This document shows positions 1-64,000 of a stretch of 64,000 nt of DNA, in pieces (the first letter of the stretch is position 1; each line of letters starts with the position of its first letter). The notes under the pieces were generated by a model, which was not told the origin of the DNA, ran no database searches, and was given only the letters and a program-made list of their open reading frames with translations. The translations under genes were made by a program, and so were the position numbers. Source of the DNA: Kushneria indalinina DSM 14324 (GTDB lineage: Bacteria > Pseudomonadota > Gammaproteobacteria > Pseudomonadales > Halomonadaceae); contig NZ_QRDJ01000006.1 of NCBI RefSeq assembly GCF_003385845.1, forward strand, positions 248,001-312,000, given 5' to 3'.

Positions 1-186
1 GCGATCCCTGCTGGGGTCGGCGTGCTGAATCTGCATCCGGGCTGGGTGCAGACCGACATGGGCGGTGATGATGCCCCGGTAACGGTCGAGCAGAGCGTCA
101 CCGGGCTGGTGAAGGTGCTGGAAGGTGCGCTGGGTCGGAGCGAGCAGCGGTTTGTGGACTTCGAAGATCAAACGCTCACCTGGTAA
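1..186 (+). CDS. C-terminal end of a short-chain dehydrogenase/reductase (SDR), cut by the window edge
   Basis: Frame 1 is open from the first base and codes for 61 residues before a TAA. The stretch HPGWVQTDMGG is the classic segment after the catalytic region of SDR family oxidoreductases, where the PG and the following T/D residues line the cofactor and substrate site. The end (FVDFEDQTLTW) resembles SDR proteins annotated as C-factor-like or YwfD-like, but the N-terminal Rossmann fold and the YxxxK site lie outside the window, so substrate cannot be named. A strong terminator follows 25 bases after the stop, so the gene ends its transcription unit and is separate from the TetR gene downstream. 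Confidence 0.75.
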   Translation, partial: AIPAGVGVLNLHPGWVQTDMGGDDAPVTVEQSVTGLVKVLEGALGRSEQRFVDFEDQTLTW

Positions 187-210
187 TGATCCAAAGCGTC
201 AGCGATAGGA

Positions 211-235
211 AATGGCCCATCAGGGCCATTTTTTT
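211..235 (+). terminator. Rho-independent terminator of the SDR gene
   Basis: An 8-bp perfect stem (AATGGCCC / GGGCCATT) with a 4-base loop is followed directly by a run of T. It insulates the SDR gene from the TetR-efflux operon. Confidence 0.9.
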
Positions 236-245
236 AAATGACCAG

Positions 246-267
246 GGCTACCTACCGGTCGGTAGCC
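246..267. promoter_or_regulatory. Inverted repeat, candidate TetR operator
   Basis: A 22-bp inverted repeat with 11-bp arms and one mismatch (GGCTACCTACC / GGTCGGTAGCC) lies about 80 bases upstream of the TetR start. The ACCGGTCGGTA core resembles operators known for TetR-type efflux repressors. It most likely serves autorepression of the TetR-MFS operon; this is inference from position and symmetry. Confidence 0.65.
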
Positions 268-349
268 TTTTGTGTCAGGATGCGCGGCCCGGCGTTTGAA
301 CTCCTTGTGGCAAGCGTTACCGGGTTACCGATTTTCTGGAGTAGCGACA

Positions 350-949
350 ATGTCATCCACCATCACACCGGCACTGCGACGGGTGCTCAACGCGGCAGTG
401 ATTCAGTTTGCCCGGCATGGCTATGAGGGCGCCTCACTGTCCGGCATTGCCCTTGAAGCCGGGATTCGCAAGGCGTCGCTGTATTCGCATGTCAAAAACA
501 AGGACGCGCTATTCATGGCGGTCTTTGAAGACGCGCTTGAAATGGAAGCGCTCTTTGCCCGGGAATGCTTTGCCCGCCCTGAGCCCGGGCTTCCAGGACA
601 AAACTACTGCGAGTCGCTGCTGGCGCGCTACGCCGATTCCGAGCATTTCCGCTTTCTGCTGCGGACCTCCTATATCCCGCCTGCGTCCCTCTTTGACGAG
701 CTTCAGGAAGGCTATGAAGTCTATATGCAGCAACTGCTGGCGGACTTTACGACCGCACTGCGCCGCCATCTCGGGCAGATTTCCGACCAGGATGCCGAGG
801 TCATGGGGCATGCCTGGATGGGCATGGTCGACAGTCTGCACGTGGCCCTGATCTATATCGGTCAGGCGCGTTTTGAAGCGCGCCTCAACGCCCTGGAGCG
901 TCTCATGGGTGACAGCATCGCAAGGCTTGAACAGGGAGAAACGCCATGA
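350..949 (+). CDS. TetR/AcrR family transcriptional regulator
   Basis: A 199-residue DNA-binding repressor. The N-terminal helix-turn-helix is visible around residues 27-50 (ASLSGIALEAGIRKASLYSHV), followed by the conserved K-x-K/D-A-L-F segment of the family; the C-terminal ligand domain is divergent. An in-frame ATG exists 78 bases upstream, but position 350 is preferred: it has a CTGGAG ribosome site 8 bases before it and puts the HTH at the usual distance from the start. The stop overlaps the start of the MFS pump by ATGA, so the two are translationally coupled, and the pair is typical of a drug-responsive repressor and its efflux target. The upstream palindrome is the likely operator. 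Confidence 0.9.
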   Translation: MSSTITPALRRVLNAAVIQFARHGYEGASLSGIALEAGIRKASLYSHVKNKDALFMAVFEDALEMEALFARECFARPEPGLPGQNYCESLLARYADSEHFRFLLRTSYIPPASLFDELQEGYEVYMQQLLADFTTALRRHLGQISDQDAEVMGHAWMGMVDSLHVALIYIGQARFEARLNALERLMGDSIARLEQGETP

Positions 950-2175
950 CTCAGCAGACGGCTCGGGCTGACGCCTATCAGGGAAACATCGGGCTTTCGC
1001 TGGTGATACTGCTGGCGCTTTTGACCGCGCTCGATGCCATGGCCATCGACATGTACCTGCCCGGCATGCCGATGATTGCGCAGACCTACGGCGTTTCGGC
1101 CGGCAGCGTGCAGCAGACCCTGTCCGTCTTTCTGGCCGGCCTGGCGCTGGGTCAGTGCCTGTATGGCCCGCTGCTGGAGCGTTTCGGGCGGCGGATGCCG
1201 CTCATGGTGGGGCTGGTGATCTTTGTGGCGGGTTCGGTGGCCGCTGCCATGGCGCCCACGCTCGAGTGGCTGCTGGTCGCACGCTTTGCCCAGGCCATCG
1301 GCGCTGCCGCCGGGCTGGTGGCGCCGCGCGCCATCGTGGCCGATCTGTGTGACGTCAAAAGCTCGGCCAGAATCTTTTCGCTGCTGATGCAGGTGATGAT
1401 GATCGCCCCGGTCGTGGCGCCGATGATGGGTGGTTTCATGCTCGAACACGGCGGCTGGCGGGGCATCTTCTGGGTGCTGGCGGTACTCGGCATTACAGGG
1501 CTGGTGTGGGGGCTGGTCGCTATCCCTGAATCACTGGACCCCGAGCGTCGGGTGGCGCTGAGCGTGAGCAGCGTGGTGCAGGGCTATCTGGCCCAGTCGC
1601 GCCGCCGGGTCTTCATGGCCTACACACTCGCCGGTGGTTTCGTGCTGGGCTCGCTGTTTACCTACATCAGCGCGGCCACCTTCGTGTTTACCGAGCATTT
1701 TGGCATGACGCCGACCCATTTCAGCTATCTGTTTGCCGCCAACTCGGTGGGGCTGATTCTGGGCGGGACGCTGGCCAACATTCTCGCCGGTCGTGGCATG
1801 ACGCCGGCGCGAGTGACCTATCTCGGGCTGGGCGTCCACGCGCTGGCCGGCGGGCTTCTGGCACTGGCCGTCGCGGCCGGCATGGGTACCTTTGAGGTCT
1901 ATGTCGCGCTGCTGGCGCTGGCGGTCGCCGCGCTCGGGCTGGTGTTTGGCAATCTGACGGCGCTGACCATGAACCATGGCGGCCGACAGGCGGGCGTGGC
2001 CTCGGCATTGATGGGCACGCTGCACTACCTGCTGGCCGCCGGCGTGGGTTATGTCGTCAGTCTGGCCACGCAGGGGCCGGCGCTGATGCCGCTGACCATC
2101 GCGATCTGCGGCGTTATGGCCATTGTGATGTGTGTGCTGGCAGGGCGGCTGATTCCGCGCGAAGCTGGCGAATGA
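946..2175 (+). CDS. Bcr/CflA family multidrug efflux MFS transporter
   Basis: A 409-residue inner-membrane drug:H+ antiporter of the major facilitator superfamily, DHA1 group. The first membrane segment carries the family signature LTALDAMAIDMYLPGMP, and the loop after segment 2 reads YGPLLERFGRRMPL, the MFS motif A. About 12 hydrophobic segments follow, with the segment 5 motif C region near GGWRGIFWVLA. Length is normal for Bcr/CflA. It starts inside the TetR stop codon and ends with no obvious hairpin. Substrate cannot be read from sequence; close families handle bicyclomycin, chloramphenicol or sulfonamides. Confidence 0.88.
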   Translation: MTQQTARADAYQGNIGLSLVILLALLTALDAMAIDMYLPGMPMIAQTYGVSAGSVQQTLSVFLAGLALGQCLYGPLLERFGRRMPLMVGLVIFVAGSVAAAMAPTLEWLLVARFAQAIGAAAGLVAPRAIVADLCDVKSSARIFSLLMQVMMIAPVVAPMMGGFMLEHGGWRGIFWVLAVLGITGLVWGLVAIPESLDPERRVALSVSSVVQGYLAQSRRRVFMAYTLAGGFVLGSLFTYISAATFVFTEHFGMTPTHFSYLFAANSVGLILGGTLANILAGRGMTPARVTYLGLGVHALAGGLLALAVAAGMGTFEVYVALLALAVAALGLVFGNLTALTMNHGGRQAGVASALMGTLHYLLAAGVGYVVSLATQGPALMPLTIAICGVMAIVMCVLAGRLIPREAGE

Positions 2176-2267
2176 AAACAGTGGTCGATGCCTTTTCATT
2201 AACACGCTATCTTTTCTCCTGACGCCGGGTGCCAGGCACCCACATACAAGCGACAAGGAAATGACTC

Positions 2268-3134
2268 ATGAGTGAACAGGAATACACGCCGCCCACGGTC
2301 TGGGAACCCAAGGAGAGTGGCGGCAAGTTTGCCAGCATTAACCGTCCGGTCGCCGGGCCTACCCATGACAAGGCGCTATCGGTCGGCAAGCATCCGTTTC
2401 AGCTTTACTCGCTGGCCACGCCCAACGGTGTGAAGGCCTCAATCATGCTCGAGGAGCTGCTGGCACTGGGCCATGAGGGCGCCGAGTACGATGCGTGGCT
2501 GGTCGATATCGGCGAAGGGGACCAGTTCGGCAGTGGCTTTGTCGAGGCCAACCCGAACTCCAAGATTCCGGCGCTGATGGATCACACCACCGAGACGCCC
2601 ACACGGGTGTTCGAATCCGGCTCGATTCTGCTCTATCTGGCGGAGAAGTTCGGCGAACTGCTGCCCGGTGAGCACGTGGCACGCACCGAAACCATGAACT
2701 GGCTGTTCTGGCAGATGGGCAGTGCGCCGTTTCTGGGCGGCGGCTTCGGCCACTTCTATGCCTACGCGCCGGTGAAGCTCGAGTATCCGATCGACCGCTA
2801 CACCATGGAAGCCAAGCGCCAGCTCGACGTGCTCAACCGCCATCTGGCCGATAATCAGTACATGGCCGGCGATGACTACACCATTGCCGACATCGCCATC
2901 TGGTCCTGGTATGGTCAGCTGGTGCTGGGTCGTCTGTATGACGCCGCCGAGTTCCTGCAGGTGGAGAGCTATGAGCACGTGATGCGCTGGGCGAAGGATA
3001 TCGATGCCCGCCCGGCCGTGCAGCGCGGTCGCATGGTCAATCGCACCTTCGGCGAGCCGGAAACCCAGCTCCACGAGCGCCACGATGCCAGCGACTTCGA
3101 CACCAAAACGCAGGACAAGATTGGTCAGAACTGA
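2268..3134 (+). CDS. yghU: Glutathione S-transferase family disulfide-bond reductase, YghU type
   Basis: A 288-residue cytoplasmic protein collinear with Escherichia coli YghU: an N-terminal extension with INRPVAGPTH, then PFQLYSLATPNG-KASIMLEELLALG, EANPNSKIPAL (thioredoxin-like GST_N domain, roughly residues 45-135) and an all-helical GST_C domain with the YTIADIAIW N-capping segment near residue 205. YghU binds two glutathione molecules and has disulfide-bond reductase activity; that is family knowledge, not visible here. It has its own ribosome site (AAGGAA) and a terminator, so it is monocistronic. Confidence 0.92.
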   Translation: MSEQEYTPPTVWEPKESGGKFASINRPVAGPTHDKALSVGKHPFQLYSLATPNGVKASIMLEELLALGHEGAEYDAWLVDIGEGDQFGSGFVEANPNSKIPALMDHTTETPTRVFESGSILLYLAEKFGELLPGEHVARTETMNWLFWQMGSAPFLGGGFGHFYAYAPVKLEYPIDRYTMEAKRQLDVLNRHLADNQYMAGDDYTIADIAIWSWYGQLVLGRLYDAAEFLQVESYEHVMRWAKDIDARPAVQRGRMVNRTFGEPETQLHERHDASDFDTKTQDKIGQN

Positions 3135-3159
3135 TCGCGTCCAATCCTGAACGACAAGA

Positions 3160-3185
3160 AGCCCGGCTCCGTGCCGGGCTTTTTG
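3160..3185 (+). terminator. Rho-independent terminator of yghU
   Basis: Perfect 8-bp stem AGCCCGGC / GCCGGGCT with a 5-base loop, then TTTTT. Confidence 0.9.
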
Positions 3186-3310
3186 ATGTCTGCAGCCTGA
3201 ATGCGCACGCTGGCGGCAACGTGTCGCGTGTCATCTGTCGCCCGGAACGACGGCGCTGCGTATGCTGTTGTCATCAAGAAAATGGATGAACCAGGCAAGG
3301 GGAAGCACCG

Positions 3311-4702
3311 ATGGAAGAGGGCAGCGTGAAGGATGATCGCCACGATGTGATCGTGATCGGCGGTGGCGCGACCGGGCTGGCGGCGGCGCGCATTCTGGCC
3401 CGACGCGGCAAACGGGTGGCGCTGCTGGAGCGCGAGGCGCGCGTGGGCGGCAATATCAGCAGCCGCAGTGATGGTGACTGGCAGACCGAGATCGGCCCCA
3501 ACACGCTGATCATGAAGCCCCCACTCTACAACCTGCTTGAGGAGATGGATCTGCTCAAGGAAGCGCAGTCCGCCGGGCCCCAGGCCCAAAAGCGTTTTGT
3601 GGCCATGGATGGTCGGCCGGTCGCGCTGCCGACCCACCCGCTGCGCGCCCTGAATAACCCATTGATCGGTCGCGAAGGCTGGTCGCAGATCGTGCGTGAA
3701 CCCTTTGTCAAACGCAGCAGTGCCCCTGAGGAGAGCCTGGCCGGCTTCGTCGAGCGCCGTCTGGGCCGGCGGGTGCTGGAGCGGATGGTCGATCCGTTTG
3801 TGTCGGGCGTTTATGCCGGTGACCCGCAACGGCTCTCGGTGCAGGCGGCCATGCCACGGCTGGTGGCGATCGAGCGTGAATACGGCTCGCTGATTCGCGG
3901 TGGAGTGGTGAAGTTCTGGCAGTCGCGCCGGGCCGAACCTGCCATGCCCACCGAGTGGCGGGGCAAGCTGGTGAGCTTCCCTGCGGGGCTGGGGCGCCTG
4001 GCCGAACGGCTCGGTGAAGAGATCGAGGCCCACGGCGGCGAGATCGCGTGTCAGTGTGACGTGGCCGCCATCAGCAAAGTAGATGATGGCTGGGAGGTGA
4101 TCGACAGCGAGGGGCGCATCCGGCGCACCCGCGAGCTGGTGCTGGCGGTCTCGGCACCCGTGGCCATCCAGCTTCTGGCGCCGCTGGACGAGGCGCTGAC
4201 CGCGCCACTCAATGAGATCGCCTATCCGCCGGTCAACGCGGTGGCGCTGGGCTTTCGCCGCGAGGACATCACGCATGCCCTCGACGGTTTTGGCGTGCTG
4301 ATCCCGAGCATCGAAAAGCGCCGCACGCTGGGGGCGCTGTTCTCCTCGACCATCTTTGACGGTCGTGCCCCGGACGGGCACTGCCTGATCAACGCCTTTA
4401 TCGGTGGTCGGCGTCAGCCTGAAGCGGCCGAGGGCAGCGATGCCGACCAGGTGCAGCAGGTCCTCTACGATCTGCGCGATCTGCTGGGCATTCGCGGTGA
4501 CCCGGTCTGGCAGCAGGTCAGCCGCTGGCCGCAGGCCATTCCGCAGTATGAGCTGGGCCATCTGGATCGGATCAAGCGGCTGGATCAAGCGCTGGAACAT
4601 CACGATGGTCTTTCGCTGGTGGGCAACTGGCGAGACGGTATCGCGGTGGGGGATTGCCTGGAAAATGGCCGTCTGCTCGGCGAGCGACTGGCCGCCGAAT
4701 AG
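3311..4702 (+). CDS. hemY: Protoporphyrinogen oxidase, oxygen-dependent HemY/HemG type
   Basis: A 463-residue FAD flavoprotein that oxidises protoporphyrinogen IX to protoporphyrin IX, the penultimate step of heme synthesis. The N-terminal dinucleotide fold is clear (VIVIGGGATGLAAARIL, residues 12-26), followed by the acidic ribose-binding E and GGNISS, and by EIGPNTL, typical of this amine-oxidase superfamily branch. The C-terminal FAD contact reads NWRDGIAVGDCLENG. Length matches bacterial HemY. It could also be annotated as a generic FAD-dependent oxidoreductase, but the overall pattern, including IGREGWSQIVREPFV, fits PPO well. It stands alone between a terminator and the PHO-like array. 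Confidence 0.87.
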   Translation: MEEGSVKDDRHDVIVIGGGATGLAAARILARRGKRVALLEREARVGGNISSRSDGDWQTEIGPNTLIMKPPLYNLLEEMDLLKEAQSAGPQAQKRFVAMDGRPVALPTHPLRALNNPLIGREGWSQIVREPFVKRSSAPEESLAGFVERRLGRRVLERMVDPFVSGVYAGDPQRLSVQAAMPRLVAIEREYGSLIRGGVVKFWQSRRAEPAMPTEWRGKLVSFPAGLGRLAERLGEEIEAHGGEIACQCDVAAISKVDDGWEVIDSEGRIRRTRELVLAVSAPVAIQLLAPLDEALTAPLNEIAYPPVNAVALGFRREDITHALDGFGVLIPSIEKRRTLGALFSSTIFDGRAPDGHCLINAFIGGRRQPEAAEGSDADQVQQVLYDLRDLLGIRGDPVWQQVSRWPQAIPQYELGHLDRIKRLDQALEHHDGLSLVGNWRDGIAVGDCLENGRLLGERLAAE

Positions 4703-4737
4703 TCGAGACGGCAGTGGAATCGGTGCAACCGTCGCCG

Positions 4738-4777
4738 CTGTCGTTGTCCTGTCATATTCATTGCCCAGGATTGTCAT
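4738..4777 (+). promoter_or_regulatory. Candidate PHO box (PhoB-type 11-bp direct repeats) upstream of the phn importer
   Basis: Heptamers occur at exact 11-bp steps: CTGTCGT at 4738, CTGTCAT at 4749, a weak ATTGCCC at 4760 and TTGTCAT at 4771. The first two with their spacer closely match the known PhoB consensus CTGTCAT-N4-CTGTCAY. A possible -10 hexamer (TATAGA, 4781-4786) follows, about 20 bases before the PhnD start. It implies induction of the importer by phosphate starvation. Confidence 0.75.
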
Positions 4778-4806
4778 CTCTATAGAACAATCCGGGGAAT
4801 GAACTC

Positions 4807-5766
4807 ATGCGAACGACCTCCTTTAGCGCGCTGGCTGCCTTTCTGCTGGCCCTGCCGCTGGCGCAGACGGCTCAGGCCGATTTTCAGTTGAGCAGCCGCT
4901 ACAGCGACAGCGACGGCGACATGGTCGCGGATGTGCCCACCGATTCTTCGCAGTGGCGCGATCCGAGCACCCTCATCTTTGCCTACACCCCGGTCGAGGA
5001 CCCGGCCATGTACGCCGACGTGTGGTCAGGTTTTCTCGATCACATGAGCGAGGTGACCGGCAAGCGGGTGCAGTTCTTCCCGGTGCAGTCCAATGCCGCA
5101 CAGATCGAGGCGATGCGCGCCGGCCGTCTGCATGTGGCCGGCTTCAGTACCGGCACCACACCGCTGGCGGTGGCCTGCGCCGGCTTTCGCCCCTTCACCA
5201 TGATGGCCGCCGAGGATGGCGCCTTTGGCTATGAGATGGAGATCATCACCTGGCCGGGCTCCGGCATTGACGATGTCGAGGGTCTCAAGGGCAAGGAAAT
5301 GGCCTTCACGTCTGAAACCTCCAACTCGGGTTTCAAGGCGCCGTCGGCGATTCTGGATGCCGAGTTCGGCCTCCAGGCCGGACGCGACTACGAGACAGTG
5401 TTCTCCGGGGCGCACGACAGCTCGATCCTGGGGGTCGTCAATCATGACTATACCGCCGCGGCGATTGCCAACTCGGTGCGCGATCGCATGGTCGAACGCG
5501 GCGTGGTACAGGCCGATCAAATGACGACGCTCTATACGTCGCAGACGTTCCCGACCACCGGCTATGGCGTGGCCCATGACCTCAATCCCGAACTGCAGGA
5601 GAAGATTCAGGAGGCCTTCCGGACCTTTGACTGGCAGGGCTCGGGGCTTGAGAAGGAGTTTGGCAGCGGTGGCGAGTCGCAGTTTGTCGAGATCAACTTC
5701 AAGGACGACTGGGAAGTGATTCGCACCATCGATGAGGCCAACGGCGTGAGCTACGAGTGCGGTTGA
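4807..5766 (+). CDS. phnD: Phosphonate/phosphite-type ABC transporter substrate-binding protein
   Basis: A 319-residue periplasmic protein. Residues 1-24 form a Sec signal peptide ending AQTAQA before DFQ. The mature part has the PhnD pattern: [11 protein letters not shown] at the start, [32 protein letters not shown] in pieces, and [12 protein letters not shown], equivalent to the ligand-contacting T-S-N-S-G-x-x-x-P segment of PhnD/PtxB. A GGGGAA ribosome site precedes it. It delivers substrate to the permeases encoded downstream. No C-P lyase or phosphite dehydrogenase gene is nearby, so phosphonate, phosphite, hypophosphite or phosphate remain possible ligands. Confidence 0.88.
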
Positions 5767-5830
5767 TGTCTATGGCGCCACTCATCCGGCCGGGCGATGG
5801 GCGCCCGGCCGCCACTCATGGAGGCGTGTC

Positions 5831-6646
5831 ATGCTGACCCTCAAGGGGCTCTCCAAAACCTATCGCACCGGCGACAGTGCTCTAAACGAGGTTTCCTTCA
5901 CCGTGCCGGGCGGCCAGATCGTGGGCCTGATTGGCCCTTCGGGGGCCGGCAAGTCGACCCTGATTCGCTGCATCAACCGGCTGGTCGAGCCCACCGCCGG
6001 CCAGGTCCTGCTGGGCAATATCGACCTGACGCGACTGGGTGGCGCCGGGCTTCGCACCCAGCGCCGGCGCATCGGAATGATCTTTCAGGAATATGCCCTC
6101 GTCGAGCGCCTGACCGTGATGGAGAACGTGCTTTCCGGCCGACTCGGCTATGTGCCGTTCTGGCGCAGCTGGACGCGTCGTTTTCCGGCCGAGGATATTC
6201 AGCGCGCCTGGGCGCTGCTGGACCGCGTGGGCCTGATGGCGCACGCCAACAAGCGCGCCGATGCACTCTCCGGCGGCCAGCGCCAGCGCGTCGGTATCGC
6301 CCGGGCGCTGGCCCAGGAGCCGGAGCTTTTGCTGATTGATGAGCCCACCGCCAGTCTTGATCCGCGCACCAGCCGCCAGATCATGCGGTTGCTCACCGAT
6401 ATCTGCGCCGAGCGCCATCTGCCGGCCATCGTTAACATCCACGATGTGCCGCTGGCAAAGCAGTTCGTGCAGCGCCTGATCGGGCTGCGCGCCGGCCAGG
6501 TGGTCTTTGACGGCGCGCCGCAGGCACTCGATGAGGCCATGCTGACGCATATCTATGGCGAGGAAGACTGGCAGCCGGCCGCGCCGGAGGAGGATGACGC
6601 GCCACCCGAGCCGACCATCACCGACGCGCGGGCGCTGGTCTCATGA
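5831..6646 (+). CDS. phnC: Phosphonate/phosphite ABC transporter ATP-binding subunit
   Basis: A 271-residue ABC ATPase. Walker A is GPSGAGKST (residues 36-44), the Q-loop is in FQEYALV, the ABC signature is [15 protein letters not shown], Walker B is [13 protein letters not shown], and the switch histidine lies in NIHDVPLAK. The insert [14 protein letters not shown] between Q-loop and signature is characteristic of PhnC. A GGAGG ribosome site lies 6 bases upstream. The last codons overlap the first permease by ATGA. It powers import through the two PhnE-type permeases on the cytoplasmic face. Confidence 0.95.
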
Positions 6647-7449
6647 GCACCTCGAACTATCCGCGCCACTGGAAGCGCCCACCGCAGATCATCCAGCACC
6701 CGGGCTGGCGGCTGGGGCTGGGGATTGCCGCCATGGTGTATCTGGTGCTGGCGATCGGCTCCCTGGAGATCGACTGGCAGCGGGTCAGCATCGGCCTGGA
6801 GCGTGGCCAGCGCTTCGTGGTGGGCTTTCTGCAGCCGGATTTTGTCAGCCGTCAGCGCGATATTGTGCAGGGGCTGAGCGAGAGCCTGACCATGACGCTG
6901 ACCTCGACCGTGGTCGGCATTCTCATATCGATCCCGATCGGCATCGGCGCGGCGCGCAATCTAACGCCGCGGCCGGTCTATCTGGTGTGTCGCTCTATCA
7001 TTGCGGTCAGCCGCTCGCTGCAGGAGATCATCATCGCCATCTTTTTGGTAGCGATGTTCGGTTTTGGCCCCTTTGCCGGATTTCTGACGCTCGCCTTTGC
7101 CACCATCGGCTTTCTGGCCAAGCTGCTGGCCGATGATATCGAGGAGGCAAGCCACGCGCAGCTCGAAGCGATACATGCCACCGGCGCCTCCTGGTGGCAG
7201 ATGATCAACTACGCCGTCGAGCCGCAGGTGCTGCCGCGCCTGATCGGGCTGTCGCTCTATCGCCTTGACATCAACTTTCGCGAAAGCGCGGTGATCGGCA
7301 TTGTCGGCGCCGGCGGCATCGGTGCGACGCTCAATACCGCCATCGATCGCTACGAGTACGACAGCGCCGGTGCCATTTTGCTGATCATCATCGCCATCGT
7401 GATGGTCTCGGAGTACACCTCGGGGCTGGTGAGGAAATGGGTACAATGA
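6643..7449 (+). CDS. phnE: Phosphonate/phosphite ABC transporter permease, first PhnE-type subunit
   Basis: A 268-residue inner-membrane permease with about six hydrophobic segments. The BPD_transp_1 coupling loop reads [26 protein letters not shown], conserved EAA-type, followed by the membrane segment with [15 protein letters not shown], which is highly typical of PhnE. The start overlaps phnC and the end overlaps the second permease. Two adjacent PhnE-type permeases are common for this importer family and suggest a heterodimeric channel. Confidence 0.93.
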
Positions 7450-8258
7450 ACGAGCCACAACACTACTCGCAGCTGTGGCAGTGGCGCACGCCGCGCGTGC
7501 AGCTGCTGCTCTGGGCCGGCTGGCTGGCGCTGGTGGCACTGTTTGTCTGGTGCTGGCAGGTGATGACCCAGGACACCATCTGGGCGTTCGTGCTGGATGC
7601 CCCGGCGCAGGCCGCCGATATCGGCAGTCGGATGGTGCCACCGCGCTGGGGCTATCTGCCCGAGCTGATGGCGCCGCTGTGGGACACGCTCAATATCGCC
7701 ACCCTGGGCACGCTGGGTGGGGTGATCATGGCCGTGCCGGTCGCCTTTCTGGCTGCGCGCAATACCACCCCGAGCGTGGCGCTGGTGCGCCCGGTGGCGC
7801 TTTTCATCATCGTGACCTCGCGCTCGATCAACTCGCTGATCTGGGCGCTGCTGCTGGTCGCCGTCATCGGCCCCGGGCTGCTGGCCGGCATCGTGGCCAT
7901 CGCGCTGCGCTCGATCGGCTTTGTGGCCAAGCTGTTGTATGAAGCGATCGAGGAGACTGACGCCCGCCAGATCGAAGCCATTGCTGCGACCGGCGCCGGT
8001 CGTGCCCAGGTCCTCAACTACGCCTACCTGCCACAGCTGCTGCCGGCCTTTTGCGGCATTTCGGTCTTTCGCTGGGACATCAACATCCGCGAAAGCACGA
8101 TTCTCGGACTGGTCGGTGCTGGCGGTATCGGGCTCAAGCTGCAGGCCTCGCTCAACGTGCTCGCCTGGCCGCAGGTCACCATGATTCTGCTTTTGATCCT
8201 GGGCACGGTGGTGATCAGCGAGTGGGTCTCGGCGCGGATTCGACGGGCGATTATTTAG
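7446..8258 (+). CDS. phnE: Phosphonate/phosphite ABC transporter permease, second PhnE-type subunit
   Basis: A 270-residue permease, homologous to the preceding one: IEAIAATGAGRAQVLNYAYLPQ is the coupling loop and RESTILGLVGAGGIGL the conserved membrane motif. An ATG at 7437 is also in frame, but 7446 is preferred because it gives an ATGA overlap with the upstream stop and puts GAGGAA 9 bases before the start, whereas at 7437 the ribosome site would abut the start codon. It completes the D-C-E-E operon. A long hairpin lies shortly after the stop. Confidence 0.92.
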   Translation: MNEPQHYSQLWQWRTPRVQLLLWAGWLALVALFVWCWQVMTQDTIWAFVLDAPAQAADIGSRMVPPRWGYLPELMAPLWDTLNIATLGTLGGVIMAVPVAFLAARNTTPSVALVRPVALFIIVTSRSINSLIWALLLVAVIGPGLLAGIVAIALRSIGFVAKLLYEAIEETDARQIEAIAATGAGRAQVLNYAYLPQLLPAFCGISVFRWDINIRESTILGLVGAGGIGLKLQASLNVLAWPQVTMILLLILGTVVISEWVSARIRRAII

Positions 8259-8292
8259 CTCTGATAACGACGGCAGGTGGACGGCAGCATAA

Positions 8293-8329
8293 AGTAGCGC
8301 CCCGGTATCCCGAATACCGGGGCGCTACT
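8293..8329. other. Perfect 16-bp stem-loop between the phn operon and the symporter gene
   Basis: AGTAGCGCCCCGGTAT pairs perfectly with ATACCGGGGCGCTACT around a CCCGA loop. There is no T run on either side, so it is not a canonical intrinsic terminator. It may stabilise the 3' end of the phn transcript, act with Rho, or be a small repeat element. Confidence 0.6.
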
Positions 8330-8543
8330 GCTTGAGTCCGACAGGTATGTCGCGACAGGAGACGTGACATTACCGCCTGCAGTTAGTGCTGGTGGGAATA
8401 AGCACATGCGCCCCTGCTGTACTTTCTTGCCCGCACGTTAATGGCATAATCCCCGCCCAGAGAAAAGCGGCTGTCTGTCAGGCCGTGACCGGTGTCCGTT
8501 CGACGCTGTGGTCAAGGCTGTTTCCCGTCTTCAAGGATGTCTG

Positions 8544-9821
8544 ATGAAAACCCTGTTTCGCGCCTATCTCAAGGCTTCCCTGATCCTGCGCGTGACGCTG
8601 GCGCTGGTGCTGGGGGTGGTCGCCGGCCTCCTTGGCGGCGAGTACGTCACCTGGCTGGCGCCGCTGGGCGATCTGCTGCTGCGTCTTCTGCAGTTTCTGA
8701 TCGTGCCCATCGTGCTCTTTACCCTGATGGTGGGTATCAATCAGGCCAATGTGAGCAGCATGGGCCGCATCGGGCGCAAGGTGTTGCTCTATTACGTGGT
8801 GACCACGGCGCTGGCGATCATGGTAGGACTGGCCGTGGCGACGCTGTTCAATCCCGGGCAGGGCATGACGCTGGACAGCAGCGCCAGCGTCAGCGTGCCG
8901 GAGAATCCGGGGCTGGTGCAGGTGCTGTTGAATATCGTGCCCAGCAACATCGTCTCGGCGTTTGCCGAACCCAACCTGCTGGGGATCATCTTCACCGCGG
9001 TGGTGTTTGGTCTGGCGCTACTGTTCATGCGTGCGTCCAGTGAGCAGCGTGAGATGGGCGACAATCTCTATCGCATTCTGGAAGGACTCAACGGTGTCAC
9101 CATGAAGGTGATGGCGGGCGTGTTGCATGTCGTGCCCATCGGCGTGTTTGCGATCGTCGCCAACACGGTCAGCCAGCAGGGGCTCGAGACCATCCTGTCA
9201 CTGGGCAACATGGTGATGGTGCTCTACATCGCACTGGGTGTGCATCTGCTGGTCTACTGCGTGCTGATGAAGCTTTTTGGCGTGCGCCTGCGGGATTTCT
9301 TTCGCGAGGCGCGCACGCCCATGGCGACCGCCTTTGCCACCCAGAGCAGCACCGGCGTGCTGCCGCTGAGTCTCAATGCCGCCAGTCGCATGGGGCTGCC
9401 GCAACCGCTGTACGGTTTCAGCCTGCCGCTGGGCGCGACCATCAACATGGACGGCGCGGCCATTCGTATTGCCATTTCGGCGGTGTTTGCCGCCAACGTG
9501 ATGGGGACGCCGCTGGATCTGACCACCATGGCCGAGATCGTGCTGATCGGTACGCTGATTTCGATTGGTACCGCCGGGGTGCCGGGAGCAGGGATCGTGA
9601 TGATCGCGACCGTCTTCTCCCAGGTCGGTCTGCCGATCGAGACCGTGGCCCTTCTGACCTCGATCGATGCGCTGGTCGGCATGGGCTGCACGGCGCTTAA
9701 CGTCACCGGTGATCTGGCCGGTACGGCGCTGATCGCGCGCAGCGAGCGCAAGGAACGCAAGGCAGTGTCAAAAGCGAAAAGCGGCCCCGCCGAGTCCGCC
9801 AAAAGGGAGCCGCGGCTGTGA
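8544..9821 (+). CDS. Dicarboxylate/amino acid:cation symporter (DAACS, GltP/DctA family)
   Basis: A 425-residue inner-membrane symporter for acidic amino acids or C4-dicarboxylates. Diagnostic motifs are TAFATQSSTGVLPLSL (serine-rich hairpin HP1 and neighbours), the GFSLPLGATINMDGAA segment of TM7, which is close to the family's N-M-D-G-T motif, and GTAGVPGAG in HP2. The chosen ATG has AAGGA 6 bases upstream; a GTG 36 bases earlier has no ribosome site. The stop overlaps the solA start as GTGA. The C-terminal tail (ARSERKERKAVSKAKSG) is charged. Glutamate/aspartate or dicarboxylate cannot be distinguished by eye. Confidence 0.92.
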   Translation: MKTLFRAYLKASLILRVTLALVLGVVAGLLGGEYVTWLAPLGDLLLRLLQFLIVPIVLFTLMVGINQANVSSMGRIGRKVLLYYVVTTALAIMVGLAVATLFNPGQGMTLDSSASVSVPENPGLVQVLLNIVPSNIVSAFAEPNLLGIIFTAVVFGLALLFMRASSEQREMGDNLYRILEGLNGVTMKVMAGVLHVVPIGVFAIVANTVSQQGLETILSLGNMVMVLYIALGVHLLVYCVLMKLFGVRLRDFFREARTPMATAFATQSSTGVLPLSLNAASRMGLPQPLYGFSLPLGATINMDGAAIRIAISAVFAANVMGTPLDLTTMAEIVLIGTLISIGTAGVPGAGIVMIATVFSQVGLPIETVALLTSIDALVGMGCTALNVTGDLAGTALIARSERKERKAVSKAKSGPAESAKREPRL

Positions 9822-10978
9822 CGACCACCACGGATTACCTGATCATCGGTGCCGGCAGCATGGGGCTGGCGACTGCGGACTGGCTGGCCCATCACACTGA
9901 TTCCAGCGTGCAGCTGCTCGATGCCCACAGCCCGCCCCATACACAGGGTGCCCATCACGGCGAGACGCGGCTGTTGCGTCAGGCCTACGGCGAGGGCAGC
10001 AGCTACGTGCCGCTGGCCAAACGCGCGCTGGCGCTCTGGAAGGCGCTTGAAGCCGAGAGCGGCGAATCACTCTTTCTGCCCACCGGCGTGATCAACATCG
10101 GCCCGCCCGAGGCGCCCTTTATCGGGCAGGTCGAGGCCAGCGCTCGACAGCACGGTCTGGCGCTCGACAGTCTGAAGGGGGATCAGGTTGCTCGGCGCTG
10201 GCCCGGCTGGGCGCTGGACGCCACCATGAATGGCGGCTTCGAGGCTGAGGCCGGTGTGCTGTACGTGGAGCGTATTCTGGCGTGCTGGCGCGCCCGCGTT
10301 GAGCGCAGCCCGAACGTTGCGCTTGAAACCGGTGCCCAGGTCATGCAACTGGCGCGCCGCGAGCAGGGCGGCTGGGAGGCGATCTGCGCCGATGGCCGAC
10401 GCTTTACCGCCGAGCGGGTGCTGCTTTCGGCGGGGCAGCACATCGCACCGCTGATGGCAGAACTGGGCGTTGATTTGCCGCTCACCCGGGTGCGCAAGAC
10501 CTTTGCCTGGTATGACTGCGACGCGCGCTACGCGGTGGACAATTTTCCGGGGTTCAGCCTGAACACGCCTTCCAGCGGCGTCTATTATGGTTTTCCCGAT
10601 ATCGACGGGGCCGGCTTCAAGATGGGCCGCCATGACAGCGGCCAGCCGCTACCGCCCGGCGAGGCGATGGCCGAGTTTGGTGAGTTTGAGGATGACGTCA
10701 GCGAACTCCAGCAGGTAGTGGATCGTTACTTTCCCGGCGTTGGTGCACTGCGCTTTGGTGCGGTGTGTCAGTACATCCGCACGTCCGATGAGCATTTCCT
10801 GATCGATGAGCCGCTGCCCGGATTGATCGTGGCCGGCGGCTTTTCCGGTCACGGCTTCAAGTTTGCCAGCGCGCTGGGCGAGGCACTCGGCATCTGGCTG
10901 GCTGAGCAGCGTCGCCTGCCAGAGCTGGCCCTGTTTGAAATGGCGCGCTTTGCATCGCCGGGGCGCCGTCCTGCATGA
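9818..10978 (+). CDS. solA: N-methyl-L-tryptophan oxidase / monomeric sarcosine oxidase family flavoenzyme
   Basis: A 386-residue FAD-dependent amine oxidase that would oxidise N-methyl amino acids to the amino acid, formaldehyde and H2O2. The N-terminal dinucleotide fold is IIGAGSMGLATADWL (residues 9-23), followed by HHGETRLLRQAYGEG, matching the sarcosine oxidase/SolA active-site loop. Cys317 in the segment CQYIRTSDEHFLID sits where the family attaches FAD covalently, and GGFSGHGFKFA is the conserved C-terminal FAD contact. It starts with GTG inside the symporter stop (GTGA) and ends inside the rlmA start (ATGA). Sarcosine or another N-methyl amine are alternative substrates. Confidence 0.87.
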   Translation: MTTTTDYLIIGAGSMGLATADWLAHHTDSSVQLLDAHSPPHTQGAHHGETRLLRQAYGEGSSYVPLAKRALALWKALEAESGESLFLPTGVINIGPPEAPFIGQVEASARQHGLALDSLKGDQVARRWPGWALDATMNGGFEAEAGVLYVERILACWRARVERSPNVALETGAQVMQLARREQGGWEAICADGRRFTAERVLLSAGQHIAPLMAELGVDLPLTRVRKTFAWYDCDARYAVDNFPGFSLNTPSSGVYYGFPDIDGAGFKMGRHDSGQPLPPGEAMAEFGEFEDDVSELQQVVDRYFPGVGALRFGAVCQYIRTSDEHFLIDEPLPGLIVAGGFSGHGFKFASALGEALGIWLAEQRRLPELALFEMARFASPGRRPA

Positions 10979-11817
10979 GCATTGCGCCTTTCAATAGACT
11001 GACCTGTCCGCTCGATGGTGCGCCGCTTTGTCGTACCGAGTCAGGCTGGTGCTGCCCGCAGGGCCATACCTTCGATGTGTCGCGTCAGGGACACGTCAAT
11101 CTGCTGCCGGTACAGAAAAAGCGCTCGCTTGATCCGGGGGACAGCAAGGCCATGATCGTCGCCCGGCGGCGCTTTCTGGAGGCCGGCCACTATCAGGGCA
11201 TTGCCGAAGCCGTCAGCCGCCGGGTACTGGCTCAGGCACCTGAACATGACCGGCTTGCCGTGCTGGATGCCGGCTGTGGCGAGGGCTACTACCTGCGGGC
11301 GCTCGCAGACGCCGGGGTGGTGCAGCATGAGCTTGCGCTGCTGGGGCTGGATATCTCCAAGTGGGCGGTGCAGGCCGCGGCCGGGCGTGACAAGCGCATG
11401 CAATGGGTGGTGGGCAGCAACGCGGCGCTGCCGGTGCCGGATCACAGCCTGGATGTGGTGCTGTGCATGTTCGGCTTCCCGACGCCTGCCGAGTTTGCCC
11501 GCGTGCTCAAGCCCGGCGGGCTGCTTTTGGAGGTCGAGGCCGGGCCGGATCATCTGATTGAACTGCGTGAAATCATCTATCCGACGCTCAAGGCACCCCG
11601 CGAGCCTCGGCAGACGGCTGAGGTTGGATTTTCAGCCGATACGGTGGAGACCGTGCGCTACGCACTGTCGCTGGACAGCGCCGAGCAGATTGCGGACCTG
11701 CTGGTCATGACGCCGCATCTCTATCGTGCCAGTGCCGAGGGGCGCGCACGGGCCGAGGCCCTCACCCATCTGGATGTCACGGTGGATGTGCAGCTCACCA
11801 GCAGTCTGCGTCTTTAA
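10975..11817 (+). CDS. rlmA: 23S rRNA (guanine-N1)-methyltransferase RlmA
   Basis: A 280-residue SAM-dependent enzyme that methylates G745 (RlmA-I) or the neighbouring G748 (RlmA-II) of 23S rRNA. The N-terminal zinc site is visible as CPLDGAPLC ... WCCPQGHTFD (Cys and His ligands within residues 10-32), followed by the family block SRQGHVNLLPVQ and PGDSKAMIVARRRFL. The methyltransferase domain carries VLDAGCGEGYYL as motif I near residue 95. Gram-negative origin favours the G745 enzyme. The start overlaps the solA stop; the gene ends its transcription unit at a perfect palindrome. Confidence 0.92.
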   Translation: MSIAPFNRLTCPLDGAPLCRTESGWCCPQGHTFDVSRQGHVNLLPVQKKRSLDPGDSKAMIVARRRFLEAGHYQGIAEAVSRRVLAQAPEHDRLAVLDAGCGEGYYLRALADAGVVQHELALLGLDISKWAVQAAAGRDKRMQWVVGSNAALPVPDHSLDVVLCMFGFPTPAEFARVLKPGGLLLEVEAGPDHLIELREIIYPTLKAPREPRQTAEVGFSADTVETVRYALSLDSAEQIADLLVMTPHLYRASAEGRARAEALTHLDVTVDVQLTSSLRL

Positions 11818-11832
11818 CGGGGTCGTATCTCG

Positions 11833-11864
11833 CAAGACAGCCCGGCCATGGCCGGGCTGTCTTG
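11833..11864. terminator. Shared hairpin between convergent rlmA and cyoD
   Basis: A perfect 32-bp palindrome (CAAGACAGCCCGGCCA mirrored) lies between the stops of convergent genes. No long T run follows on either strand, so it is a probable bidirectional terminator of imperfect type. Confidence 0.7.
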
Positions 11865-11892
11865 TATCGAATGCGCGCCTTGCGACCCTTTT

Positions 11893-12240
11893 TCAGGGCA
11901 TCATGCCGGGCAGCATGCGCTTGTAAAGATCAAACAGAATCCACAGCGTGCCGCCGCACAGGATCACCAGAATCAGCACGGTGAAGAGAACCAGCAGTAG
12001 GTCTTCGCGCTTGTTTTTGGCCAGCGTAATGTGCATGAAAAAGCGCAGATGCACGATGACCTGGGCCAGCGCGCAGCCCCCGATCGTGAGCCACAGCGTC
12101 ATGCGCTCGACATCGGCGAAGGCGACCAGCCCAAAGGGGATCAGCGTCAGCACCAGCGCCAGTCCAAACCCCCACAGATAGCTTCGCTGCTCGGTTTTGC
12201 ACTCGCGGGCTTCCTGCTCGTTGAGTTGGCGCGTACTCAT
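11893..12240 (-). CDS. cyoD: Cytochrome bo3 ubiquinol oxidase subunit IV
   Basis: A 115-residue inner-membrane protein with three hydrophobic segments (roughly residues 22-42, 51-71 and 83-103). LWGFGLALVLTLIPFGLVA, AQVIVHLRFFMHI and the final segment are strongly CyoD-like. The frame stays open upstream, but the start MSTRQLNEQEA is preferred because it overlaps the cyoC stop by ATGA and gives family length. Subunit IV is thought to help assemble the CuB site. It is the last gene of the cyoABCD operon; no cyoE follows. Confidence 0.94.
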   Translation of the reverse strand: MSTRQLNEQEARECKTEQRSYLWGFGLALVLTLIPFGLVAFADVERMTLWLTIGGCALAQVIVHLRFFMHITLAKNKREDLLLVLFTVLILVILCGGTLWILFDLYKRMLPGMMP

Positions 12241-12881
12241 GACAGCCCTCCCAGATAGACCAGTGAAAAAATGCCGATCCAGACGATGTCCAGGAAGTGC
12301 CACAGGATCGCCAGGCGCAGAATGCCGGTCTTGACCGGAGCGTCCAGGCCGTGGACGGCCATCTGACCCAGAAGGGCCACCAGCCAGATACAGGCGCCGG
12401 TCACGTGCAGGCCATGCAGCGGCACCAGCGAGAAAAACGCCGACAGATAGCCGCTGCGCGAGGGCACGCCGCCCTTGTCGAACATGCTGTGAAAGTCCTT
12501 GAGCTCGAAGAACAGAAACGCAAGGCCAAGCGCCAGCGTGACCAGCAGCCACACCACCAGGCGCGCCTTGTCTTCGCGGTACTTGAGGGCAAGGGAGGCC
12601 ATGCCGAAGGTGACGCTGCTGACCAGCAGGATCATGGTCTGAATGAAGGCGCTTTTGAGTTCGAAAAGCTCTTTGGGCCCCGGCCCGCCGGCGGTGCCGC
12701 CCAGCATGGTGACGTAGGTGGCAAACAGCAGCCCAAATAAAATCAAATCGCTCATCATGAACACCCAGAAACCGAACACCATCTCCTCGCGGGTGTCCTC
12801 TTCCTGGGCGTGCGCCGGCCCCAGATTGAGGCCGGGATGGCGACTGTTGCCTTCAAGCGCGCGAGTGTTGCCTGAACTCAT
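12237..12881 (-). CDS. cyoC: Cytochrome bo3 ubiquinol oxidase subunit III
   Basis: A 214-residue protein with five predicted membrane segments, homologous to cytochrome c oxidase subunit III. Conserved pieces are FGFWVFMMSDLILFGLLFATYV and the C-terminal LAILWHFLDIVWIGIFSLVYL, and the length is close to the roughly 200 residues of CyoC. It overlaps cyoB and cyoD by ATGA on both sides, so the subunits are probably made in fixed proportion by coupled translation. Confidence 0.95.
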   Translation of the reverse strand: MSSGNTRALEGNSRHPGLNLGPAHAQEEDTREEMVFGFWVFMMSDLILFGLLFATYVTMLGGTAGGPGPKELFELKSAFIQTMILLVSSVTFGMASLALKYREDKARLVVWLLVTLALGLAFLFFELKDFHSMFDKGGVPSRSGYLSAFFSLVPLHGLHVTGACIWLVALLGQMAVHGLDAPVKTGILRLAILWHFLDIVWIGIFSLVYLGGLS

Positions 12882-14983
12882 TGCACGGCTCCCTCGATGG
12901 GTGGCACGGGTCGACCGTGATTGGAGGTGGTCTGCTCAAGCGACCGGTCGATCGGGTGGGTCAGCCTGACCTGTTCCAGCCAGTGCTCGTGGGTGCGCTG
13001 TACTTCACAGGCTGCAATGGTGCGGGTGGTGGTGCGCCCAAAGCCGCGGGCGATGACGGCGACCAGCGTTACCAGACCCGCGCCGATCACCAGCCACCAC
13101 ATGTACCAGGTCAGGCCAAAGGCCATGGCCAGACCGGTGATGCCAATGATTACGCCCATGGCACTGTTGGCCGGCATTTCGATATCGTCGTATCGATCCG
13201 GCGCCTGCCAGCCCTGGCCGCGGTCCTTCTCGGTCATGAAGGCATCGATGCTGTAGATTTCGGGAATCACCGGGAAGTTGTATTCCGGCGGCGGTGATGA
13301 GATGCCCCATTCCAGCGTTCGGCCATCCCAGGGGTCGCCGGCAAAGACGTTGTTGGCGTGACGGTCGCGAATGCTCACCCATAGCTGGATCAAAAGGCAC
13401 AAAAGCGCCGCCAGGATCACCAGGGCGCCGATACCGGCGGTAATCATCCAGGGCACATACTGCGGTTCGAAATACGCCACCGAGCGACGCGGCATGCCCA
13501 TCAGCCCCAGCACGTAGAGCGGGAAGAAGGCCAGCATGAAACCGATGATCCAGCAAAAGGCGGCCCGGTAACCCCAGCGCTCTTCCAGACGAAATCCGAA
13601 GGCCTTGGGGAACCAGAAGTTGGTCGCGCTGAGCATGCCGAACAGGAGCCCGGGGATCAGCATGTTATGAAAGTGGGCAATCAGAAACAGCGAGTTGTGT
13701 ACCTGATAGTCCACGCTGGGCGTGGCGAGGATGATGCCGGTCATGCCGCCCAGCACGAACAGCATGATAAAGCCGATGGCATAGACCATCGGTACCGACA
13801 GGCGGATGCGCCCGCGGTACATGGTCAGCATCCAGTCATACACCTTCACCCCGGTGGGAATGCCGATCAGCATGGTGGCGATGCCGAAGGCGGCGTTGAT
13901 GTGCGCGCTCTGGCCCATGGTGAAAAAGTGATGCAGCCAGACGGTAAACGACAGGATCGCAATGCACATGGTGGCAATGACGAGGATTTTGTAGCCGTAG
14001 ATGCGCTTGCCGGAGAAGGTGGCAAAGATCTCGGAGAAGATGCCAAAGGGCGGCAGGATCAGAATGTAGACCTCGGGGTGACCAAAGGCCCAGAGCAGAT
14101 TGACGTAGTTCATCATGTTGCCGCCCAGATCGGTGGTGAACATGTGAAAGTCGAGATAGCGATCCAGCGCCAGAAGCCCTGTGGCCACAGTCAGCGGTGG
14201 CATGCCAAAGATCATCAGAATCGCCGTGCACAGCGCCGTCCAGGTAAAGAGCGGCATGCGAAAGAGCGTCATGCCCGGGGCGCGTTTTTTGAAGATGGTG
14301 ACGGCGAAGTTGATGCCGGTCAGCGTCGAAGAGAGCGTGGAAAGTGTCACCGCCCAGAGCCAGTAATCGACCCCCGCGCCGGGATTATAAGAAAGCTCCG
14401 TAAAGGGCGGGTAGCCGGTCCAGCCGCCGGTGGAAAAGGGCGCCAGTACCAGCGAGATCATGGTCAGGGCCGCGCCGGCCGCCGTCAGGCCGAGACTTAT
14501 CTGGTTCATGACCGGAAAGGAGAGATCCCGCGCGCCGATCTGCAGGGGCATCACGTAGTTGATAATGCCGGTCAGAAACGGCATCGCCATGAAAAAGATC
14601 ATGATCGTGCCGTGGGTGGTAAAGAGTTCCCCGAAATGCTCGGCGGTCAAAAAGCCGCCATCGAGCCCCACCGCCTGCTGAGCGCGCATGAACACGGCCT
14701 CAATGATGGCGCGTGACAGCATCACAAGGGCAATGACGATAAACATGATGCCGATCTTTTTATGGTCGGGGCTGGTCAGCCACTTCGACCACAGGTACTT
14801 CCACTTGCCAAGCCAGGTCACCAGCACGATGGCCGCCAGTATCCCCAGCACCACCATGCCGGCCGCGCCGGTGGCGATCACGCCGTTGATGATGCTCATG
14901 GCCGAATGATCGTCCAGCATGCTCCAGAAGGGCAGCGCGTCCCAGCCAAGACGGCCAAAAATCAGGCTCGTTGCATCGCTCAT
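12878..14983 (-). CDS. cyoB: Cytochrome bo3 ubiquinol oxidase subunit I
   Basis: The 701-residue catalytic heme-copper subunit that reduces O2 to water and pumps protons. Every redox ligand of the E. coli enzyme is present at a constant offset of 18: His124 and His439 (low-spin heme b), His302 with Tyr306 (CuB and the cross-linked Tyr, in GHPEVYILI), His351-His352 (CuB) and His437 (heme o3, in LIAHFHN). It is somewhat longer than E. coli CyoB (663), with extra residues at both ends. It overlaps cyoA and cyoC by ATGA. Confidence 0.98.
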   Translation of the reverse strand: MSDATSLIFGRLGWDALPFWSMLDDHSAMSIINGVIATGAAGMVVLGILAAIVLVTWLGKWKYLWSKWLTSPDHKKIGIMFIVIALVMLSRAIIEAVFMRAQQAVGLDGGFLTAEHFGELFTTHGTIMIFFMAMPFLTGIINYVMPLQIGARDLSFPVMNQISLGLTAAGAALTMISLVLAPFSTGGWTGYPPFTELSYNPGAGVDYWLWAVTLSTLSSTLTGINFAVTIFKKRAPGMTLFRMPLFTWTALCTAILMIFGMPPLTVATGLLALDRYLDFHMFTTDLGGNMMNYVNLLWAFGHPEVYILILPPFGIFSEIFATFSGKRIYGYKILVIATMCIAILSFTVWLHHFFTMGQSAHINAAFGIATMLIGIPTGVKVYDWMLTMYRGRIRLSVPMVYAIGFIMLFVLGGMTGIILATPSVDYQVHNSLFLIAHFHNMLIPGLLFGMLSATNFWFPKAFGFRLEERWGYRAAFCWIIGFMLAFFPLYVLGLMGMPRRSVAYFEPQYVPWMITAGIGALVILAALLCLLIQLWVSIRDRHANNVFAGDPWDGRTLEWGISSPPPEYNFPVIPEIYSIDAFMTEKDRGQGWQAPDRYDDIEMPANSAMGVIIGITGLAMAFGLTWYMWWLVIGAGLVTLVAVIARGFGRTTTRTIAACEVQRTHEHWLEQVRLTHPIDRSLEQTTSNHGRPVPPIEGAVQ

Positions 14984-16038
14984 GGCTGCGCCTCCTTGTG
15001 CTGATGTGAGGACGATTGCGGGTCGGAAGCGGAAGATGTGTCATCGTCTGGGGGTGTTTGAATCACGCTGGTACGGGTGGCCCCCAGCTGCGGCGGCGAG
15101 ACATCAGTCGTTGACCAGTCGATGGGCGAGCCCTCCATGATGATATGGAAGAGCCCGTCCGGCACCGGCGCGAAGCGAATCACCGCGTCGCTGTCATGCG
15201 TATCAAGACCGAGGGCGCGCGCCGCATCGCGGTTGTCACCCTTTTGCGCGATGATTTTGTAGGCACTTTGATTCAGCGGTTGCCCCTGCTCCCGGGTGCG
15301 CTGAACAAAGTCGTCAAAGGCGTCATCATCCACGGCGCGGGTAATAAAGCGCTGGCGGTGAAAGCCCTCGCCGTTGTACTGCATGTTCTTGCCTTCGAAA
15401 CGGCCCGGGTGATCCGCCTTGAGGTGTAGCCGGGTCACCATGCGGTTCATGACATCGATCTGGCTGCCCAGCGCCGGGATAAAAAACGACTGCAAAACCG
15501 TGGCCGAGGTGAGCGAAAAGGCGATTGGTCGATCCACCGGGATAACCAGCTGACCCATCGTGGCGATCCCCTGGTCGGGATAGATGAAAAGCCATTTCCA
15601 GTCGTAGCCCACGACCTGTATTTCCAGTGGCGGCTTGTCGCCGGCAATGGGTCGGTAAGGGTCAAGCTCATGGGTCTGGCGCCAGACATAGACGCTTAAA
15701 ATGGCAACGATCAGGATCGGTACCGCCCACATGACGATATCCAGCCAGCGCGACATGTACCATTTGGGTCGGTACACCGCGTGGCCGCGATAACGATAGC
15801 GCCACAAAATCAGCGGCGTCTGTATGATGACCGGGATCACCACGATCATGACCAGTGCGATGACGACCCAGAAATGATAACGCTGTGCCTCGGCGACCTG
15901 TCCCTGCGGGTTCATGAAGCCGGGCATGTCAGCGCCGCAGCCTGACAGCGCTACCAGGGGAAGCAGTACCGGGAAAAGGTGCAGAGCGCATCTTCCGCCC
16001 TGGCGTAAAAAGTATCCTGTGCGTCCCTTCACGGACAT
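14980..16038 (-). CDS. cyoA: Cytochrome bo3 ubiquinol oxidase subunit II
   Basis: A 352-residue lipoprotein subunit. The N-terminal signal ends in the lipobox LSGC with Cys34 as lipidation site; two transmembrane segments follow (around residues 54-76 and 100-118), then the periplasmic cupredoxin domain from GYDWKWLFIYPD onward. No CuA cysteine pair is present, as expected for a quinol oxidase. The C-terminus is extended beyond the E. coli length by an acidic then Ser/His-rich tail (DDDTSSASDPQSSSHQHK). First gene of the operon, transcribed away from the nucleoside deaminase. Confidence 0.95.
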   Translation of the reverse strand: MSVKGRTGYFLRQGGRCALHLFPVLLPLVALSGCGADMPGFMNPQGQVAEAQRYHFWVVIALVMIVVIPVIIQTPLILWRYRYRGHAVYRPKWYMSRWLDIVMWAVPILIVAILSVYVWRQTHELDPYRPIAGDKPPLEIQVVGYDWKWLFIYPDQGIATMGQLVIPVDRPIAFSLTSATVLQSFFIPALGSQIDVMNRMVTRLHLKADHPGRFEGKNMQYNGEGFHRQRFITRAVDDDAFDDFVQRTREQGQPLNQSAYKIIAQKGDNRDAARALGLDTHDSDAVIRFAPVPDGLFHIIMEGSPIDWSTTDVSPPQLGATRTSVIQTPPDDDTSSASDPQSSSHQHKEAQP

Positions 16039-16203
16039 ATCTCCTCAATCCTTGATACGAGATAGTTCCCTATGTCTCGACGTGCTCCGAGTCGGGCACC
16101 ACTATAGCCAGACATTGTCGCTTAAGCATTACTGAAGGTTACGATCGGGGCGTTTTTTGATCCCGTTCGACACGTCTCAATCCCAGGCAAGGAAGCGCAT
16201 CAC

Positions 16204-16734
16204 ATGATCAATGAAGAGAGTCACAGGCATCTTGAGCGCTGTGTAGCGCTGGCGCGCGAGGCCCTTGAGGCCGGCGATGATCCCTTTGGCAGCGTGCTGG
16301 TCGATGGCAGTGGCGAGGTGTTGCAGGAAGCGCGCAACTGCGTGGTGACAGGGGATGCCACCGAGCATCCGGAGCTTGCGCTGGCGCGCTGGGCGGCGGC
16401 GCACATGACCCCCGAGGCGCGCGCCCGTGCCACGGTCTATACCTCAGGCGAGCACTGCCCGATGTGCGCTGCCGCCCACGCCTGGGCGGGGTTGGGGCGT
16501 ATTGTCTTTATCAGTTCCTCGGAGCAGCTGGGCGAATGGCTTGCGCAGCTCAAGGCGCCGGCCTCACCCGTGCGCATGCTGCCCATCCACGCGATCGCGC
16601 CTGAGGTGGTGGTAGAAGGGCCGGTCACGGCGCTGGTGGATGCCGTTCGGGCACTGCATGAAAGACGCCATCGCACGCCTCACAACACGCCCCACAAAAG
16701 GGTCCTGCCGTTCACTGGATCGTTTGAACGCTAG
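16204..16734 (+). CDS. Nucleoside deaminase, cytidine/guanine deaminase-like zinc enzyme
   Basis: A 176-residue cytoplasmic zinc hydrolase. The ligand/catalytic motif is His55-Pro-Glu57 and the second zinc motif is GEHCPMCAAA with Cys85 and Cys88, so all catalytic residues are present even though the usual HAE reads HPE. DPFGSVLVDGSGEVL is the conserved N-terminal strand. It belongs to the guanine deaminase/TadA-like branch, but the base or nucleoside deaminated is unknown. It is divergent from cyoA across 165 bases and its stop overlaps the convergent ndpA-like gene by 4 bases. It differs from TadA, which is encoded separately in this window. Confidence 0.8.
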   Translation: MINEESHRHLERCVALAREALEAGDDPFGSVLVDGSGEVLQEARNCVVTGDATEHPELALARWAAAHMTPEARARATVYTSGEHCPMCAAAHAWAGLGRIVFISSSEQLGEWLAQLKAPASPVRMLPIHAIAPEVVVEGPVTALVDAVRALHERRHRTPHNTPHKRVLPFTGSFER

Positions 16735-17729
16735 CCGCGCTGATCGAGCAGCTGCGCCTTCAGCTTGTCGGGCACCTTCTTGATGATCAGCCGGTCCTGC
16801 GTCTCGTTGTACTCGATGCTGTCGCCGAGCAGGTGGGAGTCAAAGCTGATCGACATGCCGCTGGCGCGCCCGGTAAAGCGGCGAAACTGCTGCAGGGTGC
16901 GCTTGTCTGGCGGGATTTCCGGAGAGAGGCCGTAATCCTTGTTGCGGATGTAGTCATAAAAGGCGTCCGGACGTTCGTCATCCACCAGGCTTGAAAACTC
17001 CTCGAGGGTAATCGACTCACCGCGCTTTGACTGATCGCTGGCGTAGTCGATCACCGCATCGGTCTTCTCGCGACTCCGGGACTCATCCATCGACTCGCTT
17101 TCGACATAGTCGCTGAAGGCCTTGAGCAGGGTGCGGGTCTCGCTGGTGGCATCCACGCCCTCGGTGCAGCCGAGAAAGGCCTGAAATTCTTCGCTGAGCT
17201 TCTTGCCGCCGCGATCGCGGGTGAAGGCAATATATTGCTTCGACTGACCGGCCTGCCACTGGGTCAGGTCGATGCGTACGGCCAGCGTCATCTGGTTCAG
17301 GTTGAGCTGGCGGCCCGTGGTGACATTGAACTGCTCATCGAGCGTGAAGCCCTCCCGATAGTGGAGCAGGGCCACGGTCAGAAATTCGGCTTCGCCCTGG
17401 CGGGCATGAACGAACAGTAGCGGGCCCCCGGTGGGAAGATGCTCATCAATCAGCGTGCGAAAGCCTTCGGCGCCCTGCTGTGTAAAGGCGACAAAATCGA
17501 GATTGCCGGCCAGGTACTCGCTCAAGGATTTGGAAAACGCGCTCTGCGACCCGTCACCGTTAAAATGCCCCCAGCCCTTGGTCTTGCCGTTGAAGGTTGC
17601 ATTGAAGTGGTTGAGCAGGCTCTCCATGGCCGCTGACTCGGCCATGGGGGATTGTGCAGCGCTGAGTGTCGCGTTCTGGTCGTCGGCGGACTTGTCGAGA
17701 TGATGGACGATGCTTTGAAGAATCGGCAT
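16731..17729 (-). CDS. yejK: Nucleoid-associated protein NdpA/YejK family
   Basis: A 332-residue cytoplasmic protein resembling YejK/NdpA: the N-terminal MPILQSIVHHLDK, then a central GPLLFVHARQGEAEFLTVALLHYREG region and YIAFTRDRGGKKLSEEFQAFLGC, with a C-terminal FRRFTGRASGMSISF segment. YejK associates with the nucleoid; its biochemical role is not settled. The frame is open for 35 codons upstream of the chosen ATG, but family proteins begin at this hydrophobic/His segment. The ribosome site is weak. Monocistronic, converging with the deaminase gene. Confidence 0.82.
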   Translation of the reverse strand: MPILQSIVHHLDKSADDQNATLSAAQSPMAESAAMESLLNHFNATFNGKTKGWGHFNGDGSQSAFSKSLSEYLAGNLDFVAFTQQGAEGFRTLIDEHLPTGGPLLFVHARQGEAEFLTVALLHYREGFTLDEQFNVTTGRQLNLNQMTLAVRIDLTQWQAGQSKQYIAFTRDRGGKKLSEEFQAFLGCTEGVDATSETRTLLKAFSDYVESESMDESRSREKTDAVIDYASDQSKRGESITLEEFSSLVDDERPDAFYDYIRNKDYGLSPEIPPDKRTLQQFRRFTGRASGMSISFDSHLLGDSIEYNETQDRLIIKKVPDKLKAQLLDQRG

Positions 17730-17974
17730 GACAATGATCCGGCAGAAAATGTGGCGCGATGATAACGCGCCAGAGGCCTCAGGGGCAGGGCAGGTCCTTG
17801 AGGGCCATCGCCGGGGGCGGCATGATGGCCACATGATGCTCTCAAATATTCGTGGTTATCGTCGTGAGGACTTCAGCGACCGGCGCGACCCGGTCGGCGG
17901 CGCCTGAATACAGCGTTATCTGTTGTCTGCGCTACCGTCCGAGGCAATGCCCATCGCATCGCGGAACGTGTCGA

Positions 17975-18166
17975 TCACATTGCCGCCTGGGGTTGAGCGC
18001 CGTCCTGGTGAGTAATGCTGGTCCCGGCCTGGGTCTGGGGCTGACCCTGTGTCAAAGCGGTCTGACCCTCGCTGGTATTGGATGGTGAGGGCGCGCCGGC
18101 GAAAACCGTGCCGTAGATCAGCAGAGTGGCGGCCGCTATCGCCAGGCATTTGTCAGTCAACATCAT
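17975..18166 (-). CDS. Small exported hypothetical protein
   Basis: A 63-residue reading frame starting MMLTDKCLAIAAATLL: a short charged N-region, a hydrophobic core and a probable signal-peptidase site after VFAGA. The mature part is short and rich in Gln, Ser and Thr with no recognisable domain. A GGGAG ribosome site lies 10 bases before the start, supporting translation. It sits in a 670-base gap between the yejK-like start and the SYLF lipoprotein gene. No function is assigned; it could be a small periplasmic stress protein. Confidence 0.45.
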   Translation of the reverse strand: MMLTDKCLAIAAATLLIYGTVFAGAPSPSNTSEGQTALTQGQPQTQAGTSITHQDGAQPQAAM

Positions 18167-18400
18167 GGTGGTGAAACTCCCGATCCCGAATCATGTCGTC
18201 AGCCCTGATCAACTTGAAGCGATATCGTGACTGTTTAATGACAATGGTGGTCGGGAGAGGAAGGCGTCTTTATATGGGCATTTTTCAGATATGCCGGTCG
18301 AAACCGCGTTTCTGGTCTATACCTCCACAGAGCGTTACCCTTTTTAATCCCACCGTAAGATTTCGAAACGGTGCATTTTGTATGGCAAGGAGGCCTTTAT

Positions 18401-18991
18401 ATGTCACGTTTTTCCCGCTTTACCCGCGCCGGTGCCCTGGCGCTTGCCGCTGTGCTGGGGGCCACCACGCTGTCCGCCTGTACCACGACCAGCCCTTCCG
18501 ATCGCCAGAGCCAGATGGCCAAGCGCGCCGAACTTGATCAAAGCGTGCAGGAGACGCTTGATCGGTTGTATCGCACGGCGCCTCAGGCCCGCAATCTGGT
18601 GCAAAAATCGGAAGGGGTGCTGGTATTCCCGGGCGTGCTCGGCGCCAGCTTCGTGTTCGGGGCCAGCCACGGCGATGGTCAGCTCTTGATCGATGGGGCG
18701 GAAGCCGGCTACTACACCACCACCAGCGGTTCGATCGGGTTTCAGGCCGGCGCTCAGTCGCAGGCCGTGGTCTATCTGCTGATGACCGAGCGGGCGCTTA
18801 ATCGTGTACGCAGTGATAACGGCTGGTCGGTGGGGGCCAATGCCGGAGTCGCCGTGGCCGATATCGGTGCCAACGGTCAGATCACCAACAATACCGCCAA
18901 TCAGGAAGTCGTCGCCTTTGTCATGAACAATCAGGGCATCCAGGGTGGGGTGTCGCTGGAAGGGGCGAAAATTTCCAAGGTGGGTCGCTAA
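18401..18991 (+). CDS. Lipid-binding SYLF/YSC84-domain lipoprotein
   Basis: A 196-residue lipoprotein. The signal peptide ends in LSAC with Cys27 as the lipidation site. The rest is a SYLF domain: LDRLYRTAPQARNLVQKSEGVLVFPGVLGASFVFGASHG (given in parts), a glycine-rich middle, then SVGANAGVAVADIGANGQ and FVMNNQGIQGGVSLEGAKI. Bacterial SYLF lipoproteins of this size are periplasmic or outer-membrane; the domain binds lipids in eukaryotic members, and the bacterial role is unclear. Start choice is firm: an AAGGAGG ribosome site lies 7 bases upstream. Followed by a strong terminator. Confidence 0.9.
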   Translation: MSRFSRFTRAGALALAAVLGATTLSACTTTSPSDRQSQMAKRAELDQSVQETLDRLYRTAPQARNLVQKSEGVLVFPGVLGASFVFGASHGDGQLLIDGAEAGYYTTTSGSIGFQAGAQSQAVVYLLMTERALNRVRSDNGWSVGANAGVAVADIGANGQITNNTANQEVVAFVMNNQGIQGGVSLEGAKISKVGR

Positions 18992-19029
18992 CCTCAGGTA
19001 TCGAGGGTGCTGCTCGCCTTTTGAAAATG

Positions 19030-19057
19030 AAAAACCCACCGGCTGGTGGGTTTTTTT
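19030..19057. terminator. Terminator between SYLF lipoprotein and yebC (usable in both directions)
   Basis: A 10-bp stem AAAACCCACC / GGTGGGTTTT with GGCT loop and a T7 run on the plus side; the A run on the left gives a T run for the convergent yebC transcript. Confidence 0.9.
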
Positions 19058-19073
19058 GATGCATGCGCGGGCG

Positions 19074-19802
19074 TCAGGCGTTCTCGGGCAGCTCGGCGTT
19101 GTGGAAGACGTTCTGTACGTCGTCCAGATCATTGAGCATGCCCAGAAATTTCTCGAGCTGTGCAACATCCTCGCCTTCGACCGGGGTCGCGGTCTGCGGG
19201 ACGAACTGGATTTCATCCGTTTCAAAATCCATGTCACCGAAGGCGTCCAGCAAGGCCTGCTTGGCTTTGGCATATTCGGTGTGCGGGGCAAAGACCGTGA
19301 GTCTGCCGTTTTCGTTTTCGATGTCGCTGACATCAACATCGGCTTCCATCAGCGCCTCGAGCACGGCATCGTCATCCTCGCCCTTGAAGGCAAGAATGGC
19401 GCTGTGATCGAACATGTGGCTGACGCTGCCTGGCGTGCCGATCTTTGATTTCGTCTTGGTAAAGACGCCGCGCACATCGCCGAAGGTGCGGTTGGGGTTG
19501 TCGGTCAGACACTCCACGATCACCATGCAGTTGCCGGGGCCAAAGCCTTCATAGCGTGCCGGCGAGAAGTCCTCACCGCCTGCGCCATTGGCCTTGTCGA
19601 GCGCCTTGTCGATGACGTGTGAGGGCACCTGATCCTTCTTGGCCCGCTCGATCAGACCGCGCAGCGTCAGGTTACCCGACGGATCGGTACCACCTGACTT
19701 GGCGCAGACATAAATTTCACGCCCGTACTTGCTGTAGACCTTGGTCTTGGCGTCGGCCGTTTTGGCCATGGATTCCTTGCGGTTCTGGAAAGCCCTGCCC
19801 AT
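19074..19802 (-). CDS. yebC: YebC/PmpR family transcription/translation regulator
   Basis: A 242-residue cytoplasmic protein. It begins [30 protein letters not shown], the near-invariant YebC N-terminus (cited in part), followed by the GGTDPSGN-x-x-LR-x-x-I-x-x-A-K block, the [20 protein letters not shown] segment and the acidic C-terminus. An upstream extension of the frame is rejected because the family starts at this M-G-R. YebC proteins regulate gene expression, and recent work on the family ties them to translation of proline-rich stretches. It stands alone, divergent from dbpA. Confidence 0.95.
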
Positions 19803-20012
19803 ATCGAATTCCGTTCCTTGATTACCATTATGCGGCGATTTTACGTTAACCCCGCCGGGAGCGAACAGCGTTATTTGAAGCGACCCGCGTCGGGGCAGGA
19901 AAGCACCCGACCCGCGGATATTGAGCATCGGCTCTGTTATGCTGCGCGCCCTGCACATATTGCCTTGCATGACGGCAGTCCCTTCTCTAACAGCCTACAA
20001 GGATTTGTCCTC

Positions 20013-21419
<1,407 letters not shown>

Positions 21420-21518
21420 TCATCGATATCAGGTACGAATCATGTACGTTGCGTGCCGATATGGTCATCATGATTGTTGTGCCAGACTCGTCATGACAGG
21501 AGCGGACAAAGAGGTCGC

Positions 21519-22391
21519 ATGAAAATTCCCAAACGATTACAGCCACTGGTAGATGATGGGCTGATCGATGACATCGTGTTTCAGCTTCAAAGTGGCAAGG
21601 AAGCTCAGGTCTACGTGGTGCGCTGTGGCAGTGAGCTGCGCTGTGCCAAGATTTTCAAGGAGGCCAGCAAGCGCAGTTTCAAGCAGGCCGTTCAGTATCA
21701 GGAAGGACGCCAGGTCCGTAACAGCCGCCGGGCAAGGGCCATGTCCAAGAAAACGCGCTATGGTCAGCGCGAGCAGGAGTCCGCCTGGCTCAATGCCGAG
21801 GTCGAGGCGCTGTACCGGCTCTCGGACGCCGGCGTGCGCGTGCCCGAGCCGCATGGCTTCGTCGATGGCGTGCTGCTCATGGAGATGATCGTTGATGACG
21901 AGGGCGACCCCGCGCCGCGTCTTGATGACATCAAGCTCAGTGAAGCGCAGGCGATCGAGTACCATCACCGCATCGTGGTCGATGTGGCGCGCATGCTGTG
22001 TGCCGGGCTGGTGCATGGCGATCTGTCGGAATTCAACGTGCTGGTCGGCCGTGAAGGGCCGGTCATCATCGATCTGCCGCAGGCCGTTGACGCCGCCGGC
22101 AACAACAATGCGCCGCGCATGCTGCTGCGGGACGTGGACAACATGCGCCGCAGTTTTGGCCGCTATGCGCCATCGCTTTTGAACACCGACTACGGGCTCG
22201 AGATATGGTCACTCTATGAGGCCGGCGAACTTCATCCCGACTACCCGCTGACCGGCACCTTCGATCGTGACAGTGCCAGCGTGGATGTCAGTGACCTGCT
22301 GGAGGTCATCGAGGACGTGCGCGAAGAAGAGGAAGATCGCCGGCGTCGCGAGCAGGAGCAGGAAGAAGAGGACCGGGACCTCAGTCAATAA
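21519..22391 (+). CDS. RIO1-like serine protein kinase
   Basis: A 290-residue RIO-family atypical kinase as found in Pseudomonas-type bacteria. The catalytic loop is GLVHGDLSEFNVL with Asp168 and Asn173; the metal-binding Asp185 lies in VIIDLPQAV, the RIO form of DFG. Lys44 in CAKIF is the likely ATP lysine. The N-terminus KRLQPLVDDGLIDDIVFQLQSGKEAQVYVV matches the RIO N-lobe (cited in pieces). The C-terminus is a Glu/Arg-rich helix. Bacterial RIO proteins have no settled substrate. It lies 99 bases after dbpA and converges with the EAL gene, with an 11-base tail overlap. Confidence 0.87.
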   Translation: MKIPKRLQPLVDDGLIDDIVFQLQSGKEAQVYVVRCGSELRCAKIFKEASKRSFKQAVQYQEGRQVRNSRRARAMSKKTRYGQREQESAWLNAEVEALYRLSDAGVRVPEPHGFVDGVLLMEMIVDDEGDPAPRLDDIKLSEAQAIEYHHRIVVDVARMLCAGLVHGDLSEFNVLVGREGPVIIDLPQAVDAAGNNNAPRMLLRDVDNMRRSFGRYAPSLLNTDYGLEIWSLYEAGELHPDYPLTGTFDRDSASVDVSDLLEVIEDVREEEEDRRRREQEQEEEDRDLSQ

Positions 22392-24300
22392 GCGGCTGAT
22401 GCGACGGTGGCGGCATTGCACTCGAGTGGAGCAGTGCCGTCATGGCCTCCTCGCCGAGCGGGCGGCTGAAGTGATATCCCTGCAGGCAGTGCGCGCCGAG
22501 TTCGCACATGATGCGTGCGACCTCGGCCGACTCGATCCCTTCTGCGGTGACATCCAGACCGCAGGCCTGGGCAATCTGAATGATGGCCCGCACGATCGTG
22601 ATGTCCCGCTCGGCGTGCTCTTCGGCCAGCTTGAGCACAAAGCTCTTGTCGATCTTGAGGATATCCAGCGGCATCCACTGCAGATAGCTCAGCGCACTGT
22701 ACCCGGTGCCGAAGTCATCAAGCGCCAGTCTGACCCCGAGCTGGCGCAGACGGGCCAGACGGTTGAGCACCGCCTTCTCGGCGCTGATGTAAAGGCTCTC
22801 CGTAATTTCCAGGATCAGACAGCTTGCCGGCAGGCCACTTGTCTTCAGCGCGTCGATGACGTGGTTGACGAAGGCTTCTTCACGCAGCTGTATCGGTGAG
22901 ACGTTGACCGAGATGTTCTGGAAAGCCTCCTGTTCATGACGCCATCGTGCAGCCGTGTGGATGACGTCATGCAGCATTTGCCGCCCCACCTCGCGTATGA
23001 GTCCCTGCTCCTCCAGAAGGGGAATGAATTCGGCAGGGCCGGGCGCATCGGGGGCCTGCCAGCGCAGCAGCGCTTCAGCGCCCACAATCCGGTAGTCGCG
23101 CGAGACGATGGGCTGAAAGAACGCCACAAATTCCTGACGGGTGACGGCCTGGCGCACGCGCATGGCCAGCTGCTTGCGCCGCTCGAGCTGCTCGGCAATC
23201 TCGGCATCAAAGCGGCGCAGGCTGGTACTGCCATGCTCGCGGGCATGGCTCAGGGCAGTATCGGCTGCGTAAAACAGGGCGTGACCGTCGCTGGCATCCT
23301 CGGGATAGAGGGCAAGGCCGGCACTGAAGGCCGGATCGATACGGTAATGATCCAGCATCAAGGGTTTGGTCAGATCGGCCAGCAGATCCCGGACGATGGT
23401 GCCGGCATGGGCGGTGTCGATCAGGGGCAGCAGCAGGACGAATTCATCGCTGCCCAGACGGGCCACGCTGCGACTCAAGGGTTCATTTTCGAGCCGACGC
23501 GCGATCTCGAACAGGTAACGGTCAGCGATTTCATGACCGTAGTCTTCATTGATTTCGCCAAATCCGGCCAGATCGATATACAAAAGCGCCATCGGTCGCG
23601 TATCGATGGTGATGGTTTCAAGATCCCGAAAGAAGGCGGCTCGATTCAGGGCGCCGGTCAGGACATCACGCCAGGCCATGCGCTCGATCGCCTGCCGGTC
23701 GCGCTCGCTCTTGTAGATATGAGCCAGCTCGCGCACCAGCGCCAGCACCATCTCCTGGCTGAAGGTGGTGTCTTCATCGTCCCGATAGGAGAACAGCTCC
23801 AGCGCGCCCATGCACTGTTCACCGATGCCGATACCGCAGAGAAGACGCCGATGCATGTTCTCCGGCCAGCGCTTCTCGTGAGTGATGCGCTCATCCATGA
23901 GGATGTCGAGCGGGCTGGCCTGTTCAAGCCACACCCGTGCCGAGGCCGTCAGGCTGACTCCGGGGCGGGTTAGCGGGTTTTCGCCCTCACACAGGGCAGA
24001 GACACGCACCGGCGGGGTAATGTTGTCAAAGGGCTTGTAGACGACCCGACAGTAGCGCCAGGCGGTATGTTTCAACAGTGCCTTGAGGGCCTCTTTGGTG
24101 GCCTGACGAAGACGCATGCCACCGTGGGCATGGGTGGCAACCTGTGAGATGGCCTGAAGCTTTAACTGCTCGCGATAAAGTCGACGCGTGCTGGTCTCGG
24201 CAACCTGCTCTGCATCACGGCGGGCCTGACGCTCACGCGCCAGCTGCCGTTGCAGGCGTTCGATGGTGTCGGAGAGGCTTTCCGGTGGTGGTTTTTTCAT
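22381..24300 (-). CDS. H-NOX-associated GGDEF/EAL protein (c-di-GMP phosphodiesterase, probable inactive cyclase)
   Basis: A 639-residue cytoplasmic protein without membrane segments. Order: coiled coil (about 10-50), a GAF-like sensory region (50-200), GGDEF (205-370), EAL (380-630). The GGDEF site reads GSDEF (283-287), and the upstream D-x-D-x-F-K motif is altered (IDLAGFGEIN), so cyclase activity is doubtful. The EAL domain keeps E409-A-L, N466, E498, D528-D529 in LALDDFGTGYS, K552, E588 and Q607, so c-di-GMP hydrolysis is expected. Its ATG overlaps the H-NOX stop (ATGA), the arrangement of known H-NOX-associated c-di-GMP enzymes. Confidence 0.92.
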   Translation of the reverse strand: MKKPPPESLSDTIERLQRQLARERQARRDAEQVAETSTRRLYREQLKLQAISQVATHAHGGMRLRQATKEALKALLKHTAWRYCRVVYKPFDNITPPVRVSALCEGENPLTRPGVSLTASARVWLEQASPLDILMDERITHEKRWPENMHRRLLCGIGIGEQCMGALELFSYRDDEDTTFSQEMVLALVRELAHIYKSERDRQAIERMAWRDVLTGALNRAAFFRDLETITIDTRPMALLYIDLAGFGEINEDYGHEIADRYLFEIARRLENEPLSRSVARLGSDEFVLLLPLIDTAHAGTIVRDLLADLTKPLMLDHYRIDPAFSAGLALYPEDASDGHALFYAADTALSHAREHGSTSLRRFDAEIAEQLERRKQLAMRVRQAVTRQEFVAFFQPIVSRDYRIVGAEALLRWQAPDAPGPAEFIPLLEEQGLIREVGRQMLHDVIHTAARWRHEQEAFQNISVNVSPIQLREEAFVNHVIDALKTSGLPASCLILEITESLYISAEKAVLNRLARLRQLGVRLALDDFGTGYSALSYLQWMPLDILKIDKSFVLKLAEEHAERDITIVRAIIQIAQACGLDVTAEGIESAEVARIMCELGAHCLQGYHFSRPLGEEAMTALLHSSAMPPPSHQPLID

Positions 24301-24833
24301 CGGATCGTAATGCGAAAAAGGCAGTGCTCATCACCGCGGTGGCGACACTGGATATGGTCGATCTCAACGCTTTCGTTGAAATAATCACTACAGCCCTGCA
24401 TGAGCCCGTGGGCAAGGCTGCAGATGCCGCGCGCCGAACGATATTCCATCACCATGCTGTTGGTGGATACCTCATGATAATGAAAGACCGGTACAACGGC
24501 ATCGGGGTGATACCTGACCACCTCCGGATGGATGACATTGTTGAGTGCCTTGAGCGTGGAAAATGTCGTGTTAAAGCGCTCAAGCATGCCCGGATAAAAA
24601 CTGCCAAGACGCGGCAGCATCTCTCGCCCCATCCAGTGAAGACATTGCTGAGGCGTCATGCCCAGGTGGTGACTGGCCGCACCCACCAGAGCAAACATAT
24701 CCTGATCGTCGTAGTTGCCAAGCGATGAATAGGCGCCGCTGACCCGGGCATTTTCGAGCAACGCCTCCCAGGTCTGTTCGTTAAAGCGACTGACCACGAT
24801 ATCGTTAAACATGTTGAAAATAATGCCCTTCAT
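24297..24833 (-). CDS. H-NOX (heme-NO/oxygen-binding) sensor protein
   Basis: A 178-residue soluble heme sensor. It starts MKGIIFN, the H-NOX hallmark. His102 in NVIHPEV is the proximal heme ligand at exactly the usual position, and Y131-x-S133-x-R135 (YRSAR) is the propionate-binding signature. The C-terminus CRHRGDEHCLFRI is also typical. In facultative anaerobes and other proteobacteria such proteins bind NO and control a partner kinase or c-di-GMP enzyme. The start is supported by AAGGGAG 8 bases upstream and by ATGA overlap with the preceding gene's stop. It overlaps the GGDEF/EAL gene downstream, so this is its likely partner. Confidence 0.93.
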   Translation of the reverse strand: MKGIIFNMFNDIVVSRFNEQTWEALLENARVSGAYSSLGNYDDQDMFALVGAASHHLGMTPQQCLHWMGREMLPRLGSFYPGMLERFNTTFSTLKALNNVIHPEVVRYHPDAVVPVFHYHEVSTNSMVMEYRSARGICSLAHGLMQGCSDYFNESVEIDHIQCRHRGDEHCLFRITIR

Positions 24834-25489
24834 GCCCTGACTCCCTTCGTGGTCATCCATGCCTGATCATATGCTGGCTGCCTCACCATATCGGCCAAAC
24901 GATGACGGGCTGAAGCCTGATCGGTGTCGCCGCGAGAGCAGGCCCTTGCCATGTCCAGATGCTCTTCAAGGCCCGGCAGTGCTTCATCGGCGAACTCCTT
25001 GAGCTCGGCATCATCAAGCATCTCGGAGGCGCGCTTGGAAAAGGCAACGGCTTCTTCATGCGCTTCTACCTGAAGGTCGGCAAAGCTTGCATCAAACGAG
25101 CTGCCATCCTGAACCATCAGCCTGGGAGCACCGGTCAGCGCGGTCATGTTGGCCGTGGAGGAGAGATCGAGATCCTTGTTCTGGGCAATGGACTTCAGCT
25201 TGTCCTGAACCTCGGTATGATCCTTTTGAAGACGCTCGGCCAGCTGGCGGGTGTCAGGCGAGATGTCGTCCTTGTCGAGTGCCATTTCGGCCGCATTAAG
25301 CTCACCGCTATTGATGGCAGAGGCGCCGTCGGCAAAATTCTCTGGCGTCATCTCTTCCTGATTCTGCTCCTCGACATGGTCCTGCTGTTCCATGTTCTGA
25401 TTCTGCTCGTCTGCCTGGGCGAGCGGTACGGTGGCACCAAAAACCAGGGCCAGCGTGCCGGCAAACAGGGCGTTGCGTTGATTGAACAT
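24830..25489 (-). CDS. DUF4142 family exported protein, first gene of the H-NOX operon
   Basis: A 219-residue exported protein. A signal peptide (MFNQRNALFAGTLALVFGATVPLAQA) is followed by a Gln/Glu/Asn-rich linker to about residue 55 and then a helical DUF4142 domain with the family's ferritin-like helix pattern, including DHTEVQDKL, EAHEEAVAF and LPGLEEHLDMA. DUF4142 proteins are periplasmic and of unproven function. The stop overlaps the H-NOX start by ATGA. An AAGGA ribosome site is 6 bases upstream of the chosen ATG. Its placement ahead of a cytoplasmic NO sensor suggests a co-regulated stress or redox role; this is inference. Confidence 0.8.
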   Translation of the reverse strand: MFNQRNALFAGTLALVFGATVPLAQADEQNQNMEQQDHVEEQNQEEMTPENFADGASAINSGELNAAEMALDKDDISPDTRQLAERLQKDHTEVQDKLKSIAQNKDLDLSSTANMTALTGAPRLMVQDGSSFDASFADLQVEAHEEAVAFSKRASEMLDDAELKEFADEALPGLEEHLDMARACSRGDTDQASARHRLADMVRQPAYDQAWMTTKGVRA

Positions 25490-25501
25490 GTCAGTGTCCT
25501 T

Positions 25502-25515
25502 GACGTTGTAACGTC
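25502..25515. promoter_or_regulatory. Palindrome in the leader of the DUF4142-H-NOX operon
   Basis: GACGTT-GT-AACGTC is a perfect 6+2+6 inverted repeat immediately upstream of the ribosome site of the first gene. The 5' flank on the minus strand is very AT-rich, with a TATAAC hexamer about 35 bases before the dyad, so the dyad would lie in the early transcript or just after the start point. Candidate operator; regulator unknown. Confidence 0.45.
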
Positions 25516-25746
25516 CCATGCCCGTAATAATCAAAACAGGTGATGTGTTATATTCCTGTAATTAAACATTAAAATTATCTAATATTATTGGTGCTGTCTT
25601 TCTGACGGGTCATTTTTCAATGAAGTGCGTGAAGATGGCACGGGCAATGGTTTGAGAAAGCCGGGCAGGGGTGGCTTTATCCAGGATCACGCATATAGTG
25701 GAAGACCGAGCACTCCTGTTGACACGACGCCTCCTGAAAAGCCGAT

Positions 25747-26316
25747 ATGTTCCATCATTCGATCAATGAAACGTTGTCCCTGTCGCTGCTTCACCCCCAC
25801 ATGGCGCCTGAACTCTACCGACTGGTGGCAGACAACCGGGCCCATCTGAGCCCGTGGCTGGGCTGGGTGGCGCATACAGTATCGCCGGCCGACAGCGCCG
25901 GATTCATTCGTCAGTCGCTGCACGATTACGCTGACGGCAAGCGTTTGATCTGCGGCCTCCATTATCATCAGACGCGCCCTGTGCTGGTGGGGACGATAAG
26001 TTTCAACGAGATTTTGCCGGCCACCGGCCGGGCCAGTCTGGGATACTGGCTGGGAGAGCGCTGGCAGGGGCAGGGATTGATGACGCTTGCCTGTCAGGCG
26101 ATGACGCGGCTGGCGTTCGAGCATTACGGTCTGGAGAAGGTGCAGATCTCGGCGGCGACGGGCAATACTCGAAGCCGGGCCGTGTGTGAGCGTCTGGGCG
26201 CCACGCTGGAAGGTGTGATCACGCGTGCTGAAAGCGTCAACGGGGTCGTGCATGACCATGCCGTCTATGGCCTGTTCCGTGATTCGATGGCATTACAGGT
26301 CGAGGCGGGGGAGTGA
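25747..26316 (+). CDS. GNAT N-acetyltransferase, RimJ/RimL type
   Basis: A 189-residue acetyl-CoA-dependent acetyltransferase. The pattern LVADNRAHLSPWLGWV, ASLGYWLGERWQGQGLMTLACQAM (motif A region, with R/Q-x-x-G-x-G/A acetyl-CoA loop as RWQGQGL), and NTRSRAVCERLGATLEGV places it with ribosomal-protein Ser/Ala N-acetyltransferases such as RimL. It could equally act on other alpha-amino groups or small molecules. It stands alone across an AT-rich intergenic region from the H-NOX operon. Confidence 0.85.
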   Translation: MFHHSINETLSLSLLHPHMAPELYRLVADNRAHLSPWLGWVAHTVSPADSAGFIRQSLHDYADGKRLICGLHYHQTRPVLVGTISFNEILPATGRASLGYWLGERWQGQGLMTLACQAMTRLAFEHYGLEKVQISAATGNTRSRAVCERLGATLEGVITRAESVNGVVHDHAVYGLFRDSMALQVEAGE

Positions 26317-26420
26317 TGGCAGGCGTCAGCCAAGGATAGCGGGTAGCGCCACGATGCCTTCCTTCATTAAAGTAACCTCATGACCCTTTCCCAACGCATA
26401 CCGATTCAAGAGAGCCACCA

Positions 26421-26777
26421 TTGAATACCCCTGAACTGATCCATACCCGAATGAAACGCCTGCGGCTGGTGTCGATACTGGAAGGCACGACGCTGTTGCT
26501 GCTGATCGTGGTGGCTGTACCGCTCAAGCATGTTGCGGGCATGCCGCTGGCGGTTTCCATCATGGGGCCCATCCATGGCGTTGCCTTTCTCCTCTATCTG
26601 TCCGTGGTCTTTCGAGTGGTGTCCATGGGCGGCTGGAATGGTCTGGATATCGCGCGGATGATCCTGGCGGCTTTCATTCCCTTCGGTGCCTTCATCAATG
26701 CCCCCTTCATGCGCCACAAGGAGGCGGAACTGGCGCGAATGGCCAATGAGCGCACGGCCGATCACTCAGCGCCCTGA
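26421..26777 (+). CDS. DUF3817 family membrane protein
   Basis: A 118-residue protein with about three hydrophobic segments (near residues 18-38, 42-66 and 78-96). The motif LRLVSILEGTTLLLLI and MGPIHGVAFLLYLSVVF is typical of DUF3817 proteins, which are small inner-membrane proteins of unknown function. The proposed start is TTG with AAGAGAG 7 bases before it; an ATG ten codons downstream is the alternative. Its 3' end overlaps the convergent AraC gene by 16 bases. Confidence 0.78.
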   Translation: MNTPELIHTRMKRLRLVSILEGTTLLLLIVVAVPLKHVAGMPLAVSIMGPIHGVAFLLYLSVVFRVVSMGGWNGLDIARMILAAFIPFGAFINAPFMRHKEAELARMANERTADHSAP

Positions 26778-27682
26778 CGCTCCAGGCGTTGATCCCCCAC
26801 CGGCTGGTTGCCGAAATAACGCTTGTATTCCCGACTGAACTGCGAGGCACTCTGATAGCCTACGGCGCCGGCGGCACTGCTGACGTTGTGGGTTCTGGCC
26901 GCAATCATGGCGCGCGCCTTGAGAAGGCGAATGCGTTTTTGATACTGCAGGGGCGACAGATGGGTAAAGCGCTTGAAGTGATGATGAAAGGCTGAAGCGC
27001 TCATGTTGACCTTCTCGGCCAGCGTCTCGACGGACAGTGGCTGCGCATAGTCGCGGTGCAGCGTCTCGAGCGCATGGCCGATGCGCCCATACTGGGTCTG
27101 CTGCAACAGCTGGCGCAGTGACTCTCCCTGTGGCCCCCTGAGTGCCTCGAACAACACTTCCCGGATACGCTGTCGGCCCAGTGCGCGGCACATGGTTTCA
27201 TCGTGCAGACACTCCAGCAGATGCATGACGCCATGGGCCATGGAAGAGGTCAGCGTCACGGCCGCCATGGGGTCGGGAGGCGACACATTGTCAGAGGCTG
27301 TCGGCATGACCTGGCTCAGCTCGCCGAGCATGATCATGTCGATGCTGATAAAGACCCCCAGCAGGGGGGCCTGAGGTGTGGCCTGCGTCTCGCACTCAAA
27401 GGGAACCGGCATGGCCTGTACCAGATAGTGCCCCGCGCCATAGTGGATCACACGCTCCCCCAGATATCCCACCTTCTCGCCCTGAACGATGATGATCAGC
27501 CCGGGCTCGTAGACCAGCGGCGTGCGCTGATGACTGCCGTGCAGGGCCATCAGCTGTACACCCTCAAGGGCGGTGGGAATGTAACCATCCCGATCGATCA
27601 AGGGGGTGATCAGATCGCGCATGGTTTGATGGAGAGTATCGGGTGCAGCATCGTGGGCTGCGTGGAGGGGGGCATCAGACAT
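26762..27682 (-). CDS. AraC family transcriptional regulator
   Basis: A 306-residue regulator. The N-terminal part fits the AraC_N cupin-like domain (LVYEPGLIIIVQGEKVGYLG, about residues 55-75). The C-terminal domain has two helix-turn-helix units: LSVETLAEKVNMSASAFHHHFK and SSAAGAVGYQSASQFSREYKRYFG (cited in part). Members with this N-terminal type often sit next to an oxidoreductase gene they control. It is divergent from the alcohol dehydrogenase across 239 bases, which makes that gene its likely target. Confidence 0.9.
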   Translation of the reverse strand: MSDAPLHAAHDAAPDTLHQTMRDLITPLIDRDGYIPTALEGVQLMALHGSHQRTPLVYEPGLIIIVQGEKVGYLGERVIHYGAGHYLVQAMPVPFECETQATPQAPLLGVFISIDMIMLGELSQVMPTASDNVSPPDPMAAVTLTSSMAHGVMHLLECLHDETMCRALGRQRIREVLFEALRGPQGESLRQLLQQTQYGRIGHALETLHRDYAQPLSVETLAEKVNMSASAFHHHFKRFTHLSPLQYQKRIRLLKARAMIAARTHNVSSAAGAVGYQSASQFSREYKRYFGNQPVGDQRLERQGAE

Positions 27683-27863
27683 GGGACAAAGAGCTCCTTG
27701 ATTCTTGGCAGTGCCGTCGTTTGGTGTGAGTAGTGGCAGGATTGTGCATATAAAACGTCAAAATGATACCTTGTAACGTTAATTCGCGCAGGAATAGGCA
27801 AATACAAGGCAGGACCGTGTATGGCATGACAGTGATTTCGGGATCAGACTGGGACCACTTGAA

Positions 27864-27887
27864 GATACCTGCTCGAAGGTGGGTATC
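27864..27887. promoter_or_regulatory. Dyad between AraC regulator and alcohol dehydrogenase
   Basis: GATACC and GGTATC flank a centre that itself contains ACCT ... AGGT, 35 bases before the alcohol dehydrogenase start. Possible regulator site; weak evidence. Confidence 0.3.
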
Positions 27888-27921
27888 CAGTTTTGACGCA
27901 TTACGCGCAGGAGAAGTATTC

Positions 27922-28989
27922 ATGTCGACCCCCGCCAAGGGCTATGCCGCCCATAGCGCTGAAACACCGCTCGCTCCCTGGAGCTTTGAGCGCCGTACGC
28001 CGCGCCCCGACGATGTCTCCATCGAGATCATGTACTGCGGCGTCTGCCACAGTGATCTTCACTTTGCCCGCGATGACTGGGGCATGGCCGCCTATCCGGT
28101 CGTCCCGGGGCATGAAATCGTGGGCCGTGTCACCGCCGTGGGCGATGACGTCACGAAGTACAAGGCAGGCGATATCGTGGGCGTGGGCTGCATGGTGGAT
28201 TCCTGCCGTCAGTGCAATTCCTGCAGCAGCGGTCTTGAGCAGTACTGCGCCGAAGGGTTCACCATGACCTATGGCAGCCCTGACCGGCACGACAATACTC
28301 TGACCCAGGGCGGCTATTCCGACTCGGTCGTGGTCAGCGAGCGATTCGTGGTGCGCATGCCCGAAGGCATCGATCTCAAATCCGCCGCACCGCTGCTGTG
28401 TGCCGGGATCACCACCTATTCACCGCTCAAGCACTACGGCGTCAAGCCGGGCGACAAGGTGGGTGTCATCGGTATGGGCGGTCTGGGCCATATGGGTGTG
28501 AAGCTTGCCAGTGCGCTGGGCGCCGAGGTCACGCTCTTTACCCGCTCCGAGTCCAAGGTCGCCGAGGCGAAAGAGCAGGGCGCCGATCATGTGGTGATCT
28601 CCACCGATGATGAGCAGATGGCCGCCATCACCGAGACCTTTGATTTCATGCTCGATACCGTCCCGGTTCAGCATGACATCAACCCCTACCTCAATGCGCT
28701 CAAGCCCGACGGCACGCATATTCTGGTGGGCCTGCTCGAGCCTATCGATCCGGCCGTCAGCGGCGCCAATCTGGTCTTTCGTCGCCGCGTGCTGGCCGGA
28801 TCGCTGATCGGCGGCATGCCCGAAACCCAGGAAGTTCTGGAGTTCTGCGCCGAACATGGCATCACCTGCGATGTCGAGATGATCAACATTGATCAAATCA
28901 ATGAAGCCTGGGATCGCATGCAAAAGGGCGATGTGCGCTATCGCTTCGTGATTGACATGGCCTCCATCAAGGAAGAGAACGCGGCCTGA
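27922..28989 (+). CDS. Zinc-dependent NAD(P) alcohol dehydrogenase, YahK/CAD-like
   Basis: A 355-residue medium-chain dehydrogenase that reduces aldehydes or oxidises alcohols. The catalytic zinc ligands are in MYCGVCHSDLHF and GHEIVGRV; the structural zinc cysteines are in CMVDSCRQCNSCSSGLEQYC. The Rossmann motif is GMGGLGHMGVKLA. LCAGITTYSPLKHYGVKPGDKVGV is typical of YahK and cinnamyl-alcohol-dehydrogenase-like enzymes. The start is fixed by CAGGAG 8 bases upstream; the longer frame upstream lacks any ribosome site. Terminated by a strong hairpin. Probably regulated by the divergent AraC protein. Confidence 0.92.
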   Translation: MSTPAKGYAAHSAETPLAPWSFERRTPRPDDVSIEIMYCGVCHSDLHFARDDWGMAAYPVVPGHEIVGRVTAVGDDVTKYKAGDIVGVGCMVDSCRQCNSCSSGLEQYCAEGFTMTYGSPDRHDNTLTQGGYSDSVVVSERFVVRMPEGIDLKSAAPLLCAGITTYSPLKHYGVKPGDKVGVIGMGGLGHMGVKLASALGAEVTLFTRSESKVAEAKEQGADHVVISTDDEQMAAITETFDFMLDTVPVQHDINPYLNALKPDGTHILVGLLEPIDPAVSGANLVFRRRVLAGSLIGGMPETQEVLEFCAEHGITCDVEMINIDQINEAWDRMQKGDVRYRFVIDMASIKEENAA

Positions 28990-29023
28990 TCCAATAGTTT
29001 CGCAGCACGATGCTGTCACGTTC

Positions 29024-29053
29024 AAACCGGTGCCCCAGGGCGCCGGTTTTTTT
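29024..29053 (+). terminator. Rho-independent terminator of the alcohol dehydrogenase gene
   Basis: An 11-bp stem (AAACCGGTGCC / GGCGCCGGTTT, one G-T pair), loop CCAG, then a T run. Confidence 0.9.
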
Positions 29054-29097
29054 ATATCATCATGCACGGCCCATACGGGCGGCAGACTCACCACTGA

Positions 29098-31552
<2,455 letters not shown>

Positions 31553-31556
<4 letters not shown>

Positions 31557-33040
31557 GGAACAGGCGGCACGGTCTCAAAGACTGGAGTGGTGGTGTTGCT
31601 GGCGGTAGCACGCTCAAGCGATGAGAATTGATGCTGACTGCGTTCTACCCAGCCCAGAATCTCTTCGTAACGTTTGATGTTGCGCACATAGAGTGCGGCC
31701 ACACTACCACGGGCAAAGCCGTGTTCCACGCGATTATACCAGTGGCTCTCCTGCAGGAGGGGCAGCATCTTTCTGATCGTGTCCCACTGATCGGGATCGA
31801 AGCCCTGAAGACGTGCCAGCCGTCGCGCATCATAGAGGTGGCCAAGCCCCAGATTATAGGCGGCCAGGGTCATCCACGTCCTGTCCGGTTCAGCAACCTC
31901 TTCCGGGATGCGGTCATGCAGATAGCGCAGATAGCGGGCGCCGCCGTCAATGCTCTGCTTCGGATCCTTGCGGTTGGACACGTTCATGTGCCGGGCAGTG
32001 TCCCGAGTCAGCATCATCAGCCCCTTGACGCCCGTGGGGGAGACGGCATCCGGCTGCCAGTGCGATTCCTGATAGCCCACGGCCGCCAGAAGCTTCCAGT
32101 CAAAGCCGGTGTTGCCGGCGGCACGCTTGAACTCGGGCATCCATTGATCCAGATGTGTCTGTGCCTGAGCGATAAAGCGCCGCGCACCGACATATTCAAG
32201 GTAGTCATCGTGGCCGAAATACTGCTGCGTCAGAAGTTCCAGATCGCCGGAGCGCCGCATCTGATGGATAAAGGCATTGGCACGCTCCACCAGGGAGGGG
32301 TCAGTACTGGCCGGGAAGGCCCATGCCAGGGTAACGGGCTCGCCGATGGTCAGCGCGCTGGCCACGTCCGGAAAGAACAGGCGGCTTAACTTGAACTCGT
32401 GCGCATAGACCACCGCCGCATCAAGCTCGCCGCTTTCCACCATTTTCAGAAGATCCGTGGTTTCAATGTCGGGGCTTTCCCGCCAGGTCAGGGACGGATG
32501 CGTTTTCTGCAGTTCATGTAGTACCTGACTGGTGCCGGCACCGGCGACCGTGCCAATGTCCAGACCGTCCAGATCCTCGATCGTTTTGGGCGTTGTCATG
32601 CCGCGCCGATACGCCACCATGGGCTGCATCGACATGATCGGCTGAGAGTAGGTCACGTCCTGGCGCTTTTGACCCAGCACCAGGCCTGCCGCCCCGATGT
32701 CGGTACGGCCATCGGCAACATGGTTCAGCACACCGTTGATGTGGTGATCATCCTCTACGGCAAGACTGACCCCCAGATCGTCGGCAAACCGGCGGAAAAG
32801 CTCGAACTCGAATCCGGTCGGCCCCTGTCGCCCCTCGTAAAAGGTGGTCGGTGTATTGCGTGTGGCAATGGCCAGAAAATCGCGCTGCTGGATGTCAGAC
32901 AGTGTGGTGCGGGGCATCATGGACGCTGGCATCATTTCTGCAGACCACGTCGAGATCGCGCGGGCAGGCGTCAGCAACAGCAAAAGCGCTGCCACAAGCC
33001 CTGCAATCCTTCGGGTTGTGCGTAGAAAGTGCCTGTACAT
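31553..33040 (-). CDS. mltF: Membrane-bound lytic murein transglycosylase F
   Basis: A 495-residue exported peptidoglycan lyase. A signal peptide ends around LTPARA (residue 28). Residues 50-280 are an SBP_bac_3 solute-binding-like domain (FLAIATRNTPTTFYEG, GFEFELFRRFADDLGV) and residues 310-440 an SLT domain with catalytic Glu325 in GYQESHW and the PTGVKGLMMLT motif. MltF cleaves the MurNAc-GlcNAc bond with formation of 1,6-anhydroMurNAc and is regulated by muropeptides through its N-terminal domain in Pseudomonas. The ribosome site is poor. It is co-transcribed with a GGDEF gene, which is unusual. Confidence 0.93.
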
Positions 33041-33046
33041 GGGGAG

Positions 33047-33058
33047 AAACGGCCGTTT
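33047..33058. promoter_or_regulatory. Perfect palindrome just upstream of mltF
   Basis: AAACGGCCGTTT, a 12-bp perfect palindrome, lies 6 bases before the mltF start codon in the 267-base divergent region with purL. It covers the place where a ribosome site would be, so it could be an operator or an RNA element. Function unknown; it could be chance. Confidence 0.3.
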
Positions 33059-33307
33059 GAAAGAGGCCTCAAGATACCGACGAGGGATGGCCCCGGCTAG
33101 TCGATGGGTCTTACCTGCACGATAGTCTCAGTCTTTCGACTGATATTCGCCCATTGGGCTCTTGCCTGGTCGACCTTCGCCTCACGGGGCGCTTTCCAGT
33201 ATGATGACGTGCTCGCCGCCTGGCGCTGTTTCAATACGGGGACAGCGGCAACCTGTGTCCCCGCACAACACCTCATTTCCTGTCAGTCAGTAGAGGCTTC
33301 GTTCGTC

Positions 33308-36300
33308 ATGCTCGAACTGCACGGCCAGAGTGCCCTTTCTTCCTTCCGTCACGCCCGTCTGCTTGCCCGTCTACGTGAGGCGATGCCGGGCGTGACAGGC
33401 GTGCATGCGATGCACCGCTATTTTCTGGACGTCGAGCAGGCGCCGGGGGCCGAGGCACTCGAGCGTCTTTGTGCGCTGCTGGAGGCCAGTGACAGTACCG
33501 CCCCGGTCCCGGCCGGCGCTCTTTATCTGGTCGTGCCGCGCTTTGGCACCGTCTCGCCGTGGTCTTCCAAGGCCACTGATATCGCCCATAACTGCGGGCT
33601 GCACGAGGTGCGTCGCATCGAAGCCGGCGTGGCCTACTTCATCGAAACCGACGCGCTGCCGTCAAGAGAAGAGGTCGAGGCGATCCGTCAGGTGCTGGCC
33701 GATCGCATGACGCAGACGGTGCTGGTGGACGCAAGCGATGCCGCAAAGCTGTTTCAGAGGCATCAGCCTGCCCCGGAAAGCCATGTCGATATTCTCCATG
33801 GCGGACGCGAGGCGCTGATGGCGGCCAATGTCACCCTGGGTCTGGCACTGGCCGAAGACGAGATCGACTATCTGGTCGAGTCCTTTACCGGACTTGGGCG
33901 CAACCCCAGTGATGTCGAACTGATGATGTTTGCTCAGGCCAACTCCGAGCACTGCCGCCACAAGATCTTCAACGCCGACTGGCGCATTGACGGACAGGCG
34001 CAACAACACTCGCTGTTCGGCATGATTCGCAATACGCACCAGTGCTCGCCGGACAACGTGCTGTCGGCCTACAGCGACAACGCGGCCATTATTCGTGGTC
34101 ATGAAGCGGGGCGCTTTCTGGCCGACAGCCGGGACTTTCGTTTTGTGACCCATCAGGAGCCGATCCACATCCTGATGAAGGTCGAAACGCACAATCACCC
34201 GACGGCCATTGCCCCCTATCCAGGGGCGGCGACCGGCGCCGGCGGCGAGATCCGTGACGAGGGCGCCACCGGTCGCGGTGGCAAGCCCAAGGCCGGCCTG
34301 ACCGGCTTTACCGTCTCCAACCTGCGTATCCCCGAGCTGTTACAGCCCTGGGAGGCGTTTGATTACGGCAAGCCCGAGCGCATCAAGAGCGCGCTGGAGA
34401 TCATGATCGAGGCGCCCATCGGCGCGGCGGCATTCAACAACGAGTTCGGCCGTCCGGCGCTCAACGGCTATTTCCGTACCTATGAGCATGATGTGGTCGG
34501 CCCGGCCGGCGTCGAGCGGCGCGGCTATCACAAGCCCATCATGCTCGCCGGCGGCTATGGCAGCGTGCGCGATGAACACGTGCTCAAGGGCGAGATCGCC
34601 GTTGGGGCAAGGCTGATCGTCATGGGCGGGCCGGCCATGCTGATCGGGCTGGGCGGCGGGGCGGCCTCATCGGTGGCCTCCGGCAGTACCAGCGATGCGC
34701 TGGATTTTGCCTCGGTGCAGCGCGATAACGCCGAAATGGAGCGCCGCGCCCAGGAAGTCATCGATCGCTGTATCGCGCTGGGCGAAGACAATCCGATCAG
34801 CTTTATCCATGACGTGGGGGCCGGCGGTCTGTCCAATGCGCTGCCGGAACTGGTCAAGGACGGCGGTCGTGGCGGACTGTTCAATCTGCGCGAGGTGCCC
34901 AGCGCCGAGCCGGGGATGACACCGCTGGAAATCTGGTGCAACGAGGCGCAGGAGCGCTATGTGCTGGCGGTGGCACCGGCATCGATCGAATATTTCGAGT
35001 CGCTGTGCGCGCGTGAGCGCTGCCCGTTCGCCGTGGTCGGTGAGGCGACCGAGGCGCACGAGATCACGGTGGTGGACAAGCACTTTGAGAGCCGCCCCAT
35101 TGATCTGCCCATGAGCGTGCTCTTTGGCAAGCCGCCGAAAATGCAGCGCAGCTTCGAGCGCCGCGAGACCGCCCAGCCGCCCCTGATGCTGGACAATCTG
35201 GACCTCAACGAGGCCATGGACCGGGTGCTGCAGCTGCCGGCGGTGGCCTCCAAAAGCTTTTTGATCACGATTGGCGACCGGACCGTGGGCGGCATGAGCG
35301 TGCGCGATCAGATGGTCGGCCCCTGGCAGGTGCCGGTGGCGGACTGTGCCGTCACCACGGCCTCCTTTGATACCCACGCCGGTGAGGCGATGGCGATGGG
35401 CGAGCGTACCCCCACGGCGCTGATTTCATCGGCCGCCTCGGCACGTCTGGCCGTGACCGAGGCGATCACCAACATCGCCGCGGCCCCCATCGAGGCCCTT
35501 GGCGATATCAAGCTGTCCGCCAACTGGATGAGTGCCGCCGATCACGAGGGCGAAAATCAGGCCCTGTATGACGCGGTCCATGCCGTGGGCATGGAACTCT
35601 GCCCGGCGCTGGGCATTGCCATTCCGGTCGGCAAGGATTCGATGTCGATGCGTACCGCCTGGCACGACGGCGAGCGCGACAAGTCCGTGACGGCACCGCT
35701 GTCGCTGATCATCTCGGCCTTTGCCCCGGTCAGTGATACCCGCAGGACCCTGACCCCGCAGCTCGACCCGGTTGATACCACCGAGCTTGTGCTGATCGAT
35801 CTCGGCCGCGGCAAGAACCGTCTGGGCGGCTCGGCCCTGGCTCAGGTCTACGGTCAGCTGGGCGCGCACGCACCGGATCTGGACAAGCCCGAGGATCTGG
35901 CCGGCTTTTTCAACGCTGTCCAGAAGCTCAATCGTGACGGCCGGCTGCTGGCCTATCACGACCGCAGCGACGGCGGGCTGCTGGCAACGCTGGCCGAGAT
36001 GGCCTTTGCCGGCCACTGTGGTCTTTCGGTCACGCTGGACAGCCTGGTACTCGATGCTCACCAGGCCACCGCGGCGCTGTTTGCCGAGGAGCCGGGCGCG
36101 GTGATTCAGATCCGTCGTGACGAGTTCGATGCTGTACAGGCTGTGTTTGAAGAGGCCGGATTGGGCGAATGTGTCCATCGCATCGGTGCGCCGACGCAGG
36201 ATGACCGCTTCTCGGTGACGCTCTATGACAGTGCGCTGATCGAGACCACGCGAGTGCACGCCATTCGCCGCTGGGCAGAAACCAGCTATCAGCTGCAGGC

Positions 36301-37207
36301 ACGACGTGACAACCCGGAGTGCGCTCGTCAGGAGTTTGACGCCCTTGACGAGACCCGTAACCCGGGGCTGCATGCCAGCCTGAGCTATGACGTTGACGAA
36401 GACGTGGCCGCACCCTTTATCAACCAGGGCGCAGCCCCCCGGGTGGCGATCCTGCGCGAGCAGGGCGTTAACGGCCAGCTGGAGATGGCGTGGAACTTCA
36501 CCAACGCCGGTTTTGAGGCCATCGACGTTCACATGTCGGACATTCTGGAAGGGCGCGTGGATCTGGCCGACTTCCAGGGGGCGGCGGCCTGCGGCGGCTT
36601 TTCCTATGGCGACGTACTGGGCGCCGGCGGCGGCTGGGCGAAGTCGATTCTCTTCAGTGAGCGTGGCCGCGAGCAGTTCACGCGCTTTTTCGAGCGCGAA
36701 GACACCTTTACGCTTGGCGTGTGTAACGGCTGTCAGATGCTCTCTCAGCTCAAGTCGCTGATTCCGGGGGCCGATCACTGGCCGCGCTTTGTACGCAACC
36801 TCTCCGAGCAGTACGAGGCGCGCGTGTCGATGGTGCGCGTCGAGTCGACACCGTCGCTGTTTCTGGCCGACATGGCCGGCTCACGAATGCCGATTGCCGT
36901 GGCGCATGGCGAAGGGCAGGCGCAGTTCCGTGACAGCGCTCATCTGCGTCAGGCGCAAAGCAGCGGCACGGTTGCGCTGCGCTATGTCGACAACTTCGGC
37001 GAGGTCACCACCGGCTATCCGGCCAACCCCAACGGCTCGCCGTCGGGCATTACCGGTCTCACCTCGCAGGATGGCCGCGTCACCATCATGATGCCGCACC
37101 CCGAACGTGTGGCGCGCGCCGTGACCAACTCCTGGCGCCCGGAAGAGTGGCGCGAGGCCGGCGGCTGGATGCGCATGTTTCGCAATGCCAGGAAGTGGGT
37201 GGGCTGA
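33308..37207 (+). CDS. purL: Phosphoribosylformylglycinamidine synthase (single-chain PurL)
   Basis: A 1299-residue enzyme of de novo purine synthesis that makes FGAM from FGAR, glutamine and ATP. Domains: N-terminal PurS-like region (1-150), linker, two AIRS-like halves ([47 protein letters not shown] in parts) and a C-terminal class I glutamine amidotransferase with the nucleophile in [10 protein letters not shown] and the His/Glu in VAHGEGQ and MMPHPERV. E. coli PurL is 1295 residues. A frame extension of 68 codons upstream lacks the family N-terminus and is rejected. Confidence 0.98.
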
Positions 37208-37247
37208 GCATGCCCGGCCTCAGATACGTCTGAGGCAAACCTGCGAT

Positions 37248-37278
37248 GAAAAAAAAGGGCCTCCAGAGGAGGCCCTTT
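37248..37278. terminator. Terminator between convergent purL and the monooxygenase-like gene
   Basis: An 11-bp stem AAAGGGCCTCC / GGAGGCCCTTT with an AGA loop. The long A run on the left gives a T run on the minus strand, so it serves the minus-strand gene best and probably purL as well. Confidence 0.85.
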
Positions 37279-37298
37279 CATGTGCGATGGCGTCACAC

Positions 37299-37622
37299 TC
37301 AGTTCTGAGGACGCTCGGCGGGGCTCAAAAAGCGTACCGTCGGTTCCTGTTCAAGCAGCGGGTCGGTGCCTTCCTTGAACGGCTGGTAGTGGGGCATGGC
37401 CATGTGGTTGTCAAAGGCGGCGCGGTCGGTGTAGACCTCATGAAGAATGACGGTGTTGCCATCCTCTTCCGGCACCAGCACATCAAACTGATGGCAACCG
37501 CTTTCGTTGGCCAGCGACTCGTTGGCGTCGTTGTGGGCCAGCGCCAGAAACGCATCGCGCTGGCCTTGCTTGATTCGAAATTCCGCCAGAACGACAAAAT
37601 TGGCATTGGTCGCGCTCATCAT
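37299..37622 (-). CDS. Antibiotic biosynthesis monooxygenase (ABM) domain protein, putative quinol monooxygenase
   Basis: A 107-residue ferredoxin-like-fold protein. FVVLAEFRIKQGQRDAFLAL, NESLANESGCHQFDVLVPEED and ILHEVYTDRAAFDNHMAMPHYQPF follow the ABM/YgiN pattern of a single domain that dimerises. Such proteins are cofactor-free oxygenases or stress-related proteins; the substrate cannot be read. It has its own terminator and is not in an operon with purL. Confidence 0.82.
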   Translation of the reverse strand: MMSATNANFVVLAEFRIKQGQRDAFLALAHNDANESLANESGCHQFDVLVPEEDGNTVILHEVYTDRAAFDNHMAMPHYQPFKEGTDPLLEQEPTVRFLSPAERPQN

Positions 37623-37697
37623 GATTCTCCCTGCAGCTATTGAGTGTTTCGAAAACAGTATGCGGCCTGCGGCGTTGATGCGGTCTCGGGCGCAGCG

Positions 37698-38111
37698 TCA
37701 ATGGACTCTGGGCGCCGGCCCCATGCCCATGCGTTCATGAAATTCGGCGACCGCGCTTCGCAGCAGCTCCAGAAGACCCGGTACCAGAGCCACACCCTGT
37801 TCGGGACCTTCTACAAACTGCTCCACACTGACATGAACGGCTTCGCCGTGGATGACGACCTTGGCCGCCTTGATGGCATTCATGACGTCATTGGCAATGT
37901 CGAGCAGCTGGGCGCGGTCGGTACCGGCGTCGGCCTGCCAGATGCCGGGTAGCATCAGCTGAAAAAAGGCCGGCTCGTCCTCGGCCACGACCAGCACGAA
38001 CTCCAGGCTTTCAAGCGTGATACGTGCGGCGTGAGTATCGATGGCTTCCACCTGGAAATCCATGGCGCCCAGGCCTTCAATGTAGTGCTCGATCTGTGTG
38101 TTGGCCTGCAT
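37698..38111 (-). CDS. YbjN-like small acidic protein
   Basis: A 137-residue protein without signal peptide or membrane segment. The pattern of an N-terminal strand-rich part ([21 protein letters not shown]) followed by [31 protein letters not shown] resembles the YbjN/type III secretion chaperone-like fold, where the N-x-x-N...K-x-A-K-V...S-x-E-Q pattern recurs. YbjN regulates motility and biofilm in enterobacteria, but that role cannot be transferred. Divergent from radD. The family assignment is tentative. Confidence 0.6.
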
Positions 38112-38197
38112 TGTGCGCCTCTTCGGTCACCAGAGGTGACGGTTTTAAACATCCAGCCAGTCCCGGAACTCAAGGATCACAGGATCAGTATAAGGAC

Positions 38198-40012
38198 ATG
38201 TCAGCGTCTTTAACGACACCCCCGCAGCTACGCCCTTATCAAAAGGAGGCCGTCGAGCGCGTCGTCGGTCATTTTCGCCGCAGCCACGACCCGGCCGTGG
38301 TGGTACTGCCCACCGGCAGCGGCAAGAGTCTGGTCATTGCCGAACTGGCGCGGATCGCCCGCGGACGCGTGCTGGTGCTGGCCCATGTGCGTGAACTGGT
38401 GGCACAGAATCATGCCAAATATGAGGCCTATGGGCTCAGTGCCGATATTTTCAGTGCCGGCCTCGGGCGACGGGACTCGCACCGCCAGGTGGTCTTTGGC
38501 TCGGTACAGTCTGTCATCAATGCCCTTGACGCGTTTAATGATGGCCAGTTCACGCTGCTGGTGATCGACGAATGCCACCGTGTGGCGCCCATGGTAGAGG
38601 ACAGCACGGACGGCAAGCGTCGCCAGCAGCCCGGCAGTTACCAGCGTGTGATTGATCATTTGCGGGCGAGTCGGCCGGATATCAAGGTACTGGGCCTGAC
38701 GGCGACCCCCTACCGACTGGGGCAGGGCTTCATCTATCACCGCCATTACCACGGTATGGTGCGTGGCCCGGAGACTTCCTTTTTCTGCGACTGCGTGTTC
38801 GAGCAGCCCCTGCGCGTCATGGTCAAACAGGGCTATCTGGCCGAACCCCGACGCGTGGATGCCGCCATCGCCCGCTATGACTTTTCGCAGCTGTCGCCGC
38901 GTGTGGGCGGCCAGTACGCCGAATCCGATCTTAACCGGGTGGTCAGCGGCAATCGGGCCACGCCCGTGATTATCGAGGATGTCATGGCCAATGCCCATGA
39001 CCGTCAGGGGGTGATGATTTTTGCCGCCACCGTGGCCCACGCTGAGGAGATCATGGGCTATCTGCCCGACACAGAAGCGGCACTGGTCACCGGGACCACT
39101 CCCGGGCGCGAGCGCGAACGGCTGATCGAGTCCTTCAAGGCGCGTGAGCTGAAATATCTGGTCAACGTGGCGGTACTGACCACCGGCTTTGACGCCCCGC
39201 ACGTGGATCTGATTGCCATTTTGCGCCCGACCGAATCGGTCGGACTCTATCAGCAGATTGTCGGGCGCGGGCTGCGTCTGTCGCCCGGCAAGCGTGATTG
39301 TCTGGTGCTGGATTATGCCGGCAACCCCTGGGAGCTATACGGTCCCGAAATCGATGCGCCACGTCCGGACAGCGACAGCGAGCCGGTGCAGGTCGAGTGC
39401 CCCGAGTGCGGCTTTGCCAACATCTTCTGGGGCAAGCGCGATGGCGAGCTGGTGATCGAGCATTTCGGCCGGCGCTGTCAGGGGCTGGTGGAGGATGAGC
39501 AGGGCAGGCCGGTGCAGTGCGACTTTCGCTTTCGCTACAAGGTCTGCGAGCAGTGCGGGGCGCAGAATGACATCGCGGCCCGGCGCTGCCATCACTGCCA
39601 GGAGCAACTGATCGATGCCGATGACAAGCTGCGTGATGCCCTCAAGCTCAGGGACGCCAGGGTGCTCAGGGTCAGCGGCATGATGCTGGAAGAGAGCGCC
39701 AACGGTCGTGGTCTGGCCCGGCTCAAGGTCACCTATGTGGATGAGGACGGCGCCACGCTCTCGGAGTGGTACGCCATGGAGACGCCCGCGCAGCGCACCG
39801 CCTTTTATCACGCCTGGCTGAAGCTGCACCTGCGCGCCCCGGGCAGCGACTGGCAGCCGAGCACGATTGATGAGGTGATCGCCTCGCGCGAGCGCCTGCG
39901 CCACCCGGATTTCGTGGTGGGGCGCAAGGTCGGGCGCTACTGGCAGGTGCGTGAGCGTCTCTTCGATTATGAAGGGCGCTATCGGCGCGCTGACAGTGCC
40001 GATGGCGCCTGA
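38198..40012 (+). CDS. radD: RadD-type (YejH) superfamily 2 DNA helicase/ATPase
   Basis: A 604-residue helicase-like ATPase involved in repair of double-strand breaks and crosslinks. [16 protein letters not shown] is the Q-motif region, Walker A is PTGSGKS (residues 38-44), motif II is D124-E-C-H127, and the C-lobe includes [33 protein letters not shown] in pieces. A cysteine-rich zinc module follows ([27 protein letters not shown]), as in E. coli RadD (586 residues). The C-terminal region contains a FDYEGRY stretch. The start is inferred from the alignment; AAGGA lies very close, with AGGAT further upstream as an alternative ribosome site. Confidence 0.9.
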
Positions 40013-40054
40013 CAGGGGCAGCATCAAACACGGTTATTCTGCTAAGGTTAAAAC

Positions 40055-40072
40055 CGCTGCCATCCGGCAGCG
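40055..40072. other. Small hairpin in the radD-pqqA gap
   Basis: CGCTGCC / GGCAGCG with an ATCC loop, 45 bases before pqqA. No T run, so weak as a terminator; it may mark the end of the radD transcript or the pqq leader. Confidence 0.35.
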
Positions 40073-40117
40073 TTATCACCATTGTGATGCGATCCATTTG
40101 CGATCAAGGAGTCTTTC

Positions 40118-40213
40118 ATGAGCTGGTCCGCCCCCGAAGTCAAGGAAATCAGTGCTGGTATGGAAGCCAGTGTTTACCTGCCTGCCGATATCGAAATCGA
40201 CATTGAAGAGTGA
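40118..40213 (+). CDS. pqqA: PQQ precursor peptide PqqA
   Basis: A 31-residue ribosomal peptide from which pyrroloquinoline quinone is made. It starts MSWSAPEV and carries Glu16 and Tyr20 in the invariant E-x-x-x-Y spacing (MEASVY), the two residues joined by PqqE. The tail after Tyr20 is 11 residues, acidic (PADIEIDIEE), longer than the 23-24-residue peptides of enterics and like the longer methylotroph type. A strong AAGGAG ribosome site is 6 bases upstream. The gene is too short for automatic callers; it is the first gene of pqqABCDE. Confidence 0.93.
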   Translation: MSWSAPEVKEISAGMEASVYLPADIEIDIEE

Positions 40214-40232
40214 CACAGCAGGTGCGCGGCGT

Positions 40233-41132
40233 TTGCGCGTTCGCGTACTGGGGTCGGCCGCCGGTGGCGGCCTGCCTCAATGGAACTGCCGCTGCGGCGT
40301 ATGCCGGCTGGCACGCGCCGAACCCCAGCGCGTTATCCCTCGAACCCAGTCCTCGATTGCCGTCTCCGTTGATGGCGAACACTGGGCGCTGATCAACTGC
40401 GCGCCAGAGGTGCTCAGTCAGCTGCAGCGCGATCCGGCGCTTCAGCCCGGTCGCGATGACCGTCATACCCCGATTCAATCGATTCTGGTCACCAATGGTG
40501 ATGTGGATCATATCGCGGGGCTTTTGAGCCTGCGCGAGCGTTCGCCGTTTCGCCTGTACGCCACGCCCGAAATACATGGCGTGCTGCGCGACAACCCGAT
40601 TTTTAACGTGCTCGCTCCCGACTGTGTCGAGCGACGCGACGTGGCGCTCGACAGCCGAATCGAGCTGCTGCCCGGGCTCATGGCGACCGTGTTTGCCGTG
40701 CCGGGCAAGACCGCGCTCTATCTGGAAGGTGATGAGGTGGAGATTGGCGCCGAGGGCGAGTCGACCGTAGGCGTCGAGTTCGAGCTGGATGGCCAGCGGC
40801 TTTACTACATTCCCGGCTGCGCCACCGTCACGCCCCGTCTGGCCGACCGGCTCGAAGGCGCCGCGGCGCTGCTCTTTGATGGCACCCTGTGGCGCGACGA
40901 CGAGATGCTTCGTGCCGGCGTCGGCCAGAAGACCGGACAGCGCATGGGACACATGTCGATGGCGGGTCCCGAAGGCAGCATGACGGCGCTGGCGGATTCA
41001 GACATCGGCCGCCGTGTTTTCATTCACATCAACAACACCAACCCCGTCCTGATCGAGGACAGCGCCGAGCGGCGCGAGGCCGAGGACGCCGGTTGGGAAA
41101 TTGCCTTCGACGGTATGGAGATCACGCCTTGA
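40233..41132 (+). CDS. pqqB: PQQ biosynthesis protein PqqB
   Basis: A metallo-beta-lactamase-fold protein, about 299 residues from the proposed TTG start. The family N-terminus is RVRVLGSAAGGGLPQWNCRC, preceded by the TTG at 40233 with AGGTG 8 bases upstream. An ATG at 40152 would place the start inside pqqA and add 27 residues with no counterpart in the family. The motif VTNGDVDHIAGLL matches the PqqB N-x-D-x-D-H site, and HINNTNPVL the C-terminal conserved region. PqqB probably hydroxylates the tyrosine part of the Glu-Tyr product; that is family knowledge. Confidence 0.9.
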   Translation: MRVRVLGSAAGGGLPQWNCRCGVCRLARAEPQRVIPRTQSSIAVSVDGEHWALINCAPEVLSQLQRDPALQPGRDDRHTPIQSILVTNGDVDHIAGLLSLRERSPFRLYATPEIHGVLRDNPIFNVLAPDCVERRDVALDSRIELLPGLMATVFAVPGKTALYLEGDEVEIGAEGESTVGVEFELDGQRLYYIPGCATVTPRLADRLEGAAALLFDGTLWRDDEMLRAGVGQKTGQRMGHMSMAGPEGSMTALADSDIGRRVFIHINNTNPVLIEDSAERREAEDAGWEIAFDGMEITP

Positions 41133-41911
41133 GTTCGTTTGATACGCCACTGAGTGACGTGACCGAGCCGATGAGCGCCGAGGCGCTGGAGGCGCGTCTG
41201 CGCGAGATCGGCGAGGCGCGCTATCACCACCGCCATCCGTTTCAGCTGGCGCTGCAGAGTGGCGAGCTCAACCGCTGTCAGGTGCGGGCCTGGGCGCTCA
41301 ATCGCTACTACTACCAGGCCATGATCCCCATCAAGGATGCCACCTTGATGGCGCGCCTTGATGACCCGGAGTGGCGGCGCGAGTGGCGCAGCCGGCTGGT
41401 CGATCACGATGGCGAGGCGCCCGGCGAAGGCGGTATCGAGCGCTGGCTGAAGCTCACCGACGGGCTGGGGCTGGAGCGCGACATGGTGCGCTCGACCCGC
41501 GCGATCCTGCCTGCGACACGTTTTGCGGTCGAGGCCTATACCCACTTCGTGCGTGATCGCACCCTGCTGGAGGCGGTTGCCTCATCGCTGACCGAGCTGT
41601 TCTCGCCGAAGGTGATCGGTACCCGCGTCTCGGGCATGCTTGCGCATTACGATTTTGTCTCCGAGGAGACGCTGGATTATTTTCGTCCGCGTCTGACTCA
41701 GGCCCCTCACGACGCCGAGCGGGCCCTGACCTATGTGCGTGAGCACGCCCGGCGCCCCGATCAGCAGCAGGCAGTGCTGGAGGCGCTGGTGTTCAAGTGC
41801 GACGTGCTCTGGACGATGCTGGATGCCCTGCAGCACGCCTATGTGGAAGGTCACCGGCCGCCGGGTGCCTGGGACGGCGAGCGTGGTCTGATCACCGGAG
41901 CCACGCCTTGA
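41129..41911 (+). CDS. pqqC: Pyrroloquinoline-quinone synthase PqqC
   Basis: The cofactorless oxidase for the last ring closure and eight-electron oxidation of PQQ synthesis; about 260 residues. Family blocks: YHHRHPFQLALQSGEL, WALNRYYYQAMIPIKDA, FAVEAYTHFVRDRTLLEAVASSLTELFSP in parts, GMLAHYDFV, and VLEALVFKCDVLWTMLDALQHAY in parts. The start is probably TTG overlapping the pqqB stop (TTGA) with GGAG 8 bases before; an ATG at 41171 would give MSAEALEARL and is the alternative. Its end overlaps pqqD in the same TTGA manner. Confidence 0.94.
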   Translation: MSSFDTPLSDVTEPMSAEALEARLREIGEARYHHRHPFQLALQSGELNRCQVRAWALNRYYYQAMIPIKDATLMARLDDPEWRREWRSRLVDHDGEAPGEGGIERWLKLTDGLGLERDMVRSTRAILPATRFAVEAYTHFVRDRTLLEAVASSLTELFSPKVIGTRVSGMLAHYDFVSEETLDYFRPRLTQAPHDAERALTYVREHARRPDQQQAVLEALVFKCDVLWTMLDALQHAYVEGHRPPGAWDGERGLITGATP

Positions 41912-42195
41912 ATCAGGCCCTCAATGACAACACCGTGATGCGCCTGCCCAGAGGCGTGCGCATGCGCCATGACGCTGCGCGCGGCGGCTGGGTGCTGCTG
42001 GCGCCGGAGCGTATCTTTCAGCTCGATGCGATCGCGCATGCGGTGATGACAAACGTGGATGGCAAGCAAAGCGTGGCGCAGATCGTCGATGCGCTGGCCG
42101 CTGATTTTGATGCCGAGCGGGGTCAGATCCGCCGTGACGTGCTGGCCCTGTTTCATGCCCTGATCGACCGGGGCGTGCTGGAGGTGACGACATGA
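41908..42195 (+). CDS. pqqD: PQQ peptide chaperone PqqD
   Basis: A 95-residue RRE (RiPP recognition element) protein that binds PqqA and presents it to Pqq[30 protein letters not shown] and [19 protein letters not shown] are typical (cited in parts). The proposed start is TTG at the pqqC stop (TTGA), with CGGAG 7 bases before; an ATG ten codons later would cut family residues. It overlaps pqqE by ATGA. Confidence 0.92.
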
Positions 42196-43319
42196 GTGAG
42201 ACGGCCCTGACGCACACCGATACGACCGTCGCGCCCCCCATGGGGATGCTCGCCGAGCTGACCCATCGCTGTCCGCTGCAGTGCCCCTACTGCTCCAACC
42301 CGGTCGAGCTCGAGCGCCGCAGTGACGAACTCGATACCGCTGCCTGGCAGCGCGTGCTGCGCGAGGCCTCAAGGCTTGGGGTCTTGCAGGTGCATCTCTC
42401 CGGTGGGGAGCCGGCGGCACGTCCGGATCTGGTCGAGCTGGTTGAAACCTGTGCCCATGAAGGGCTCTATTCGAATCTGATTACGGCGGGTGTGAGTATC
42501 ACGCCCGAGCGACTGGCCGCACTCGACGCCGCCGGGCTTGATCACGTTCAGCTCTCCTTTCAGGGCGCCAGCGATGAGGTCACCGAGCACGTCTCGGGCA
42601 TGCGCGGGGCGTTTGAGAAAAAGTGTGCCTTTGCCGGTGAGGTGAAAGCACTGGGGTTACCGCTGACGCTTAACGTGGTGATCCATCGCGCCAATATTCA
42701 TCAGATCGATGAGTTTATCGATCTGGCGCTGGCGCTGGGTGCCGAGCGTCTGGAGCTGGCGCACGCCCAGTATTACGGATGGGCCCTGCACAACCGCAGC
42801 GCGTTGATGCCGCGCCGCGCGGACGTCATGACGGCGCTGAGGGCGGTCGAGGCCGCTCAGGCGCGTCTCAAGGGCCGGCTGGCCATCGATTCGGTGGTGC
42901 CGGACTACTACGCCCACGGCCCCAAGCCCTGCATGAACGGCTGGGGACGCCAGACGATCAACATCACGCCTTCGGGGCTGGGGCTGCCGTGTCACGCGGC
43001 GCAGACGATTCCGGGGCTCGAGTTCTGGAATGTGCGCGAGCGCGGTCTGGCCGATATCTGGTATCACTCGCCGGCCTTCAACGCCTTTCGCGGCACCGAC
43101 TTCCTGCCCGACACGTGTCAGAGCTGCGATCGCCGCGACATTGACCATGGCGGCTGTCGCTGTCAGGCGCTGATGATGACCGGTGATGCGCGTCAGATGG
43201 ACCCGATCTGTCAGTACTCTCCCTGGCATGACGAGGTTCAGACACTGACACTGGAAGAGGCCGGTCGCGACGAGCCCTTTGCCTACCGCCGTTTTGCGCG
43301 CACCGCGCGCCAGGCCTGA
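42192..43319 (+). CDS. pqqE: PqqA peptide cyclase PqqE (radical SAM)
   Basis: A 375-residue radical SAM enzyme with a SPASM extension that forms the C-C bond between Glu and Tyr of PqqA. The radical SAM cluster is Cys27-x3-Cys31-x2-Cys34 in [10 protein letters not shown], and the SAM-binding HLSGGEP motif follows. The C-terminal auxiliary cluster cysteines are seen in [31 protein letters not shown]. It closes the operon; no pqqF or pqqG protease and no PQQ-dependent dehydrogenase is seen in the window. Confidence 0.97.
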
Positions 43320-43421
43320 ACGGTGCCGACTGCGGAAAGCAGGACGCGGATGCCGGAAACGGGGCAGCCTGATAAACTTGGGTCAATGCCCCGTTCCATT
43401 TGAGCCTTCGCGTCGCATCCC

Positions 43422-44306
43422 ATGACCCAGTCCGGTGACCTTCACAGCCCGACCCCCGAGGCGGCTCCTGCCGTTATGGTTGGCGGTGAGCCCCTGCATG
43501 ACATGCCGGAGGATCTCTATATCCCGCCGGAAGCGCTGCGTGTCTTTCTGGAAACCTTTGAGGGCCCGCTGGATCTGCTGTTGTATCTGATCCGGCGTCA
43601 GAATCTCGATATTCTGGCCGTCAATGTGGCCGCCGTGACCCGTCAGTACATCGAATATGTGGAGCTCATGAAGGCCAGCGGGATCGACTTGGCCGCCGAG
43701 TATCTGCTGATGGCGGCGATGCTGGCCGAGATCAAGTCGCGCACGCTGTTGCCGCGTCCGCCCCGCTCAAACGAAGAGGATGACGAGGAGGACCCGACGG
43801 CGGCACTGGTGCGGCGCCTGCAGGAGTATGAGCAGATCAAGCTGGCTGCTCAGGCCATCGATGAACTGCCGCGCCAGGGGCGTGACTGGTATCAGGCCGA
43901 GGCGGGGCTGCCTGCATTACAGCCGCGCGTGCAGCATCCGCAGGTCGAGCTTTCAGAGCTTCTGGGCGCGCTGTCCAGTCTGATGCAGCGCGTGGATTTC
44001 AAAAAGGAGCATCAGATTACCCGTGAGGTGTTCTCGACCCGCGAGCGGATGATGGCCATCCTTGATCGCATTCACTCGGAGCAGTTCACCTCGTTCGAGG
44101 ATCTCTTTGATCCACAGGAGGGCAAGGCCGGGGTAGTGGTGACCTTCATGGCCATGCTGGAATTGAGCAAGGAGCGATTGATCGAGATCGTACAGAACGC
44201 GCCGCTGTCGCCCATTCATGTGCGGGCGCAGGCGCCGTCACAGGACGATGATGAATCGTCGCAGGAGCAGCCCTTTGAAATGGACGAACAGGCAGGTGGC
44301 TCATGA
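43422..44306 (+). CDS. scpA: Segregation and condensation protein A (kleisin)
   Basis: A 294-residue kleisin that bridges the SMC heads in the SMC-ScpAB condensin. VFLETFEGPLDLLLYLIRRQNLDIL is the family N-terminal hallmark (given in two parts: ETFEGPLDLLLYLI and RRQNLDIL); LAAEYLLMAAMLAEIKSRTLLPRP follows. The middle is acidic (EEDDEEDP). It overlaps scpB by ATGA. A pair of 9-bp arms (43358-43366 and 43387-43395) lies just upstream, of uncertain meaning. SMC itself is not in the window. Confidence 0.96.
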   Translation: MTQSGDLHSPTPEAAPAVMVGGEPLHDMPEDLYIPPEALRVFLETFEGPLDLLLYLIRRQNLDILAVNVAAVTRQYIEYVELMKASGIDLAAEYLLMAAMLAEIKSRTLLPRPPRSNEEDDEEDPTAALVRRLQEYEQIKLAAQAIDELPRQGRDWYQAEAGLPALQPRVQHPQVELSELLGALSSLMQRVDFKKEHQITREVFSTRERMMAILDRIHSEQFTSFEDLFDPQEGKAGVVVTFMAMLELSKERLIEIVQNAPLSPIHVRAQAPSQDDDESSQEQPFEMDEQAGGS

Positions 44307-45214
44307 CGCCGCCGCTGGATCGGATTCTTGAAGGGGTGCTGCTGGCCGCCGGTGAGCCGCTGACGCTCGAGCGACTGGAGGCGGTGTTTGACGAGCATGA
44401 TCGCCCGGGCCGGCGGGTGCTGCGCGAAGCGCTGGCCACACTCGAGGCGCGCCTGGGCCACAGCGCACTGGTGCTTGAGGAGACGGCATCGGGGTTTCGT
44501 CTGCGTGTGCGCGATGAGCTCTCCCCCTGGGTGTCGCGGCTCTGGGATGAGCGCCCGCAGCGCTACTCGCGCGCCCTGCTGGAGACGCTGGCCCTGATCG
44601 CCTATCGTCAGCCGGTCACGCGCGCCGATATCGAAGAGGTGCGTGGCGTCTCGGTCAGCGCCTCGATCATGCGCACCCTGGTCGAGCGCGGCTGGGTGCG
44701 GGTGGTCGGGCATCGCGATGTGCCGGGGCGACCGGCGGTCTATGCCACCACCAGGGGCTTTCTGGATGATTTCGGTCTGCGCACCCTGGATGCGCTGCCG
44801 CCGATCAGTGCGGTGAAGGAGGGCGAAACCGTGGACTGGCTTGAACAGCTCACCCCCGGTGCGCAGTCTGTAGACACTGCAGAAACATCCAGCGCCCCGG
44901 CGACCACCGAAGGCTCGCTACCCGGCAATGAAGACGCTGCCCGCGAAAACATTGCCAGCGAGGGTGTTGCCAACGAAGATGCTGCCAATGAAGGCAGCAA
45001 TGACACGGAGGATGCGCCGACCGACTCGCCCGACGGCGAGCAGGCGCCCTCAGAACGCTCGTCGATTGAGACGCCGATGCCTTCCCGTCAGAGTCCGAGT
45101 CTTGATGAGATCGGTCAACGACTGGCCGAGCGACTGCGCGACAAGGCAGATCGCGACGGCCCGGATGCTGGGCTCGATGAGAGATCGACACACACCAGTT
45201 ACCCAGAAGATTGA
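44303..45214 (+). CDS. scpB: Segregation and condensation protein B
   Basis: A 303-residue winged-helix protein that stabilises Scp[51 protein letters not shown] and [17 protein letters not shown] are conserved. From about residue 190 there is a low-complexity acidic tail rich in Glu, Ala, Asn and Ser that approaches a heptad-like repeat ([17 protein letters not shown]), unusual in length compared with the core family of about 200 residues. It starts in the scpA stop and precedes rluB by 10 bases. Confidence 0.95.
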
Positions 45215-45224
45215 GACTTCGCTG

Positions 45225-46331
45225 ATGAATACTGAAAAGCTGCAAAAAGTGCTGGCCCGTGCCGGGCTGGGATCACGACGCGAAATGGAAGCCGCCATTG
45301 GTGCCGGTCGCATCAGCGTCAACGGTGAAACGGCCAAACTGGGCGATCGCATCTCCGACGATGCCCGGGTCACCGTGGATGGTCGCCCGGTCACCCTGAT
45401 GTCGAGTCAGGCTTCGTCGCGCCGCGTCATCATGTACAACAAGCCGGAAGGCGAGCTCTGCACGCGCCGCGACCCGGAAGGCCGCCGTACGGTGTTTGAA
45501 CACCTGCCGCGCCTGTCCGGCGAGCGCTGGATCGCCATTGGTCGCCTCGATATTAATACCAGTGGCCTGTTGCTCTTTACCACCGATGGCGAGCTGGCCA
45601 ATCGCCTGATGCATCCCTCGATGGAGATCGAGCGCGAATACGCGGTCAGGGTCATGGGCGATGTGACCATGGAGCATGTGCGGGCCATGGTCGAAGGCGT
45701 AATGCTCGAAGATGGGCCGGCGCGTTTCACCGATGTGCAGGAGTTTGGCGGCGAAGGGATCAATACCTGGTTCCATGTGGTCATCATGGAAGGGCGCAAT
45801 CGGGAAGTGCGCAGGCTGTGGGAATCCCAGGGGCTGACGGTCAGTCGACTCAAACGCGTGCGCTACGGCAGCGTGTTTCTCGACAAGCGCGCGAAGGCCG
45901 GCGAGTGGACCGAGCTGAACCAGCAGGAAGTGGATGATCTCTCCGAACTTGCCGGGCTGGAAAAGCGCAAGGTGCCGGCGCTGACGCCGGATGAGAAAAA
46001 CCGCTGGAATCGCGACAAGAACAAGCGTCGTCCGGTGCGCGGGGTGAAGTCACCGGAAGCCGCACGGACGACCACCCAGGAGAGCAAGCCTCGCCGAAGC
46101 GATCGCGAGGAGGCGCGTCCGATCACGCCTCGTGAAAAGCGCAATGAAAAGCGTAGCGATCGCGGTAACTGGAGCTCCACGGCGCCGACCGGCAATCGCC
46201 GTTCATCCGGCGGTGGCGACAAGGGGCAGGAGCGTCGTGGCAGCGGTGACAAGGCTCAGGAGCGCCGCAGCGGTGGTCAGAAGGGAAATGCGGGTGCGCC
46301 GCAGGGTCGAAAGGGCGGCGGGCGCCGTTAA
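45225..46331 (+). CDS. rluB: 23S rRNA pseudouridine-2605 synthase RluB
   Basis: A 368-residue RsuA/RluB-family pseudouridine synthase. An S4 RNA-binding domain is at 3-60 ([16 protein letters not shown]), and the catalytic Asp109 lies in [26 protein letters not shown] marks the C-terminal part of the domain. From about residue 245 the protein continues as a long basic, Gly/Arg/Lys-rich low-complexity tail that probably helps RNA binding. The start is the ATG giving MNTEKLQKV, matching the family; the frame extends upstream within scpB and is rejected. Confidence 0.95.
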
Positions 46332-46353
46332 CGCCGCAGGCGTGCAATAGCGC

Positions 46354-46382
46354 TTGCATCGCGAATGCTTTCAAAGTAGTAT
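46354..46382 (+). promoter_or_regulatory. Sigma-70-type promoter of the tRNA-Lys cluster
   Basis: TTGCAT and TAGTAT separated by 17 bases, with a GC-rich discriminator (GCGCCC) after the -10. It lies 16 bases before the first tRNA. The GC-rich discriminator is characteristic of stringently controlled stable-RNA promoters. Confidence 0.65.
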
Positions 46383-46397
46383 TTGCGCCCGTCGAGC

Positions 46398-46472
46398 GGG
46401 TCGTTAGCTCAGTGGTAGAGCAGTTGGCTTTTAACCAATTGGTCGTAGGTTCGAATCCTACACGACCCACCA
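46398..46472 (+). tRNA. tRNA-Lys (anticodon TTT), copy 1
   Basis: A 75-base cloverleaf. Acceptor GGGTCGT pairs with ACGACCC, the D arm is GCTC/GAGC, the anticodon arm GTTGG/CCAAT carries CTTTTAA with TTT at 34-36, and the T arm is GTAGG/CCTAC with TTCGAAT. CCA is encoded. Nearly identical to E. coli tRNA-Lys. Confidence 0.99.
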
Positions 46473-46518
46473 TCTCGACAAAGACAATGACATGTTTGTG
46501 ATTACTGGCAAGATTGTC

Positions 46519-46593
46519 GGGTCGTTAGCTCAGTGGTAGAGCAGTTGGCTTTTAACCAATTGGTCGTAGGTTCGAATCCTACACGACCCACCA
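46519..46593 (+). tRNA. tRNA-Lys (anticodon TTT), copy 2
   Basis: Identical in all 75 bases to copy 1, separated from it by a 46-base spacer of unrelated sequence; probably processed from a common transcript. CCA encoded. Confidence 0.99.
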
Positions 46594-46639
46594 CAAGCCC
46601 TGTCATTGTGTCGAACCTCATGTTCGATACTCGATTTTT

Positions 46640-46714
46640 GGGTCGTTAGCTCAGTGGTAGAGCAGTTGGCTTTTAACCAATTGGTCGTAGGTTCGAATCC
46701 TACACGACCCACCA
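46640..46714 (+). tRNA. tRNA-Lys (anticodon TTT), copy 3
   Basis: Identical to copies 1 and 2, again after a 46-base spacer; followed after 6 bases by a strong terminator. CCA encoded. Confidence 0.99.
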
Positions 46715-46720
46715 GTTCTG

Positions 46721-46756
46721 AAAACGCCTCATCCTGATCCGGGATGAGGCGTTTTT
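46721..46756 (+). terminator. Terminator of the tRNA-Lys cluster
   Basis: A 14-bp stem (AAAACGCCTCATCC / GGATGAGGCGTTTT) with 7-base loop and a T5 run; it can also serve the convergent bepA gene through its A-rich left arm. Confidence 0.93.
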
Positions 46757-46792
46757 GCATGCCGCCCCTGCATCAGGGGGGCGCTGGCCGGT

Positions 46793-48244
46793 CTAGCGAA
46801 ACTTCTCCAGCGTCTGCTGGTACTGGTTGAATGCCTTGCGCCGTTCGCGAATGCGGCTGGTCAGGGTGTAATCACCGCTTTGCGTGGACGCCTTTTCTGC
46901 CAGACTCAGCTGCTCCAGGCCACCTTCGATATCTCCCTTGAGCTGAAGCTGCTCGGCCAGCGCCAGATGGCCCCAGTCTTCGCGGTTGCTGCGTCCGGCG
47001 GCTTCGCTGAGCAGATTCCAGACATCCGGGTCCTCGGCGTGGGTATCGGCCAGGGTTCGCAGGCTTTTAAACGCCGTCATCGGGTTGATGCCCAGCTGCG
47101 CCTCGGCCTGGATGATCTGGGCCGGATAGTAGCCGGGCGTCAGGCGCAAAATGCGCTCACAGCGGCGGATGGCCTCTTCGCGACGGCCCGCATCCAGGGC
47201 GGCATCGGCGGCGCTGGCCGGCAGCATCAAAACGTCGGGCGCCTCCTGAGCAAGCTGGTCAAAGGCTGCCAAAGCCTGGTCGGTGCGCTGATTGATGCTG
47301 TCATTGAGGGCGTCCAGGTAGCGCAGGGCGATCGGATGGGCGTTGTCCTGTTCAAGACGGGTACGTACCAGCGTGGGGTCGCTCATGTTCATCGCCAGCA
47401 TGGCACGGGCACGAATCAGATCGTACTCGGGGCCCGGATCGCTGACGTTGCCGGTCTGGTATTGCTGGGCCAGGCTGGTGGTGTCGCTCAGTCGCGACTG
47501 GGTCATGGGGTGGGTCAGCAGGAATTCGGGTGGGGTATTGCCCTGCATGCCGGAGAGTCGCTGCATGGTGGCAAACATGCGCGGCATGGCCATGGGGTCC
47601 ATATTGGAGCGCGCCATGGCCTGAAGGCCTACCCGGTCGGCTTCCTGTTCATAGCGGCGTGAGTAGCTCAGCTGACTCTGCATGGCCGCGGCCTGGGTGC
47701 CTGCCATGGTGGCCACGCCCAGGTTGCCGCCACCGCCGGCGGCCACCACCAGACCGGCCAGCATGGCTGCCATGGTGGGCAGCTGGGCCCGTTCGCTGCG
47801 TGCCATCTCGCGGGCAAAGTGATGCTGTGACAGATGTCCCATCTCGTGAGCCAGCACCGAGGCAAAGGCGTCCTGATCGGGTGCCCAGGCAAAAAGCCCG
47901 GTATTGATCCCGATCACGCCGCCGGGTACGGCGAAGGCATTGAGCGTGCGGCTCGAGACGAGGGTGACGATGGGCGTGATATCGCCGAGCTGGCTGTTGG
48001 GCAAAAGCCGTGCCACCAGCGATTCAAGGTAATCCTGGGTGATAGGGTCTCGCCACTGCCCGACGTGGCCGCGAAACTCGCGAAGCCAGGCGCGCCCGAG
48101 GCGAAACTCTTCCTGACTGCTGAAGCTTCCGGTGGCGTCGCCCAGGGTGGGGAGCTGGCTGGCCGAAGAGGTGATCGGCAGGGCCGCCGTGCCAAGCAGC
48201 AGGGCAGCTGTAATAATGCATCGAAAACGCGTATGCCTTGACAT
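46793..48244 (-). CDS. bepA: Periplasmic M48 metalloprotease/chaperone BepA (YfgC)
   Basis: A 483-residue exported protease that surveys assembly of LptD and other outer-membrane proteins. The signal peptide ends near TSSASQ. The zinc site is H133-E-M-G-H137 in LAHEMGHLSQHHFA with a third Glu in YEQEADRVGL; TPR repeats form the C-terminal half from about residue 300. E. coli BepA is 487 residues. Two ATGs upstream in frame would give longer signal regions; the chosen one yields a normal signal peptide. It is divergent from the TusA-like gene. Confidence 0.93.
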   Translation of the reverse strand: MSRHTRFRCIITAALLLGTAALPITSSASQLPTLGDATGSFSSQEEFRLGRAWLREFRGHVGQWRDPITQDYLESLVARLLPNSQLGDITPIVTLVSSRTLNAFAVPGGVIGINTGLFAWAPDQDAFASVLAHEMGHLSQHHFAREMARSERAQLPTMAAMLAGLVVAAGGGGNLGVATMAGTQAAAMQSQLSYSRRYEQEADRVGLQAMARSNMDPMAMPRMFATMQRLSGMQGNTPPEFLLTHPMTQSRLSDTTSLAQQYQTGNVSDPGPEYDLIRARAMLAMNMSDPTLVRTRLEQDNAHPIALRYLDALNDSINQRTDQALAAFDQLAQEAPDVLMLPASAADAALDAGRREEAIRRCERILRLTPGYYPAQIIQAEAQLGINPMTAFKSLRTLADTHAEDPDVWNLLSEAAGRSNREDWGHLALAEQLQLKGDIEGGLEQLSLAEKASTQSGDYTLTSRIRERRKAFNQYQQTLEKFR

Positions 48245-48383
48245 GACATGCTTACCGGATGGCCATTGAGACATGAAAGGGCAGAAGCGCTGCTGTCTGC
48301 CAGGCACAGGCAGCAGAGGTTGCCGGTTGCATCAAGTTGCCTTTAAATCGTGCCGATTACAACCAGCAGGGGAGCCCCGGGCA

Positions 48384-48647
48384 TTGGAAAATCTTGAGGA
48401 TATCAGGCAAATGGAGCAGGGGGCCGACCAGGCGCTGGACGCAACCGGCCTTGCCTGCCCGATGCCACTTTTAAAGGCGCGTCAGGCCTTGGCGGCACTG
48501 GAGGCGGGTCAGCATCTGCACGTCATCTGCACCGACCCGGGATCATGGCGCGATTTCGAAAGCTTTGCCGCGCAGGGTGCGCATGAACTGGCAGGGCGCC
48601 GTCAGGAGGCGGACGTCTACCATTACGTACTGATCAAGGGACGCTGA
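48384..48647 (+). CDS. TusA/SirA-like sulfurtransferase
   Basis: A small sulfur-carrier protein of about 87 residues from a proposed TTG start. LDATGLACPMPLLKARQAL contains the conserved C-P-x-P motif whose cysteine carries persulfide in TusA. The TTG start has AGGGGAG 9 bases before it; an ATG nine codons later gives a 78-residue form. It is the YedF/TusA group; the exact sulfur pathway is not determined. It precedes the PerM-like gene by 43 bases and may be cotranscribed. Confidence 0.88.
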   Translation: MENLEDIRQMEQGADQALDATGLACPMPLLKARQALAALEAGQHLHVICTDPGSWRDFESFAAQGAHELAGRRQEADVYHYVLIKGR

Positions 48648-48690
48648 GGTCTGCGTCGGCCGGTTTTATCCTTAGGGTGTCAATAATCCA

Positions 48691-49782
48691 ATGACCTTCA
48701 GAAATCTCTGGAACCATTTCATCGAGCGCTACCTCTCCGATGAGGAGGCGGTGACGCTTGGCGCGCTGCTGGTGCTGGGTTTCGCCATCATCATCTTTTT
48801 TGGCGGCATGCTGGCGCCGTTTCTGACCGCGCTGGTCTTCGCCTTTCTGCTCCAGGGCGTGGTGCGCTGGCTGGAACGACTTGGGCTGTCGCGGCTGCCG
48901 GCCGTCTGTCTGGTGCTTTTAATGTTTGTCGGGGCGATGCTGTTTTTTGCCCTGATCATCTTTCCGATGGTCTGGGATCAGTTCGCCCGTCTGGTGCAGG
49001 GACTGCCTTCTGTGCTGTATCGCAGCCAGGCACTGCTGGATGAGCTGCAGGCCCGCTATCCCAGTATCGTCACACCCGACCAGGTGCAGCATCTGATCAA
49101 TACCGCCAGCCAGGAAGCCACCCAGCTGGGACGGCGTGTGGTCAGCCTGTCGCTGAGTTCGCTGGCCGGGATGCTGAGCGTCATCATCTACCTGGTGCTG
49201 GTGCCGATTCTGGTCTTTTTCATGCTCAAGGACCGTGAGCGACTGATTGGCTTTTTCCTGTCGCTATTACCCAAAAAGCGCATGCTGATGACGCGGGTCT
49301 GGTGTGAAATGGATACCCAGATTGCCAATTTCATCCGCGGCAAGTTCATCGAGATCATGATTGTCGGGGTGGTGTCGTTTTTCACCTTCTGGGCGCTGGG
49401 GCTCCCCTACGCCGTACTGCTGGGAATCGTGGTGGGGCTGTCCGTGCTGGTGCCCTATATCGGTGCGGCGGCGGCCACGCTGCCGGTGGCGGCCTCTGCG
49501 GGGCTACATTTCGGATTTGACCAGCAGTTCGTCTATGTACTGCTGGCCTACGCCATCATTCAGGCGCTGGATGGCAATGTGCTGGTGACCCTCCTGTTTT
49601 CGGAGGTGGTCAACCTGCATCCGGTGGCGATCATTCTTGCCGTACTGTTCTTTGGCGGCATCTGGGGCTTCTGGGGCATCTTTTTTGCCATTCCGCTGGC
49701 CACACTGATCAAGTCACTGATGTTTGCCTGGCCTCGTGGGGCAAGTGCGTTGCGAAAGGAAAACGCCAGCGCTCTGGAATAA
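48691..49782 (+). CDS. AI-2E family transporter (PerM-like permease)
   Basis: A 363-residue inner-membrane protein with about eight hydrophobic segments. LGALLVLGFAIIIFFGGML, PILVFFMLKDRERL, NFIRGKFIEIMIVGVVSF and GLPYAVLLGIVVGLSVLVPYIGA are typical of PF01594 proteins, including PerM. Members include the AI-2 exporter TqsA and Na+/H+ antiporters, so the transported molecule cannot be named. The PerM-BepA-DapA neighbourhood recurs in gammaproteobacteria. Confidence 0.88.
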   Translation: MTFRNLWNHFIERYLSDEEAVTLGALLVLGFAIIIFFGGMLAPFLTALVFAFLLQGVVRWLERLGLSRLPAVCLVLLMFVGAMLFFALIIFPMVWDQFARLVQGLPSVLYRSQALLDELQARYPSIVTPDQVQHLINTASQEATQLGRRVVSLSLSSLAGMLSVIIYLVLVPILVFFMLKDRERLIGFFLSLLPKKRMLMTRVWCEMDTQIANFIRGKFIEIMIVGVVSFFTFWALGLPYAVLLGIVVGLSVLVPYIGAAAATLPVAASAGLHFGFDQQFVYVLLAYAIIQALDGNVLVTLLFSEVVNLHPVAIILAVLFFGGIWGFWGIFFAIPLATLIKSLMFAWPRGASALRKENASALE

Positions 49783-49790
49783 GAACGTTA

Positions 49791-49813
49791 CGGCCCTGCC
49801 ACCGGCAGGGCCG
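49791..49813. terminator. Hairpin between convergent permease and bcp genes
   Basis: A perfect 10-bp stem CGGCCCTGCC / GGCAGGGCCG with an ACC loop, followed by TCATTCTT. Probable shared terminator for convergent genes, weak T tract. Confidence 0.65.
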
Positions 49814-49820
49814 TCATTCT

Positions 49821-50297
49821 TCACTGGCCGGTGTTGAGTGATTGCGCCGTGGCCAGTACCTCGTCGGCATGTCCGGCCACCTTCACGCCGCGCCACTGCG
49901 CGGCGATGTTGCCCTCCCGGTCGATCAGAAACGTGCTGCGCTCAATGCCTTCGTGCTCCTTGCCATAGAGTTTCTTGAGCTTGATGACATCAAAGGCGCG
50001 ACACAGGGTCTCCTGCGGGTCGCTGACCAGCTCGAACGGAAAGCTCTGCTTTTGCCTGAAGTTTTCATGCTTGCGCAGCGAGTCTCGAGAAATGCCAAAC
50101 ACGCGTGTATTGGCCTGTTCAAAGGCGTCCATACGGTCGCGGAAATCCTGACCCTCGGTGGTGCAGCCAGGGGTGGCATCCTTTGGATAGAAATACAGCA
50201 CGACCTGCTCACCCTTGAAGGCAGCAGGATTGAAGGTCGTGTCGCTGGTGGCGTCCAGCGTGATATCCGGTGCGGGCGTGCCAATGGTGATGCTCAT
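49821..50297 (-). CDS. bcp: Thioredoxin-dependent thiol peroxidase Bcp
   Basis: A 158-residue peroxiredoxin that reduces H2O2 and organic peroxides. The peroxidatic Cys45 is in YPKDATPGCTTEG. The second cysteine used by E. coli Bcp (position 50) is replaced by Gln, so this is a one-cysteine or atypical member resolved by another thiol. The GGGAGAG ribosome site and the family N-terminus MSITIGTPAPDITL fix the start; the longer frame upstream is rejected. Divergent from dapA. Confidence 0.94.
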   Translation of the reverse strand: MSITIGTPAPDITLDATSDTTFNPAAFKGEQVVLYFYPKDATPGCTTEGQDFRDRMDAFEQANTRVFGISRDSLRKHENFRQKQSFPFELVSDPQETLCRAFDVIKLKKLYGKEHEGIERSTFLIDREGNIAAQWRGVKVAGHADEVLATAQSLNTGQ

Positions 50298-50609
50298 GTA
50301 AGTTCTCTCCCAGGATTGGAATGGCGCCGCCGCGACCCGGCCATCATGACGCGAAGTGGCACGGGCGGCGCGCGCTGGCGTGGTAGAGGACAATAACCGA
50401 GACCGGCGGGGAAATCAGCCGCCCCCGGGCGCCGGCGCGTTTTCCTGCCCGGCTGCGTCTGTACAGCATGGGGTGCGCCGAGTACCATCGTCAGCGTAAT
50501 GACCGACCCCGAGCGTTTTGCCCCGAAGGCAGATCATATCGGCGTCGGTCTGTACTGGCGGCTTTGATACGGCCGCTTTCAAATGAATTCAAAGGAAGAG
50601 GTTGGCGGG
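50298..50609. other. Divergent bcp-dapA intergenic region
   Basis: 312 bases with no plausible gene. It holds the ribosome sites of bcp (minus) and dapA (plus), and a GCGCCGGCGC palindrome followed by GTTTTCC. I see no clear promoter hexamers. Confidence 0.5.
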
Positions 50610-51494
50610 ATGATCACTGGCAGCATGGTCGCTCTGGCGACGCCCATGAAAGCCGATGGGGCCATCGACTGGGACGCCCTGAGGCATCTTGTAAGCTGGC
50701 ATCTCGAGCATGGCACCGATGCCATCGTGGCGGCCGGCACCACCGGTGAGCCCACTACCATGAGCGTGGCTGAACACTTCGATGTGATTCGAACGGTCGT
50801 GGAAACGGTCAACGGTCGTGTGCCCGTCATTGCCGGTACCGGCGCCAATGCCACGGCAGAGGCCGTGGAGCTGGCGCGTTATGCCAAAGAGGTCGGTGCC
50901 GATTATTGCCTGTCGGTCACGCCCTACTACAACCGTCCGACGCAGGAAGGGCTGTATCAGCACTTCAAGGCCGTGGCCAACGCCTGCGACCTGCCCGTCA
51001 TCCTGTATAACGTGCCCAGCCGGACCGGGGTAGATCTCTACAATGAGACCACGCAGCGCCTGGCGGCGATCGATAATATCGTCGGGCTCAAGGATGCCAC
51101 CGGCAATCTCGAACGCGCCGAGGAACTGATCGAGCGTCTCAAGGGTCGCGATTTTGCGCTTTACTCCGGGGATGACCCGACGGCCTGCGAATTCATGCTG
51201 GCAGGCGGTCACGGCGCCATCTCGGTGTCGGCCAACGTGGCACCGCGTGCCATGCATGATCTTTGCGCTGCCGCCACCAGCGGCGACTATGATCGCGCCC
51301 ACCAGATCAATACGCGACTGATGCCGTTGCACTCGGTACTGGGAATCGAGGCCAATCCGATCCCGGTCAAGTGGGCGCTTCACGAACTTGGCCTGATGGA
51401 CAACGGCATTCGTCTGCCGTTGACCTGGCTTTCCGACAAATACCAATCCACCGTAGCCGAGGCGCTGCAGCTGGCCGGAGTGATGGATCAATGA
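50610..51494 (+). CDS. dapA: 4-hydroxy-tetrahydrodipicolinate synthase
   Basis: A 294-residue aldolase-type enzyme that condenses pyruvate and aspartate semialdehyde toward lysine and meso-diaminopimelate. The Schiff-base Lys161 is in VGLKDATGN, Tyr133 in [10 protein letters not shown], and the GTTGEP loop holds Thr44-Thr45; all active-site residues are present. An ATG nine codons upstream lacks a ribosome site; 50610 has AAGGAAGAGG before it. It overlaps bamC by ATGA, the conserved gammaproteobacterial arrangement. Confidence 0.97.
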
Positions 51495-52423
51495 GCAGGA
51501 CACGCTGGATGATGGTAACGCCACTGCTGCTCGCGCTGGGTGGCTGTGGCGGCGGCTATTATCATGACCGCAACAGCGAATATGCCGATGCGGAAATGAC
51601 CTCGCCGCTGGAGCTTCCGGCGTCGCGTAACCAGGCCCGCTATCAGGACGCCATGCCGGTGCCGCAGGCCACCAACGACTTCATCAGAAGTCGCGGTGGT
51701 TACGAGCCCCCTCGTCCGCAGACCCTGTCCACCAGTGACCGCGAAACGCGCTTTGTCGAGCCTCGCGAGGCTGATGGCAATCGCTGGCTGGTCGTAAGCG
51801 CCGCCCCCGGTGCGGTCTGGCCGCGGCTACAGGAGTTCGTGCGCGCCAATGGCTATCAGGTGCAGAACATCAATGGCAATACGGGTCAGATCACGACCGA
51901 TCGTGGCGTGCTGTCGGTGCGACAGGGCATTCGTAACAACACCACGGACGTCTATTGCCAGCAGGGCGGCGCAAGCGTTGATGCCTGCCTGAGTCAGGTC
52001 AGTCAGTATCTGTCCTCCAGTGCCCCGCAAAGCGGCGTCTCTCTGGTGGCCCAGAACCTGTCACGCAATGATCGTGTTCGTCTGGAAAGCCGCGATGACA
52101 ACTGGCGTCTGGCGCTGGCGCTTGATTTCCCGCGGGCCTGGGCGGAGCTTGCCTGGCAGCTGGAAAACAATTACGAGACGCCTCAGCGCCGCCTGCTCGA
52201 CCAGAACCGCAGCGAGCGTGTCTTTACCGTGGAATATACGGTCAAGGGCGAGGGCAGCTGGATTCCCTTCCGCGGCAGCAGTGACGAGACGCAGCAGTAT
52301 CTGCTGCACGTATCGCCTGCCGACGATGCTACCTACGTCAGCGTAACCGACAGTGCCGGTGAGCCGGTCGACCAGCAGAGGACCCATGACCTGCTCGACG
52401 GTGTGGCCTCGATTCTGCGCTGA
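51491..52423 (+). CDS. bamC: Outer membrane assembly lipoprotein BamC (NlpB)
   Basis: A 310-residue lipoprotein of the BAM complex. The lipobox LALGGC gives Cys19. An unstructured N-terminal stretch after the lipid anchor (NSEYADAEM ... [14 protein letters not shown]) is characteristic and binds BamD in E. coli; two helix-grip domains follow ([21 protein letters not shown] and [21 protein letters not shown], cited in part). It begins in the dapA stop and its stop shares one base with the next start. Confidence 0.9.
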
Positions 52424-53184
52424 TGCGATTTGCATCGCTGGGTAGCGGCAGTCGCGGCAATGCAACGCTGGTCAGCAGTGCCGGTACCACCCTGCTGGTG
52501 GACTGCGGGTTTGGCATGCGCGAAGCCGTCAAACGCATGCAGACACTCCATATGGATCCGGCCACGCTGGCCGGCATCCTTGTGACGCATGAGCACATTG
52601 ATCATGTCCGTGGGGTGTTTGCCCTGGCGCGTCGGTTTGGTCTGACGGTCTACATGACGGTCGGGAGCTGGTTGTCACTCAAGCCTGATCCTGCCATCGA
52701 GGTCGTGCTGATCACGCCGGAAGAAACCTGGAGCATCGGTGATTTCGACATTATGCCGGTCACCGTGCCTCACGACGCGCGCGAACCGGTGCAGTATCTG
52801 ATTCAGACCGGTGTGCATCGACTGGGGCTTCTGACCGACCTTGGCATGGTCACGCCACATGTGCTTAAGCGCTATCGCCAGTGCGATGCCCTCTTTATCG
52901 AATGCAATCATGATCAGCGGATGCTGGCGAACGGCCCCTATCCGCCGAGTCTCAAGCGGCGCGTCAGCGGCCGGCTGGGCCATCTGTCCAATCGCCAGGC
53001 CGCCGAGCTTTTGCAGACGCTGGGGACCGATCGTCTACAGCGACTGGTTGCGTCGCACCTGTCCGAGAAGAATAATCTGCCCGAGCTGGCCTTTGATGCG
53101 CTAAGGCCCCTGCTGGACAACGATGAATCGCGCCTGGTCATTGCGCAGCAGGGGCGCACCGTTGACTGGCAGTCAGTCAGCTGA
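52423..53184 (+). CDS. MBL-fold metallohydrolase, YycJ-like
   Basis: A 253-residue metallo-beta-lactamase-fold protein. The first line [18 protein letters not shown] is that of the YycJ/WalJ family, and the metal site is VTHEHIDHVRG (H-x-H-x-D-H), with a later HLGHLSNRQAA-like region (GRLGHLSNRQAAELL). YycJ-like proteins are putative nucleases linked to cell-wall or DNA metabolism in other bacteria; function here is unproved. It sits between bamC and purC, with stop-start overlap of one base with bamC. Confidence 0.85.
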   Translation: MRFASLGSGSRGNATLVSSAGTTLLVDCGFGMREAVKRMQTLHMDPATLAGILVTHEHIDHVRGVFALARRFGLTVYMTVGSWLSLKPDPAIEVVLITPEETWSIGDFDIMPVTVPHDAREPVQYLIQTGVHRLGLLTDLGMVTPHVLKRYRQCDALFIECNHDQRMLANGPYPPSLKRRVSGRLGHLSNRQAAELLQTLGTDRLQRLVASHLSEKNNLPELAFDALRPLLDNDESRLVIAQQGRTVDWQSVS

Positions 53185-53273
53185 TGCGCTGACATGCCGG
53201 GCGGGCCGTGGCAGATGTGCGATATCGACCTCTCTTTTCCCTATAACCCTGTGATTCCCTGCCGGAGACTTTC

Positions 53274-53999
53274 GTGGAAAAACGCCAGGAACTTTATGCG
53301 GGCAAGGCCAAGTCCGTTTTTGAAACCGATGATCCCGATCGTTTGATCCTTGAGTTTCGTGACGATACCAGCGCCTTTGACGGCAAGAAGGTTGAGCAGC
53401 TCGAGCGCAAGGGGCGCGTCAACAACCGCTTCAACGCCTTCATCATGAACGCCCTGAAGGAAGCGGGCATTCCGGTGCATTTCGAGCGGCTGCGTTCGGA
53501 CACCGAGTGTGAGGTCAAGCGCCTGACCATGATGCCGGTGGAGTGTGTGGTGCGAAACATCGCCGCGGGCGGTCTATGTCGCCGTCTGGGAGTGGAAGAA
53601 GGCATCGCGCTTGAGCCGCCGACCTTTGAGCTCTTTCTCAAAAATGACGAGAAGGGCGACCCGATGATCAACGAGTCACTGGCCGAGACCTTTGGCTGGG
53701 CCAGGCGTGAGCATCTGGTCCGTGCGCGCGAGCTGACCTTTCAGATCAACGAGATTCTTCAGAAACTTTTTCTCAAGGGCGATCTGCTGCTGGTGGATTA
53801 CAAGCTTGAGTTCGGTCTGTTCCACGGTGAAGTGACGCTGGGCGATGAGTTTTCGCCCGACGGTTGCCGTCTGTGGGATGCCAACACTCGCGAGAAGATG
53901 GACAAGGACCGTTTCCGTCAGGGACTGGGCGGTGTGATCGAGGCCTACGAGGAAGTCGGGCGTCGCATCGGTATTGATTTCGATCAGGCCATAGGCTGA
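53274..53999 (+). CDS. purC: SAICAR synthetase PurC
   Basis: A 241-residue ATP-dependent ligase of purine synthesis that joins CAIR and aspartate. [43 protein letters not shown] and DYKLEFG are family motifs. The start is GTG (valine codon) with a CGGAGA-like site upstream. It follows the dapA-bamC pair as in E. coli, with the YycJ-like gene inserted between. Ends at a strong palindrome. Confidence 0.97.
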
Positions 54000-54012
54000 C
54001 CACTTTTGATCG

Positions 54013-54040
54013 GGCCGGCGACGATGCGTCGTCGCCGGCC
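54013..54040. terminator. Hairpin between convergent purC and trmO
   Basis: A perfect 12-bp stem GGCCGGCGACGA / TCGTCGCCGGCC with a TGCG loop. No T run; probable shared terminator or transcript end. Confidence 0.65.
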
Positions 54041-54042
54041 GG

Positions 54043-54795
54043 TCAGGTCCTTGGGACCAGGCTGTCGACCACGATTACGCTTTCATGACCATGACCGTGG
54101 TTGTCTGTCTCGACGTGAAAGCGCACATCCAGATCATGAAGACGCACGCCGTAGCCGCGGTCATCGCGCTTGTCTCGACGATAGGCCGGGCGCGGGTCCT
54201 GCGACAACACTTGGCGGATCAAGGCACCAAGACTTGCGCCGTCAGGGCGTTCGCTTAGCGTGCGCTGGCAGTCATCGCTCAGCCGGACATCGAGCTGTGG
54301 CGGCGGTTCAGGCGCAAAGCCGGCGCTGGCATTTTCTACGCTGTCAGCCCAGGGCAGATAGGGTTTGATATCCACCACCGGCGTGGCATCGACCAGGTCG
54401 TGGCCGCGTAGTAGCAGGGTGGGTGCGGGGTCGTATTCGATCCCGGCAAGCTCGACCAGTGACAGACCCAGCCGGTTGGGGCGATGGGTCGAGCGTGAGG
54501 CAAAAACACCGACTCTGGCATTGCCGCCCAGTCGCGGTGGTCGTACCAGCGGCGTCCAGCGTTCAGGGCTCTGGTGGAAAATGAAGCTGATCCAGAGATG
54601 GCTGAACTGTTCGAGCCCGCGGACGCAATCGGGATGATCAAACGGCGCTTTGAGCCGGAGCACGGCCGTGGCACTGGGGGCCAGTCCCGGCTGGCGTGGA
54701 ATGCCGAACTTGTCCGGGTAGCAGCTTTCGATGGTGCCGATAATGTCCAGCGCCATCGAGGCGCTGGCAGGAGAGGGCGTGTCATGTGTTGTCAT
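54043..54795 (-). CDS. trmO: tRNA (t6A37 N6-methyl)transferase TrmO (YaeB)
   Basis: A 250-residue SAM-dependent enzyme that adds N6-methyl to threonylcarbamoyladenosine at position 37 of tRNA-Thr. DIIGTIESCYPDKFGIPRQPGLAP, LEQFSHLWISFIFHQ and THRPNRLGLSLVELAGIE (cited in part) are diagnostic of the UPF0066/TsaA domain. The C-terminal DPRPAYRRDKRDDRGYGVRL is also conserved. The frame runs 39 codons upstream without family residues, so the ATG at 54795 is chosen. It makes a functional pair with TsaB in the t6A pathway, though at a different locus. Confidence 0.93.
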   Translation of the reverse strand: MTTHDTPSPASASMALDIIGTIESCYPDKFGIPRQPGLAPSATAVLRLKAPFDHPDCVRGLEQFSHLWISFIFHQSPERWTPLVRPPRLGGNARVGVFASRSTHRPNRLGLSLVELAGIEYDPAPTLLLRGHDLVDATPVVDIKPYLPWADSVENASAGFAPEPPPQLDVRLSDDCQRTLSERPDGASLGALIRQVLSQDPRPAYRRDKRDDRGYGVRLHDLDVRFHVETDNHGHGHESVIVVDSLVPRT

Positions 54796-54968
54796 AAGCT
54801 GATTATGCCATCTGCCTGTCCTGACGACATCCTGCCGGCAGGGCCTGGGGGCCGCAGTTGTTGCCACGTAGTCACAGGGATAAATGACGCTCCCCTGATG
54901 TCCAACGGACATCCGCTTTGCCGCTTTGAGGCAGGTGCGTGCAGGCGTTAATGCAAGGATAAACCATC

Positions 54969-55466
54969 ATGACGAATCAAAACGGCGCGGCTTTTGACAC
55001 GCCGATGCTTTTTACCGAGAAAAGGGTCAATACCACGCTTCTGGGTGTGGCCTTTGCCTTCTCGGTGGCCGGCGGTATCACGCTTTTGGTACATGCCTGG
55101 CAGACAGAGCGCCTCTGGCCGGTCGGGGCCATTGGCCTGGCATTGATCGCCTGGGGGCTGATCGTCGGCAATAACCTGGCGGTACGCCGGCGTCTGTCGC
55201 CCGTACTGAGGCTGGAGGCGCAGTGTGTGCGCTACATCGGTGGCCCGGCCTGGAAGCCTCATATGGTGACGCTGAACTTTCGTGACATCGCCCGGGTCGA
55301 GAAGGTGCGCGGCAGCGGCATCACGCTTTACCTGCATCAGGAGCGCCGGCCCCGTCTTGTGCCGATCGGACTGTTGTCAAAGCGGGACAGAGAGCAGTTC
55401 CTCCACGGTTTTAATGCACGCTGTGATGCCTCACAGGCCATGCGGGCCTCTCCCCAGGGTTCCTGA
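54969..55466 (+). CDS. Small two-helix membrane protein, hypothetical
   Basis: A 165-residue protein with two membrane segments (about 23-45 and 49-67), then a basic cytoplasmic domain of about 95 residues (RRRLSPVLRLEAQCVRYIGG ... ITLYLHQERRPRLVPIGLL) that resembles bacterial PH-like domains in strand pattern. No family is recognised with confidence. It sits before ampD by 40 bases and may be cotranscribed. Confidence 0.7.
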   Translation: MTNQNGAAFDTPMLFTEKRVNTTLLGVAFAFSVAGGITLLVHAWQTERLWPVGAIGLALIAWGLIVGNNLAVRRRLSPVLRLEAQCVRYIGGPAWKPHMVTLNFRDIARVEKVRGSGITLYLHQERRPRLVPIGLLSKRDREQFLHGFNARCDASQAMRASPQGS

Positions 55467-55505
55467 TGGTCGGGCGGCATGACACCTGACAGGACACCAG
55501 AACGC

Positions 55506-56042
55506 ATGATTGTCGATCATTGGCTTGCCAGCGCACGACAGGTAACGTCCCCCAACGCCGATGCACGCCCCGCAGATGAGATCTCCGGGGTCGTGCTGCA
55601 CTCGATCAGTCTTCCGCCGGGCCATTTTGGCGGTGATGACATCGAGGCGCTTTTCACCAATCGGCTCGACTGGGAGGCTCATCCCTTTTTTGAATCGATC
55701 AGAGGGCTTCGGGTCTCGGCGCATCTATTGATACGTCGTGATGGCCGCTGCGTTCAGTTTGTGCCCTTTAACCGGCGTGCCTGGCATGCCGGTCGCTCCC
55801 GCTGGCAGGGGCGGCAGGCGCTCAATGATTTCACCATCGGTATAGAACTTGAGGGAGACGCGCGTCCCTTTACCCACGCGCAGTATCAAGGCCTGGCAGG
55901 GGTGCTGAGGGCGCTGGAAAGCCACTACCCCAACATTACTGCCGGCGAGACGGTGACCCACGAGCAGATAGCGCCGCTTCGAAAGAGCGATCCCGGACCG
56001 AGTTTTGACCATCAGTATCTGCTCGGGCTCATGGCAGGATAA
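55506..56042 (+). CDS. ampD: 1,6-anhydro-N-acetylmuramyl-L-alanine amidase AmpD
   Basis: A 178-residue cytoplasmic zinc amidase that recycles anhydro-muropeptides and thereby controls AmpR-type signalling. Zinc ligands His32, His152 and Asp162 with Lys160 match E. coli AmpD (34, 154, 164, 162) at a constant shift of two. LHSISLPPGHFGGDDIEALF and SAHLLIRRDG are conserved. The ATG at 55506 (MIVDHWLASARQV) fits the family; an ATG nine codons earlier is the alternative. Functionally it would complement MltF, whose products it hydrolyses. Confidence 0.95.
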   Translation: MIVDHWLASARQVTSPNADARPADEISGVVLHSISLPPGHFGGDDIEALFTNRLDWEAHPFFESIRGLRVSAHLLIRRDGRCVQFVPFNRRAWHAGRSRWQGRQALNDFTIGIELEGDARPFTHAQYQGLAGVLRALESHYPNITAGETVTHEQIAPLRKSDPGPSFDHQYLLGLMAG

Positions 56043-56477
56043 CGCGGCAACGAAACGCATCATCAACCGTTGGCCCATGCCCGATGCCGTGACTATTCTG
56101 GCGAGATGCCCGGTGTCTGTCTGTCGCCCTGAGCGGGAAAATACGGGCGTGGACTCTCTGGCAATATTGATCTGGTTAATGCCATGGCGGTGGCGTCCGG
56201 AGACGTTAATTGGCATGACTTCATGTTTGCGGTATCTTCGTCGTCCAATCAGAGCGCCCATGTTCGAGTGTTGCCTGTTTCGTTGATGGCTAACGAGTCG
56301 GAATCCGTTGCAGTGTCCTTATGGCTATCCGCGCCGATGACAGCACGTCCGATGCCATCGCTTGACGTATCCGGAAACCATGGCCCCTGTAAACATCGGG
56401 TGCCTATCCCGCCTTGAAAAGCGCCAGAGGCTCCAAAAGGGCCCGCTGACAACTTATCTTCATTCGGAGAGACGTCT
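56043..56477. other. Long leader/promoter region upstream of aceE
   Basis: 435 bases with no convincing gene. The short frames are not preceded by ribosome sites and match nothing known. The region is less GC-rich than its flanks and holds the GGAGAG site 6 bases before aceE. No pdhR-like gene is present, so any regulator acts from elsewhere. I could not identify operators. Confidence 0.5.
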
Positions 56478-59159
56478 ATGAGTCTGGAGGCAAGAGAAGA
56501 TCACGATCCGATCGAAACAAGGGAGTGGTTGGAAGCCCTGACATCGGTAGTGGATCGTGAAGGTGATGAGCGTGCTCAATATATCCTGAGCCGTCTGGCT
56601 GATCGCTTGCGCCGTGATGGCAAGCTGCCGCCGTTCTCCGTTAACACACCTCATCGCAATACCATTCCTGTTCATCGCGAAGCAAAGCTGCCCGGCGACA
56701 TGTTCATGGAGCGCAAGATCCGCTCCGCGATCCGCTGGAACAGCGTGGCGCAGGTCATCCGCGCCAACAAGAAGCACAAGGGACTGGGCGGCCACCTGGC
56801 CAGCTACATGTCCTGTGCCGTGCTTTATGAAGTGGGTTTCAACCATTTCTTCCGTGCCGACAGCGATGAGCAAAAGGGCGATCTGGTCTACATACAGGGC
56901 CATGTGACGCCCGGTATCTATGCCCGTTCCTTTCTTGAAGGGCGTCTAACCGAAGAACAGCTGGACACTTTCCGTCAGGAAGCCGTGGCTGAAGGCCTGT
57001 CTTCCTATCCTCACCCTTACCTGATGCCGGACTACTGGCAGTTCCCGACCGTGTCGATGGGACTGGGGCCGATCCAGGCCATCTATCAGGCGCACGTCAT
57101 GAAGTACATGCATGCGCGTGGGCTGGCGGATATGGGTGATCGCAAGGTGTGGGCCTTTTTGGGCGACGGTGAGTGCGACGAGCCGGAATCCCTGGGCGCT
57201 CTGCATCTGGCCAGCCGTGAAAAGCTCGGCAATCTGATTTTCGTGATCAACTGCAACCTGCAGCGTCTGGACGGTCCGGTACGTGGTAACGGCCGGATCA
57301 TGGACGAACTTGAGGGCATGTTCCGCGGCGCCGGCTGGAACGTTCTAAAGGTTGTCTGGGGCGGTCTTTGGGACCCGCTGTTTGAGCAGGACAGCAAGGG
57401 CATCATGCAAAAGCGCATGGATGAGGCGGTCGACGGTGAGTACCAGAATTTCAAGGCACGTGGCGGTGCCTATACCCGTGAGAATTTCTTCGGCAAGTAC
57501 CCCGAGACGACCGAAATGGTCAAGGACTACTCTGACGAGGATATCTATCGCCTCAATCGCGGTGGTCATGACCCGCAAAAGATCTACGCGGCCTACCATG
57601 ATGCGGTCAACAACGCCGGTGATCGCCCGACCGTCGTGCTGGCACATACCGTCAAGGGCTATGGCATGGGTGGCGGCAGCGGTGAGGCCGACATGGAAGC
57701 CCACCAGATCAAGTCGATGGAAACCGATGCCCTCAAGGTCATGCGTGACCGTTTTGGCATTCCGGTTTCCGACAAGCAGCTTGAAGAGGGCATGCCCTAC
57801 TACAAGCCCGATGACGATAGTCCGGAAATGCGCTATCTGCATCAACGGCGCAAACAGCTGGGCGGCTATCTGCCAGCGCGCAAGAACGATTTTGAGCCCA
57901 TCGAGATCCCCGGGCTGGATGACAAGATGTTCTCCTCCCAGACCAAGGGGTCGGGTGATCGTGAAGTCTCCACCACGATGTCGTTTGTCCGCGTGCTCAA
58001 TGGCCTGGTAAAAAACAAGCAGTTCGGCCAGCAGGTCGTGCCCATCATTCCCGATGAAGCGCGCACCTTCGGCATGGAAGGCATGTTCCGCCAGATTGGT
58101 ATCTATGCGGCGGAAGGCCAGAAGTACGAGCCGATGGATACCGGTCAGATCATGTACTACCGCGAGGATCAGAAGGGTCAGATCCTTGAGGAAGGCATCA
58201 ATGAGGCCGGTTCCATGTCGGCCTGGCTGGCGGCGGCGACGTCCTATGCTAACCATCACGTGCCGCTGCTGCCGTTTTACATCTACTACTCGATGTTTGG
58301 CTATCAGCGTGTGGGCGATCTGGTGTGGGCGGCCGGTGACCTGCAGGCGCGCGGCTTCATGGTTGGCGGTACCGCCGGGCGTACCACCATCAACGGTGAG
58401 GGCCTGCAGCACCAGGACGGCCACAGCCATATCCTGATGTCCACGGTTCCCAACTGCCGTGCCTATGACCCCTGCTATGGCCACGAGCTGGCCGTGATCA
58501 TGCAGGATGGTCTCAAGCGCATGTATCAGGACCGCGAAAGCTGCTTCTACTACCTGACGGTCATGAACGAAAACTATGCTCATCCCGAGATGCCGGAAGG
58601 CAGCGAGGAAGGCATCATTCGTGGCATGTATCTGCTTCAGGAAGGCGAGAGCGACAAGAAGCAGCCGCGTGTGCAGCTCATGGGCAGCGGCACGATCCTG
58701 CGTGAAGTGGAAGCGGCCGCCGAGCTCCTGCGCGATGACTTTGGCGTCACCGCCGATGTCTGGAGCGTGACCAGCTTCAACGAGCTGCGTCGTGAAGCGC
58801 TGGAGTATGACCGTCAGCAGTTCCTTAACCCTGAAGGCGAGCAGCAAAAGCCGTGGGTCACGAGCTGCCTGGAAGGACGTGAAGGACCGGTTATTGCCTC
58901 CACGGACTACATGAAGCTCTATGCTGATCAGGTGCGTGCGTGGGTACCGACGGACTTCCACGTTCTGGGCACCGATGGTTTCGGGCGCTCGGATACGCGC
59001 GAGCATCTGCGTCGTTTCTTTGAAGTCGATCGCTATTTTGTCACCGTACTGGCGCTGCGCGCGCTGGCCAATCGTGGCGAGATCGATGCCAAAACCGTCA
59101 GTGACGCGATGAAAAAATACGACATCGACCCCAGCAAACCCAATCCGCTGGTGAGCTGA
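56478..59159 (+). CDS. aceE: Pyruvate dehydrogenase E1 component, homodimeric
   Basis: An 893-residue thiamine-diphosphate enzyme that decarboxylates pyruvate and transfers acetyl to the lipoyl domain of AceF. The ThDP motif GDGECDEPES ... NLIFVINCNLQRLDGP matches the G-D-G-x(n)-N-N/C-x form of AceE. SYMSCAVLYEVGFNHFF, QEGISEAGS-like (EEGINEAGSMSAWLAAATSYA) and PFYIYYSMFGYQRVGDL are family blocks. E. coli AceE is 887 residues. It precedes aceF by 83 bases and is presumably co-transcribed with it. Confidence 0.98.
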   Translation: MSLEAREDHDPIETREWLEALTSVVDREGDERAQYILSRLADRLRRDGKLPPFSVNTPHRNTIPVHREAKLPGDMFMERKIRSAIRWNSVAQVIRANKKHKGLGGHLASYMSCAVLYEVGFNHFFRADSDEQKGDLVYIQGHVTPGIYARSFLEGRLTEEQLDTFRQEAVAEGLSSYPHPYLMPDYWQFPTVSMGLGPIQAIYQAHVMKYMHARGLADMGDRKVWAFLGDGECDEPESLGALHLASREKLGNLIFVINCNLQRLDGPVRGNGRIMDELEGMFRGAGWNVLKVVWGGLWDPLFEQDSKGIMQKRMDEAVDGEYQNFKARGGAYTRENFFGKYPETTEMVKDYSDEDIYRLNRGGHDPQKIYAAYHDAVNNAGDRPTVVLAHTVKGYGMGGGSGEADMEAHQIKSMETDALKVMRDRFGIPVSDKQLEEGMPYYKPDDDSPEMRYLHQRRKQLGGYLPARKNDFEPIEIPGLDDKMFSSQTKGSGDREVSTTMSFVRVLNGLVKNKQFGQQVVPIIPDEARTFGMEGMFRQIGIYAAEGQKYEPMDTGQIMYYREDQKGQILEEGINEAGSMSAWLAAATSYANHHVPLLPFYIYYSMFGYQRVGDLVWAAGDLQARGFMVGGTAGRTTINGEGLQHQDGHSHILMSTVPNCRAYDPCYGHELAVIMQDGLKRMYQDRESCFYYLTVMNENYAHPEMPEGSEEGIIRGMYLLQEGESDKKQPRVQLMGSGTILREVEAAAELLRDDFGVTADVWSVTSFNELRREALEYDRQQFLNPEGEQQKPWVTSCLEGREGPVIASTDYMKLYADQVRAWVPTDFHVLGTDGFGRSDTREHLRRFFEVDRYFVTVLALRALANRGEIDAKTVSDAMKKYDIDPSKPNPLVS

Positions 59160-59242
59160 GGCGCCTGTCTCACAACAGTGCCGCCGGGTGAGTCACGGAC
59201 TCACCCGGCCCGGACAACGGCCAGGTGACAAGGAGCGCGACC

Positions 59243-61474
59243 TTGAGTAGTGAAATCATTAAGGTACCCGACATCGGGGGCAGCGAGGGCGTCGAGATCA
59301 TCGAGATCTCCGTCCAGGCCGGCGATACGATCGACGCCGAAGACACCATGATTGTGCTGGAATCGGACAAGGCCAGCATGGACATCCCCGCACCGAAGGC
59401 CGGCAAGGTCAAAAAGGTGCTGGTCAGCGAAGGGGACAAGGTGTCCGAAGGTGACGACATTCTCGAGCTTGAAGCCGAGGATGAAGGAAGCGACGGCGAC
59501 GCTGACGACAGCGATGACGAGGCAGATGAGAGCGACGATGAGCAGTCGTCGGTCAAGGACAGTCGTAACGCCGAGCATCTCGAGGAAGAGGCCGAAGCCG
59601 ACGAATCCGATGTTGAAGACGACGACAAGCCGAAAAAGTCCTCCGGGAACAAGGGCGGCAAGCGCACGGTAGAAGTTCGCGTACCGGACATTGGCGGCAG
59701 CGAAAACGTCGAAATCATTGAAATCGCGGTCAGCGAAGGCGATGAGATCAGTGAGGAAGACGCGCTGATTACCCTTGAGTCCGACAAGGCCTCGATGGAT
59801 GTCCCCAGCCCCTATAGCGGCAAGCTGGTCTCTCTTGAGCTCAAGGAAGGCGATACCGTCTCCGAGGGCGACCTGATCGGCACCATGGAAATCGCCGGTG
59901 AAGGCGATGACGAAGGCGCCGACGACGATACCTCCGACGACGCTTCCGATGATGACAGCGGCGATGGCGCCGATCATGAGGAAGAAGCCGACGCCATTGG
60001 TGACGGCGAGGATGATGTCGAGGAGAGCGACAGCGAAGGCGGGCGTCAGGAGCTGCGCGTTCCCGATATTGGCGGCAGTGAAAATGTCGAGATCATCGAG
60101 GTGCCGGTCAGCGAAGGCGATGAGATCAACGAGGAAGATGCGCTGATCACGCTGGAGTCCGACAAGGCCTCCATGGATATCCCCAGCCCCTTCAAGGGCA
60201 AGGTCGTGGAAGTCAGCGTCAAGGAAGGCGATACCGTTTCCGAAGGCGATCTGATCGGCTATATCGAAGTGGCCGGCAGCAAACCGAAGAACGAGGGTTC
60301 GGCCAAAAAGTCTTCCAGTGACAAGTCCGACTCGAAGAAAAAGTCCGAGGATTCGGCTAAAAAATCCTCGGATGGCAAGCCTGAATCGAAAAAGTCCGAA
60401 TCAAAAGGCAAGTCCGGTGGCGGTTCGAAAGACGCCAAAAAGCAGGATGTACCGGATAGCGAAGCGCAGAAGGACGAGGGGGACTATGGCGGTGAGCCGG
60501 GCCCCGAGGCGCGTCGCAACCAGGGTGGAAGCACTTCCGGCAGCAGTGTTCACGCCGGTCCTGCCGTTCGTCTGATGGCGCGTGAACTGGGTGTGGATCT
60601 TGCCGAGGTCAAGGCAAGCGGTCCGAAAGGGCGCGTGCTGAAAGAAGACGTGGACGGCTTCGTCAAGCAGGTCATGAGCGATCGCAAAAAGGGTGGTGGT
60701 GCATCCGCTCAGCCGTCTGCGCAGGCGCAGGGGGGTGCCGGTATTCCGCCCATCCCGGCGATCGATTTCAGCCAGTTCGGCGAGATCGAAGAAAAGCCCA
60801 TGGGCCGGCTGATGAAGGCCGGGGCGACCAACCTGCATCGCAGCTGGCTCAACGTGCCGCACGTGACCCAGTTTGATGAGGCTGACATCACCGAGCTCGA
60901 GAACTTCCGCAAGGCGATGAAGGACGAGGCGGCTCAGCAGGGTGCGAAGCTCACGCCGCTGCCGTTCATGATCAAGGCCGCAGCGCATGCGCTGGCGAAG
61001 TATCCGCAGTTCAATGTCTCGCTGCATCCGGATGGCGACAAGCTGATCCAGAAAAAGTACTTCAACATTGGCGTGGCGGTGGATACGCCCAACGGCCTGA
61101 TGGTGCCGGTGATTCGCAACGTGGATCAAAAGGGCATTGTCGAGCTGGCCAAGGAAGTGATCGATCTCGCCGGACGCGCTCAGGAAGGCAAGCTCAAGCG
61201 TGAGGAGATGCAGGGCGGCTGCTTCACCATTTCGAGTCTCGGCTCGATTGGCGGCACGGCCTTCACGCCCATCGTCAATGCGCCTGAAGTGGCCATCCTC
61301 GGTGTCTCGAAATCGCAGATGAAGCCGGTATGGAACGGCAGCGAGTTCAAGCCGCGGCTGATGTGTCCGCTGTCGCTGTCCTATGACCACCGTGCCGTTA
61401 ACGGTGCCGATGCGGCACGCTTTACGGCGTATCTGGCAGCGATCCTGACAGACATCCGTCGACTGACCATGTAA
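59243..61474 (+). CDS. aceF: Pyruvate dehydrogenase E2 (dihydrolipoamide acetyltransferase), three lipoyl domains
   Basis: A 743-residue E2 core. Three lipoyl domains carry the lysines K43, K182 and K308, each in ESDKASM. A peripheral subunit-binding domain (VRLMARELGVDLAEVKASGPKGRVLKEDV) lies near residues 445-480 and the catalytic domain has YDHRAVNGADAARF at the end. The start is TTG with AAGGAG 7 bases before it; a GTG six codons upstream precedes the ribosome site. Linkers are very acidic (residues about 80-135 and 220-265), and a Lys/Ser-rich linker spans 337-420. No lpd gene follows. Confidence 0.96.
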   Translation: MSSEIIKVPDIGGSEGVEIIEISVQAGDTIDAEDTMIVLESDKASMDIPAPKAGKVKKVLVSEGDKVSEGDDILELEAEDEGSDGDADDSDDEADESDDEQSSVKDSRNAEHLEEEAEADESDVEDDDKPKKSSGNKGGKRTVEVRVPDIGGSENVEIIEIAVSEGDEISEEDALITLESDKASMDVPSPYSGKLVSLELKEGDTVSEGDLIGTMEIAGEGDDEGADDDTSDDASDDDSGDGADHEEEADAIGDGEDDVEESDSEGGRQELRVPDIGGSENVEIIEVPVSEGDEINEEDALITLESDKASMDIPSPFKGKVVEVSVKEGDTVSEGDLIGYIEVAGSKPKNEGSAKKSSSDKSDSKKKSEDSAKKSSDGKPESKKSESKGKSGGGSKDAKKQDVPDSEAQKDEGDYGGEPGPEARRNQGGSTSGSSVHAGPAVRLMARELGVDLAEVKASGPKGRVLKEDVDGFVKQVMSDRKKGGGASAQPSAQAQGGAGIPPIPAIDFSQFGEIEEKPMGRLMKAGATNLHRSWLNVPHVTQFDEADITELENFRKAMKDEAAQQGAKLTPLPFMIKAAAHALAKYPQFNVSLHPDGDKLIQKKYFNIGVAVDTPNGLMVPVIRNVDQKGIVELAKEVIDLAGRAQEGKLKREEMQGGCFTISSLGSIGGTAFTPIVNAPEVAILGVSKSQMKPVWNGSEFKPRLMCPLSLSYDHRAVNGADAARFTAYLAAILTDIRRLTM

Positions 61475-61492
61475 CGGTTGGCAGTGTCCCAG

Positions 61493-61519
61493 GGCGGCTC
61501 TTCGGAGCCGCCTTTTTTT
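61493..61519 (+). terminator. Terminator of aceEF
   Basis: An 8-bp stem GGCGGCTC / GAGCCGCC with a TTCG tetraloop and a T7 run. Confidence 0.95.
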
Positions 61520-61694
61520 GTAGGTGCGTTACGGCCAGGCGTCGTCAATATGTCGCAGAGCTGTCGACTTCGCTTGTGCCCGTATGGCGCCTGTCGTTAT
61601 TGTTGCGTTTTATCGTCAGGCGGCCCGCCAATGACTGTTGTCTGATGGTGGCGCCGGCCCGGATCATGAGTCATTTATTGAGGAGCGGTTTTTC

Positions 61695-62351
61695 ATGCGT
61701 TTGATCCTGTTGGGAGCCCCTGGTGCGGGTAAGGGGACGCAGGCCCGATTCATCTGCGAGCGCTTCGATATCGTCCAGATTTCGACCGGCGATATGCTGC
61801 GGGCAGCCGTCAAGGAAGGCAATGAACTGGGCCAGAGGGTCAAGGAGGTCATGTCTGCCGGTCAACTCGTCTCCGATGACCTGATTATCGAGCTGGTCAA
61901 GGAGCGCATCGCTCAGCCCGATTGCGCCAACGGCTTTTTGTTTGACGGCTTTCCTCGCACGATTGTGCAGGCCGATGCGCTAAAGGAGGCCGGGATTGAT
62001 CTCGATCACGTGCTTGAAATTCATGTGGCCGATGAAGAGATCATCAACCGCCTCTCCGGGCGCCGCGTTCATCCGGGGTCGGGGCGCATCTATCATGTCG
62101 ACAACCATCCGCCGCTCGAGGTCGATATCGACAATGAAACCGGTGAGGCACTGATTCAGCGTGAGGATGATCGTGAAGAGACCGTGCGTCATCGTCTGGA
62201 GGTCTATCATGACCAGACCGAGCCGCTGATCGCCTACTATCAGGAGTGGCAGCAGCAGGCACCGCAACAGGCACCGGCCTTCCATCGGGTCGAGGGTGTT
62301 GGCAGTGTCGAGGATATTCGCGCTCGGGTCGTCGAAGCACTCAGCTCCTGA
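61695..62351 (+). CDS. adk: Adenylate kinase
   Basis: A 218-residue P-loop kinase that interconverts ATP+AMP and 2 ADP. The Walker A is [10 protein letters not shown] (residues 7-16), the AMP-binding region is [26 protein letters not shown] is the LID-hinge motif, and [15 protein letters not shown] starts the LID. The start has GAGGAGCGG about 9 bases before it. It is an independent transcription unit flanked by two strong terminators. Confidence 0.98.
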
Positions 62352-62372
62352 CATGGCATCATGATGTTTTCT

Positions 62373-62405
62373 GAAAAACCGCACGCCTTAGGGCGTGCGG
62401 TTTTT
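62373..62405 (+). terminator. Terminator of adk
   Basis: A 14-bp stem AAAAACCGCACGCC / GGCGTGCGGTTTTT with TTAG loop and a T6 run. Confidence 0.95.
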
Positions 62406-62581
62406 TCATGTCCGAATTTTCCTTTGTTACTGTGCAGTTACGCCTATTTTTTCCCGCCGCTGCGGAATGGTTGGCCGGGCATGGTGTCTCTTTAACGGCA
62501 GTGTCATGATGCGCTGCTTCCATGGCCTGCACCTTTGTGCAATGACATGGATTGCCTTTAAAACGCAGGCTTGAAAGCGTT

Positions 62582-62612
62582 TTGGACGGGCGTTGCAATA
62601 CCTACGTATAAT
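62582..62612 (+). promoter_or_regulatory. Possible sigma-70 promoter of tsaB
   Basis: A perfect TATAAT at 62607-62612 with a weak -35 (TTGGAC at 62582-62587, 19-base spacer) and GCCGCC just after. It lies 35 bases before tsaB, giving a short leader. Confidence 0.45.
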
Positions 62613-62646
62613 GCCGCCTCATTCCCGACTCTGACGTAGCGAGACC

Positions 62647-63330
62647 ATGACTAGCCTGCTGGCCCTTGATGCTTCTTCTTCTGCCTGCTCCGTAGCCCTC
62701 TGGATGGACGGTAATGTGATCGGCAGGGTAGAGCATGCCCCGCGCGGTCATACCCGCCGTCTCATGCCCATGATCGATGCGCTGCTGGATGAGGCCGATA
62801 TTGCCCGGACCTCGCTGGATGCGATCGCCTATGGCCATGGCCCCGGCTCCTTTACCGGTATACGCATTGCAGCAGGCGTTGCACAGGGGATCGCCTACGG
62901 GCTGGAGCGGCCGCTACTGGGCATCTCTACACTGCGGGCGCTGGCGCAGGGCGCCTGGCAGCGTGACGGCGCCAGCCTTGTCATGCCGGCACTGGATGCG
63001 CGTCTGGGCGAGCTCTATGTCGCGCTGTATCAGGCCGAGCAGGGGCGTCTGGAAGCCGTGATGGCCGATGGTGTGGTGGCACCCGAGGCGCTGGTGCTGC
63101 CGTCATGTCAGCCCGGGTCGATCACCATGATCGGCAGCGGCGTCACCCTGCTGGACAGGCTGCCATCCGGAATTCAGGAATACGTGGGTACAACGCTTGA
63201 GGATCGCGAGCCCGAGGCCTGCGACATTGTGCAACTGGCCGCCATGGATTTTGCCTCGGGGCTGATCACCAGCCCCCAGCAAGCCCTTCCCATTTATCTG
63301 CGTGATCAGGTTGTTTCCAGCAAGCGTTAA
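62647..63330 (+). CDS. tsaB: tRNA threonylcarbamoyladenosine biosynthesis protein TsaB (YeaZ)
   Basis: A 227-residue ASKHA-fold subunit of the TsaBDE complex that makes t6A37. LLALDASSSACSVALW, VEHAPRGHTRRLMPMIDALL, and AIAYGHGPGSFTGIRIAAGVAQGIAYG (cited in part) are conserved TsaB blocks. It precedes uppP by 11 bases and both are probably transcribed together. TrmO, encoded in the same window, modifies the same nucleotide further. Confidence 0.96.
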   Translation: MTSLLALDASSSACSVALWMDGNVIGRVEHAPRGHTRRLMPMIDALLDEADIARTSLDAIAYGHGPGSFTGIRIAAGVAQGIAYGLERPLLGISTLRALAQGAWQRDGASLVMPALDARLGELYVALYQAEQGRLEAVMADGVVAPEALVLPSCQPGSITMIGSGVTLLDRLPSGIQEYVGTTLEDREPEACDIVQLAAMDFASGLITSPQQALPIYLRDQVVSSKR

Positions 63331-63341
63331 GGATGCCTTTT

Positions 63342-64000
63342 ATGGATTGGTTACATGTGGTGGTGCTCTCCTTTATTCAGGGGATCTCCGAATTTCTGCC
63401 GGTGTCGTCATCGGCGCACCTGATTCTGCCATCACAGCTGTTTGGCTGGCCCGACCAGGGGCTGGCATTCGATGTTGCCGTCCATGTCGGCACCCTTCTG
63501 GCCGTTGTCATGGCCTTTCGCGAAGATGTCGTCGCTATCGTGAAGGGCTGGTGCGCGCAGGTGTTCAAGCGGCGCCCGAGCGAGGAGGGGCATATTGGCT
63601 GGGCCGTGATTGTCGCCACACTGCCAGCGGGTATTCTGGGATTTCTCGGTGATGACTACATCAGCATTTATGCGCGCTCCGGGCTGGTGATCGCCACCAC
63701 TACCATCGTGTTTGGTCTGGTGCTGTGGTGGGCGGACGTCAAGGGCATCAGAAAGCTTGTCATGTCACAAATGACGCTTAAAAATGCGCTGCTGATGGGC
63801 TTTGCACAGGCGCTGGCCCTGATTCCGGGCACGTCGCGTTCGGGCATTACCATCACGGCGGCGCTGCTGTTGGGCTATACCCGTCAGACGGCGGCCCGCT
63901 TCTCCTTTCTGATGTCGATCCCGCTGATTCTGGCGGCGGGCACCTTCAAGGGTATCGAGCTTGCCCAGACTGGTGCCGATGCCCACTGGCTGCCCATACT
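63342..64000 (+). CDS. uppP: Undecaprenyl-diphosphatase UppP/BacA, cut by the window edge
   Basis: The first 219 residues of a multi-spanning membrane phosphatase that recycles undecaprenyl pyrophosphate for peptidoglycan synthesis. GISEFLPVSSSAHLIL (residues 14-29) and PGTSRSGITIT are the catalytic motifs of the BacA family. MDWLHVVVLSFIQ is the standard N-terminus; an ATG 9 bases earlier abuts the AAGG ribosome site and is rejected. The C-terminus lies beyond the window. Confidence 0.97.
   Translation, partial: MDWLHVVVLSFIQGISEFLPVSSSAHLILPSQLFGWPDQGLAFDVAVHVGTLLAVVMAFREDVVAIVKGWCAQVFKRRPSEEGHIGWAVIVATLPAGILGFLGDDYISIYARSGLVIATTTIVFGLVLWWADVKGIRKLVMSQMTLKNALLMGFAQALALIPGTSRSGITITAALLLGYTRQTAARFSFLMSIPLILAAGTFKGIELAQTGADAHWLPI

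What the first reader, a model, noticed from the sequence alone, without database searches (positions are those of the whole stretch)
22381..25489. DUF4142 - H-NOX - GAF/GGDEF/EAL operon: a likely NO-to-c-di-GMP switch
Three minus-strand genes overlap by ATGA at each junction. The H-NOX protein keeps His102 and YxSxR; the partner has an intact EAL site. H-NOX/c-di-GMP enzyme pairs control biofilm dispersal in Shewanella and Legionella (established). A third, exported gene at the head of the operon is what I find unusual.
Basis: partly seen in the sequence, partly recalled or inferred. Interest (0 to 1): 0.78.

Follow-up and report, generated by a model that had tools for sequence, protein, structure and literature searches.

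The report
Nitric-oxide switch with accidental operon neighbour
A salt-loving bacterium carries a familiar type of gene pair in which a probable nitric-oxide sensor sits beside an enzyme that breaks down the biofilm signal c-di-GMP; the odd third gene in front appears to have been joined to the pair by a small DNA deletion in this species rather than by a shared job.

Summary
In detail: DUF4142 (24830-25489), H-NOX (24297-24833) and GGDEF-EAL (22381-24300) lie on the minus strand with ATGA overlaps. H-NOX keeps His102, Tyr131-Ser133-Arg135 and a zinc-type Cys138/His160/Cys163/Cys171 set; the EAL residues are intact. A GAF domain was not recognised, and the GGDEF motif is degenerate (GSDEF). 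The H-NOX/phosphodiesterase pair is a new member of a known kind. DUF4142 at its head is best explained by a deletion. In Kushneria pakistanensis the same DUF4142 has its own stop, a strong hairpin and 458 nt before H-NOX. In the window, DUF4142 codons 192-219 are former H-NOX upstream sequence, still present in two relatives without DUF4142. Over 275 Halomonadaceae genomes the families do not associate (24 and 24 genomes, 2 shared, p = 1.0). Two other Kushneria keep the enzyme but have an H-NOX gutted by a ~342-nt internal deletion. A side result may matter more: many H-NOX partners (GGDEF-EAL enzymes and kinases) begin with a shared helix. Genome-wide it occurs mainly beside H-NOX genes, and in 11 cases it marks a candidate partner about 13 kb away. 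It may be a docking element; this is untested.

The parts
24830..25489 (-). DUF4142 protein, 219 aa, signal-peptide-like N-terminus, with a 28-residue C-terminal extension
   Evidence: translation; Pfam DUF4142 residues 49-183, 4.6e-27; signal peptide read by eye
24833..24916 (-). DUF4142 codons 192-219: former upstream region of H-NOX read through after loss of the DUF4142 stop; deletion junction at 24916/24917 beside GATCAG
   Evidence: alignments to K. pakistanensis (G123), G120 and G125
24297..24833 (-). H-NOX (HNOB) protein, 178 aa; His102, Y131-S133-R135, Cys138/His160/Cys163/Cys171
   Evidence: zinc ligands by alignment with 2kii and PMC7108781 passages
22381..24300 (-). GGDEF-EAL protein, 639 aa; EAL residues intact, GGDEF motif degenerate (LGSDEF)
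24148..24264 (-). N-terminal helix of the partner (residues 13-51), shared with many H-NOX partners
   Evidence: modelled as one helix in residues 9-83, with pLDDT mostly 55-78 over residues 11-50 and below 50 from residue 50 on
23227..23676 (-). GGDEF domain (residues 209-358), motif GSDEF
22459..23160 (-). EAL domain (residues 381-614)
25584..25613 (-). promoter-like site upstream of DUF4142 (9 of 12 consensus matches; no better than chance for the region)
   Evidence: 2 found, 1.4 expected in shuffles

Best explanation
An H-NOX sensor and a GGDEF-EAL enzyme form a two-gene module. NO binding to the H-NOX heme (inferred) is passed by direct contact, perhaps through the enzyme's N-terminal helix (inferred), to the EAL phosphodiesterase, lowering c-di-GMP and favouring dispersal (direction inferred from Shewanella woodyi and Legionella). 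The GSDEF domain probably no longer makes c-di-GMP and may be regulatory (inferred). DUF4142 is not part of the module: in an ancestor it was a separate upstream gene with its own stop, as still seen in K. pakistanensis. In the window's lineage a deletion of roughly 380 nt removed the stop, the hairpin and most of the spacer, so DUF4142 now reads through the old H-NOX upstream sequence and ends in an ATGA overlap with H-NOX (shown by comparison; the polarity is inferred by parsimony). H-NOX may now be transcribed from the DUF4142 promoter and translationally coupled to it (inferred).
For: Family hits and residues. The pair is orthologous, 80-87% identical in the enzyme and 82-84% in H-NOX, in three further Kushneria genomes. 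In G123 = K. pakistanensis (named by the contig length) DUF4142 ends SGDQ-TAA, followed by a 10-bp GC-rich hairpin (-24.9 kcal/mol for the 70-nt stretch, z -4.4, 0 of 200 shuffles as good; the fused window stretch has z 0.15) and 458 nt before H-NOX, against 83 nt from the matching point in the window. The window's codons 192-219 align with the sequence just upstream of H-NOX in G123, G120 and G125; G120 and G125 have no DUF4142. DUF4142 and H-NOX are independent across 275 genomes (24 and 24 over cut-off, 2 shared, Fisher p = 1.0). Of 50 further H-NOX genomes (50 of the 80 loci), 8 had DUF4142 and only K. pakistanensis has it within 5 kb of the H-NOX match, judged by coordinates.
Against: Only one relative (G123) shows the separated state, and the tree does not firmly place it (supports 37 and 59). 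The terminator scan did not list the G123 hairpin, which has no strong T-run, and found no minus-strand promoter-like site in the G123 spacer, so the lost H-NOX promoter is a guess. The upstream sequence is open in the same frame in G123 (45 codons between stops) and lies in a 105-aa ORF in G120, so a small coding role there is not excluded. No binding, activity or transcript data. P0003 without an adjacent H-NOX occurs in G119, and with only an H-NOX remnant in G121 and G122, so the enzyme can serve without the sensor.
Confidence: 0.8

Rival explanations
1. DUF4142 is a selected member of an NO-response operon: an exported helical protein made together with the sensor, for example for envelope protection.
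For: The overlap in the window is real and would allow translational coupling. DUF4142 is also next to H-NOX, on the same strand, in K. pakistanensis.
Against: 2 of 10 Kushneria genomes; no association in 275 genomes; a stop, hairpin and spacer in the other genome; no paper in the library holds both terms.
Confidence: 0.1
2. The H-NOX acts mainly as a thiol/redox sensor through its Cys/His zinc-type site rather than as an NO sensor, as reported for heme-free Vibrio cholerae H-NOX and for Caulobacter H-NOX.
For: Cys138/His160/Cys163/Cys171 line up with the S. oneidensis ligands Cys139/His161/Cys164/Cys172 (alignment; PMC7108781 passages). In Caulobacter only Cys oxidation, not NO, made H-NOX inhibit its kinase (PMC12329717 passages).
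Against: The heme ligand and YxSxR are kept, which fits heme binding. The two inputs are not exclusive. In K. phyllosphaerae (G125) and K. pakistanensis (G123) the second residue of YxSxR is Cys, a further variable thiol.
Confidence: 0.2
3. The DUF4142/H-NOX fusion is an assembly error in this genome.
For: No reads or second strain could be examined.
Against: The junction keeps an open frame and an ordinary upstream sequence, and the site has no long repeat that would be expected to collapse (read by eye).
Confidence: 0.05

Closest known systems
Shewanella woodyi H-NOX / SwDGC (SWOO_2751/SWOO_2750)
   Same: Adjacent H-NOX and GGDEF-EAL genes; NO reported to lower c-di-GMP (PMC8738867 and PMC8846402 passages).
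   Different: SwDGC is reported to have working GGDEF and EAL domains; here GGDEF reads GSDEF. The S. woodyi protein itself was not aligned here.
Legionella pneumophila Hnox1 / Lpg1057
   Same: H-NOX controls an adjacent c-di-GMP enzyme.
   Different: There the cyclase is the active part and the phosphodiesterase domain is likely inactive (PMC8738867 passage); here the EAL residues are intact.
H-NOX/HnoK kinase systems (Shewanella oneidensis, Vibrio, Caulobacter)
   Same: Same sensor family with the same zinc-type ligand set; many kinase partners carry the same N-terminal helix.
   Different: The output here is a c-di-GMP enzyme, not a kinase.
DUF4142 (PF13628)
   Same: Pfam hit of 95.4 bits against a cut-off of 27.
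   Different: Carries a 28-residue extension read from former H-NOX upstream sequence.

Membership tests
H-NOX (HNOB) | HNOB profile match over the curated cut-off | tested here: met
   134.4 bits against 25.5
H-NOX (HNOB) | Proximal heme histidine and YxSxR | tested here: met
   H102, Y131, S133, R135
H-NOX (HNOB) | Heme and NO binding | not testable with these tools
   needs purified protein
H-NOX-associated c-di-GMP enzyme | Gene adjacent to H-NOX, with GGDEF and EAL domains | tested here: met
H-NOX-associated c-di-GMP enzyme | Intact EAL residues | tested here: met
   E409, N466, E498, D528, D529, K549, E587 invariant in 8 rows; roles recalled
H-NOX-associated c-di-GMP enzyme | Intact GGDEF signature (diguanylate cyclase) | tested here: not met
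   LGSDEF in the window, K. phyllosphaerae and K. pakistanensis
H-NOX-associated c-di-GMP enzyme | Activity changed by H-NOX and NO | not testable with these tools
   needs an enzyme assay
GAF-GGDEF-EAL architecture | Recognisable GAF domain | tested here: inconclusive
   no Pfam GAF hit, hhalign negative, low-confidence model; partial BLASTP to a GAF_2 protein
DUF4142 | PF13628 match over the cut-off | tested here: met
Conserved DUF4142-H-NOX operon | Recurrence of the gene order in relatives | tested here: not met
   2 of 24 family genomes with H-NOX have DUF4142 over cut-off; fused order only in the window

The most novel reading that the evidence does not exclude
The N-terminal helix of the partner (consensus LxRxLxRExxARKxAExLLExKSxELYxAN) is a dedicated H-NOX docking module shared by otherwise unrelated outputs (GGDEF-EAL enzymes and histidine kinases). 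It lets H-NOX partners be recognised from sequence alone, including kinases about 13 kb from their sensor. In Kushneria the same locus shows the sensor being gutted while the enzyme is kept, and a stop-loss deletion putting the sensor behind an unrelated gene's promoter.
Probability: 0.4. Interest if true: 0.65.

Novelty: new member of a known kind. Interest (0 to 1): 0.4.

Why it matters
It warns against reading function from overlapping genes: here a small deletion produced a textbook ATGA operon junction in one species. It also offers a natural comparison: the same enzyme with a working sensor, with a gutted sensor, or with none, within one genus. If the helix is a docking element, partners of H-NOX could be found from sequence alone, and the long-standing question of how one small sensor controls both kinases and c-di-GMP enzymes becomes directly testable.

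Tried and rejected
Structure of DUF4142: AlphaFold gave pLDDT 46 from a two-row alignment, too poor for a fold search, so none was run. By sequence, DUF4142 had no solved relative (best E 0.3, a designed diiron protein). GAF domain: tests, inconclusive. Promoter and terminator scans were near chance level except for 9 terminator-like sites against 2.8 expected in the window region, which I did not interpret. Papers on DUF4142: 10 in the listing, none opened, none chosen as explaining its function. A paper search on promoter capture found nothing.

The helix as H-NOX-specific: not fully. In the class sample 6 of 21 genomes with the helix had no HNOB match (G121 with the remnant; G394 and G524 with GGDEF-EAL proteins and no H-NOX found; G547; and two weak ones, G360 and G478), and 11 of 26 HNOB genomes had no helix. 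In the family 9 of 24 HNOB genomes had none. The regex was devised after seeing partner sequences, and A4 contains rows from some of the genomes searched, so sensitivity there is partly circular. One search is the only hold-out.
Full report
WHAT IS THERE. DUF4142 is at 25489-24830, H-NOX at 24833-24297 and the GGDEF-EAL gene at 24300-22381, all on the minus strand, with ATGA shared at 24830-24833 and 24297-24300. Pfam supports DUF4142 (4.6e-27), HNOB (4.7e-39) with V4R, and GGDEF plus EAL. Neighbours are a DEAD-box helicase with a DbpA domain and a RIO-domain protein on one side, and GNAT, DUF3817, AraC-type and zinc-dehydrogenase genes on the other. The window lies in contig 1 of a 3.75-Mb genome. 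Two relatives in its genus group have contigs of the same length as Kushneria phyllosphaerae EAod3 (G125) and K. pakistanensis KCTC 42082 (G123), so I take the genus to be Kushneria.

THE SENSOR. P0002 aligns end to end with S. oneidensis H-NOX (2kii, 1.6e-25). His102 and Y131/S133/R135 are kept. Cys138, His160, Cys163 and Cys171 align with the four zinc ligands Cys139, His161, Cys164 and Cys172 named in PMC7108781 (passages seen), so a second, redox input is possible. NO selectivity against O2 was not tested.

THE ENZYME. P0003 has an EAL domain in which E409, N466, E498, D528, D529, K549 and E587 are invariant across 8 H-NOX-linked relatives; their catalytic roles are recalled. The GGDEF signature is LGSDEF in the three Kushneria rows of that alignment, so I expect a phosphodiesterase without cyclase activity (inference). 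The GAF domain remains unproven.

HOW IT PROBABLY WORKS. In S. woodyi and L. pneumophila NO-bound H-NOX lowers c-di-GMP through the adjacent enzyme (PMC8738867 and PMC8846402, passages seen). By analogy, NO here should raise EAL activity and favour dispersal. Nothing in these data shows heme binding, NO binding or regulation. In Caulobacter, NO-bound H-NOX did not inhibit its kinase and only cysteine oxidation did (PMC12329717, passages), so the analogy can fail.

WHY DUF4142 IS IN FRONT. Of 10 Kushneria genomes, 4 have an HNOB match, 7 have the enzyme at E<=1e-100 and only 2 (G000 and G123) have DUF4142. In G123 DUF4142 ends with its own TAA. A 10-bp GC-rich stem-loop follows; its 70-nt stretch folds at -24.9 kcal/mol (z -4.4), while the fused window stretch has z 0.15. 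The H-NOX start codon comes 458 nt after that stop. In the window the DUF4142 reading frame does not stop there. It runs on for 28 codons into sequence that aligns with the stretch immediately upstream of H-NOX in G123, G120 and G125, and G120 and G125 have no DUF4142 at all. The upstream stretch therefore belonged to H-NOX before it became the tail of DUF4142, and the simplest history is a deletion of roughly 380 nt (378 nt separate the equivalent points in G123). The DUF4142 end (GATCAG before TAA in G123) and the upstream stretch of G121 and G122 share GATCAG (read by eye), a possible short direct repeat for the deletion.

LIMITS OF THAT ARGUMENT. Only one genome shows the separated state. 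The tree of the locus leaves G000 and G123 unresolved (supports 37 and 59). The terminator scan did not call the hairpin and no minus-strand promoter-like site was found in the spacer. The upstream stretch is open in the same frame in G123 and lies inside a 105-aa ORF in G120, though it is out of frame in G125 (by eye), so it may encode a small peptide.

DOES THE PAIRING RECUR? In 275 Halomonadaceae genomes, 24 have HNOB over its cut-off and 24 have DUF4142 over its cut-off (27 at E<=0.001). Two have both, as chance would give (Fisher p = 1.0). Among the 24 HNOB genomes, two more have sub-threshold DUF4142 matches, on other contigs than their H-NOX. Of 80 H-NOX loci, 50 were given: 8 of the 50 genomes have DUF4142 and only K. 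pakistanensis has it within 5 kb of H-NOX by coordinates. A single-sequence search of the ORFs in 109 fetched loci found DUF4142 only at the window and K. pakistanensis loci, plus a weak hit (0.00076) in G120 that is the shared upstream stretch. No paper in the library holds both H-NOX and DUF4142.

THE SENSOR IS BEING LOST. G121 and G122 keep the enzyme (82% identical), but their H-NOX is a remnant. In G121 a single 342-nt internal gap starting at H-NOX nucleotide 26 removes roughly residues 10-123, including His102. In G122 the gap starts at the same place and covers about the same stretch, with a small aligned island that is probably spurious. G119 has a more distant enzyme (55%) between DUF3817 and the RIO gene, with no H-NOX match. 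The enzyme therefore has uses without the sensor.

A SHARED HELIX IN H-NOX PARTNERS. Aligning the partner with other H-NOX-linked enzymes showed a conserved N-terminal helix. A strict pattern built from it occurs in 49 of 101 ORFs directly downstream of H-NOX and in 0 of 1032 other ORFs of at least 150 aa in the same loci (two genomes are counted twice, and the pattern was made after seeing partners). A 39-row profile (A4) was then run over whole genomes. In the family it hits 17 of 275 genomes: 15 of the 24 HNOB genomes, plus G121 and G122 with the remnant (Fisher p 8e-17). In a sample of 369 genomes of the class it hits 21; 15 of these are among the 26 HNOB genomes (p 1.9e-15). Relatedness is not corrected for in these p values.

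WHERE THE HELIX LIES. In both surveys together 32 distinct H-NOX/helix pairs lie in one genome and contig: 20 are 69-147 nt apart, one is 1207 nt, and 11 have the helix 12.7-13.3 kb upstream. One of the 11, G071, was checked: the helix protein is a PAS-HisKA-receiver-Hpt protein beside a second kinase, and the gene after H-NOX is a sigma-54-type response regulator. That arrangement suggests a kinase-regulator chain with the sensor placed at the far end (inference). Of 27 helix matches in the class survey 17 are in such pairs and 10 are not. A profile trained on 15 rows from outside the Gammaproteobacteria (by record title) gave 37 hits in 30 of 30 gammaproteobacterial loci that I picked, 31 of them within 250 nt of the H-NOX end (the other six have domain E-values of 98 or more). 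It gave 12 such hits in 29 class loci and 6 in 26 Halomonadaceae loci. I found no description of this helix in the library (searches; listings only), which does not show that it is unpublished.

VERDICT. The H-NOX/phosphodiesterase pair is a new member of a known kind. The striking third gene is most likely an accident of deletion. The helix signature and the gutted sensors in sister species are the parts worth following.

Noticed in passing
L057 (G121) about 4784-4965 and L058 (G122) about 4532-4728: H-NOX remnants with a shared internal deletion start, directly before an intact GGDEF-EAL gene.
   Followed up: partly
L027, L028, L060-L139 partner ORFs; window 24148-24264: Shared N-terminal helix in H-NOX partners of several output types.
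   Followed up: partly
L246 (G071) 12838-17186; L244 (G495) 28-4286: Overlapping or closely spaced sensor genes about 13 kb from H-NOX, the second with the helix, across a cluster with glycosyltransferase-like genes.
   Followed up: partly
L241 (G524) 4314-5822 and 6455-7984; L240 (G394) 6099-7628: GGDEF-EAL proteins with the helix, in a genus without HNOB matches; another sensor may use the same helix.
   Followed up: no
L039 (G125), H-NOX at 3803-4495: K. phyllosphaerae has a second, different H-NOX followed by a likely response regulator, of the type with the helix kinase about 13 kb away.
   Followed up: no
L029 (G120) near 3835-3870: A 17-nt tandem duplication right at the H-NOX start, which moves the end of the upstream ORF away from H-NOX.
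   Followed up: no
L045 and similar loci of genus g20: A diverged H-NOX with a PAS-GGDEF-EAL partner that lacks the helix.
   Followed up: no
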